NCBI RefSeq assembly: GCF_040807025.1
Contig: NC_090967.1
Span: 5,751,001 to 5,815,000 of the forward strand
From: Struthio camelus
Lineage: Eukaryota; Chordata; Aves; Struthioniformes; Struthionidae
Length of the DNA stretch: 64,000 bases
Direction: 5' to 3'
The notes under the pieces are model-generated. The model saw nothing but the letters and a program-made list of their open reading frames with translations, was not told the DNA's origin and ran no database searches. A program made the position numbers and the translations under genes. Below, one piece after another: positions 1 to 64,000 of this stretch (position 1 is its first letter; every line of letters starts with the position of its first letter).

Positions 1-2
1 GG

Positions 3-548
<546 letters not shown>

Positions 549-1020
549 CTGCGAGGCAGAGGGGGCCGTGAGCCCGCCGCTCCGACCCCGCGGGAACGGC
601 TGCCCGGAGCGTCTTCCCGCGCCCGCCGGCAGCCCCGGCGCCGCCTCCATCGCTCCCTGCCGCCGCGGGGACCCCCCCCCGCCCCGAGACCCCCCCGCTT
701 CGGCTCGAGCAGGCCGGTGCAAAGGGGCGTCCCGCAGAGACGAGCGGACTCGCGTTCCCTCCTCTCTCGCCCGGCCCCGGGACGGAGGCCGCGTTGACGG
801 GACCGGCTGCGGCGAGGCACCGGGGAGCTGCGGGGGCTGCTGCGGAGCTGGGAGCTGGCACCGCCGGGTCCGGAGCGCCGCTCTCCGCCGGCGCGGAGCA
901 GGGGGAGCCCGCGAGCCTCGCAGGGAGGCTGCGGCCGGCGCTCCGCAGCCGCTCCCTGCGTCTCCGCCGCGAAATGGCACCTGCAGCGGTGCCCCCGCTC
1001 GGCTCTCTGCCGGCGGCCGC
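549..1020. other. RAB3A intron 1, proximal GC-rich part
   Basis: This unique, very GC-rich sequence lies between the acceptor of the first RAB3A coding exon and the minisatellite. I see no exon or RNA gene in it. Confidence 0.5.
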
Positions 1021-1800
1021 GGCGCGGGGAAGGGGTGCACTGCACCGCAGGGCGGCGGGTGCACAGTGCTGCGGGGCGGGTGCACGGTGCTCCGCGGGGA
1101 TGCCGACAGCGGGTGCATGGTGCTGCAGGGCAGTGGGTGCACAGAGGTGGGTGAACAGCCCTGGAGGTGAGTGCACAGCACAGTGCTGCAGGGCAGCGGG
1201 CGCAATAGGGTGGGTGCACAGCACCGCAGGGCAGCGGGTGCAATAGGGTGGGTGCACAGCACCGCAGGGCAGCGGGTGCAATAAGGGTGGGTGCACAGCA
1301 CCGCAGGGCAGCGGGTGCAATAGGGTGGGTGCACAGCACCGCAGGGCAGCGGGTGCCTGGCGCTCTGGGGGATGCCGGGCAGCAGGTGCATGGCGGTGGG
1401 CGCACAGCACTCACTGCAGGGCAGTGGGTGCAATAGGGGTGGGTGATCGGCACTGCAGGGCAGTAGGTGCAATAAGGGTGGGTGCACAGCACCGCAGGGC
1501 AGCGGGTGCAATAAGGGTGGGTGCACAGCACCGCAGGGCAGCGGGTGCCTGGTGCTCTGGGGGATGCCGGGCAGCAGGTGCACGGCGGTGGGCGCACAGC
1601 ACTCACTGCAGGGCCGTGGGTGCAACAGAGTGCGTGCTCGGCACTGCAGGGCCGCAGGTGCAATAGGGTGGGTGCTCGGCGCTGCAGGGCAGCGGGTGCA
1701 GGGCGCTGCGTGGGGATGCTGGGCAGGGGCCGCACAGAGGTGGGTGCACGGCCCCGGGGGGCAGCGGCTGCGCGGGGCTGGGTGCACGGCGCTACAGGGC
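1021..1800. repeat. Minisatellite, 38-39 bp unit, in RAB3A intron 1
   Basis: A tandem unit containing GGGTGGGTGCACAGCACCGC followed by AGGGCAGCGGGTGCAATA is repeated about 18-20 times with small variants. A longer block that includes GCTCTGGGGGATGCCGGGC recurs about 192 bp later (near 1351 and 1543), giving a higher-order repeat of five units. The repeat keeps several frames open on both strands and so produces spurious ORFs. Confidence 0.9.
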
Positions 1801-2223
1801 GCTGCGGGCCAGGCCGGTTACGCAACCCGCCGGTGCCGCAGGCCCCGAGCCCGGTGCACCGGGCCGACCTCCGCCGCCCACCGGCCCCAGGCCTGGTGGT
1901 AGCGGGGGGGGGGGGGGGGAGGGAAGAGAGAGAACGACGATATATACCGACTCCCAGCGCCCCGCACACAGCGGGGAGCCCGACCCCCCCCCCACCGCCA
2001 CCCCGGGGCAGCGCGGCTGCAGCCCGCCCCTGATGCAATGGGGCTACCTGCACCACCCGGGCCCCCCCCCGCCACTGCAACCCCCCCACCCCGCCGTTGC
2101 AAATCCCCCCCTCCCCCCCGGCTATGCAATCCTTCCTCCGGCTTTGCAACCCCTTCCCCAGCTTTGCAAACCCCCCCCCCAACCACTGGGCCCGGCGTGG
2201 GGGGGGGGGGGGCGCGCGCTCAC

Positions 2224-2290
2224 CTCCAGCTCGCGCTCGCGCCGCGCCTCCTGCAGCAAATGCAGCAGCGGCGCGCGCCGCCCCGGCGGT
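2224..2290 (-). other. RAB3A: Candidate non-coding first exon of RAB3A
   Basis: The RAB3A start codon sits immediately after a splice acceptor, so a 5' untranslated exon must lie upstream. On the minus strand a strong donor (GCTGGAG then GTGAGC, donor bases at 2218-2223) ends a short CpG-rich stretch just downstream of CRE and GC-box motifs. The exon's 5' boundary is a guess. No transcript evidence is available. Confidence 0.45.
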
Positions 2291-2303
2291 TGCAGAGCCC
2301 CGC

Positions 2304-2359
2304 TGACGTCGCCGCGCCGAGGGGCGGGGCCCGGCATGCAGATGAGCGCCGACACGTCA
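2304..2359 (-). promoter_or_regulatory. Candidate RAB3A promoter: CRE-like sites and GC box
   Basis: TGACGTCG at 2304-2311 is a near-palindromic CRE. GGGGCGGGGC at 2321-2330 is a GC box, and a second CRE half-site (ACGTCA) lies at 2354-2359. The cluster lies just upstream of the proposed RAB3A first exon. A cAMP-responsive promoter fits a neuroendocrine gene, but this is inference from motifs only. Confidence 0.4.
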
Positions 2360-3600
2360 GCGGAGACGGGCCCGGCCGGCGCGCTGATAGGCCGGCGCGC
2401 AGCCGTGATGGACAGCGCGCCGGGGCCACGCCGGGCGGGGCGGGGGAGAGGAGGGGGGAAACCCACCTCTGCAGCCCTCCCCCTCCGCGGCGCGGTGGTA
2501 GGAGCCGTTCCCCCCCCCACAGGGGGCAGTGGTGTGGGCCAGGCCCCATCCCGGGGGGCAGCGGAGCGAACCATTCCCTCCCCAAACGGGGGGCAGTGGA
2601 AGGAACCATTCCCTCCTGAGGAGGGGAGAAGAAAGAGCCATCCCTCCTCCCGAGGGGGAGAGAAGGAGCCCTCACAATATCCTCCCCCCACCCCGGTCAC
2701 GACATACCACCCCCCCGCCACCCCCGTGTCGCGACTGCCAGCTGGCACAACATGTCACACCCTCAGGATAGCCTGAGGAGCCATGGGCACCCTGACCCTA
2801 ATCCCCCTCACTGGGCCTTGAGGTGGGGGCTAGTGGCCTCCCTCTCCTCCCAGTGCCCCCCAGTGCGGCAGCCATGTCGCGCCCGGGAGGGGGCACGGCC
2901 GGCCGCGTCCTCCCTCGCCCTCCCCACGGGCTGAGGCGATCGGCGGGGATTAGGGGGAGGCAGCATATGGCGGCGCCGGTCTCTGCACAGCCGGGGTGGT
3001 TTTGGGGAGGGGGGTGCTCGCTGGGCGCGGAGGCCCGTCCTCTCCTCCAGGTTGCGCCCTGGGGGGGGGCCTTAGCCGAAGCCAGCTCGGGCTCCGGCTC
3101 TCCGGCGAGGCCGCCGGACGCTCTCCGGGTCTCCGGCCGAGGGACGGCACTGTCCCGTCGAGCGAGGGCTCTCGACGGTGGCGGTGGGGGGGGGACGGAC
3201 GGACCCGAGGGCCGGGCCGCGGGCGGAGGCCCGATAAAACCACCGTCGGGAGCGACGCGGAAGAGCGGGGAGCCGGCTCTGCCAAGCTGGCGATTAAATA
3301 TTTACCTTAGCCGGCGGTGATGGATGAGGGTGTTCCTCAGGGAGGAGCTCGCTTTCGGTCAAACACGGCTGGTGGCACCCGGAGCGGAGCCGCCCGCGGG
3401 CCGGCGGCGGCCGGCTTGGCGGTCTCCGAGCCGGCCCCACGGCGAGGGCCGCAGCGCCCCGCGGGGGCCATCCGGCACCCCAAACCCCGCCGGCCGCCTC
3501 CAGCGCGGCCCCCCGCCCCGGCTAACGTCGCCCGCGCTGCCGGAGCGGGGCGGAAAGAGGCGTTTCCGGGGAAAGCGAGCGGTGCGGGGAACAAACCGGG
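2360..3600. other. RAB3A-PDE4C intergenic region
   Basis: The region is GC-rich. At about 2500-2670 there is a loose tandem of GGGGGCAGTGG and ACCATTCCCTCC blocks (unit near 40 bp). A small AT-rich patch (ATTAAATATTTA) lies at about 3293-3305 and further CpG-dense sequence follows. No convincing coding exon is seen. Confidence 0.4.
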
Positions 3601-4341
3601 TTTAATATCTGGAAGGTGAAGGAAGAAACCGAAACGACTCTCCCCCCCCCCCCACCACCACCCCAACCCCACCACACACACACACACACCCCTTCCCAGA
3701 GGGGTTTGGCCACCCCAGAGACACGGGGGCCCCAAAGTGCAAAGTGTCGATGCAGCGTTTCGCGTGCCCGATCTCCGCCACGGAAACACGTGTGAGCGCA
3801 CCTAGGTGAGGCTTGTATTAAAAAGTGAGCTACAAAAGGCTTGAAAAAGTGAACCTGTCCCCAAATAAATAAACCACCGACTAGCACCCAAGCAGCCCTG
3901 TCCTGCCCCGGCGCCCAGACGGACCTGGCGTGTCCCCACCCCGGGGGTCCCTCTTGCCCCTTCTCACCTCTCCGTCCCGCTTGGGGGCTGCGCTTTTGGT
4001 GAGGGGCCACCAAGATGGGCCTGGCCCAAGGGGACGAGGTGCCGGGGAGGGTGGTGGTGGGGGGGGGGACATGGGGGCCGACAGCATCCTGGTGCCCATC
4101 GGTACCTGCCCCCGCCGCCCGGGGACGTGCCACCGGCGGAGTCCGCCGCGGCGGTGACGTGGCTTCGGGGCCCGGACGCGTCCCGACGGCCGCCCCGGCC
4201 CCCTCCAGCGGCGGGGGGCGGTGGGGACGGCGCTCTCGGTGGCCAGGCCGTGGGCGAGGAGCCCGGGGAGGGACGGCGATCGTGGCCGAGCCGTGCAAGT
4301 CCCCGCGCGTCTCCGGTGGGCGGTGGGACGGGTCCAGGCTG
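3601..4341 (-). other. PDE4C: Probable PDE4C 3' untranslated region with ATTAAA poly(A) signal
   Basis: On the minus strand, sequence after the PDE4C stop runs into an AU-rich element (TATTTATTTG, about 3864-3873). It then reaches ATTAAA (plus-strand tttaat, 3601-3606), the first plausible poly(A) signal, for a 3' UTR of about 740 nt. A CA microsatellite and a C-run lie inside. The exact cleavage site is not determinable from sequence. Confidence 0.45.
3673..3689. repeat. (CA)n microsatellite
   Basis: A short alternating CA run (about 8 units) lies next to a CCACC/C homopolymer stretch in the presumed PDE4C 3' UTR. Confidence 0.85.
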
Positions 4342-11823
<7,482 letters not shown>

Positions 11824-11883
11824 TGCGCTCCCAGCCCTCGCGCTCCCCGGGAAACTTTCCATTCCCCCTCCCGCCCTCGCCTG

Positions 11884-14086
11884 GGAAATTAAACAACTGT
11901 CTGGCTCGGCCGGCCCGACACATGGAGCAGATCCCCCGGGGCCGGCTGCGCCGCGCCAGCCCCGCTCGGCGGGGGGAACGCCGCCGCCGCGGCCCCGCTG
12001 CACGCGGCCGGCCCCGGGGCACGTGGCGCCGCGCTGGCCCCGAGGCGGCAGCTGCTCCCTGCAAGGGCACGGACACCTGCAAAAGGGACGCGCTGCAAAA
12101 GGGACGCGGCAGAGCCGGGATGCACCGAGCCACGGGGCCACCGAGGGAGGCGGCGGAGCGGCCGCGCCGCGGGGACGAGGGGACCCGGCCGGCGCCGGTG
12201 GGTCTCGCCGCGAGCCCCTTTGCAGCATCGCCCTTGCCTCCGGGCGCGCTCGGCCGTGGGAGCCGGGCGCCTGGCCCGGCCCGACCCCGTGTCCCCTCTG
12301 ATGCAACTGGATACCTGCTGTTCCCTCCAGCAGCAAAAATAACCTCCAGCTGGCGGGGGCCCAGGCGGGCGCGCGGGGCCGGCTTCACCGTGCTGCCGTC
12401 GGAGCCCGGCCGGGAGGGACGGGGAAGGGGGGGAAACTCGGGGCGCGGGAAAACGCCCCGAAAGCAGGCGGTGACGTGAAAACCAGCAGGACAGTGGTCC
12501 TGCAGTAGAGACATTCCCTGTCCTCTGCCAAGTGACCCTGGACGGCCACAAATCCGTGCAGCACGTGACAGCACGGGGAGAGCAGGCAGGGTGCAACGGG
12601 GACATAAGAGCACAGGACAATGGGGCTTTGGGGACGTCGGGGCAGAAAGCAAAGCCGTCCCTGCTGGGCTGCAGGGCAGCCGAGACCCCCAGGACACCCA
12701 GAGCGGGGCAGGACCGGTGCAGGACAGCCTGTCCCCAGCCGCAGGACACGTGTGGCAGCAGGCGGGTGACACAGGAGCCGGGGGCACAGCGCGGCCAGGC
12801 TGGCTCCAGGTCCCTGAGCCGTGCCACCCCTGCAAGCCGGGCTGGGACAGTCACGGGGGGGAGGAACGAGCAGCCTAAAAATAACCCCGCGGCAGGCGGC
12901 GAGGTTGGCAGGTCCCAGCGGACCGGGGTGAGAGAGCAGCCCCTGGGGAGGCCCCAGGCTCCGGTCCCCTGCGGTCCCCTCCCGGGGGTGCAGAGACGCC
13001 CCGGTGCCAGCAAGGCCTCCCCAAAACGCACGCCGGGAAGGGGCTGCAGGGAGCAGGAGCGCCCCCGGGGCAGCCGCGGGGGCAGGCGGAGGCCCGAGCC
13101 CGTCCCGCAATGGGGCACGAGCGGACAGGCCACGCTCAGGTCCCCCGAGGAGCTGCAGGCGATACGCCCCCCCGCCAGCCCCACGGCTCGATGGCGGCAC
13201 CAGGGTGGCACCCGAAGCTCCAAATCCCCCTCGGTTCGGACCTCTGCCTGGGCCGCCGCAGGGCTTGGGGGCAATGAGGCCCCCCCAAAGAGCCCCCCGG
13301 GCAGCATGGGCCGGCTCTCGGCCCTTTCCCAGCTTACCCAAGAGCGAAGCAGCCGGCCCAAGCCCAGCTGGGGCTGCCCCCTCCGTCCTGCCCCCCGCTC
13401 CCGCCCCGGCCCCTCTCCCGCGTCCGAAAAATCTGCCTGAGATTGCTTTGCCTCTCACGGCAGCGACGAGGCCGGGGCGCATGGCACCAGGCCGGGCGGC
13501 GCGTCCAGGTCCTGCCCATGCCCACGGCCCTGCTGCGGTCCCCCCGCCTCCCACCAGCCGTGCGGGACCACACGCCCCTTCCCCAGCGCCGCAGCCCCTC
13601 GCAGCAACGCCAGCGCCCCACGGAGCGCCCGGGGCCCCCGGCCACCCCAGCACTGGCACAGCCCCTGCCCGGCCCGGGGGGCTGCCGGGGGACCAGGCTC
13701 GGCCCTGGGGACACCGGCAGCTGCTCGTTGCGGTCTGGGCCTCGGGGCACCGCTCCGTCCGCGGAGGGGGGTGCCGGGGAGGGGCACTGCACACACCACA
13801 CTGCACACGTCGCACTGCACGCCCCAGCCCAGCCCAATGCTTGCACCCCGTTGCGTGCACCCCACCGTGCACCCCGCCGCACAGCCCCTGCCATCCTGGT
13901 GCACCCCCCCCCACTGCACTGCCCCCCACTCCCCCGGACAACGCTTCTGCCGTGCCCCTGCACCCCCCAGCCCACTGCACCCCGCACTGCACCCTCCCCA
14001 TTGCACAGCCCGCTGCACCCCCCCCCCACGCCCCCCTCCCCAAAAGCAGCCCGCCGCGCCGGGGGCAGCTCGGGGCCGGCGGCTCC
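11884..14086. other. PDE4C intron between the proposed leader exon and first coding exon
   Basis: GC-rich sequence with a perfect MEF2-type site CTAAAAATAA (12875-12884) and a loose CACTGCACCC-type repeat at about 13787-14030. Long minus-strand ORFs here have repetitive Arg/Pro/Gly-rich products and no recognisable domain, so I list no gene. Confidence 0.4.
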
Positions 14087-14092
14087 TCTTAC

Positions 14093-14195
14093 CGGCGGTG
14101 CAGGGAGGAGGGTCGGGAGCGGGGCGGGCGCGGCACCCCCTCCCCTTCCCGGTGCCGGTTCCGCTCGGTGGCGGAGCGGATGCGCTGCGGGTGCC

Positions 14196-14226
<31 letters not shown>

Positions 14227-14335
14227 CCGCTGTCCGCCCGCCGGTGCTGAACCCGGTGCCGCCCGCCCTGCCCCGGGGTCCCGCTGCCCCGGTGTCCCGG
14301 GGTCCCCGTGCCGGCTTCGCTCCGCTCCGCTGCCA
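14093..14335 (-). other. PDE4C: Candidate non-coding first exon of PDE4C
   Basis: On the minus strand a TATTTAA box (14361-14367) is followed about 270 nt later by a donor (CACCGCCG then GTAAGA, donor bases 14087-14092). No ATG opens a meaningful frame between them, so the exon is probably leader sequence spliced to the acceptor at 11881. A run of 26 G (C on the transcript) lies inside it. The 5' end is estimated at about 30 nt downstream of the TATA box. Confidence 0.4.
14196..14221. repeat. 26-nt poly-G run
   Basis: An uninterrupted run of 26 G on the plus strand (C on the minus strand) within the proposed PDE4C leader exon. It could form a G-quadruplex or i-motif and is a likely site of sequencing length error. 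Confidence 0.9.
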
Positions 14336-14360
14336 GAGGCGGCCGCCCGGCCGCGGCTGC

Positions 14361-14367
14361 TTAAATA
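14361..14367 (-). promoter_or_regulatory. TATA-like box (TATTTAA) upstream of PDE4C
   Basis: The box sits inside a near-palindromic GC context (GGCGG and CCGCC arms) and is one of very few AT-rich heptamers in this CpG-dense stretch. It is oriented for minus-strand transcription towards PDE4C. Confidence 0.45.
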
Positions 14368-14937
14368 CCGCCGGGCGGCCGGGGAGGGAGGAGGTGGGGG
14401 GGGGACACCGGGAGAGCCCCCGCCGCTCCCCCCGCCCGAGCCCGGCGCCGCCCCGCTTCGACGGCGCGGGACGGGGACACGGCACCCCGCTGCCCCCCCG
14501 CCCCGTCCCCGTCCCCGGACCCGAGCACCGGCCCCGGCTTCGCCCCGCCGCCGCCCGGGCCCTTCCCCCCCCCCCAACCCCGGCCGGGGCCGCCTGGCCT
14601 CAATCACCCCGGCCGCGGGGTCGGTCAATTCGCATCCTCAGTAAAGGGAAAAATAAAATAATTCATCAAGCCAACACCGACATCAGTCCCCCCCCGCCGG
14701 AGCCCCGCTCCGCCGCTTTCCAGCGCGTCTAGGAAACTATTCGGGTTTGGGTCCCCCCCCCCCCCCGCCCCGAGGGCGACAACAAGATGCGATTTCTCAG
14801 CAGCGGGAGCCGCCCGTCTCGGCTGCGCGCCGGTCGGGGGGCGCCGGGGGCGGCCGCCGCCGGCCAAACCCGCCCCGTCTTGGGCCCCTGCGCCAGGCAG
14901 CGCGTCGGCTGCGCGGCCCCGGTGGGACGGGCCTTAC

Positions 14938-15956
14938 CGGGGCGGGTCGGACTCGTCGCCGCTGCTGGGGCCGCTCTCCTCGATGGTGAACACCACCCTG
15001 GCGCCGTCGGGCTCGGCGCCGCGGGCCGCCTCGGCCGGCCGGTAACCCGACGGCGGCGGCGGCGGCGGCAGCAGCAGCGGGCTCCCGGAGAAGCGCCGGC
15101 GGACGGCGCTCACCGCCGGCCCCGACGGGGCGGCCTGCGGGCAGACGGCGCGGCCTGAGCCCGGTACCGGCGGAGCTCTCCAGGGTGCTGTGCCGGGCGG
15201 CTCTGCACCGCTCCGCTCGGCCGCCCGCACCGGGCACCGGAGCCGCTCCCCGGTAACGGGGCGAGGCGCTTTGGACGGGGCCGGCCTCACTCCAACCACC
15301 CCCCTCCCCGCTCCGGGAGGGGCCGCCACTTCAGCACCCCCATCGGAACCCCCCCCCCCCCCCGCCAACCCATCCGGGACCCCCGCTGCAAACGGGGAGC
15401 GACTCCCCCCGCCCGTTCTCACCGGGTGCCGGTAGCGCACGGGAGCCCCCTGCCGGGCTCGGTGCCTCGCTGCAGCCCCGGGGGCACCGGGCGAGCAGCG
15501 CCGCGGTCGGGGGGGAGGCGCGACCCCCCCCCCGGCCTCCGGCCCGGGGCTGCCGAGTAGCCGCCGCCCCCAGCCGGGGCAGCGGGGAGGGCGCGGGGGG
15601 CCCGACGGCGGCTCGGCCCCGCATGCACCCCCCACCCCGGGCTCGGCCCCCCCCGGAGAGTCCCGGACCCCCGCCGAGCGCTGGCCTGGGCCGCCCCCCC
15701 CGGCCGGTGGAACCCCCCCCCCGGAGCCGTCGCGCACTTACGCAGAGGCTAATAATAATTAACCGCCCATTAGGGGGATAATTAACTCCTGCTGAGTGCC
15801 GTAATCCCGGTTATTGCTGCCCTCGGGCACGGCGCTGGGACACCCGCACCGGGGACACCGCGCCCCCCCCACCCCCCCCGGTACCCCCCCCCCGGTGCCC
15901 GGGGCCTCTCTCACCTCCGCGCTCAGGAAGGGCAGCGCCGTCCGGCTCCGTCGCAT
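14938..15956 (-). CDS. Candidate alternative N-terminal coding exons of PDE4C (or a small unknown gene)
   Basis: Exon 1 (15915-15956) reads MRRSRTALPFLSAE and ends in phase 0 at GAG before GTGAGA. Exon 2 (14938-15134) follows a CTGCCCGCAG acceptor, encodes 65 codons including VRRRFSGSP, a poly-Pro run and ARVVFTIEESGPSSGDESD, and ends CCG CCC CG before GTAAGG, phase 2. The PDE4C UCR1 exon (9166-9354) needs exactly phase 2 and would give Arg-Phe-Asp-Leu-Glu-Asn-Gly, matching the RRFDLENG junction recalled for human PDE4C. Joined to the shared exons it gives 2316 bases, or 771 aa. RRRFS is a possible PKA site. I do not recognise the N-terminus from any named isoform. A separate short gene cannot be excluded. 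Confidence 0.5.
15750..15808. promoter_or_regulatory. AT-rich homeodomain-motif cluster in GC-rich intron
   Basis: TAATAATAATTAA (about 15750-15762), CCATTAG, GATAATTAAC (about 15777-15786) and GTAATCCC (15801-15808) lie within 60 bp of otherwise almost pure GC sequence. TAATTA and TAATCC are homeodomain and bicoid-type cores. Function as an enhancer is inferred. Confidence 0.35.
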
Positions 15957-16830
15957 CGCGGTGCCCCCGGCCGCCGCCGCGCCTGCGGGACGCGGTGCTC
16001 AGCCCCGACGGCCCCGGGGGCTGCGACCCCCCCCCCGGGCCCGTGCCGGTGGGACCCCCCCGGCCCGCACCCTCGGGACGCCCCGTCTGGGCCGGGGCAG
16101 GTGGGTGGCCGCGACCACATCCACGCACGGGCTGTTTACACGGTTTTTTCTCTTGGCACTGATTTACGGGTGCCCGCTGCGCCCCCGGGGTTAGCCCCGA
16201 CTCCTCGGCCTTGCCCGGACCGCTGACAGCTGGGGCGAGCGAAGCCCCGCACCACCCCGCTGGGCACCCTCCTGGCTGCGCGGAGAGCACCTGGGCCTGA
16301 GGCCACGGGGATGGGCCTGGCCACCATCCGCCAGGGCTGGGCCGTGCTCAGACCTGCTGCACCGGCTCAGGGCATCCGCCAGGCCACGAATCCCTCGGCA
16401 CCTTGCAGGAGCCGCCGGAATGATGTCCCGGGGTTCCCCATTAGCCTGCAGCCCCGAAGCCCCCCAGGCTCAGCCAGGGCCCAGCCCAAGGCCCTCGTGT
16501 CCACTCAGGAAAGCTTTTCTGGGCTTTTCCCACCTGGAAGAAACCCAATTTCTCATGGTTGAACCCCTCGGTCCTCCCAGAACTGGGATGAGAAGCAGCA
16601 TCAGCCCAGGGCCACGCATGCCAGTGAGGGGGGCTCAGCCCCATCGCGAGGCGGATGCCCAGCTCGCCGCCCCCCAGCCTTCCCTCACCCTCACCCGCAG
16701 CCCCCGGGGGTAGCCCCTTACCGGCCACCGGGTCCGCGGCGCCCTGCAGCCGGAGTGCAGCGGAGCAGAAGGAAGGCTGCGTGCGTGCCTGGCCGCTCGC
16801 TCCCTCCCTTCCCACCCCCTGCCGGGGGAG
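15957..16830. other. Spacer between the alternative PDE4C exon and the satellite
   Basis: GC-rich unique sequence that would include the promoter of the 15956 exon. No TATA box or clear exon is seen. Confidence 0.35.
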
Positions 16831-16834
16831 GCCG

Positions 16835-17410
16835 TGCGGCACTGCACGGCGTGGCACGGCACCGCACGGCATTGCACAGTGCTGCACACCATTGCACGGT
16901 GTGACGCAGCACCGCACAGCGTGGCACGGCACCGCACGGCCTTGCATGGTGTGGCACGGCACTGCACAGCATGGCACAGCACGGCACAGCACCGCACGGC
17001 CTTGCATGGTGTGGCATGGCACTGCACAGCACGGCACAGCACCGCACAGCGTGGCATGGCACTGCACAGCACAGCACAGTGTGGCACGGCACTGCACAGC
17101 ATGGCACAGCACCGCACAGCGTGGCACGGCACTGCACACCATTGCACAGTGTGTTATGGCACTCCACAGCGTGGCATGGCACTGCACAGCACAGCACAGT
17201 GTGGCACGGCACTGCACAGCATGGCACAGCACCGCACAGCGTGGCACGGCACTGCACACCATTGCACAGTGTGGCATGGCACTCCACAGCGTGGCATGGC
17301 ACTGCACAGCACAGCACAGTATGGCACAGCACTGCACAGCATGGCATGGCACTGCACAGCACAGCACAGCACTGCATGGCATGGCACAGCACTGCACGGC
17401 ACCAGGGCCA
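16835..17410. repeat. GGCACnGCAC satellite with 120-bp higher-order period
   Basis: Short GCAC-based units (GGCACGGCACTGCACAGCA and similar) fill about 575 bp. A 120-bp block is repeated in exact register: the segments starting at 17061, 17181 and 17301 are nearly identical. The repeat lies just beyond the 3' end of the mucin-like gene. Confidence 0.9.
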
Positions 17411-17744
17411 GGCCACCAGCTCAGCCCTGCTCCCGCGCTGACCCGTGGCCCAGCCCAGCGCCAAGGGACCCCAAAGGGCTCAGGACCCCCTCGCTGGCCC
17501 CTGGAGCGCCCGCAGCTGCTGGGGCCGGTGGCTTTGCCCCCGCGCAGCGGGGAGCAGGGGACACAGAGGGTCCACAGAGGGGCAGTGCCCCGGCACGGAG
17601 GGCTCCAGGAGGGCTGGCTCCCTGCACCCCTGCCCACTGCCAGGACCCCCAGCCTTGGGGAGGGCCCTCGAGAGCAGCACCCCCAGGCGATTTGGCGAGC
17701 GGGGAGTGAAACGGGCTGCAGGCGGCTTGGAAAACAGGGAGAAT

Positions 17745-20700
17745 CAGCCAAACTGGCAGCTGCTTTATTCACCAGCGCGGGCATCCCCGCGGCATGGCAA
17801 GGCCGGGCTGCCGGCGGCCGCCGGCTCACCGCGGCGGGCAGCGAGCGAAGGGGGACCCTTCCGTCACCTTCCCCTGGCAAGGAGAGAGAGAGAGAGGCAG
17901 TGAGCGCCCTGCGGCCAGGCCCCCGCCGCCCCCAGGGCAGCAGGCAGCCCCGCGCAGGCACCCGCCGCCGGCGACGCACCAGGGGCACCTCGTCCAGCCG
18001 CCGGAACCGCGGGCGCCCGTGCCGGCACAGCCGCACCAGCAGCACCGCCGCTCCCGCCGCCAGCACGGCCGCGAAGAGGCAGATGACGACAACGAGGCCG
18101 GGGTTCGTCTTGGCAGGGGGCAGCGCTGCGGGGGCGAGACGGCGGGCCGGGCGTCACGCCTGCGGCCCGCTCCCGGCCACAGACAGGGCACCCCGCGCCC
18201 CATGTCGCTCCCGCCACGCGTGCCCCAGCCCGGGGCCGTCTCCTACCTGCGGTGGGCACGGTCCCCGCTGCCGGCTGCGACGCCGGCGCTGCAAGGGGAA
18301 GAGCGAGCCATTAACCACGGCCCCTCAAGCGCCGCGTGGGAAAGCGGAGCCGCCCCGGCCCTGCTGCCGGCCGGGTGCCCCGTCCCACCCGGCTCCGGCC
18401 GGGCGCCGCAGCCTGCTCCCACCCGCGCCGCTCCCAGCCCCGCTCTCACCCGAGCTGCTGGCTGGGGTGGCTGGGGTGTCCCCGGGGCTGGGGCTCACGG
18501 CTGGCGGGGCCAGCCCAGGCGAAGGTGGGGTGGGTGCTGCGGCCGAGCCGGATGGAGGCTCCGTGGCCGTGCTGGACGGAGACACCACCGTGGCCGTGCT
18601 GGACGGAGACGATGCTGCAGCCGAGCCGGACGGAGATGATGCTGCAGCTGAGCTGGACAGAGACACCACCGTGGCCGTGCTGGACGGAGATGCCATGGCT
18701 GTGCTGGATGGAGGTGCCACTGTGGTCAAGCTGGACGGAGGCTCCGTGGCCGTGCTGGATGGAGACACCATGGCCGAGCTGGACGGAGACACCATGGCCG
18801 AGCTGGATGGAGACACCATGGCCGAGCTGGACGGAGATGCCGCCGCGGCCGAGCTGGACGGAGATGCCATGGCTGTGCTGGATGGAGACACCATGGCCGA
18901 GCTGGACGGAGATGCCGCCGCGGCCGAGCTGGACGGAGATGCCATGGCTGTGCTGGATGGAGACACCATGGCCGAGCTGGACGGAGATGCCGCCGCGGCC
19001 GAGCTGGACGGAGATGCCATGGCTGTGCTGGACGGAGACACCATGGCTGAGCTGGATGGAGATGCCGCCGCGGCCGAGCTGGACGGAGATGCCATGGCTG
19101 TGCTGGACGGAGACACCATGGCCAAGCTGGACAGAGGCTCCGTGGCCGAGCTGGATGGAGACACCATGGCCGTGCTAGACGGAGATGCCACAACGGCCGT
19201 GCTGGACGGAGATGCTGTAGTTGTTGCAGAGCCAGCTGAGCTGGATGGAGATCCCACCATGGCTGAGCCTGCTGGAGACATGGTAGTTCATCTTGGAGAA
19301 ACGGGCAGAGAGGACCCCCATGGCGTTCCTCCAAGGGAAGCGCCGAGTGCTGCCCCTGGGGAGGAGCGGGACGGGCCAGGGGCCGCTGGCTGCCGAGCGG
19401 TGCCCAGCCTCGCGGGCAGAGCGCTGCCGGCATGTCCGGGCCGATCCTGCCCCGCCAGCAGCGCTGGGTGCCGAGCTGGCTGCCAGCCCAAGGCAGACGT
19501 GGAGCTGCTGGGGCGTGTGCAGCGACGGCCCGCGGGGGCGACGGAGGGGCTGGAGCAGCTCCCACGCGAGGGGAGGCCCAGAGAGCCGGGACGGTTCAGC
19601 CTGGAGGAGAGACGGCTCCGGGGGGCTCCGATCCGCGTGTGTAAATACCGGACGGGAGCGGGGGCAGAGGTGGGCGGCCAGCACGGACGCGGCCCCCGCC
19701 GTCGGGACGGCCTTGCTGCCGGCCCGGCTCGGCGCGAGCAGCACGGTGGCCGGGCGCTGGGACACCCGCCGGCCCCGCAAGGAGGCCTCCGGGGGTGACG
19801 GGCAGGGCCGGGCAGGTGCCACCAGCGCCGATAACGCCCTTATCCACCCAAATCCTGTTTGCACAGGAGGAGCCGGCACAGCACTGGGACACGCTGGAGC
19901 CAACGGCCCGGGGACGTGGCCAGCACCCGCAGCCAGCACCCAGCCCGGCCGACCCCGAGGATGGCACCTGGGGTCCCAACAGCCCCCCAGAGCCCAAGGA
20001 CGGGCCGTTCCCATTCATCCACTGTCGCCCGCCGCGGCGGGGAGGGTTTCCTTGTCCCTGGCAGCGTAGACTTTGTCCTCCCTAGCCGCAGCCGGTGCCT
20101 CCATCGCGGTGCGCGGCGCTGGGCCAGCGCGGGGAATTCGCCGAGCTCCCGGCTCCCGCTGCTCCGCTGCGGGAAACTGAGGCGCGGGGCGGCCGCGGGA
20201 GCTGGGGGAAGTGGGACCGGGACTCTCCCGTGCCGCGACAGGTCTCGGCGTCCTCGAGGAGCGGCTCGGCCTGGACGGAGGCGCCGGGCAGCGGGCACCA
20301 GGGGCGGCGAGCGGCGGGCCGGCGGCGAGCCCAGGGCAGAGCCGGGCGCGCCGATGCCGGTTCCCGCGCCGGCACCGGCAACCCCGGGGCTTGGAAGGAC
20401 GCCGAGAGCAGGGAGCCTGCTGGGGGCCCGGACTGGAAGCGGAGAGCGTGCGAGGACCGGCACCGGGAGAGCCCGGGGTGGCGGGGGGGAGCAAGACGCA
20501 GAGGGCAGGGCCTCCGCGGCCCGGTGATGCCGAGGCGGTGCCGGGGCGCCCACGCCGCCGCGTGCCCCAGCCAGCCCAGCCGGTTTGGCAGCACCGGGGC
20601 TCTATCCAGGCTGCAGGAAGGGCAGAGCGTGCCATGGTTCCCCCCCACCTCTCCGTACCCAGGATATCCCAGGGGACATCGGGCGCCTCCCGGTACCCGT

Positions 20701-21111
20701 GGGCACCCAGCACAGCCCTGTCCTGGGGGGTCACCCGTTGTAACCCCTGGAGCTGGGAGCACGTGGAGCTCCCCGGGGCCCGGCAGGGCAGGGCGAGTGC
20801 GTGGACCCCCACCGGTGCTCAACCAGCCAGGGCAGCACACGGACCCCCTCGGCGCCCATGACTCCCCCCCCCAGGATGCACAGCCCCCCCCCCCATTGAT
20901 GCCCAGTGTCCCAGGCGCTGTGCCCCAGGGTGCACAGACCGCCCCCTCGACGCCCGGCATCCTCACGCCCCCACGGTCCTTTTAGGATGCCCAACCTGCC
21001 CCCGACCCGGCCCCCCCCCCCCGGCCCCCCCCCCCCCGCCGGTGCCCGCTCACCTGCGCCGAGCACGGCCCAAGCGCAGCACAGCAGCAGGCCGAGGGCG
21101 CCCCGGGCCAT
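17745..21111 (-). CDS. Mucin-like single-pass membrane protein (five exons)
   Basis: Exons in transcript order are 21054-21111, 18450-19268, 18247-18288, 17980-18125 and 17826-17873 (stop 17826-17828). Splice phases are 1, 1, 1, 0. The sum is 1113 bases, 370 aa. Exon 1 is a signal peptide (MARGALGLLLCCAWAVLG). Exon 2 encodes 272 residues dominated by SPSSSAMV and SPSSSAAAA repeats, a likely O-glycosylated stalk. Exon 4 has LVVVICLFAAVLAAGAAVLLV (residues 317-337), a transmembrane helix, then basic RLCRHGRPRFRRLDEVPL. Exon 5 ends GKVTEGSPFARCPPR. A poly(A) signal AATAAA (plus tttatt, 17764-17769) follows. The weakest junctions are the exon 2 acceptor and the exon 4 donor (GTGCGT). Position and architecture recall human CIST1, but I cannot confirm orthology, so no symbol is given. 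Confidence 0.78.
17764..17769 (-). terminator. Poly(A) signal AATAAA of the mucin-like gene
   Basis: Plus-strand TTTATT (AATAAA on the transcript) lies 56 nt after the stop codon, supporting this as the real 3' end of the gene. Confidence 0.75.
18730..19170 (-). repeat. 75-bp higher-order coding repeat in the mucin exon
   Basis: Units of 24, 24 and 27 bp (8, 8 and 9 codons: SPSSSAMV, SPSSTAMA, SPSSSAAAA) form a 75-bp block repeated about four times in register (near 18839, 18914, 18989 and 19064). Simpler 24-27 bp copies flank it. All unit lengths are multiples of three, so the frame is preserved. Confidence 0.9.
19269..21053. other. Intron 1 of the mucin-like gene
   Basis: About 1.8 kb of GC-rich unique sequence. 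A further small extracellular exon could be hidden here, but I found none with matching phase and conserved content. Confidence 0.45.
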
Positions 21112-21176
21112 CGCTGCCCGCCCGCCCGCCCCGCCGCCCCGGGGCCGCTCTGCCGCCCGCCCCGCCGCCGCCGCCG

Positions 21177-21184
21177 CCTTTATG
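21177..21184 (-). promoter_or_regulatory. TATA-like CATAAAGG of the mucin-like gene
   Basis: CATAAAGG on the minus strand lies about 66 bp upstream of the start codon in CpG-rich sequence, a sensible distance for a short leader. Confidence 0.5.
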
Positions 21185-22370
21185 CGCCCCGACGGGGCGG
21201 GCGCGTCCCCGCCGCGGCGCCCCCTGCCGGCGCCGCCGTGCGCCTGGGCTCCGGGGGGGGGGCGGCTTCGGGGTTGGAGCAGCTCCCCCCCCCCAGCCGT
21301 GCCTCAGTTTCCCCCGGGGGAAACTCAGCTGCCCCCGGGGACGGTTTCGCCCCCCCCGGGGCGGATCGAAGGCGAGCGCCGAGCAGCGTCGCATCCGGAC
21401 GGCGGGTCCCCGGCGAGCCCCGGCGACGGGGAGCGGTTGTTTACGCGAGGCTGGGAGGACGCTTGCTCCGGCGGGCCGCGGCCAGCTGGCTCGGTCGGGT
21501 CCCCGGGAGAGGCCTCGCTCGCCGCCGCCGGCCCTCGAGGGGGCCCCCGCGCCAGGCTCCCCGCCAGCGCGGGGCGGGAGCAGGGCCGGGCCGGCAGCGG
21601 GGCCGTTGCTCCGTGTTTGCGGAGCGCTTGGAACAGCAGGAGCTGGAACAGGGTAGATAAGAGCAGCGGTGGCCGGGCCCGGCGCCAAATCCCGGCGCTC
21701 GCCCTCCTTCCCCGCGGGCTGCAGCGGGGCCGGCGACGTCCCCGTGCCCCCCGCCCCATCCGGCATCGCTGCGCCGCAGAAGCTGTCCCGCTCCGCCTGT
21801 CCCCGAACGCACCCCGACGTCCCCCCCGCCCTCCCCGAACCCGCCCTGGCCCCAGCCGCGGCCTCCAGCCTCCACCTCGCGCCTACGGGAGGCCGCTCGG
21901 CAGACGGCACCGGGCGCAGCGTCGATGGGGAAACCGAGGCACGCTCGCCGTCCTCCCCGGCCCCACGCGGCAAAGGCAGCCTGGGCGGAAGCGGCGGCCG
22001 GGATGCAGCCCGCGGGGAGACGGCCCGTCGGGGCACGCGCCCCGTTTCGGCCGGCCGGGGAACGGGTCGCGGCGCTCAGCCCCAGCCGCGTGCCGGGGCA
22101 GCGGCCCCGAAGTGGGGCAGCCCCACGGCGCTCCTCCCTGCCCCGCGCGGGGCCGTGCCGGGGAGCTGCGCCCGGGGGTTTGACCCAGGGACGCGGCGGA
22201 GCGGGGGGGCGCTGCCGGCGTCGCGCCGGTGCGAATTTGGGGCGGCCGGGGGCGGCTGGAGCCGGGCCAGCCCCGCAGGTGGGTGGACGCGGAGGAAGAG
22301 GAGCAGCGGGGAAGCGAAGGCTGGCGGGAGCGAAGGTCCCCCCCTGCCGAGGGGGGCTGCCTTCCACGTG
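21185..22370. other. Upstream CpG-rich region of the mucin-like gene
   Basis: CpG-island-like sequence between the mucin promoter and the C-rich minisatellite. Long ORFs on both strands are compositional. No gene is recognised. Confidence 0.4.
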
Positions 22371-22374
22371 GGGC

Positions 22375-23130
22375 TCGCGGCGGGACCCCCCCCCACAACA
22401 CCCACGGGGACCCCTGGAGACCCTCGCCCCAGCCTTGGGGGAGCCCTCACCACCCTGAACCCCCCCAGGACACCCAACGGGACCCCAAAAGCACCCCTCA
22501 ACACCCACAGGGATCCCCTGTGACCCCACAGCCCCCCCACCAGGCTTGAGACCCCCCCCACGACCCTAGAGCCCCCCATGACCCCCAGTGGGACCCCAAA
22601 ATCCCCCCCACAACACCCACAGGGACCCTTGGCGACCCTGGAGCCCCTCCCTACAACACCCACAGGACCCCAAGGACCCCCCCCCCAACCATAGAGCTCC
22701 CTGTGACCCCCAGCATGACCTCACCCCCCCAAGACACCCACAGGACCCCAGGGCCTCCCCTCCAGCCCAAGAGACCCCCTCAAGACCCTAGAGCCCCCCG
22801 TGACCCCCAGCAGGGCCCCAACCCCCCCCCAACAACACCCATGGGGACCTCTGGCAACCCTGGAGCCCCCCCCACAACACCCACAGGACCCCCCACAACT
22901 GGAGAGCCCCCTGCGACCCCCCCACAACCCCCCACAACCCTAGAGCCCCCATCACCCCCAGCAGGACCCCAAAACCCACCCCCAACACCCACGGGGACAC
23001 CTGGAGACCCCCCATGACACCCACAGGACCCCCCCGACGACCCCAGGGCCCCCACTCCAGCCCCACGAGCTCCCCCCCCCCACGACCCCCAAATCCCCCC
23101 CACACCCCCACCGCCCGCGGGGACCCCCCA
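22375..23130. repeat. C-rich minisatellite
   Basis: Diverged tandem copies of segments such as ACAACACCCACAGGGACCC and CCTAGAGCCCCCCGTGACCC fill about 750 bp between the mucin-like gene and the 3' end of JUND. The plus strand is almost free of G runs, giving strong strand asymmetry. Confidence 0.85.
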
Positions 23131-23373
23131 GCCGCCCCCTCCCACACCCCCACCGTCCCACAAGCCCCTTCGCCCCAAGATGGCAGCCGGCCGCCGCGCC
23201 GCTTCCTGCCCGGCCTGTGGCGCCGGCGGCGCAGGCCCGGCCTTCCCCCCCCCCCCACCCCCAAAACTCCCGCCGCGCCCCCCCCCAACCTTCCCGGTCC
23301 CCCCCCCCGCCCCGGTTCCCCCCCCCCCCGGTGGCGAAGCAGACAGCGAGAGGCGGCAGCTCCCGGCGCGGGC

Positions 23374-24056
23374 TTTACTGGGGCCTCACTGGAATGTGGC
23401 GGGCGCGGGGCCGCCGCCGCCGCCATCCCGGGCGCGGCCGCCGAGGCCCGTCGGGGGTCGGGGGGGGGGGGTCCCGGCGCCCCCCTCAGTCCGTTGTGGG
23501 GGGGGGAAGGAGGGATCGGGGGTCATGGAGCCCCCTCAGTCCATCAGGTGGGTCCCGGCGCCCCCCTCAGTTCATCGTGGGGGTCGGAGGGGTCCCAGCG
23601 CCCCCTCAGTCCGTCGTGGGGGGGGGGGAAGTTGTGGGGGTCCCGGTGCCCCCTCAGTCCGACGGGGGTCGGACCCCTTTGCTCCAGTCCGTGCCCGGGA
23701 AGGGCAGCGCGGTGGAAAGGCTGGGGGGGGGGGTCCTCTCCCTCACCCCCCCCCGCCTGGTACCTCCAAGTCCATGGGGGTTTTCCAGCCCGGAGAGCCC
23801 AGCCCCGACGGCGGGGAGGGCGCTAAGTCCACAGCGGGCCGAGGAAGAAGAGGAGGAGGAGGAGGAAGAAAGGGGGGGGTGTTCCACCACGCTGCTCTCA
23901 GTCCACACCAGCAGCGCCGGCGCGGCAAAAGGTGGAGGGGGGGGGGGAAATGCCCCCGTCCGTCCCCCCCCCCCCCCCCAATCAGGTCCATCCGAGGGGG
24001 CGTCCGAGCACCCCTCGCTGCAAAGTCCGCGGCGGAGGCGCAGCGGGGCGGCACCC
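23374..24056 (-). other. JUND: JUND 3' untranslated region with candidate AGTAAA signal
   Basis: Minus-strand sequence after the JUND stop carries a GA/CT-rich tract (about 23843-23880) and a tandem repeat at 23470-23690. It then reaches AGTAAA (plus tttact, 23374-23379), a variant poly(A) signal. I found no canonical AATAAA on this strand in the interval. The 3' end is inferred. Confidence 0.45.
23470..23690. repeat. Tandem repeat in the JUND 3' UTR
   Basis: About five copies of a block containing GGTCCCGGCGCCCCC and CCCCTCAGTCC recur at roughly 32-50 bp spacing, separated by G runs. Confidence 0.8.
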
Positions 24057-25802
<1,746 letters not shown>

Positions 25803-26205
25803 TCATGGCTCTCACGCCAGGCCGAGCGGGGGCGGGCACCGGAAAAAGGCTGCGAAGAACAACCGAAAACCGGCCCGGGGGGCGGGCCGCGCTCCCCCCC
25901 CCACCCACCCCCGACGGCAGCGGGGGGGTCCCGGCCGGGGCTCGTCTTTACCGGCGCCTCGGCCCCCTTTCGGGCGCTACCTGCGGCCGCGGCCCTGCCC
26001 TCCCCCGGGGGAACCGCGGCCACGGCGTGCGTGCCGGGCCCCCCCCGCCGCCGCCGTCCCGCGTGGGCCCGGCTCCACCCCCCCCCCCCGACGGGGCGGA
26101 CGGCGGCGAAGGAGTTAAAGCGGAGCCGGGGCCGCGCGTCACGCTCGGGTCGGGCCGGGCCGCGCCGCGCCGCGGGCGGCTGAGGGGGCGGATCGGCGTC
26201 AGCGG

Positions 26206-26213
26206 TGACGTCA
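26206..26213. promoter_or_regulatory. Perfect CRE (TGACGTCA)
   Basis: This is a palindromic CRE about 1.15 kb upstream of the JUND start codon, in CpG-island sequence. Confidence 0.5.
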
Positions 26214-26569
26214 GAGCGGCTCCGCGTGGAGCGGCGCGCGGCGCAGCGCGCGTGGGGGGGTGGGAGGAAGGGGGGGGCCGGCCGGGGGAGGAGGGCGCGC
26301 GCGTGTCCGCGGGGAGGGCCGCCCACGCGGGCGCGCGGCCCCGAGGCACGCGCGGGCGCCTCCCACGCGTGTCCGCCCTCGAGTCCGTGCCGGAGCTGGG
26401 CGCGTTACGGGGCGCGGCCGCGTTAGCGGGTTCGGACTTTCCGTCCTGGCGAAACGCGGGCGGCGAGCGAGCGCGGGGAGGGGAGGGAAGGGCGCGGGCC
26501 GGCTCCCTGCGGGCTCGGGGGGACGCTCGTGGGGCAGCCCGGAGCCCGGCGCGGCGCGTGCCCCCTGCG

Positions 26570-27860
26570 CACCCCTGTGCACGCCGCGCCGCGCCGAGAG
26601 CACCCGGCGTGCACCCCCTGCGCACCCCTGTGCACACCTCGCCGAGAGCACCCGTTGTGCACCCCCCGCGCGCCCCTCGTGCACGCCGCGCCTCGCTGAG
26701 AGCACCCGGCGTGCACCCCCCGCGCACCCCTCGTGCACGCCGCGCCTCGCCGAGAGCACCCGGCGTGCACCCCCTGCGCACCCCTGTGCACGCCGCGCCT
26801 CGCTGAGAGCACCCGCCGTGCACCCCCTGCGCACCCCTCGTGCACGCCGCGCCTCGCCGAGAGCACCCGGCGTGCACCCCCTGCGCACCCCTGTGCACGC
26901 CGCGCCTCGCCGAGAGCACCCGCCGTGCACCCCCCACGCGCCCCTCGTGCACGCCGCGCCTCACCGAGAGCACCCGGCGTGCACCCCCTGCGCACCCCTG
27001 TGCACGCCGCGCCGCGCCGAGAGCACCCGGCGTGCACCCCCCGCGCGCCCCTCGTGCGCGCCTCGCCGAGAGCACCCGGCGTGCACCCCCCGCGCGCCCC
27101 TCGTGCGCGCCTCGCCGAGAGCACCCGGCGTGCACCCCCCGCGCACCCCTGTGCACGCCGCGCCGAGAGCACCCGCCGTGCACCCCCCGCGCGCCCCTCG
27201 TGCGCGCCTCGCCGAGAGCACCCGGCGTGCACCCCCCGCGCACCCCTGTGCACGCCGCGCCTCGCCGAGAGCACCCACCGTGCACCCCCGCGCGCCCCTC
27301 GTGCGCGCCTCGCCGAGAGCACCCGGCGTGCACCCCCCGCGCACCTCGTGCGCGCCTCGCCGAGAGCACCCGGCGTGCACCCCCTGCGCACCCCTCGTGC
27401 GCGCCTCGCCGAGAGCACCCACCGTGCACCCCCCGCGCGCCCCTGTGCACGCCGCGCCTCGCCGAGAGCACCCGTTGTGCACCCCCTGCGCGCCCCTTGT
27501 GCGCGCCTCGCCGAGAGCACCCGGCGTGCACCCCCCGCGCACCTCGTGCACGCCTCGCCGAGAGCACCCGGCGTGCACCCCCCGCGCGCCCCTGCGCATG
27601 CAGTGCCTCGCCGAGAGCACCCGGCATGCTCCCTGCACGCCCCTTGTGCACACTGCGCCTTGCCGAGAGCACCCGGCGTGCACCCCTGCGCACCCACTGC
27701 GCGTGCCATGCCTTGCCGAGCACCCGGCGTGCACCCACTGTGCACCCCTCGTGCATGCTGCGCCTTGCCAAGAGCACCCCGCGTGCACCCCCTGCACCTC
27801 ACCGAGAGCACCCTGCGTGCACCCCCTGTGCACCCTGCGCCTCGCCGAGAGCACCCAGCG
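26570..27860. repeat. Large GC-rich minisatellite, about 48-54 bp unit
   Basis: About 25 copies of a unit built from CGAGAGCACCCGGCGTGCAC, CCCCCGCGC and CCCTCGTGCGCGCCTCGC. Length variants arise from GTGCACGCCGCG versus GTGCGCG segments. The copies at the right end (27600-27860) are more diverged. Long open frames on both strands (over 550 codons) are by-products of the repeat and are not annotated as genes. Confidence 0.92.
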
Positions 27861-29940
27861 CGCGCCCCCGCGGGCACCCCGCCGCCCCCTCCCCGCCGCA
27901 GCCAGCCAAAATGAGAAACAGCTTTGGTTTTAGGTGCTTTAATCAGTTACAGAGAGGAACGAGCGGCCCCCGGGCCTCGCTGCAAGGGGGGCTGGCCGGC
28001 GGCCAGCGACGCGAGCCGCGCTCCGGCCCGGCCCCGCGCAACCCCGCCGGGGCACCCGCGCCGCCCGCGGCACCGGCTTGCAGCACAGCCCTTCGTTTTT
28101 CCTAACGAGCGTTTAATTAGGCCCTGCCGCCTGCCCTGGGAAGCGGCGGCCGGTGACCCGGAGGACGCCGAGCCCGCGTCCCGGCTGCTGTTCCCGCTCG
28201 CGCTCGGCCCGCCGCCTGCCAGCGGGGCTGCGTTTACCCCGGTGCCCGGCCGCGCCGCCGCTCTTCCTCCCAGCCCCACGGCGGAGATCCTCGCTCTTCC
28301 TCCTCGGCAGCGGGTGCAGCCGCGGCAGCTCCAGCGGGTGCAAACGGCCCCGGAGCGGCTCGGTGCCCCTTGGCCAGGGGAGCGGGAGCAGCTCCCCGAG
28401 GGCAGCGGGCTGCGCGCAGAGCCGGGCTCCCCCGCCACCGCAGAGAAAGCCGCCGCGCCAGCCCGAAACCCCGGCCGCGCCGCCGCTCGACGACCAGGCT
28501 GCACGTGGAGGAAGAGCAGGCGCTCCGGCCAGCACCTGCCTCCCGGCCCCGCTACCCCGAAAAAGGGAACGGCCAGCAGAGCGTTGGCTGCCCCGCGCGC
28601 GCGCAAGGGAAGCGGCGTCTTAGTCATCGCGGCAGGGAGGGCAGCGAGCCGGGGCGCGAGGGCTCGCCAGCCGCCGAGGGGGCCGCGCTGCCCCCGGGCA
28701 CCAGGGGCTTGCAACAATCAGAAAAAGACAAAAAAAAAAAAAAACACATTAAAAAGGAAAATGAGGAGGAGGATTTGACGTGTATTTTTAGTTGCTTAGC
28801 GCAGCCTTGAAATATTTCAGCGGCCACTCCCTCCGCGTTGCAGGCGGCTGGCGTGTAACTATTCCTGTGCTGTCTCCCAGACGCAGGCACACAAGCATGA
28901 GTCACGGCCGGCCGCGCCGCGCCGCCAGCGGCTCGCCGGCCCCGTGCGAACACGAGCGCGGGGCCGCTTCCCGCCGTGCAGCCCCCCCGACCCACCCCGG
29001 TTTTCCGGCCGGGGGCCGCTCGCCCTGCCAGGCCGCGCGTGTCCACGCCGGCATCGCGTCTTAGACCTTTTCCCTCCTCTCCGGCTGTCGCTTTTATCTC
29101 GCTCCTCCTTGCGTTCGTTTCAGACGCTGCGATGGGGCCGGATTGGAGCGCCCGGGTTTGTTTGCCGCACGCCGGCCTCGGCCACCCTTTTTGGGACAGG
29201 AAGGCAGTTTGGGGAGCGTGCAGGAAGGACCGAAACCGCAGACTAGCTCTGCGTCGACAGAAGGGCTGGATGCCCCTCGCGCGCGGTTATCTCCGACACA
29301 GAACCTGCCGCCGCGTCGCGTGCGACGGCTCGGCCTGAAAACACTCCCAAAGAGGTGGAAAGAACATGGCCCAGGATGCAAAGAAGGGGGAGGCAGTAAG
29401 GGAACACCGATAAGGAGCACGGTTGTAATTAAACAAAAGCAGAACTTAATGAGCTAAAACGCCCGACCCCAAGCTTCGCGAGGAGATAAGGCGCGCTTAG
29501 AGGACTCTACCCTGAGCCGAAGCCAAAGGTCCCATTGTTCCAACGAACATTATCTGGCCAGAACAGACCGTAAATCCAGACACTACTGCAGTTGTTTCCT
29601 TTTTCATTAGGGCAGCTGTAACACATGGGGTTTCTGTGGCTGGAGGCAGGGACGAGAAAGGGAGGGAGCAGGTTGGGAAGGGAAAGTCTGACACAGGGCT
29701 CAGCCTGTGCTTTGTTAAAATGCCACATTGGTGTTTACTTTGAGACGGAGTTTCCAGGAGGGAGGACACATGTGCCCTGTTCCCACTGCCTGGAGTTCGC
29801 TTCTTGGCAGAAGAGCCTCGCTTGGGATGGGGCTTTCGCTGCCGACGCTCCGAGGAACAGAGGCCACGCTGACGAAAGGTAGCCACGCAGAACACGCAGC
29901 AGCTGGTTTTAGAGACCAGAGGTTTAGCCAGTCTGCTTGG
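27861..29940. other. JUND-LSM4 intergenic region, with GC-rich to AT-rich transition
   Basis: GC-rich and CpG-dense to about 29.1 kb, then the composition falls. It contains an AP-1 site TGAGTCA (28898-28904), a poly-A stretch at about 28730-28744, and ATTAAA on the minus strand at 27937-27942. No coding gene is recognised. Confidence 0.4.
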
Positions 29941-30047
29941 CTGTTTATTCTTTATGCTAGTGATAGAAGAAGGGTTTTTACAAGGGTTTGGTAAGGCCCA
30001 GCTTTGTTGCAGACACAGGAAGGAAGTCATTTTCTACAGGTTGGCGA

Positions 30048-31472
30048 TTTATTCCTACTCACCACTCAGCAAAAATTCTGTAATCATTCAAAAAAATAAG
30101 TAGATAGAAAAGCGTGCACTTCACTTACTTTCTCTTCAAAACAGCGATGATGACAGAGTGGACCTCAATATGGGAGTCCGTTGTAAAAAAACCCAACACC
30201 CCCCCCCCCCCCAAGTTGCTCACAGTATCTGCTTTTACCTTCAAATTAAACATAGTCATTCAGGAAGTGGAGGCAAGATCTACAGCCTCGTTCTTCCCCC
30301 GGTAACCCTACACAGGGTTTCAGTTCAGATCAGCCAGGATATTCTGCAGGTACGTTTTGCTCATGGGACACTGCACCTTTGAGATGGAAGACTTTAAGCA
30401 ACCTGACCTGGAAATTCACAGGAACTTTCCTGCTGACCTACAAGAGGGGCACGTTCACACTCTGGTCTCTGGCCCCAAGGAAAGATATCTGGACAGTTAG
30501 TAGAAAATGAAATGACAGGTACTTATAGTGAAGTCAATCACTACACACCATGAGAAATAAGCTTTAAAACAAACAAACAAACAGTCTCAACTCAGGAATC
30601 TGACTGCAAGACTTCATGTCACAGGCACAAGGGAGAGAATATTCAAAGCAAAAAAAATTTAAACTTAACGGTTCCAACTGCTTTTCAGGGAAAAAAAAGG
30701 AAAGAAAAAGCAATATAGAGTAAGGGGCATATTAGCCTTCCACAGTAAAACATAAAAACCCCTTTCCTTTAAAGGAAACTTCTAAACTGAAGTCAAAGGA
30801 GAAATACTACTAATTGAGAATCCCTTATTTACAACAAAGCTCTATGGAAAACAGCCCTTACAAAGGCCAATGCAACATTCATCCCAAGCTCTCCCCTTAG
30901 CCTGTGCTCTAAGGCACAGGAGAGAGACAGAACGGACCAGCCAGAAAGGAGATGGCTTAAATTTTTGTTTTTTTTTAAAAATGAACCCTTAAGACCACTC
31001 ACGTAAAGATACAACATTCTCAAGCTCAGTGTTGTTAAATCAAAGTGTTTGCATCTGTTACAAATGCAACAAGTTTCCCAAGTTTCAAGTATAAAAACAA
31101 AACAAACCATCCTGAAAAAGTGTTTGCCTTAGTTCTTAAAACACTATACAGGATAACACTAAATTAAACCTGATGACCCTGAAGAACTAAACAGCATTTT
31201 CACTCTCAGGAAAAGACTGAAGTTAGGTCCTCTACCGTAAGTGATTTTTTTTTTTTGTTTTAAAGTATTTCCAATTACAAATTTTCTGAGTAAAAGAAGT
31301 GAACTTCACTTTACCAGATTAGACTGTGAGGGGCTTCCAAGCAACATGATTCTGGCATTGAATAGCTAACTAAAGACTAGAAATTTAACACTTTTGAACG
31401 CATGGTAATCCTGAGGTGATAAAACCAAGCAGCATCCCAGCACTGTCTCTGGCCAGGCTGCAACACAGCTTC
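30048..31472 (-). other. LSM4: Probable LSM4 3' untranslated or downstream region
   Basis: AT-rich sequence follows the LSM4 stop. The first canonical poly(A) signals on the minus strand are AATAAA at 30048-30053 and 29944-29949 (plus TTTATT), giving a long 3' UTR of about 1.4 kb. A shorter UTR using a non-canonical signal cannot be excluded. Confidence 0.35.
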
Positions 31473-34400
31473 TCATTGCTTTGCTGATTGTCTGCCCGGC
31501 TTTTTTTCCTGCTGGCCTCTTCCACTGCCTGGTATTCCTCGGCCACGGCCACCAAACACACCTATGGGGCAAAAAACCAAACCAAAGCAAAAAAACAAGA
31601 AAAACAGGTGTAAGAACATTGGTGTAACCCAGCAACACGTTTCCCAGCCACTCAGAGCTTTACACTCGTTTATACTTTGCCTGAATGCAAGCCTATCTTC
31701 CAGTTTTTGCAGAAGTAGAGACAGCGTTTTTAGACTTATCCCTTGCCAATTCCAGACCCTGTAGTTTATTCACTAGGTGCATAAAACGTATCTCCCCACA
31801 CCTGCAAGTTCAGCGATGTTTCCCTGCGTTAACATGTACTCTACTAGCCAGCTGTGCTAGCATCATAAATTAAAGTCTACTGATTTTGAAAAATGTAACA
31901 AGAAAGAGATACTGAGTTTTAAATCAAGCAGAAGCATCTGTCACCAGGGGGATTAGCAGATTGTACTGTATCCCATGAAAGCTGCAAAACCAAACCAAAT
32001 GCAATGAAGAGGGTGACTCAGTCACAAAACTCAGCTACAAAACAGAAAATATATCCCACTGTCACTGCCTCGCTTTTGGACAAAGTGATCCATCAGCACA
32101 CGGAGAAGGCACTGGATGCCATGATGTCAGAAGACAGCAATAACCAAGTGTTGCAGCAAGACTCTGCAGACATATGAGCACCCTCACACCTGGGAGCTAC
32201 TTCCACTTTTGTCTCAGGAGCTGCTAGCGCCCCTCTTCCCCCCCCAGCTGAACAAACTCACTCAAAATGGATAGAATGAGATTCTAGGCCATAACTGTGA
32301 AGTTTATTTCAGCACATTAGCGATGAAGGGACTGTGAAACCACCCCTCCAGTGATCTTTGCACAAAAATCGGAACTCAAAGGAGGCCTGCTCTGGGCAGG
32401 AGACTTTGCTCTAGAGCCCTCCGCTCTGGTTGCTTAGCCCAGATCACAGGCCTAAACTAGAAGGGGGCAGGGAGGGGAAGCAGCTTCTAACCCCGTAGTC
32501 CTTGGGATGCTCACAGAGCTCCAACTGCTCCCAGGGAAGCTGAGCAAAGACTACAGTACTTTTGCTTCTTGGCTTGCCAAATTCAGAAGACGAAGGATTA
32601 CCGGTGTCAGAAACAATAATCCTTTCAACTGTGTGCACAATTATAGCTTTACTTCTGCCTGCTGGCCTCTCAGCAAAATTGTCCTCCTTTTTTTTTTTTC
32701 CCCCCCTCTTCATGTCTCAGTAATGAGAGCCAAACCTTTTAGCTAATTAGCAAATGCCAAAGCTTCCCTTTAAAATATTCCATCAGCTAATTTAAGTTGC
32801 ACATCAAAACAGCAGGGAACTCCACCTCAAACAGAACTCGGCTCTGCTCTCCACAAGGTGGATATTTCCACAGCACAGGCAGCAGAAAAAACATTTCAGC
32901 TAAAATGTTTGTCCAAACAACCATATCCAAAAAGCTGCTATGCCAAGTGCTTTGGACACCGAAAAGGGAAGGAGGAAAAATAAAGGCGCCTTCAGATTTG
33001 TAAAGGTCACTTTTGCATGTTCAGAGCTTTCAGGAGATAGCATGCGCAGCAGAAGTCATAGGGGTTTTTCCTCTAGAAGTCCCGGGAACTTGTAGGCATG
33101 GCCCTTCACGTGTCCCAGAGTGGCGTGATGGCCTCAGGTAGATCACAGCTGTCCTACCAGAATTCCTTGCATAGTCAAAATGCAGACAGCTTGTTAAGGG
33201 CGCTGCGCAGAGAGACTTCGCCCTTCAGTGTCTCAGTCCCCAGGGCTCCTTTTAAAACCTACCTTTCCTAGGCCAAACCCGATTTTGCTGTAGCAATACA
33301 GCGCACTCAGGATTTGGAGCTCCTACTGCCAGCAAATCCTGTATTAAGAGCAACCGTCGGGCTGACAAAGGGGGCTAGTGAGGTGACCACAAAGTGAATC
33401 TCAAAGGAGGCGCGAGCAGGAAAGAAGAGAAATGGTTCGCAGGCTTCCCAGAGGATAGTTTTGGCAAAAAAGGACAAAAATACCCCCAAACCAAAGCGTT
33501 CCAAGATAACCTAACCATTTTCAGCAGGAGAGGGGAAGGAGGTTCTGTGACCTATTTCTTCACAAGCGGTAACCTCCCCTTATGTCAGAAGCATGAAATT
33601 TGCGTAGAGCAGAAAGGACATAAAGCCTCAGCTATATTAAAAAAAGTTGGGGGGGGAGGGGAAGACCAATCAGAAGATCAAAAGCACCATCATAATGGCA
33701 GACAAGATGATATTTTTCTACCACTGTGATGGTCAGAGCCCAGTGCATTTTCAAACAGAACAGCCACTTGTTTGCCTCCCAGACTCGCTCAGCTAGCAGA
33801 CACCAGAAATTTTGTAGGGACATGCGCAAGCCCATATTCTTCAACTAGCCAGAAGGGGTAGAAACAGTCAAGTTCAGAGACTCTCTTAAGCTCCTACCCA
33901 ACCCCAGAAACCAGAAAGGCACACCCCTTGCATGTCTCCTTTGTATTCTTTGGCTAAGGCCTAAGCAAGGCAGTGCACTCACTCAGCTAGATCTCGCACA
34001 GGAACAACTCCAGCTTCTCACCAACAGCACTAGGTTTAAAGGTGAGAAGCAACAACCATTTCTCGCACAGGATGTGAGCTTTAAAGGCAACAACCCCAGT
34101 CACTCCACTCAAGAGCGGAAAAGCAGACAGAATCGTTACCTCGTCCAGCACCTCCAACTCCACGGCCCTTCTGCTGTTTCTGCTGCTGCATCCCACCGCG
34201 ACCTCTGCCCTTCGACACCACCTCTTCCTTCACCATGTCAATTATTTCATCGGGGATACGCAGGTATTTAATTGTGCTGCCACGAATGTAACACTCTGGC
34301 ATTCTCCAGAACTTGTCACCATCCTATTAGGGAAGCAAGACGTTAGGCTAAGGACAGGACCACGTGCATTTATACTACTTTTTGGCATTTGAGTATTTCC

Positions 34401-37294
34401 ATTACTTCTGGAGAGCGTGACAGTTGCTCCACTCTTTTCTGAGAGCATTATCCATAAGTAGTCACAAAAGTGGATTTTCTCCAAAATACACAGCCCTATA
34501 ACCTAGAAGGGGAAAAGGCGTTCAGCCACGTGCCGTTAAAGTTTCAGTTTGTTCCACAAATGCTTGTAACACTAAAAGAATATGAAAAAAAAGATGCTGA
34601 GGAAACAGAGCCTCCCCTTCACTTCTCATATAAGAGGGGAATTGAAAGTAGGAGTAGAGGCAAACGTGATAAATCATACACAACTGCTATGAACAACAAA
34701 CTTGGGCAACAAAACACAGTCCCAGCAAAGGCGTATGCCCAGAAAGATTTCTTCTCCAGAAGTCTCAGCTGGGAGTCACCTCTTTCACTGCTCTGGGGTG
34801 TGGATTGAGCAGCGAGGCTGCATCCGGAGCCAGCTGGATGTGGGGTGTGTGCCCACCAGATGCGTATTAATTGGAACTATGGAAAATAAGGAGCTCACAG
34901 ATCACATACAGAATAACTGGTATTCAGATGCCAAGTTATGAAGCAGCCAGCTGTCTGTTTCTGTTCATTAGTTGCTTAATTAAGTTTTGGGACCCTTCTA
35001 GGACGCAGCCTAGGAGTACTTCAGCTCCCAAGTAGCGAGCGTGGCGGTGGGAATAGGAGTCAAGCGTCTGAGCTGAACAACAACTCGGCTGCCCATGATG
35101 TAACTGGGAGGAGGGAAGGAGACCCCGCCTCGCGTGGTGAGCTGCGCGCCGCCACGGGAGCCTCGGCTCGGCAACAGCTCCGTGTCAGGACTTGGCTGCC
35201 TACGAGATCACTCAAGCCCAGCTATTCTCGACTAACAGCATGGGGCCAAGACGCCTGCTCTGTAACATCCCAGAAGAGTGGGTTAAACAAGAATGCCTCG
35301 TTCCTCTTCTCTCAGGAGAGGATGGTCCTCCTCTGGAGTTATTTGGGGCAACTCTACGTGCACAAACAAGTCCTTCATGCACAAGACGGGACAGAGAGAA
35401 ACAGTCGTCTTCAAAAAGACACCCAACAAACCCCACCCTGCCTTGGATCCTCCTAGCTGCTCTTTGGCTCCAGATACAGGAAAGGATTCAGCCAGGCTCC
35501 TTGCTTCCTCGTTCCGGCCTCCCCGAAGTAAACAAGCTGCCTCCCAGGCTGGGATTGCCCTTCAGACACTGCTCCGTGCCATCTAGTGGCCAGTCCCCAT
35601 CAGTGCCACCACCACAACCCCAGCGACAGCTCAGACTGAGCTTTTACCGGGGTCAGGAAGCGCTTGGGCATTTAAGAGGGGCAGGAACATAACTGAAAAG
35701 CCCGACTGATTGGCTGATATAGCAAATACAGCTGTAGGTAACCCTGAGGACAGCAAACTGGAGGTACAGCTCCTCCCACAAGAGAGCATAAAGCAGCAGA
35801 AAGCTACTTCCCAAAGAGATGCCACTAACGGACAATTTCACCTGTGTTGCGAGCACTGACAAAGCTTTGCTGTCTGTTATCTCCTCAATTAGTCCCCTCC
35901 TTTATAACTTGGAGGGGGGCACTTTCCTATTTGTCCTGCCGTGGGCCAAGATCTGCCTGCAAAGATCTGAGAGCAACTGCTCTACTCAGCTATAGCAGGT
36001 CCTCCCCAAACCTTATCTTTACGCTGTCATATTTATGTGCACGTGTGTCTCTGTGCCCTAGCAACGCTGGTCAAAACTTTCTTCTTGTGGAGCCAGCTGG
36101 TACCGAAGGTTTGAAGGAGATTTTTTTTGAAGAACGGGGTCTCTTTTATCAGTCTCCCCTGCAGACCTTTGATGTTCGGAGACAGTGGAAGAGCAGCAAC
36201 AGCTGACATCCACCTGGCTGCAGTTCCCACAGCTCACGCAGCTGCGCCCAGGCTGTTTAGGGACAAGACCAGACACTTCTGACTGAGGTCAAAGCCCAAA
36301 ATGCAGATCACAATCTTCTGTAGTGCCTCTGGCCAAAGGCAAAAGTACCAGACAATACAGAACCCCAGCATAGGTAAACAATGGGCTCCTGTTATTTTTA
36401 ATGTGGAGACTTACAGGGTGCGAGTTAAGAAAGTTAAGAGTCAGTTTAGCACCCGAGGGAATACAGCAGACCTTACTTTGCAGACAGTATGCAACTGATA
36501 AAGCTTCTGTCCATCGAAAAGCCAGGACAGCATCAAGGTGCCAGCTAACCACCATCCCCCTTCAGCAGCCCACCGACCTGCACCGAAAACCCTCTTAGCA
36601 AACAGAACGCAGTCTGAGGCTCTGTTTTAGAGAAAGCCATCACACTTTACAGCTGTTCTACTTGGTTGCTTGCGTCTCTTTGTTACGATATAAAAAGCAG
36701 TATTAAGTTCACATTCCTGGCAGAAGTCCCGCTTCCACAGCGAGCATAACCTCTCTGAACCAGGGCAAAGCCCACGCGATCGCCTCCGGCGCACGGACGG
36801 GCGCGGGGCATCGCTCAGGAAAGGCAGGACGCGTCCGCGGGCTGCCGGCTGGCTCGAGCGCGGGGCCAGGCCCGCAGCCCCGGGACCGGGCCGCCGCCCG
36901 CCTTACCCTGGACGTGCAGATGACTTCGCGCAGGTTGATGTTCATCCAGTTGTCGCAGCTCACCAGGTGCCCGTTGTAGGTCTCGCCGTTTTTCAGCTCC
37001 ACCAGCTGGAAGAGACGGGAGTCACCGGGCAGCCGCCGCTAACGGAGCTCGGAGGGTGAGGGGGGGGGGGGAGAGAGGGCGGCACCGGGGGCGGCGGCGA
37101 GCGCCCGGCCGGAGCGGCCAGCGGAGGCCCGCGGCCTGCCGGTACTCACCATGGGGTGGTTCTGCGCCGTCTTCAGCAGGGACAAGGGCAGCTGCGAGGG
37201 GAAGAGAGCACAGAGGCCTCAGGCAGCGCCGGGGCACCGGCCGCGCCGCGCCGAGGCCCTCGGTCCCCGCCCGGCCGCCGTCGCTACTCACCAT
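31473..37294 (-). CDS. LSM4: LSM4, U6 snRNA-associated Sm-like protein
   Basis: LSm4 is a subunit of the LSm2-8 ring on U6 snRNA (splicing) and the LSm1-7 ring (mRNA decapping, P-bodies). The exons in transcript order are 37292-37294 (ATG only), 37150-37191, 36907-37005, 34140-34323 and 31473-31561 (stop 31473-31475). The sum is 417 bases, 138 aa, against 139 in human. The Sm fold is visible as [47 protein letters not shown] and then [20 protein letters not shown]. The C-terminus is an RG/Q-rich tail ([29 protein letters not shown]) ending GRQSAKQ. All junctions are GT-AG and the phases agree. The start is fixed by the single-codon first exon, with A at -3. Confidence 0.96.
31565..34136. other. 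LSM4 intron 4
   Basis: About 2.6 kb of AT-rich intron. I see no internal exon, snoRNA box pair or repeat element that I can name. Confidence 0.5.
34327..36900. other. LSM4 intron 3
   Basis: About 2.6 kb. It is mostly AT-rich, with a small CpG patch at about 35100-35180. The plus-strand ORF at 35192-35692 has no recognisable content. Confidence 0.45.
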
Positions 37295-37366
37295 CGTGCC
37301 GGAGCCGCCGCCGCCGCCGCGCGCGCCGGGCCCCGCCGCTCAAACCGCCCCCGGCGCCGCGCGGGG

Positions 37367-37435
37367 CCAATCAGCGCCCAGCGCCGCGCCGGCGGAACCA
37401 ATCAACGCCCGGGGCGCCGCGCCGGCGGAACCAAT
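37367..37435. promoter_or_regulatory. LSM4 promoter with three CCAAT boxes in a tandem repeat
   Basis: CCAATCA occurs at 37367, 37398 and 37431 within near-duplicate 31-33 bp units (GCGCCGCGCCGGCGGAA then CCAATCAACGCCCG). They lie 73-141 bp upstream of the LSM4 ATG, the typical position of NF-Y sites in housekeeping promoters. Confidence 0.6.
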
Positions 37436-38214
37436 CAACGCCCGGGCGCCGGCCTCGGCCGTAAAGCGACGCAGCGGCTCCTCGCTCCCGCCCCTTCAGG
37501 CACGGGGAGAAGGAGGGGAAGGTCCTTTCGTTTTCACGACAGTGCTGCAAAAGCAGCGGTGAGGCGAGGAAGAGGCGGCCGCGCTACCCACAGTGCCCCG
37601 CGGCGCCGCTGCCCCGATCCCTGCCGGCACCGGCACCGTCCCGATCCCGGTGTCCCTGGGCAGCCGCCAGGCAGGAGCTGTCCCCGTATTTGCCCCCGTG
37701 GGAGGAGCGCCTCCCTGCGTGACAAAAAAACACATAAAACAAAAAAGCTCTGCAGTAGTTTTAACCAACTTCCGCCCGTTGCCCATTTTTTATCGACCCA
37801 GGACTCGTTCCCGGTACCGAGCTCACGGCAAAGGGGCGCTCGGGGGAGCCCCGGCGGGACTGCGGGGCCCCGGCTGCGGTGCGGTTCCCGCATTCCCGGT
37901 GGTGTTTGCCGGGCTGAACCCTGTTTCCACGCGTTTTCAGCCCCGTCCCGGGGCCCTGACTGCCGGTTTTGCCGGTAAAGCTGCTCGAGGCCCTGGGGCA
38001 GCCAGCCGCCATGCACCGGCCCTCCGCCGCCGAGCGCCTTCCGCCGCGGCGGCGGAAGCGGCAGGGCGCGGGCCGCTCTGGGCAGCCGGGCGGAGCGCGC
38101 TCGTTGGCGGCGCGCGGGCCGCTCTGGGCGGCGGGGCGGAGCGCGCTCGGTGGCGGGGCGGGGCGGGGCCCGGCGCTCAGTGCGGCGCGGCCGCGGGCAG
38201 GGTGGGAGCGCGAC
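37436..38214. promoter_or_regulatory. LSM4-PGPEP1 divergent CpG-rich intergenic region
   Basis: LSM4 (-) and PGPEP1 (+) are divergently arranged with start codons 920 bp apart. Just upstream of PGPEP1 a roughly 47-bp block (GGGCCGCTCTGGGC, GGGCGGAGCGCGCTCG) is duplicated (about 38068-38112 and 38115-38162) and supplies several GC boxes. The PGPEP1 start is probably near 38170-38190. Confidence 0.5.
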
Positions 38215-41200
38215 ATGGAGAAGCTGCGGCGGGCGGTGGTGGTGACGGGTACGGGGGCGGCGGGAGCGGCCGGGGGGCGAGGGGAGCTGTCCGGGGGCCA
38301 TGGGGGGTGAGTGGGGGGAGCTGTCCGGGGGGCTGAATGGGGGAGTGAATGAGGGGAGCTGTCCGGGGGGGGGGTGAATGAGGGGAGTGAATGAGGGGAG
38401 CTGTCCGAGGGGGGGTGAATGAGGGGGTGAATGAGGGGAGCTGTCCGGGGGGGTGAATGGGGGAGTGAATGAGGGGAGCTGTCCGGGGCGGGGGGTGAAT
38501 GAGGGGGTGAATGGGAAGAGCTGTCCAGGGGGGTGAATGGGGGAGTGAATGAGGGGAGCTGTCCAGGGGGGTGAATGGGGGAGTGAATGAGGGGAGCTGT
38601 CCGAGGGGGGGTGAATGAGGGGGTGAATGAGGGGAGCTGTCCGAGGGGGGGTGAATGAGGGGAGCTGTCCAGGGGGGTAAATGAGGGGGTGAATGAGGGG
38701 AGCTGTCCGGGGAGGGTGAATGAGGGGGTGAATGAGGGGGTGAATGGGAGGAGCTGTCCTGGGAGGGGGTGAATGAGGGGGTGAATGAGGGGGTGAATGA
38801 GGGGAAGTGTCCTGGGGGGGGTGAATGAGGGGGTGGAGAGGGGAGCTGCCCTATGGGGGTGCGAATGATGAAGGGATCTGTGTCCTGCAGGCGTTGGGGG
38901 GGGTGTTCGAGGAGGGCTGCTGGGGGGGTGGGAGTTGCCCATGGAGGGGAGGCAAGGAGTTATGTGATGGGTGAAAGAGGGTGCTGTCCCGTGGGTGCTG
39001 ACTAAGGAGGGGAGGGCTGGGAGGGAGCTGTCCCTTGTGTGCGGGGATAAGTGGGAGTTGTGGGGTTGGAGGTGGGTGGTGGGAGGGTTTGGGGCGCTCG
39101 GGGGGCGCCAGTGCGGGCAGAGGGCATCAGGACGTGGGGCTGGGGGCCAGCACAGCCCACGGCAGTTGGCGAGGGGCTTTGCAGCGGCTTTCTAATGCCC
39201 GGCCAGGCTGGGGGGCTTTTAGATCCCCTCTTCTTCCATCCCTCGTCCTCCCCGAGGTCTTGCTTGCTGGGGAAAGAAGGGTCTGATTCTATCAGGGAGC
39301 AGAAAAACGAGAGTGCAGAGGAGGGTTTACTGGCTGACCGGCGTGTCCTGGGCCTTTGAGGCCGAAACTGTTATCAAAATAACATGCGTAGCACAGCAGA
39401 AGTGCCTTGGGGAAGAATAAGTGAGGGAATGAAAGGCCCTCGCATAGCAGGCGAGAGCTTGTCAGACTCTTTTCCCAAGGGTACAAAGGAAGGCCAGCTT
39501 GATTTGTGGGGAAGGCAGTTCTGTGACAAATGGGGAACTTGATGAAACTATTCAGCGCTCCGTGCGCAGCTGAAGTTGAGGCCGTTTGAATAGCGAGCGC
39601 GGGGGCAGGGGAAGTGGTGAGGGGTTCGTTGCTGTTGATGCACTGGAGTGATTTTAATTGGAGGCAAGTGTCTTTACAGAGAACAGTTGCACGGAGCTAA
39701 GAAGCAGGTGGCAAATTCTGGCTTTTCCAAACCGGTATCTATTGCTAAGCGGCTGCGCTTAGCAGTGACTAAACAGAAAACTTGCGTCAGTAAATACTCT
39801 GCTTCTTGCGACACTTCTCTCTCTCTCCCCCCCCCCCTTTTTTTTCTAGTTTCATAGGAAGTCTGTTTCTAAAATTTAGCAGCTATCTTGTAGGCGCTAC
39901 CCGTATTTACTGTTTGTTAATCTGTCATAGATGTCACACTAAATTCCTTTTCAAAATTGGCAATGGTGCTGTGTTCCCTTTCAGTTATGAATATGTGCTC
40001 ACTGAGGATAACTATTATTTATGTGCAATTTCTTTTTTAGAACTGTTTAAGGAGATAATCCCATAAAGATCTCTGCAGCTGGTTTACTGCTAATGAGCCT
40101 TGGAGGGCCCTGTGGTGGATGCAGAACTCCTGGGCATGCTCAGTTGAGTTTGATTCTACCCGGCAAAGTTGCTTATATTCTGTAAAAGGCGTAACACAAG
40201 GGATCTATATAGAAGATGAGTCAGAAGAGCAATAGCCCACAGTAGCATTTGTGCCAGTTCCATTTGGCTTCAGAACAGGAGGGTTACATTACGTGTTTGG
40301 GCACCTGTAGAATTTCAGCCTTCCAGTGCACTTTCCTTGTAGCTGAAATTGTGAAAAAGAGATATTTGTGTTGTTGTTTTTTTTTTTTATGAGACAATTA
40401 TAATTTTTTTAGGAATGAGACGTAGAGGCTTGTGATTATTTGTTTCCAGAAAGTTGTTTAGTACCTCACTGACTTGTGGAAACATCTGCAAAGTCATTTG
40501 AATATTAGCCTTGTTAGTCTGTGCTGCAGTTGCGGATTATCTTAATTATATTGGAGGTTTGCCCATACAGAAAAACACACCTAAACGTTGATCTGGTGAG
40601 AAACGTCAGAAGACTAATTTTGAGGAGATATTGGCATTGGTTAAATTGTAAGAGTTCCTTCAAAATGGAGTTCCTGTTGAGCCCATGCTGTGCAAATTCT
40701 TTATGTGGCTATGTGCAATAAAACCTCAGACTTAGCTTACTGTTGATAGCAAATAGAATGTTTCCATTAATGTGTCATATAATATTTGTAGTCCCTCTCA
40801 AATCCTTTCGCAGGTTAGACAAAATTTATGTCTTCTAATTGCATTAGGCTCATAGCATAACTCTTAACATTTTAAAGTAAAGCATATTGACATCGCACCC
40901 AGATAAATGGCCTAACCTTTGCATGCTTGCTCAGGAAAAGATGTTATGGATTACTAGTTAACTCTAAGTTATTCATTAGGAAAATTAGACATGGTGAGTA
41001 TTTTTATAAGGTTATCATACCTCTGCTGCTTAGTATAGATGAGTTGTCAGCAATGTTCTGTTTGCGTCCTCTTAAAGCATAACTAATCCTAATAGAGATC
41101 TTGGTGAAGACCTTCCAAACAGAGAAGAAATATTCAAGATAGATATTCAGGATGTTTGTGGAAGCATCTGTTGTGGACTGTAACAGTCGGGAATGGAAAA

Positions 41201-44200
41201 TCCAACAATGACTATTGTTCTGTGGCATCAGTCGACTTACCTGTTAATAACAAGGTTTTCTAACCTGGTCAGGAGGGAGAAAATATGCTTCCCCAGTGTC
41301 TGATGGGAAAAAAAGAGTTTCTTTTGAGGCAAGCTATTGTTTTCCTTCACAATAAAAGGTATATACTTCAAACGTTTTTGTAAAGGTCTCTTATTTAGTA
41401 CTTAGAAAGTAAATAAGAATTGAGTATTATAAGCAGTGGCTTGTCTTTTAGAAGCTGTAAAACAGGCAAGAGCAAACCACTTTGCAACTTACAGTCAAAC
41501 CTATGAGAATGACTTTGTCACTGTGCATTTTCAACTTCTGTTTCAGGGTTTGGTCCATTTGGAGAACATGCTGTTAATGCCAGTTGGATTGCAGTTCAGG
41601 TAACGCAACTTAATTTTTGGCAGGTTAAAACAGAGAGAAATGCTGATAATGCAACTCTATTATAACTTGTCTTCCCAGTTTATTACCTGAGACCAGCTCG
41701 CTCCAGATAGCCAGATGATCGGATGGATAATGTTTATTCACTTCTCAGAAAACAATCCTTTAACTAGTAGAATTTAATGAGATTGAGTTAATATAGCTAA
41801 GGCAAGTAAAGAATTCATAGGCTAACTCCCTAGATTTGAAAGATATCAAACGTAATGGGGGGCTGGAATGCTCCAGGACTTAATATGAATCGATAACAAA
41901 TAAACCTATAAGGCTTTTTATGTTTTTCTCTCAGCTGTAGCTTGAATCTGGGCAAGCTGGTTAACCTTTCAGCTGGGCATCTGTGATGAGGCTTACGCAT
42001 GGCAATCTTGTGGAGTCAAGTGCACTGCGGAGTAGCCTGATTTGGGTCTGAATTTCAGGACCCTGACTCCAAAGCAAGTAGCTCCCACTGCCGCCTCTCC
42101 CTTCTCTTCCCTTTGTGGCAACCTGCTGTCAGTGGTGGGCTGCGGCAGGTGAAGCGGGAGGCGTGTGGGTGATCGAGCGGGATCCCGCTCCAGAGCCAGC
42201 TTCGTCTCTCGTTTGAGAAGGCAGCAGGCAAGTGTTGCTCGCCTGACTCTAACTCATGGAGTTGGGCTTTGCTCGAGATACGCCCTGAGAAGTGTTGGCG
42301 AAGCATCGTTGCTGGAGCTGATCGTACGCACTTGCACAAATCCAGCTTATGCCGCGTGTAGCTGCGTGTCTGCGCGAACGCGTTCGTCTGTGTGATATAC
42401 CGTATTGGGATGTAGCCACACGTGACAAGAAGAAGGAACCAGACTCTAGCTAGATGCGCTGCTAAACTAAGGAATTAAGGATGCTTTGTAGTATGCAGTA
42501 AGAACATTGGCTTGGGACAGTGCTGCTGAGTTATCCCACATCTTCCTTATTTGTCACTTCTGGACGTGGTTTATGGCAAAACTACTGGGAATTCAAGGGT
42601 ACCTTTTAGTACAGTTACCCAGGGAATTAAATCTATTTTTCTCCCCAACACATCTCTCTCCCCTTCAGAGCTCTGAGATTAATATCTTCTTCAGAATGCT
42701 TTTAAATTAAATCACAACTATAATCAATTACAGTCAACTAATGTCCAGATGTCTAATGTGCTGGCTGGTACGAGAAGACTAAACCTTTGGCTCCATGAGC
42801 CTTTTGGAGCTGAATATATTTGAGTTAGGATTTGCTCAGCCTCAGTTTGGGGAAAAATGCAAGCTGTGCATATGAAAAAAAAATCTGCCTATACTATTAA
42901 AATTCAGTAGTGAGGCTAATTGATTTGGTTTGTTCTTACTCACGTCAGGTCTGTTACTGTAAACAAGCTACTTTTGTTTTGGAGAAGATACACAAAAGGG
43001 TATTGTGCTGCTGGGACAGAAAGAGGAGTGGGTGTGCTCGTGTTGCTTACAAGAACAAACCTAATGTATAATTTGTAAAAAGAGAAATTGCTTATCGTTC
43101 CTTCAGCCCAGCAGCTCGAGGCACTGACGACTGCTCGGCTGTGTTGCTGATAGATGAAGCAATGATGTGAATTTTAAATTCATCTTTCGGGCTTGGGGTG
43201 TGTGGGGGGGGAGGTTGCAAATATAAACCTACAATTGGTGTTGTGTGCCTTGCTGCGTTAGTTCTCGTCTTCCTCCGAGTCCCATTTAATAGCTTCTGTT
43301 GGAGTCTAACTAAAAACATAAACTTTCAGGCAGTAGAGAGGATTTGCCTTTCCTTACTCTGTCTCAGCCTTGAGAGGCCCAGACAAAAAGGAACAGCATG
43401 TCTTTGAGCGCCCGCAAGTTGGGCATTGTGCAAGTTTCAGACAGGGGACTTCATGGAGCTGAGTGGACACAAAGGCGTGTCTGAGTTTCTGCATCCCAGA
43501 CAGTGTGATCTGCATCTTAATAGAAGAAAAATCAATTAAACAATCTTTGTAAATCCTTCCTAGCTTTAGGGCTAAGCTAGTTCTGGTTTATTACATCTTT
43601 TATTATCCTGCATCCAGAGGATAAAATTCTCTGCTTTTCTTTCTAGTCCTGTTTTGGTGTTGTATGGCTTCCGAAATCGAACATAAATATGGTGCCTCTT
43701 TTTCTTCTGACTGCAGTGAATTTATGGTATAATTACTTGTTTTTTGGAAAGTTAATGATGTTTTTTACATGTGGTTGACATGTGGAGTATCTTAAATAGT
43801 TGTCGTAGCACTCTAATAACGCTAAGATTAAATGTCTGGAGATTTTTATGCCTGGGAGAGATATACCCTCTAAATTCAGAGGGAAGAAAAACTTATTTCC
43901 ATTTTCTTTCCTTTTTTTTTTTTTTCGAGGCTACAATAAAAATACTCTGTGCGTTACAAAACGTGGGCGTTCCGTCCCGTATTTTAGGTTTTGTAATAAT
44001 CCCTCGCTCGAGGATGCTTTTCAGCGGCAACTTTTTGCTGGGGAGAGACCTTTCTCTAAAGGAGTTATTACAACTGGCTTTCTGTTTCGTGCGTTTTCTG
44101 GCCTCCGTGGTGTGACGCGGGCAGCCCCGGGTGCCGAGCTGCACCGGTCAGTGTAGACACAGGTGCGCCCTGCGGACTGTGAAGCTAGTTGGCTGCTGTG

Positions 44201-47200
44201 TTCATCCCGCTGAAGCGTTTCTGGCTGAGCTGGAGGACGAGGAGAGAGGTCAGAGTGCGTTTTGACATTACTAAGGACAATTGCTGTCAGGGTGTCTAGA
44301 CAGACCTGATAAGGATATTAAAGGCTCACAAAGAAGTCCATTGTTGAGGGGTCAGGGAATCGGTCAAACATGTTCGTTTTTCTATATTTGTCAGGTATAC
44401 AAGGCTGTAGATAATAAGTTGTCTGGGGGCCAGAGTACATCTTTATTATTGAATGGAAGTGCATGTTCACGGCGTTTGGTTAAAAGAAAACTGTGGATTT
44501 GTAAAGCCGCGTTTAGTGTGCCTGCGTTCGGAGGACGTAGGTGTCATTGAAACGGTCTGGCTCGGAGTTAAGGCTTGAGGTTTCCGGCTTACTGTGGTGA
44601 GCGTGCAGTTGGTAAAACTTTTAACTACCAAATTCCTCTTTAGCAGCTGTTTCACGCTCTTTAGAGAAGTGATGATGAATTCCTACCCATTGACATTCTG
44701 GAGTTTTTCTACAAAGACTAACTTGTATTTGAATAGTCCAATTTGTAAACTACTTGTTTTATTAATGCACCACATAAACTAGCTAGCTTTTTGCAGGCAG
44801 GTTTGTGTAAAGAAGATGTGATGAAGCATCACTTAGCGTCCATCTCTAGTAATGAATGTCTGTGTGTGCCAGACACTAATCAATACAGCAAGCCTTTAAT
44901 ATCAGACTTGCCCTCAGAGCCAGAGCAAGTGATTTATCATTGTTGTTGCTCGTATCTGCTGGTCCGTGAAAGTCTTACTCTTGCCTTTTCTGCGTGTTTT
45001 AGTTATCTTAAATCTTGTTACAGATTACAGAGACCTGTCTCTCTGTGTCCATACAAGTTTGATTTTTTCTTTTTGATCTCAGAACTCCAGTAAATAAACG
45101 ACTCGTTGATAACTATAGAAAAAACATTACTGAGATAATGCCCACAGTTAGATTAGCAGAGAGAGGAAGTATGATTGTAATGGAAGAGTCCAGAAAACTT
45201 GACTCCTTTCTTCCCCTTCTCCTCTGCTGAACTTTAAACTATCTTTAGTTTAAAAGAATTTTAAACCTAGTTAAAAATAAGTTTAGAAACAGAGTAAGCT
45301 TCGTTGACAATAGCTAATCTGTACTTCTTAACCTGAAGTTGCAAGTATAATCTTTGTTCACAGGAAAATAAAGCCTAAGAGTTGCATAAAAGGGGAGCTC
45401 TTGGCTCTGATCTCAGAATCAGAACCTGGAATGGAGCTAATTTAGTCATTCAAGGATATTTTAAAATGTCCTTTGATAGTCTGATGGCTTTTAACATGAC
45501 TGGTTTTATTTCAGACCCAGGACAACAATTGCGGTGGTTTCTGGATGGGTGAGTTTCAGGCTGTTTTCTTGCTGTGCGTGCAGCTCCTTTGATGTTAATG
45601 CGAATAATCATTGTGAGCTTCTGGTACGAGTAAAATTGCATTTTTCAACTGACATGTACCTCAGAGGAAAAAAGCACAGGAAGAGCAGCTTTTGCTGTGT
45701 ATCAACCTGTGAAATCTAGAGCTGGTAGTTCTAGCTAAAATACAGGCTTAGGAACGGAGATGCAAGAGCAGAGGTACTTCCATCTTCAACGAGAAGGATA
45801 TACTTGCTGCTTCTTTCCAGAGAGGGCAAAGGTATAGGAGGATTCTAACTAAGGTTATTGGCTTTAGCGCCATTTACAGTCATCTGTCAGCCTTGAAAGC
45901 GGCTGTAAAGTTTTTCAAAGTGCCAGAATTGCTGTTCTAATTAGATAAAAACTTGAACCGAGTTAGATGCCATTGGAACTCGTTAAGCATGATAGCTGAA
46001 ATCACTTATGCCACTTGAAAGGTGCCTCCCAGTGTAGACTTGCACAAGGCTCCTAAACAAACAACATAGGTTTGGAGCTCAGCTGCTGGCTTAGTTTAAG
46101 CTTTTTTTTCAGAGGCTTCAGACCGTGTGGGTATATTCTTTCCTATGGCTTTTGAAAGTTTGGGTTTGATAGGTCTGGAAAGTTTCCCTTCTGGTGAAGT
46201 CCTATTCCGGGCTAGACTGTTCAAGTCTGAAGTACCAAATGAGCAAGCACCTAACTGAAACTTTGCGGGTGAGACTGGAGTATATCAAAATGAAGACCAA
46301 AGAAGAGCAAAGGAGAAAAGAAAAATGGTCAAATTAGTCTGTCTGGCAATGCACTCGAAGGCAGGTTTACAGCTGGTGTTGCATTCTGTAACTAAGCAGT
46401 GAGCAATCTACAGTTTTACCCTTTCCTGTAAAATATAATTATGCCGCTGTTCAAACTGGAAAACGTTCAAGTCCATATGCTGTATTTACAGAGACCTTTC
46501 AGTGCATGCTGAAATGAAACAGTATTCCTTCCTGTCAGATATTTTTGGGGAAAAAAAAATCTTTCCTTTTCCCTCCTCCTTTCCTTGTTCTAAGGAGGTC
46601 TTTGCACAGTATTTAACTGACGCCTTGTGTTTTACAAAGTTTATTGCCCAGATAGGTGGGATAGTTTCAGGGCATAACTTCAGTCAACGTTACAGAAGAA
46701 GAAATAGCTCACTGCATTAGTTGAATCACCCCAATGGTTAAAGTTAATGTTGCAAAATGAAGTACAATATGTTAGATGCTATAGGTAAAGCTAGCAAAGG
46801 AAACCCACTTTCTGCTTTGGAACTAGGCTGTTCTGTATCTCTGATTCTGCCAAAATAAAAGCAAAAACAACTATGTTGCCGAAGGTGTGCCAATGTGGCT
46901 TCTGTTTTTTGTATGAGGAATGTTTGTTAATATTTGTAGAGAATCACAGACGACCTGCCTCGTGGTGGCGTTAGCTGGAGGTGAGAGTTGCTGTCTGCTT
47001 ATGTGGAAACGCACGTGGAAACCTGCTCTGCAATCCAGCAATCCTGAGAGAGGACAAATTAGACTAGGAGTGTAATTCTCTGAATTCTACATTCTCTGTA
47101 TATGAACCAGTTCTTTCAGAAAGTTCGTATGATTATATATTTCTAAGAGCAGTATAGACAGCCCTTTCCTTTAGCGTGAGTGTTGCCGATAGCTGCTGTC

Positions 47201-49107
47201 CGTTAAATGTTGATTTCTGTGTTGCACGCGCATCAGAGCAAAGCCAAACTTGCTGTCGGTGAAGGCGGCAGGGGCAAAGAGACGCCGTTGTTGTTCCCGG
47301 GGATGTTTTCTCTCTCTCCTTTTGCTGCTCCTTCTGTCTTACCTCCCGAGAGACTCTCTCTGAGGCAGTGTAGGGTAGGAGACAGAAAACTGCTTTGATT
47401 CTGTAGTGACCAGCTGACCCAGAGTAGTAACATTTCTCTTTTTTCCCCGCTTTCCCCCCCGGTGTAACTTTGGAAAGGGTTTAGTCCAGCGGCTCCCACT
47501 TTCTGGCTGCTCAGGGAGTAGGAGTGTTGTTTATAAGGTTATTTAACCTGCAACGTAAGCTTGTAGCGGTCCCCCACCGCGGACTCGCTCTGCCGTTCAA
47601 CCTTTCAGAAGTATATCCTCTGCTGAGCTTGTGTCTGATCATCTTGATTTTTATTTCCTTGTGTTCTTAGGAACTGGAGAAGCTAGGACTGCGAGATGAT
47701 GTGGATCTGCATGTGTATGAAATCCCGGTTGAATATCAGGCAGTGCAAAGACTAATTCCTGCATTATGGAAGAAGCACAGTCCGCAAGTGAGTGAGTGAA
47801 GCGAGGAGCAGAAAAGGCAGAACAAATGGGTGAAAGCTGGCATTCTTACAGTAATGAGCATAGTGCGAAGTCTCTTTTTCAAATGTGTGTTTAGGATTGT
47901 AGTCCCTCAGTAGATTTTTTTTCTTCTTTTGAAGAAGAATTTGTAGAATTGTATAGCTCAAAATAGAGTGCTCCCATTAATGGGAGCAACTGATGCGAAG
48001 AAGCCGCTGTAAAGGGCTGTCTAGGGAGCTCACAGTGCATTAGTCTGTGCCACGGTGGCAGTTCCACCGGTGGGCTTCGGCGTGATTGTGCCAACGTTCA
48101 TCTTGCCGTGAGTAAATTAAGACTCTAGACCGGGGAGGGCGTGAAGTCAGCCGAATTGTTCTGTACCGGACCCACGAGTTCATTGATAAAAACGGCTTGT
48201 TACAGTGGTGTTCATGTAAGAATTCATGCAACAACTGCGTCAGTGTTTTGCTGGGAATAGCGGGCTGTTGATTCTCCACCATTTTTATTTTGGTTGATCT
48301 AACTTGTTTCTTTTCTCTTGTAGTTGGTGGTTCATGTAGGTGTTTCGGGTATGGCTACAACTGTAACTCTGGAGAAGTGTGGCCATAATGTAGGTTATAA
48401 AGGCTTAGACAACTGCCGCTTCTGCCCAGGCTCTCAGTGTTGCATAGAAGGTGGCCCAGAATGCATCGATTCCATTATTGACATGGACACAGTTTGCAAG
48501 AGAGTCTCAGCACTGGAGCTGGATGTCACTGTCACTATATCTAAGGATGCGGGCAGGTATGGGATGATAGTGATCAATGGGGAAAGTAGGCTCATGCTGC
48601 AGCGCACCTTCCTTTCGTGCCCAGCTCACTGAGGCCTATGCATTTCATAGGCTTTTCGCTCCCAGCGGGGCCAGCTATTCCACCCGTTCTTCTGCGGTCG
48701 TGTAGTCATAAGGGAAAGGAGAGATTCTTATGTTTTGCAGTCCTAGATGAGATTAAAGCAATTTCATAAACTCACAATACCTGGCTTGTATTCCACATTT
48801 TATTGCAGGATGTTGATGCAATGCTGAATGATAAGAATACAGTTCATCCTGTCAAGCAGTTTGCACACTGTGTTTGTCACTTGTGGCTAAGTAAGTTTTA
48901 TTTTTATATTTCAGATACCTTTGTGACTTCACTTACTATACTTCCTTGTACCAGAGCCGTGGGAGGTCTGCTTTTGTTCACGTGCCTCCACTGGGAAAAC
49001 CATATACTGCAGAACAGCTGGGTCGGGCACTACAGGCTATAATAGAAGAAATGCTTGATGTTTTGGAGCATCCTGAAGACAAAATCAATTGTCAGCATGA
49101 ACACTGA
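38215..49107 (+). CDS. PGPEP1: PGPEP1, pyroglutamyl-peptidase I (C15 cysteine peptidase)
   Basis: This cytosolic enzyme removes N-terminal pyroglutamate from peptides. The five exons are 38215-38248, 41547-41599, 47671-47787, 48324-48556 and 48915-49107 (stop 49105-49107). The sum is 630 bases, 209 aa, the same length as human. The start MEKLRRAVVVTG has a strong context (GACATGG). FGPFGEHAVNASW is the family's N-terminal signature. The catalytic residues are Glu85 (TVTLEKCGH), Cys149 (GRYLCDFTYY) and His168 (FVHVPPLGKPY). VHVGVSGMATTVTLE and GLDNCRFCPGSQCC are further family blocks. The protein ends INCQHEH. All four introns are GT-AG with phases 1, 0, 0, 2. Intron 1 is 3.3 kb and intron 2 is 6.1 kb. 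Confidence 0.97.
38283..38880. repeat. G-rich minisatellite, about 39-40 bp unit, in PGPEP1 intron 1
   Basis: GAGCTGTCC recurs about every 35-41 bp (13-14 times), joined by GTGAATGAGGGGG segments, and the array begins about 35 nt after the exon 1 donor. The transcribed sense strand is strongly G-rich. Confidence 0.92.
38881..41546. other. PGPEP1 intron 1, remainder
   Basis: AT-rich intron sequence. No exon or named repeat is recognised. Confidence 0.5.
41600..47670. other. PGPEP1 intron 2
   Basis: About 6.1 kb, AT-rich, with scattered small CpG patches (for example 42150-42400). I see no additional exon with a compatible phase and no identifiable transposon. Confidence 0.5.
47788..48323. 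other. PGPEP1 intron 3
   Basis: A 536-bp intron between the GTGAGT donor and the CTCTTGTAG acceptor. Nothing else is seen. Confidence 0.6.
48557..48914. other. PGPEP1 intron 4
   Basis: A 358-bp intron between GTATGG and ATATTTCAG. A decoy TTGCAG acceptor near 48808 is not used, because it would break the frame. Confidence 0.6.
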
Positions 49108-52100
49108 AACTGGGCAGAAGCTATCCTAGTATTGCACTTCCAAAATGTTCCCTGCTACTGAAGTACTGGGGAAGACAGTCTGTCTGAAACGTACAGAACA
49201 AGAATTGGAGACTTCAAAAATGAGAATTCCACGTCTAGAAATTGACGGTTTTTGTCAAATGTGTGCATTTCAGCCTAGGCAACAAAGGATTCAAGATCTC
49301 TTCTTTTGAACACCTGCAACTACTCATTTCTGAAGTGACTGATGTGTGTATGCTGTGCTTTATCCAGAGCTTATCTGTCAGTCAAGTGACAGCTACTGAC
49401 CGGTCTCGTACAGCACAGATGGAAAGTTTCTCGTCAGGGCTTGGCAATCAGGTGCAGGGAATTGATAAAACCATCTTCTAATGACTAGTTCTTAAGCTGA
49501 AAAGTTTGCTTTCATTTTGTTTTGATTGTCCTCTTTGGCCCAAATTATAGGTCATAATGTTAAAGTATAACTGAAAATAGTTGGAGCGGTGTGGGTTTAT
49601 CTGTTGTAAAACAGTACTTGTTGGAGACAAGGAGTCTTCTAAATTGTTCTGCTAAAACTGAAAGATATTTTTAGGCACTGATTTCTCTCCCACACCCCAA
49701 TTTCCAAATATTACTAGGGCTCTCTGTAATATGCTGGTTAACTAGTAGCTGCAAATAGGAGGGATGTGTTTTGGGTTCCTTTTGTTGTGAAGGAGGAGAT
49801 AGCTTTTTGTACACAGTATGAACCTAACTTGCGCCAAATATTTCCAAATGTCTTTTTTATTATGCTCTTGATGCCACCTTTCTCACTCAAATCAACCATA
49901 TACCTCCTGTACAAAACACACTGTTTCGTATGTGTATAAAGCAAATCATTAGCGGTTAAATAGCTTTGCTAAAGGCCACTTTCTCTGCAGGAGATCTTTA
50001 TCCTAGACTCATGGTGCTAGCTGTTATTTTTAAGGTGAAGGTTGAGTAATTTATAACTTCCTTAGTTATAAATTTTCATTCTCGTTAGAGGTTAGATGAA
50101 GAGTAATGTTTAACTGAAATTCTAAGTTGCCACCTTGATTTATTATAGGCATAAATATGCTAACATGTGGATTCAAAGACATTCTGCCAAATCAAATATT
50201 CTAAAATCTTAAACCTATTCCCACTGTCTGTAAACCAGAGACAGTTTTTTTTGAAAACTAGGAGTTTTGCCTAGAATGAGTATTCCAGGCTGTTTATTAG
50301 TGCCCCCCTCCCAATGGGAGGGTGTGAAGTGCTGCTCCTTGTGTGGACTTTCCAAGTAATTCATTTGGGAAAACACGTATACAGGTTCTGAGCAGGACTT
50401 TGAAAGTCATTTATGCTAGGAGTTTGGTTCCAGATTACAGGACTCCAGTGAAAGACAGAGGATGCCACAGTGGGAACAGAAGTAAAATTGGTAATTGAAG
50501 ACCAGGATGTCTCATTAAGGAGTCATTTAAGTGAGAAGGGCTGTGATTTGATTCTAATACTTTTACAAATATATATATATATAAAAGACTCAACATTTTG
50601 AAACTTCTTAGAATATCATTATTTTAATTTTTTTAATTATGAATGATTCTGCTATAGTATCTCTCAGTGAGAGCTGCTATTAACCTGCTGTTTTCCAGTA
50701 GAAGTTTAGTGAAGAAACAAATACCACTTCTCCTTGTAACTCTTGAGAGAGGATGCAGACTTCTGCAGTTGTAATAACTTTGCTAAGGGAAACCGTGTCT
50801 GTGAAGATGTTTGGATATACTTCTGGCTTACCAAGGAAAATGCTACTGTACTTTCTATCAAAGGAATTTGCCTTCAAAGTTAATGTTCTCTTTTGCATTC
50901 AAATACAAAGTAGCACTTGTCAGATTGCCAGCAGGCAGGCAGACCTTCTGATTAGTAATTTATTATATTTAATGTTTTGTTTAAATATTGGTGATTTGAC
51001 ACATTTTTGCAAATAGTTAAGGTACTTATCTTCTTGTAGGTTTATTCCTTTATCTAGTAAGAGGTTTTTGTCATCAGTGTATCTTAGCTGCTAAACTTTT
51101 AAAAAAGAAATGGTTCGCGTGTTCTGCTAAGTTCCGCAATTGATTTCAGTAATTTTCAGTAACGCTATTTAATTTACATGTGGTATTTCTGGTTGGGAGT
51201 AAAACGGGAGTGGAAGAGCGCTGTAAGGATGGCTGTACGAAGGGCTGGTTGGACTAGCAGGGTAAAGCCCGCGGACGCTGCGCTCAGAAAGTCACAGGCA
51301 AGGTTCACCTCGCGGCTGGACCGTTTGGGTCGTGCGCCTGGTCGGTCAGTCTTGTGCTCCGTTATTGATAAACGTCTCCAGTTTGAAATGAGATGTGCCG
51401 TATTTATCAGTGTTTATCTGTTGAATGTTTTATGCTTCCTTTGAGTGATATAAGCGGTCAGCCTTGGACATCTCCGCTAGCGCGGATGCCGCACCAGACT
51501 CGGTGGAGTTCACTATACGGGCTGTGCCTGAGGAAGAAAACCTCCAAATTCATCAGCGGGGAAGGCAGAAGGCGGCAGCTGCACGGGGAGAACCGCTTTC
51601 CAAGTTAGTTTATTCAGCCTGTGGAATTTTTCCTGTTCAACACCTGTAGGTATTCTTTCCAGAAGCGGTCCACCTTTGGTCCTCTCTGCCGTTCAAAGGA
51701 AAAATCCGAGTTGATTTCAGTGACTTCTGTTTGTCTAAGGACTGCGGTAGTTGACCTTCTGCGTGTCAGTGTTAAAATTCTCATTTTTCAGAAATACTTT
51801 GCTTTGAGCATCATTTTAAACTGCATCTCCTCATAATCGGTTTTTGTGACGCTTCCATGTGATCGGTTTGTTAGACAACGTTATTTATTTTATAATCTTT
51901 TTGTTCTTGAGAATTAGTCGTCAGAGATTGTATTTGTAAAGGGTGTCTTGGTGGTAGAGAAATTTTGTATAGCGGAACTTTTAAAAATGGCATTATACTA
52001 ATTTTATTTAATCTGAACCTAAATTAAATACTTTTGTTTTTTAAAAGTTTTTTTTGGTTAGATTCATTAATTCATAGTGTCTTTCCTATAGCTGCATATT

Positions 52101-55100
52101 TTCTTTGGAAATATGGCATAAAAATGATGCAGAGCTTCAAAGAGCTGATGTTTTGTGTAATGCTTGCTATCTGCTTTCTCTTCCAGATCATCAATAAATA
52201 GAATTGCTAATTTGCACTGACTGGGAGACCTGTTGCCAACCACACAAATTTCCGTGCTAGTAAGTGTAGGAAGTCAGGTTTAGTGTTTATTGCTGTGCCT
52301 GCAATTTATAAAATGCAAACACTGAAAAAGTTTTCGAATCCTGTGACTGCAAACTTGTGTCTGATAGCACACTTCACTGAGAAATGGGCGTGAGAATATT
52401 TCGCGTAGAGGAGAGTATTAGGGAGGTTCCGCTGTATTGGGCCTGATGTCATTTTAGGTACTTGCCAACGGCTGGAAGCAGGGATTGGCTAAAGAGTGGG
52501 TGAAGTTTGTTGAGGACAATTTAATATTTTCAGTTATTAAATGCTGCGGAGGATTTTGAGGAACTCCAGATACTCATAAACTGCTTCGTAAACTGGTGAC
52601 TGTGATGTCAGGAGATAATTCCTTTGAGTTGAGACATGGTAATCTGCTTTATGAAACACAGCAAAAAGACAGAAAAAATCCTGTGAGCTTGAAAGCTTCT
52701 TTTCCTTAAGACTAATGGGTCTGTGACTGAAGGTAAAGACCCGTTGTACAGAAGCTATCTGTTTTTTGGCAGCTTTTGGAAAGGATGTCAAAATCTGTAA
52801 GATCGTGTGGAACAGTTCATGCTTATTTGGAGGACTTCCCGATCTGATTGCTTCCTCTGAAACGTGGTAGTAGTGGGAAAGGACGAAAAGGTCATGAGGA
52901 TGGTTAGAGGTATTGAGTGTGGTTGTGACATGAGACTGCAGCCAAGAACTGTTTAGCTTAAAAGTTTTTTCAAGGAGGGAACTGACTGAGGATGTTCAAA
53001 AGTTTAGGACTTGAAAACTGACCAGTGGTTCTGCTTTCACCCTGCTGACGAGGGAAATTCAGAGGCAAGGTGTCTAGAGAAAACGTAAAAGAAGTGCTGC
53101 TTGCTGTACCTCGGTCGTGGGATCCGTTGGTGACTCCCTGCAGAAATGGAGAAGGCATCTGTCTGCGTGCAGCATCACATCTTAGAGCGTTGCACATTGT
53201 CACTGTTGCATTGGGTAGGGTTGCTGGCCGCAGCAGCAGAGCTGACTTGCTGAGCCAGGGCTCTGATCTGATGTGTCACCTTTATCTCCTTAGGGTTTGT
53301 ACTGCAAGTACTGTGGTGAGCCAGGTAGGAACCCGTGCTGTTGGTTTGCATGTACTTACCTAGACAGTCTCACTTAGATGTAGCATTCAAACTGCAGCGT
53401 GTCTCTCTTGCTGTTCTGCCAGTTGTGCGGGCGGTATTTAACCTCTCAGTGCCTCCGTCAGCTGGCGAAAGGTGTTATTCCAGGCTGCTGTCACTCAGTG
53501 GCGTACCTGGAACAACAACCCAAGAGCTTCCAGGCCTGCAGACTTGCAAATGGACAGCACAGACTCCCAGTGTGGTTATTTTTGTTAATGAAAGGTTTTT
53601 AAAAACTTACGAGTCTACTAAAGTTTATTTTAATCCTCGAATAATCTTTGTTTGATTGAGAGTGTGATTCATTGACCTTGCATGCCGGCTTTCTTATGAA
53701 ATGTATAAAAGGAATTGCGGTAGGAAGAGCTTCCTAAAACCAAATATGGGAAAAATATGTAAATGAGTTGAACTGGTAATTCCCCACTACCGCAAGAGCT
53801 AGCACTAGACTAAAGCAGCTGTTACGATTTGACCATGTTATATCATGGTTTAACTAGTTGTGACTTGTGCATCTTTTTAACTTATAGTGTGTTTCTAACT
53901 CTCTAACCATGCAATTTATGCTCAGACACTAAGCTACTTCAAGAGTGGGTGGTAGTGTTTGAAAACTAACTGGAAACCGATGTTTAGACATAGAAAGTAC
54001 AACTGTATATTTTTTTAATTATGATTTTCGGAATTCATTCTGCTGTGCAAATATTTAAATTGTTAGCAATTGATTTGTGCGCTTAGAACATGCTTTCACA
54101 AAGTAACTTCACTCCTATTGTCTCCTTTCCTTGCTTTAATATGCTATCCAGTAATATTTTAATGAAATTTCAGAGTTGCAAAGACTTGTTTTCAAACTTT
54201 ATTTGTTGGCATGGATAAGATATCACTAGGTGATATCATAAGTACACATCTCAAACTAATGTGGATGGATTTCTTATTTTTGCAGCGGAAACCCTAATGT
54301 TCTGTGGTATAAAATGCACTTTTTCTTAAAACCTTGTATTCATGTCTCATTAGTGTCTTATCTGACTAAAGTGACAGTTTTGCCAAACCTGCAAAGTAGA
54401 AACAAAGCTGAGGATACTGTTAATTCTTCACCTTATTCATTGAAACCTGAGATCTGCTTCTGCTCAGTCTATTTTGAGACAAAATAGAGAGAACAAAATG
54501 CCTCCCAATAAATAGGAATTAGATAGAGGAAATGAAACTATACACTGCCCTTAAATAAGTCTGTGCTATTTAAATGCACGTTCAGGTTTTATATTGCACC
54601 AGCTTCTTGTATTGCAAATGTTTACTTTGATAAAACAGGGAGTGCCTTGTCCTGTACTGGGCTCACTTTTGGAAAGCAGAATGGCGGTGGTGGGGACAGA
54701 TGAGCCATTTGCACATGAGGTGGGTGGAAAGACTGGGCTTTTGTCACCGGGAGAAACTACTGAACTTGCTCAGTGTCCCCTTTATCCAAATATGCGCTTT
54801 AGAAGCTGCACTGAATTGAGTTCCTGAGGTTTTCTGAAGCACATTCAGACCTGAGAAAGGAAAAGCGGAATATTTGCTACTTACTTGTCGTTGTTGGTTA
54901 GACTGGCCAAAATCTTTATGGTTATTCTGTCTCTTTTTTAAGGTTTTGTGTTTTGTTCGGGTTCGGTTATGCATGTTACAGCATCGCTCAGCCTTTTGGG
55001 TCCTCCTTTTTGTTAATTGTGGTGAAATGAACAATTGTCTGTTTGGGTATCTCAGGTGTTGCCAATCTCATGCTTATCGGGGCTCTTGGAGCTACGGTTA

Positions 55101-55280
55101 TAAAATCTGTTGGGGCTTCTGTTTTTCTCAGTGTGTTCTTGCAGTGCCTTGTAAAACCAAACAATCTAGTGTGTCACAAAAGGGCTGTGTAATAAAGAAC
55201 CGTTAACATACTTTCAGCTTGCTATTGCTAGACTGGACTTTGTAACTGAAAATTTAAACTGATATTTCAAAGTAAATAAA
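49108..55280 (+). other. PGPEP1: Probable PGPEP1 3' UTR and downstream, with several poly(A) signals
   Basis: Canonical AATAAA occurs at 52193-52198, 54507-54512, 55191-55196 and 55275-55280. The 55191 site is followed by T/G-rich sequence. No other gene intervenes, so a long 3' UTR with alternative ends is plausible. An (AT)n tract lies at 50569-50582. Confidence 0.4.
50569..50582. repeat. (AT)n microsatellite
   Basis: Seven AT dinucleotides in the AT-rich sequence downstream of the PGPEP1 stop. Confidence 0.8.
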
Positions 55281-56814
55281 AGAGTTTAACTCTGACTCGT
55301 GGTGTTCTTGAACAATCTTCTGGAGGGCTGGCTTTTAAAGATGTAATTTTCTAACGCTCAGTTTTTAAATTACATATCAACAGTCATAGACTGAATAGAC
55401 AACAGTCTGTTTGTCCTGTTCTTATACCAGTCCCTAAATGTCTCCTGGTGTTGGAGGCAGGGTCCGGGGCTGCACGGATCTCGTGTCTGCAAGGAGCAGG
55501 CTGCGCAGCGTACTCGGTGGTGCCCTGCAGCCCCTCGGCTCGGCAGCGGCTGGACTGTAAACGTCAAGATAACGTTCAGCACATCAGTAAAGAACGCGGC
55601 CGCGTGTAATGTTAGACTTCCTGTCGAGCTCGTCGAGCTTTGCGGCCATCCGTTCGGAAGACAGAAAGGTCAATCGCAAGCTCCGTTAGGGTTCAAAGAG
55701 CTTCCCAAAACTTACTCGCAGAGGCTAGCGTGCTGCGGAGCGGGAAAGACGGTTGCTTTCCTGTGGAAGGTGTTAAAGTCTGATAAAACTCTGTGGCGTG
55801 CCGATACGCCGGACCTGTGGGGAGCTGACCCTGGCAGCTCATCCCGTCGACGACTTTGGTTTTTCTTTCCAGCCCGAGTTGCATTGCTGTGTGATGCAAA
55901 GTCCGCGTTGCCCAGTGAACCCTAAATCTCTGTCTTTTGCAGAGGTGTCTGTTGTGTTAAGAAAAATGTGTGCGCTCTGCATTGGCCTCGCTGTCCGCGC
56001 GCTGGCCGGCTGGCAGCAGCAGGTCTGCCCGCGGAGCTGGGCTTGCACGGGGGCCGGGCACGGAGGCGCGCGGGGCGCCGCTCGCAGCGGGGAGCGGAGC
56101 GATTGTAAAGACGGCTTGATCTTCGGGCCGAAAATCCATTGCCAGCTTCCAAAAAGGTTTGAGAAACGACGGTAACAAATTTCCTGGCCAGGTTTCTTGT
56201 GTCACGCTCCTTCTCTGGAGGAAACCCCACCTCGCCGCTCACGGGTGTTTGGAAACTTGCATCAGGCTGCAACGGCCGCCGCGCGCTGTTTTCCTTGAGA
56301 GCGAGTCCTTGACCCGGGAGTTCTCGCCGTCTGCCCTGAAAACGCCCTCGTGAGCCCAGGCAAGCCGCGGCTTGCCTCTTCTCGCTGGGTCGCCTCGGCT
56401 GTAGGCGAGCCATCGCTCTCGCTCCTCCTCCCGGGGCGCGCTGTCAACCCGCTTGGGCTGAAGACGGGGCGAAGCGCCGTGGCCCGTTGTCCTCTCGCTG
56501 CAGGCTGCCTCGGGTCTGCTGCTGCCACGGGTGCTGAGCGGCAGCGCGCGGGGAGAGCCGGCGCGGTGCCGGTACCACCAGATGGTGCTGCCCTACAGCC
56601 GATGTCGGCCCCGGGCCGGACCGCGCACGGCTTTCACCTGAGGCTGCGCCAAGGTTTCGTTGGCTGTGTGTAGAGTAGTTAGGCTGGAACAGACTCGCAT
56701 GGGTAAAACAACTAGACCTTCTTCCAGAGCTTCAGCTTGATGCTATTGTGCCTTGCATGAGTTACCGCCGTCCTGTCTTTCGCCACCTCTGACGCTGCCA
56801 AGGTCAGGGGAAAA
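55281..56814. other. Downstream of PGPEP1: unassigned, CpG patch at about 55980-56660
   Basis: The sequence becomes CpG-rich between about 55.98 and 56.66 kb. Open frames on both strands look compositional and show no domain I recognise. It could be a promoter CpG island of an unannotated transcript. Confidence 0.3.
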
Positions 56815-56927
56815 CGTCTGGATGTGATCCTGGGCAATATGCTCTAGGTGACCCTGCTTGAGCAGGGAGGTTGGACTAGATGATCTCCAGAGGTCCCTTC
56901 CAACCTCAACGATTCTGTGATTCCGTG
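56815..56927 (+). mobile_element. CR1-type LINE fragment (3' end)
   Basis: The sequence includes GTGACCCTGCTTGAGCAGGG, AGGTTGGACTAGATGATCTC and CAGAGGTCCCTTCCAACCTC, ending in imperfect GATTCTGTGATTCCGTG octamer repeats. This is the characteristic 3' terminus of avian CR1 retrotransposons. It is a 5'-truncated, non-coding copy in plus orientation. Confidence 0.92.
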
Positions 56928-58401
56928 AAAACAAGGCATCCATCCGGTGAAGCAACATCACCAGAAACCGTGAGCGGAGAGCGCACTAAACACGGCTGTG
57001 ATTTCGGTGTTCACCCCCTGCCAGCTGCGTTGTGATCTGCAGGTAGAGTAGGGTGAACATCTGCATTACTGCTTTGCTGCTGCAGAAGGCTAGAAGCTGC
57101 CCCCGCAGAGGTAAATCCCAGAGCCAGGCAGCCTTCCTACGGTCCCGGTTGCACCATGCAGGGAGCATGAGGGAGCTCCAAGTGAGCACCGTCGGACAGA
57201 GACTAGCCCAAAAGCTGCAGTGAGGACTTTGCTGTGCCCCCCACCTGGAGAGCTAACGGTGGTTTGTGACTAGAAGGGGGTCAGAAAAGAAAACTTGAAG
57301 GTCCTTTTTCAGTCTGTGCTACAAACTTGTTTTGTGCCTGGGTGCTTTCTCGCGGTCTTCTGTGATCTAGCTCAGGTTGGGAACATCTATTCACCTTTCC
57401 TGGGCTGGTGCGACTAGCCCACTCAGCTCACTAGCTTTTTCTTCAGAGACAGAACATTGGAATTGTTCACCTGCTTTTATTACCTAGCTGATGTCCAACA
57501 TGTGAGGGGCCGCAGGCAGCCTGGAACAAAGTCAGGCTGTGCGAGCCTGTACGAGCAAACGTGGAGCTGGGACTGTGGAGCTCTGAGGTCTTCCTCAAAC
57601 GTGAGCCATGGTGTGCGCTCCCCAGAGAGGGCATTGGCTCTCCTCTGAGCCAATCCCTAATTCTTCTGTTGTGTGTGTGTGCTGAAATCACTCTCTTTTT
57701 TATTTGCTTTATAAGGTGATAAGCTTTTCCTACAAGGTGTTGTTTCCAGAATGATGTCATACTGCTGAATGAGCCGTTTGCTGACAAGGGCGTTTTGCAA
57801 CCAGAATGCTCTGGAGCAAGAAATCCAAGCGTACGATGGTCATCAGCTAGGAAGCAATGTGGATCGGCGTAGGGCATCCTGCTTGGACTTCTTGGCTGCA
57901 GACTCAGAGAGCCAGCAGGAGATGTCTTTGGTTGACTGGCTTCTAATAGATCTTACCACGTTTGCTTTCTTTCTTACAACAGCTTTGTCTATCTGGGAGT
58001 CTATGCCCCCCTCTTTTCTTCCTCCTCTACTCCTTAAGTCCTCCAAACTGTTAGTAAATGAAGTGGGATTTTTGGACAGCATCCATCTGGCAGGCTGAGA
58101 GCCCTCCACATTTTCCTGACTTGCAAATCAAAGCTGACCTTAAGCAAAGGTGATGGAGAACCCACCCTCTTTTACAGTGTCTCTGAAGGGCTCCCCAGGC
58201 TTCAATCAGAAAAATGCAGCTGTGGATCTGGTACAGGGGAATGGCTGGAATTTCCTGCCTGCTCAGAGCCACGAGTTGGGAGCAGCCGTTGCCCTTGTTG
58301 CCTTTCTTGGAGGCATGTGCAGGCACATGCCTTGGGGGAGCAGAGTTTAGTCTGAAAACAAAAGGCTCTCAGTGAATAGCAGGCAGGTCCTACGTCAGGG
58401 T
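56928..58401. other. Intergenic sequence, no gene recognised
   Basis: Moderate-GC unique sequence. Short ORFs on both strands carry no recognisable domain. Confidence 0.35.
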
Positions 58402-58620
58402 TCACTGCCTCTTGTACCATCGGCTCCTTAGATTGATGACGGACAGGCTCCTGAAGCAGCGGGGAAGAATTCCTGGTATGCGCTTCCTGCTCGAGGAGAC
58501 AACGTTCCTGAGCTCGCCCTTGTGGTAGGCAATGCTTTGCCTTCGTATTTCCTGCCGCTGCCTGTCCCTTAGCTCCTCAGCGTGGTACTTCAGCAGCACT
58601 TTTGTTCTGCGGTAACTCAT
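58402..58620 (-). CDS. Small basic ORF of unknown function (72 aa)
   Basis: From ATG at 58618-58620 (context CAGACAATGAG, A at -3) the frame reads MSYRRTKVLLKYHAEELRD, continues with RQRQEIRRQSIAYHKGELRN and SSSRKRIPGILPRC, and ends RSRWYKRQ. The composition (Arg, Lys, Glu, Gln, helical in the first half) and codon choice look more protein-like than the neighbouring ORFs. The frame stays open upstream to 58680, and an in-frame CAG just before ACAATG could be an acceptor. I do not recognise the protein. It may be a small gene, a terminal exon, or chance. Confidence 0.3.
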   Translation of the reverse strand: MSYRRTKVLLKYHAEELRDRQRQEIRRQSIAYHKGELRNVVSSSRKRIPGILPRCFRSLSVINLRSRWYKRQ

Positions 58621-61600
58621 TGTCTGGCTCCGGCCTTTCAAGAGGTATAAATAGACATGAAGCGCATACCTCTGCTGCACATTTGAGTTTTCTCAGCTGG
58701 TTCCCAGTTATCCCGTTGTGAATTGTAGAGTGCTTCTTATTCTCTGAACAGCGTCATGGATCAGGCCTTCTTGGGCTCAGTGAAAGTCTGCCATTGGCTT
58801 GCTGGACGTTCCTTCTGTGCCTACGTGCCACTTCTCGGTGTGATGGAACCTCTGGTCCTGGAGCAACGTTCTGTGTGTGCACAACCCTTCCCTAAGTCAT
58901 GTGCCTGGACTGTGCACTTAGGTGACTAATTTCCTCCTGATTGGTGCAGAAGATAGATGAGTGCCTGGGCTCAGACGGAAGCAAGCAGCACAGCCTGGTT
59001 CTTCTCTGATCCTGCAGACCTGGAAGTGCCCAGGAAGAGCAGGGTGGACTGTAGAGGCAGAAATCTTTCTGTGCCAGTGTTTGCTGTGGGTCTCTGTGGC
59101 AGCGTGTAGCATTGTTCTAACGGTGTTTGTCTGATTCCTTCATGAGTGATGGGCGGCACCGCGTGGCCTCCCCTTGCCCGGAGCAGGAGATCATCCTGCA
59201 GCCTTGTGATTGCAACCAGGCACCCTTTGGTCTTCATCCCTGGTGGAGGCTCATGGTGGGCTCCTGGCTGGCAAAGCTGCAGCCAGCTCCCAGATCTACC
59301 AGGGCTTGGCAGCCCGTGCACGTGCCCTCCCCGCTGCCCGTCCCGCGGCTCAGCATCGCAGCCTGCACGTAGGGCTGGTGACCGTGTTCCCCACGGCTGC
59401 CTGTGCTCTCTTTACTTCTTCTCCTCGTGGTGTGTTTGTGTTAGGGTCATTTAGCTCTCCATCTGGCAAGCAAATTTCCAGTGGTCTATGATGACTTTGT
59501 TTCTGGAGAACCTCTACAAAACACAGGCTTTATCTGAGAAAATCCAAACCTTGCCTGAAACCTGTTGTTCACTGGAATTCTCCGTCTGGCCAAGCAGCAT
59601 AAATATTTATGTGATATCGTGGCGGCGCGACGGTGCTGAGCACGTACCGGGCAGGTGCAGCGTGCGCATGCGTACACGGTCCCCGGCAGCAGGTGCAGAT
59701 TGGAGGGGAATGGGGTTGGGGCTTAGTCTTTAAATTTCTCTGCGTTTCTGGTTAGACTAATATCAATCTCGCATGATTCTTTTAACTTGGAAACTTTCAT
59801 TCTCCTGCCTCATCCGAAATTGTACCTTGCTTTAAACAAGACATCTAGACGCTTGTTAAATCGCACAGTTTTAGGGAGCTTTCTGCATTCTCCTTCTCCT
59901 GGAGCATCTCCTGGACTCCCCATCCCAGGGCCCCCTTCCCCTGGCTCTATTCCCTGCTCATCCCGCTGGGCCCAGCTTCCAGTTCTTGCAGCCTGAATCT
60001 GAGCTACCTGCCCCGTGGCGCTGAACTCAGCGGCTCTCGTGAGCGTTGCAGTTGTAGCTAAAGCCACTTCTCAAGATAAAATACTAGATGTTACCGTGTC
60101 TCGTCTGCTGAGTTCCCTCATGTTTGGAGCCTTGTGCAACGGCGCCCAGGTGACTTGAGGAGTCTCAAGTCTCCTGGGCTCAATGCGCACTGTTCCAGGG
60201 GAGCAAAACGGGCCTGAAAGCCCCAGACTGGGGATAACTGCCAGCTTTTGGAAAGTCAGGTTGGGGCCTGGGAAGGGTGTGAGGAGATCAGGAGCTTGTG
60301 AAGGGTTTGCATGCATGTGGCATGCTCGGAGCAGGAGGCTGCAAGAGCTGGAAGCAGCACAGTCCTGATGTGACACGGCAGAGACGCAGCCTGGGATTGA
60401 GGAACACGTGGAGCGTTACGCTTGGTTTTGTCAGAGGGGGAACAGAGAACATTTCCTAGAAAGGTGGAGGTGGAAAATGAGAACTTCCACCACCGATTAT
60501 CTACACTAGTCGCATCCTAAGCCTTAGGGCTGTTTGGACATGTTGGAGGGGCGAGGTGCTTTCCCTCTTCGAATAGAAAGAGAATTGCAGCATGGAAATG
60601 CTTCTTTGTAAAGCTACTTCTCTCAACAAGCATCACTTGGATCTCACCCAGGCTGAGCTTGTTGGCTGCTCTTCGCACAGATGATGATTTCAAGGCATTG
60701 CAGCATCTTTGTGTTTGTGGAAAGGGAAATGCCATGTTGAAGCTGTAAAGCAGCGTGACCAGAGGACAGACCAAAGCCTTAGCATCACCACTGCGTATTA
60801 ATCCATCCGTCGTGGGCGTGAGTGCCAGGAAAGATGCTTGTCGCAAGCAGGGGACTTTCTTATGCTTAAAGAATCGATGTAGAGGAGCTCTTCTAGGCAG
60901 TGGCTGAGAGAACACGTCAGGCAAGATTTCTATTTTTGGTGACTGGATCTGAGTAATTTCTTGTGCTGTGTGGGTAAAGGAGTCTGGGAATTAAAGTTAA
61001 TCTTTGACAGTGAGTGCAGTAAAGGCAGAAATGTCTTTTCCAAGTGGAACAGAAGTTTCATTTTTGGCAAATGCTGTAAACTTGCAACAAAGGAAGAGAA
61101 ATGTGATTCCTGCCACAGCAGGATAAAAGCGGATTTCTGCTCACCTGATTTCTCTTGTTTGTCTTTTATTTAGAAATGTCTAAAGGTCAAGAAAGATTCC
61201 GCTGTGCAGATTCATCATGACAGCAGTAAGCGCTGGAAAAACATCAGCTGTGACTGTCTGAACGCCCCACGCGGGCAACAGAGGGAAAGCTATCGTTTCT
61301 AATCCCTCCGTGTCCGTTTTTTAATGCTTCTGGAAAAGAGCTAGAAACATGTCCTCATGCTTTCTAGATGTGTCATGAGATGGGACAGAGCAACGCTTCC
61401 TGGCTGGGGCTGCCAGGGCATTGATCTTCAAATGATGAAACCCATGAGCTGCCTTGGAGCCTGGCTGGGTTTCTCCCCTTCACTAAGGATTTCTTTTTTG
61501 CCTTAGCATAGCAATATATTTACAGAAGTGCTAAAGCTGCCTCTGGCAAACAGCTTCCCAGAGCCCAGCCCGAAGGTTTACCTGGCGTTTCACAGGGCAG

Positions 61601-62140
61601 CAGCAGACACAGGGAGCTGCTCCACTCTTTGCCTCTTAGCGTTTGGCTTAAAACGTGCGGTATGAAAGCGTTACCTGTATTGCCTTCCATGCCTAATGTG
61701 CAGTATCGTTCAGCAAATATCCCCTTCCAGCATGCAGCTTTCCCAGCTCGCATGATTTCTGTGAATACCTGAGGTCCGTTGGGCCATCGCGACCCCCCCC
61801 GAGCCAGCCCGCACCGTGACCCGCAGCCCACGCGGAGGCTTTCGGCAGCCCGAGGTGTTTGCCTTGCAGCCTAGCGCCTCTCAACAGCGGGTTGGTAACT
61901 CGCTCCGTGAATCTTGGTGCGGAGGTAGGTCCTTCCCCGTGGGGCTCTGGCCTTCGCGCCAGGCCCTGAGCGCCTTTTGGGAAGCCAGTTGCTCAATAAC
62001 TGGGAGGAACTGGCTGGGCCAACATTTGGAGAGAAGCACTTCCCCTCTTTCCGGTTGCAGTAACAATGGTATAAAAAAGTAACTGGTGCTTCTGCAAACC
62101 TGGGCCACCAGCAAGCACTGGGGAGCGTCTCACTTTTGCA
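58621..62140. other. Intergenic sequence with a TATAAATAG box at 58643
   Basis: A consensus TATAAATAG lies on the plus strand at about 58643-58651, but no convincing plus-strand coding exon follows. The rest is moderate-GC unique sequence with no recognised gene. Confidence 0.3.
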
Positions 62141-62330
62141 GAAAGCAAAGCCCGCCGGCGGTCAGCCGGCGCCGCGGGTCCGAGCGGGAAGGCGCGCTGC
62201 GGGCGAGAGCGGAGCGGGCAGCGCCCGCGGCCGGGCGCCGAAGCCAGCGCAGTGAAGGCGCCGCGGAGCCGCGGCTGCTGGGGGCCGGGCGCACGCCGCA
62301 GCGCCCGGCCGGCTTCGCTTGCTTCCCCGG
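62141..62330. promoter_or_regulatory. Unassigned CpG-rich islet
   Basis: About 190 bp of dense CpG (GCGCCGCGGGTCCGAGCGGG and similar) between AT-richer flanks, with the appearance of a small promoter CpG island. No start exon could be assigned on either strand. Confidence 0.3.
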
Positions 62331-64000
62331 TGCCTTGGCAAGCCCGGCTCAGGTTGCTTTACCAGATTGGTGATTGCAGTTGGCTTGCGTCTCATGGGGA
62401 AGTAGGTAATATTCATGTTCCCCTTCTCATCCCGTTCGGTATTTAGCCTCAGCACGCGCAGCGTGGTTTCTCTCTGCAGCGCGGGCTCTACCGGGGCGGT
62501 TTGCGTAGGCGGACGCGTGCGGGGTGGCAGCTCTCTGCAGTAATGCGGCACGGGCAGAGGCGGGGAGGGAGGAGGGTCAGCGCGGAGGTGTTTGCTCAGG
62601 CCGGTCCACGTGGAAGCCAGTTTTGCAAAATGGACTCGTACGGCTTGCACCCGCTGCCGTTTGGCTGCCACCCGCTGCAGACCTCCGGGCGCAGAGGCAC
62701 CCACCGTCGTGAGCCCCCGGTGGGTTTGATGGACTTTCTAGACGTCCGCAAGCATCCGCGACGTCCCCTGCTGCTGGGCTCTCTGCCGGACCGCGTCTAA
62801 CCCACAGGGGAAGAAGGAGAAGGCATAAAGATCGTGGAAACCTTTCTAGACCCAACAGCGCATGCTCTGAACTTTTGCTAGACTCTACCAGCCTTTTTAG
62901 CCGCTGGCCTCAGCGTGATGCTTTACTGAGCCGCTGTTTTAATCATCAGAATTGCCCCAGTTTGCAGGCGGGAAGCAGGCAGACACCTCCCCTGCTTGCT
63001 GCCGCTCGACGCGGAGCGCTTGTGCCAGGGGCCTCTGCTCTTCCTCCGTGCCCGCATTGACTGCTGTCCAAGGGCCGCAGCTCCCAGGCCACCTGCGGTC
63101 CCATGGCCCGTGCGCTGCTTAATCACAGCTCCAGGGCTGTGCCAAGTAGGTGAAAGTTGTGCTGCGACTGTATCGTTTTGAGGGATGCACACCAGAACTG
63201 TTAGCATTAAATGGAGGGGAAATTGCTTTCCGCTGGGAAGGAGCGTTGGATAAATCTGACCTCCTGGCACAAAACCACTGTGTACGAGGGGCTGAGCGAG
63301 GACCGAAGGAAGCGCAGCACACTGCGGATGCGTGCCGCCGAGTCTGTGTAATCCCGGGCCAGGATGAGGCATCTTGCAGGCTGGTGAGGACACGCTGGGA
63401 AATTTCATAACAGGTCAGTCGGCATTCACAAATGCCGCTATTAAAACACAACAAGTTTTATTGCCCTTGCTGGACTGTAAATCTCCAACTTCAACGACTG
63501 GCGCCTTTCGGAAGAAAACATCCGGCTTCAGCAAACTTTGATGCTCCCTGAGCGCTGGCCACCGTGCGTCACTTGTGGATAGGGCTTGCAACAAGCAAAG
63601 CGCCCGCAGTTAGAAAATGCGTTGCAAAACCCGAACGCAAGGATTGAGCGCGTGCCTTGCCTTGCTCGAGGCACGGGCACTTCAGGCCTCGCCATGCGGT
63701 TGCCGATGGGCTTCTTGCTACCCCGCAGGTGCAGAGGCAGCTCCGCTTCGGGCGAGCGTGTTTGCCACCCTGCCGGGGCAGGCTGGGGAGGTGCCCACCG
63801 GGGCGTACCGGGGACCCGGAGGTGCTCGGAGCGGGGCTGGATGGAGCGATGGTGCTGCCCCTCGGCTCTTCCTGCTGGTGGAGCTGTGGAAATGCCGTCG
63901 CTGGGAGGTTTGGGTTGGCTTTCACCCCCGGGTATGTTTTGGAGGGGTTTTGGCCCCTTGATCCTCATGGAGGATCAATGCGCCCTCCTCTCTTCTTCCC
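62331..64000. other. Right edge, no gene recognised
   Basis: Mixed-composition sequence. Plus-strand ORFs at 62501-62800 and 63617-63961 have no domain I recognise. The next conserved gene presumably lies beyond the window. Confidence 0.3.

Follow-up and report, generated by a model that had tools for sequence, protein, structure and literature searches.

We identified, in a window of 64,000 nucleotides of ostrich DNA (Struthio camelus, contig NC_090967.1; the window is the whole stretch that was analyzed), what is very probably a single-copy protein gene of five exons and, judging by its position and direction of transcription, probably the bird ortholog of CIST1, a poorly studied gene of mammals. 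An earlier note on this DNA had proposed that the interval from PDE4C to JUND holds a gene for a mucin-like membrane protein. Composition, splice sites, reading frame, and synteny all back this proposal.

A five-exon gene model and its neighbours

The five exons of the model lie on the minus strand and join in phase (58 + 819 + 42 + 146 + 48 = 1113 bases) into 370 codons and a stop. The four introns (1785, 161, 121, and 106 bases) all have GT...AG borders. This reproduces exactly the in-phase model of the earlier note, and we recovered all the other elements that it had described, i.e., the signal peptide, the 272-residue Ser/Pro/Ala repeats, the helix, the basic tail, and the nearby AATAAA. 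The features are the following, in the direction of transcription:

21179..21184, minus strand: CATAAA, a weak TATA-like element by the usual consensus, starting 73 bases upstream of the ATG
21054..21111, minus strand: exon 1, with the start codon, the signal peptide MARGALGLLLCCAWAVLGA, and then the donor CAG/GTGAGC
19355, minus strand: first exon base of a stronger alternative acceptor, in the same phase, leading into a TGA
19288..19290, minus strand: a TGA that shares the reading frame of the repeats, a short way upstream of where exon 2 is proposed to start
18450..19268, minus strand: exon 2, with 28 repeat units forming the Ser/Pro/Ala-rich mucin-like domain
18247..18288, minus strand: exon 3, 42 bases, stalk APASQPAAGTVPTA
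17980..18125, minus strand: exon 4, transmembrane helix and basic juxtamembrane tail
17826..17873, minus strand: exon 5, GKVTEGSPFARCPPR and the stop
17764..17769, minus strand: AATAAA polyadenylation signal, starting 57 bases beyond the stop codon and with T-rich sequence after it

By hydropathy, the product has a predicted signal peptide and a single predicted membrane helix. Its residues divide into the signal peptide (19), an ectodomain (297), the helix (21), and a tail (33, with nine K/R and three D/E), the transmembrane segment being LVVVICLFAAVLAAGAAVLLV. The ectodomain contains 104 S, 27 T, 46 P, 66 A, and five D/E/K/R, with neither a cysteine nor an N-glycan sequon. Splice sites were scored with generic consensus tables: on the minus strand of positions 1–30000, the four donors fall in the 96.7–99.9 percentiles of 1397 GT and the four acceptors in the 95.2–99.8 percentiles of 1507 AG. 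A bacterial promoter scan of 21050–21300, a method not suited to a vertebrate, gave nothing.

We searched the genome (1.45 Gb in 262 contigs, the window being on contig 26) and, at E 0.001 or better, the helix-tail piece hit a single place, as did the DNA of exons 3–5. Among the other serine-rich places of the genome, where 150 of the 498 candidates were scored, we attributed two to composition (C38 and C39, with 47 and 53% identity and a stop in each). The whole 370-residue protein matched no Pfam family. We rejected a match of the 79-residue C-terminal query to DUF6069 (E 0.0024, 18.4 bits, below the cut-off of 27.2) and a chance match to a MutT/nudix protein in the PDB (E 0.34).

Pfam matches on the minus strand, which was covered as far as 38995, comprise a Ras-family protein at the low end of the window, which is RAB3A by position, the catalytic domain of PDE4 together with its upstream conserved regions, a Jun domain accompanied by bZIP, and, near 37 kb, an LSM domain. 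The flanking genes RAB3A, PDE4C, JUND, and LSM4 agree with these matches, and the start of JunD could be read directly. PDE4C, the model, and JUND follow in this order, all on the minus strand, so that transcription of the model runs from JUND towards PDE4C. PMC7379350 lists RAB3A, PDE4C, JUND, LSM4, and PGPEP1 on chicken 28. The GC content and gene order of the window fit a bird microchromosome like chicken 28. We would expect PGPEP1 next to LSM4; a plus-strand Pfam scan of 38000–63997 gave no domain at E 0.1, and PGPEP1 was not seen there.

In human, IQCN lies between PDE4C and JUND. Pfam named no IQCN in the scanned frames (minus 9000–28895; plus 9000–18997), and a strict pattern, which a divergent or short motif would escape, found no IQ motif in the six frames of 1–30000. 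IQCN may have been lost or displaced at the ostrich locus, or it may be too diverged.

Several arrays accompany these genes. A large GC-rich minisatellite upstream of JUND (26561–27792) has periods of about 53 and 107 bases and 24 shorter-unit copies, and another array (16839–17399, periods 50, 60, 70, and 120) lies just past the 3' end of the gene. A plus-strand match to HC2 (E 3.7e-5, 24.3 bits, cut-off 40) was taken as composition because it falls on the latter array; DUF993 (plus 9000–18997, E 0.24) was below the cut-off. On the high-coordinate side of the LSM-domain exon, an array of GGGGGTGAATGA type (38302–38835) is stop-free in all three minus frames and has no Pfam match.

Probable relation to CIST1

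We take CIST1 to stand for colon, intestine and stomach enriched 1, human LOC729966 to be this gene, and KIAA1683 to be what is now IQCN. PMC3276122 describes a cattle CIST1 of four exons, with amino-acid variants in exons 1 and 2 and a 3' UTR in exon 4. Its variants on BTA7 are at 4,911,890 (exon 1), 4,914,545 and 4,914,833 (exon 2), and 4,916,672 (3' UTR), the copies of KIAA1683 are at 4,856,941 and 4,896,528, GDF15 is at 4,704,137, and JUND and LSM4 belong to the same block as CIST1 (PMC3276122). Cattle CIST1 thus lies beyond GDF15 and KIAA1683, and as its coordinates rise from exon 1 to exon 4, its transcription leads away from these two genes. In the human order, JUND is on the GDF15/KIAA1683 side and PDE4C on the other, and it is from this order that we place JUND towards lower and PDE4C towards higher coordinates in cattle.

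The ostrich model and cattle CIST1 share the interval on the PDE4C side of JUND/KIAA1683 and the direction of transcription, which makes CIST1 orthology the best reading. The earlier suggestion of CIST1 as the ortholog is supported by cattle map position and direction, which is good evidence of a positional kind. The two genes are also alike in having a coding exon 1 with a coding exon 2 some kilobases downstream, and differ in exon number, with four in cattle and five in the ostrich model. This difference, together with the lack of a Pfam family and of a sequence link to any CIST1, would suit a real mucin-like membrane gene other than CIST1, specific to birds or sauropsids or too diverged to trace. 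Such a gene is possible but doubtful, since the interval, the relative direction, and the arrangement of the first two coding exons would then match those of cattle CIST1 without orthology.

Other sources bear on the map. PMC3276122 is partly inconsistent, as it counts PDE4C once among the 11 genes of the region and omits it elsewhere from the list of 11. Its Table 4 also places in the CIST1 block an 'Intron 12' variant at 4,920,670, which conflicts with a four-exon CIST1. CIST1 is in the same cattle block in PMC2859865 and in PMC11171348, the latter with spans that overlap IQCN widely and may be padded. LOC729966 is among the genes of a human block with PDE4C, JUND, and KIAA1683 in PMC5897035. 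The literature searched, outside which lie most subscription journals, contained no bird report of the gene and no paper combining PDE4C, JUND, chicken, and mucin. By term search, two papers that deal with genes missing from birds (PMC12954441 and PMC8449477) nowhere mention IQCN, KIAA1683, JUND, PDE4C, or mucin in their main text.

The repeat domain and the start of exon 2

The repeat-bearing exon comprises 272 whole codons with abundant S, P, and A, in units of 8–9 residues of the SPSS[ST]AMV type, with one unit of 13. We located the 28 units by pattern and anchored the spacings on that pattern: all 27 are multiples of three (24 or 27 bases, once 39), values that are not independent because repeat copies arise by duplication. 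The strongest four self-shifts of the array (75, 24, 99, and 123) are also all multiples of three. For comparison, among five arrays hand-picked from the 72 array rows of the window, 3 of the 20 strongest self-shifts are divisible by three (38/39/77/115, 119/40/79/80, 120/70/50/100, 107/11/53/49, and 38/118/12/80). Within the first six codons of the units, there are 18, 4, and 21 differences at codon positions 1, 2, and 3. Those at position 3 are mostly G/A (17 of 21), in general CG to CA, and CpG decay may be a partial cause of their excess. The 816 in-frame bases of exon 2 contain no stop and no frame-shifting length change. One antisense frame of the exon is also open, and the six GC-rich arrays that we tested, this one included, are all stop-free in at least one frame. 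Hence, openness of the frame does not by itself count as evidence.

The start of exon 2 is uncertain and is the main doubt of the model. An acceptor 87 bases upstream of 19268, at 19355 and in the same phase, scores 5.88 (99.3 percentile), compared with 2.85 (96.7 percentile) for 19268 and −1.29 (80.8 percentile) for its NAG neighbour at 19271. Splicing at 19355 would add 22 codons before a TGA, with a predicted product of 41 residues. The repeats, moreover, start upstream of the proposed exon: an in-frame unit SPAGSAMV at 19278, with 19 of 24 bases like the consensus, straddles the acceptor, and just upstream of it stands SPR-stop-TTM, with its TGA at 19290–19288. A gene that was recently disabled, or that is alternatively spliced, with exon 2 beginning at 19355, would account for the stronger acceptor, the straddling unit, and the TGA. 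However, exon 2 has kept its frame over all its in-frame bases, the acceptor at 19268 outscores that of exon 4 (2.85 against 2.00), and the model shows no damage at its remaining sites and frames, which makes this explanation unlikely. We favour the use of 19268 or 19271, giving the whole protein, over a 41-residue stub from this allele, because the frame is intact over all repeats and the sites elsewhere are good. The exon structure of the earlier note thus holds as an in-phase model, with the start of exon 2 less certain than it was drawn. It is very unlikely, in our opinion, that the competing acceptors form a switch, in which 19355 would give the stub and 19268/19271 the membrane mucin, and which would set the amount of brush at the surface.

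To assess how unusual the parts of the model are, we used hydropathy, signal-peptide, and codon-GC thresholds chosen from the model itself, after seeing it; the shuffle and codon-GC controls thus show rarity and should not be read as unbiased P-values. A 19-residue Kyte-Doolittle mean of at least 2.9 is found in one stretch in the six frames of 8001–28000, the helix of the model, and one signal-peptide-like ATG exon with a good donor is found in the same region, its exon 1. Among 200 dinucleotide shuffles of this region, none had a helix-like stretch and one had a signal-peptide-like exon. AATAAA occurs three times on the two strands, compared with 0.11 per shuffle, the other two copies being at 14652 (plus) and 8052 (minus).

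We then counted the stop-free 144-base windows (both strands, 1–30000) that equal or exceed exon 4 in third-position GC while their second-position GC is no higher than that of exon 4. There are 295 of them among 40,329, and they group into nine clusters, none of which is on the plus strand. JUND and the Ras-family gene have two clusters each, four more lie inside the PDE4C span, and the ninth is exon 4, which passes its own threshold by construction. In the PDE4C span, the cluster at 9356 has a PDE4-like reading, and those at 6777–6723, 6521–6249, and 4872–4665 were assigned by position only. It is very unlikely that there is no gene, i.e., that a chance chain of splice-like sites crosses GC-rich DNA with an expanded minisatellite. 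The many GC-rich arrays in the window, of which the six tested are all open in some frame, might suggest this, but the signal peptide and the helix, the repeat period and the codon-position pattern, and the AATAAA all stand in order on one strand.

Mucin character and proposed role of the protein

The ectodomain has Ser/Thr/Pro-rich tandem repeats and 59.6% of S+T+P, and 207 of 271 windows of 100 residues reach thresholds of at least 40% of S+T and at least 5% of P. Serine is in excess of threonine (104 to 27), and the protein does not gain the mucinome-score point for threonine. PMC9209528 presents this preference as one of several scored points, which is no definition alone. The serine bias sets the protein apart from classical mucins and speaks against very dense glycosylation. 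Pfam revealed no SEA, VWD, or EGF domain, nor a match of any kind, in the 370-residue protein, and we therefore expect neither SEA autoproteolysis nor an EGF-type role.

Among transmembrane mucins, Muc4, Muc13, and Muc16 were found in chicken, according to PMC1552070. Like them, the ostrich model has a Ser/Thr/Pro-rich domain and one membrane helix, and it differs in lacking SEA, VWD, and EGF domains. It is also far shorter. The protein would function in the manner of small mucin-like membrane proteins of the PODXL, EMCN, CD164, and PARM1 type, which are alike in being short, with one helix, an O-glycan-rich ectodomain (predicted here), and a basic juxtamembrane tail. A difference is that the ostrich ectodomain is free of cysteine and of N-glycan sequons. 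The method of the chicken inventory cannot effectively find mucins without VWD or SEA, as stated in PMC1552070. If confirmed, the ostrich gene would belong to this class.

The gene would be expressed, possibly in gut epithelium, and exon 1 would direct the chain into the secretory pathway. Dense O-glycans on Ser/Thr turn a mucin domain into a stiff brush (PMC9209528). The repeat domain of exon 2, about 270 residues, may be densely O-glycosylated in this way and form such a brush on the cell surface. Exons 3–4 would provide a stalk of modest length, the single helix that crosses the membrane, and a basic tail beneath it. In this tail, the basic juxtamembrane stretch RLCRHGRPRFRR might attach to acidic lipids of the membrane or to ERM-type linkers.

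If confirmed, the model shows that birds carry a gene for a mucin-like surface protein at the CIST1 locus. It leaves the general idea of mucins unchanged and is ordinary in kind, a useful and testable gene model with a short unique tail for ortholog searches (the helix with RLCRHGRPRFRRLDEVPLGKVTEGSPFARCPPR). DNA of this kind is known to hide avian genes (PMC4539667). Along the window, the composition changes abruptly: GC is above 70% in the first 28 kb (68.5% in one 2-kb bin), 37–50% in 30000–36000 and 40000–56000, and about 62% in 36001–40000.
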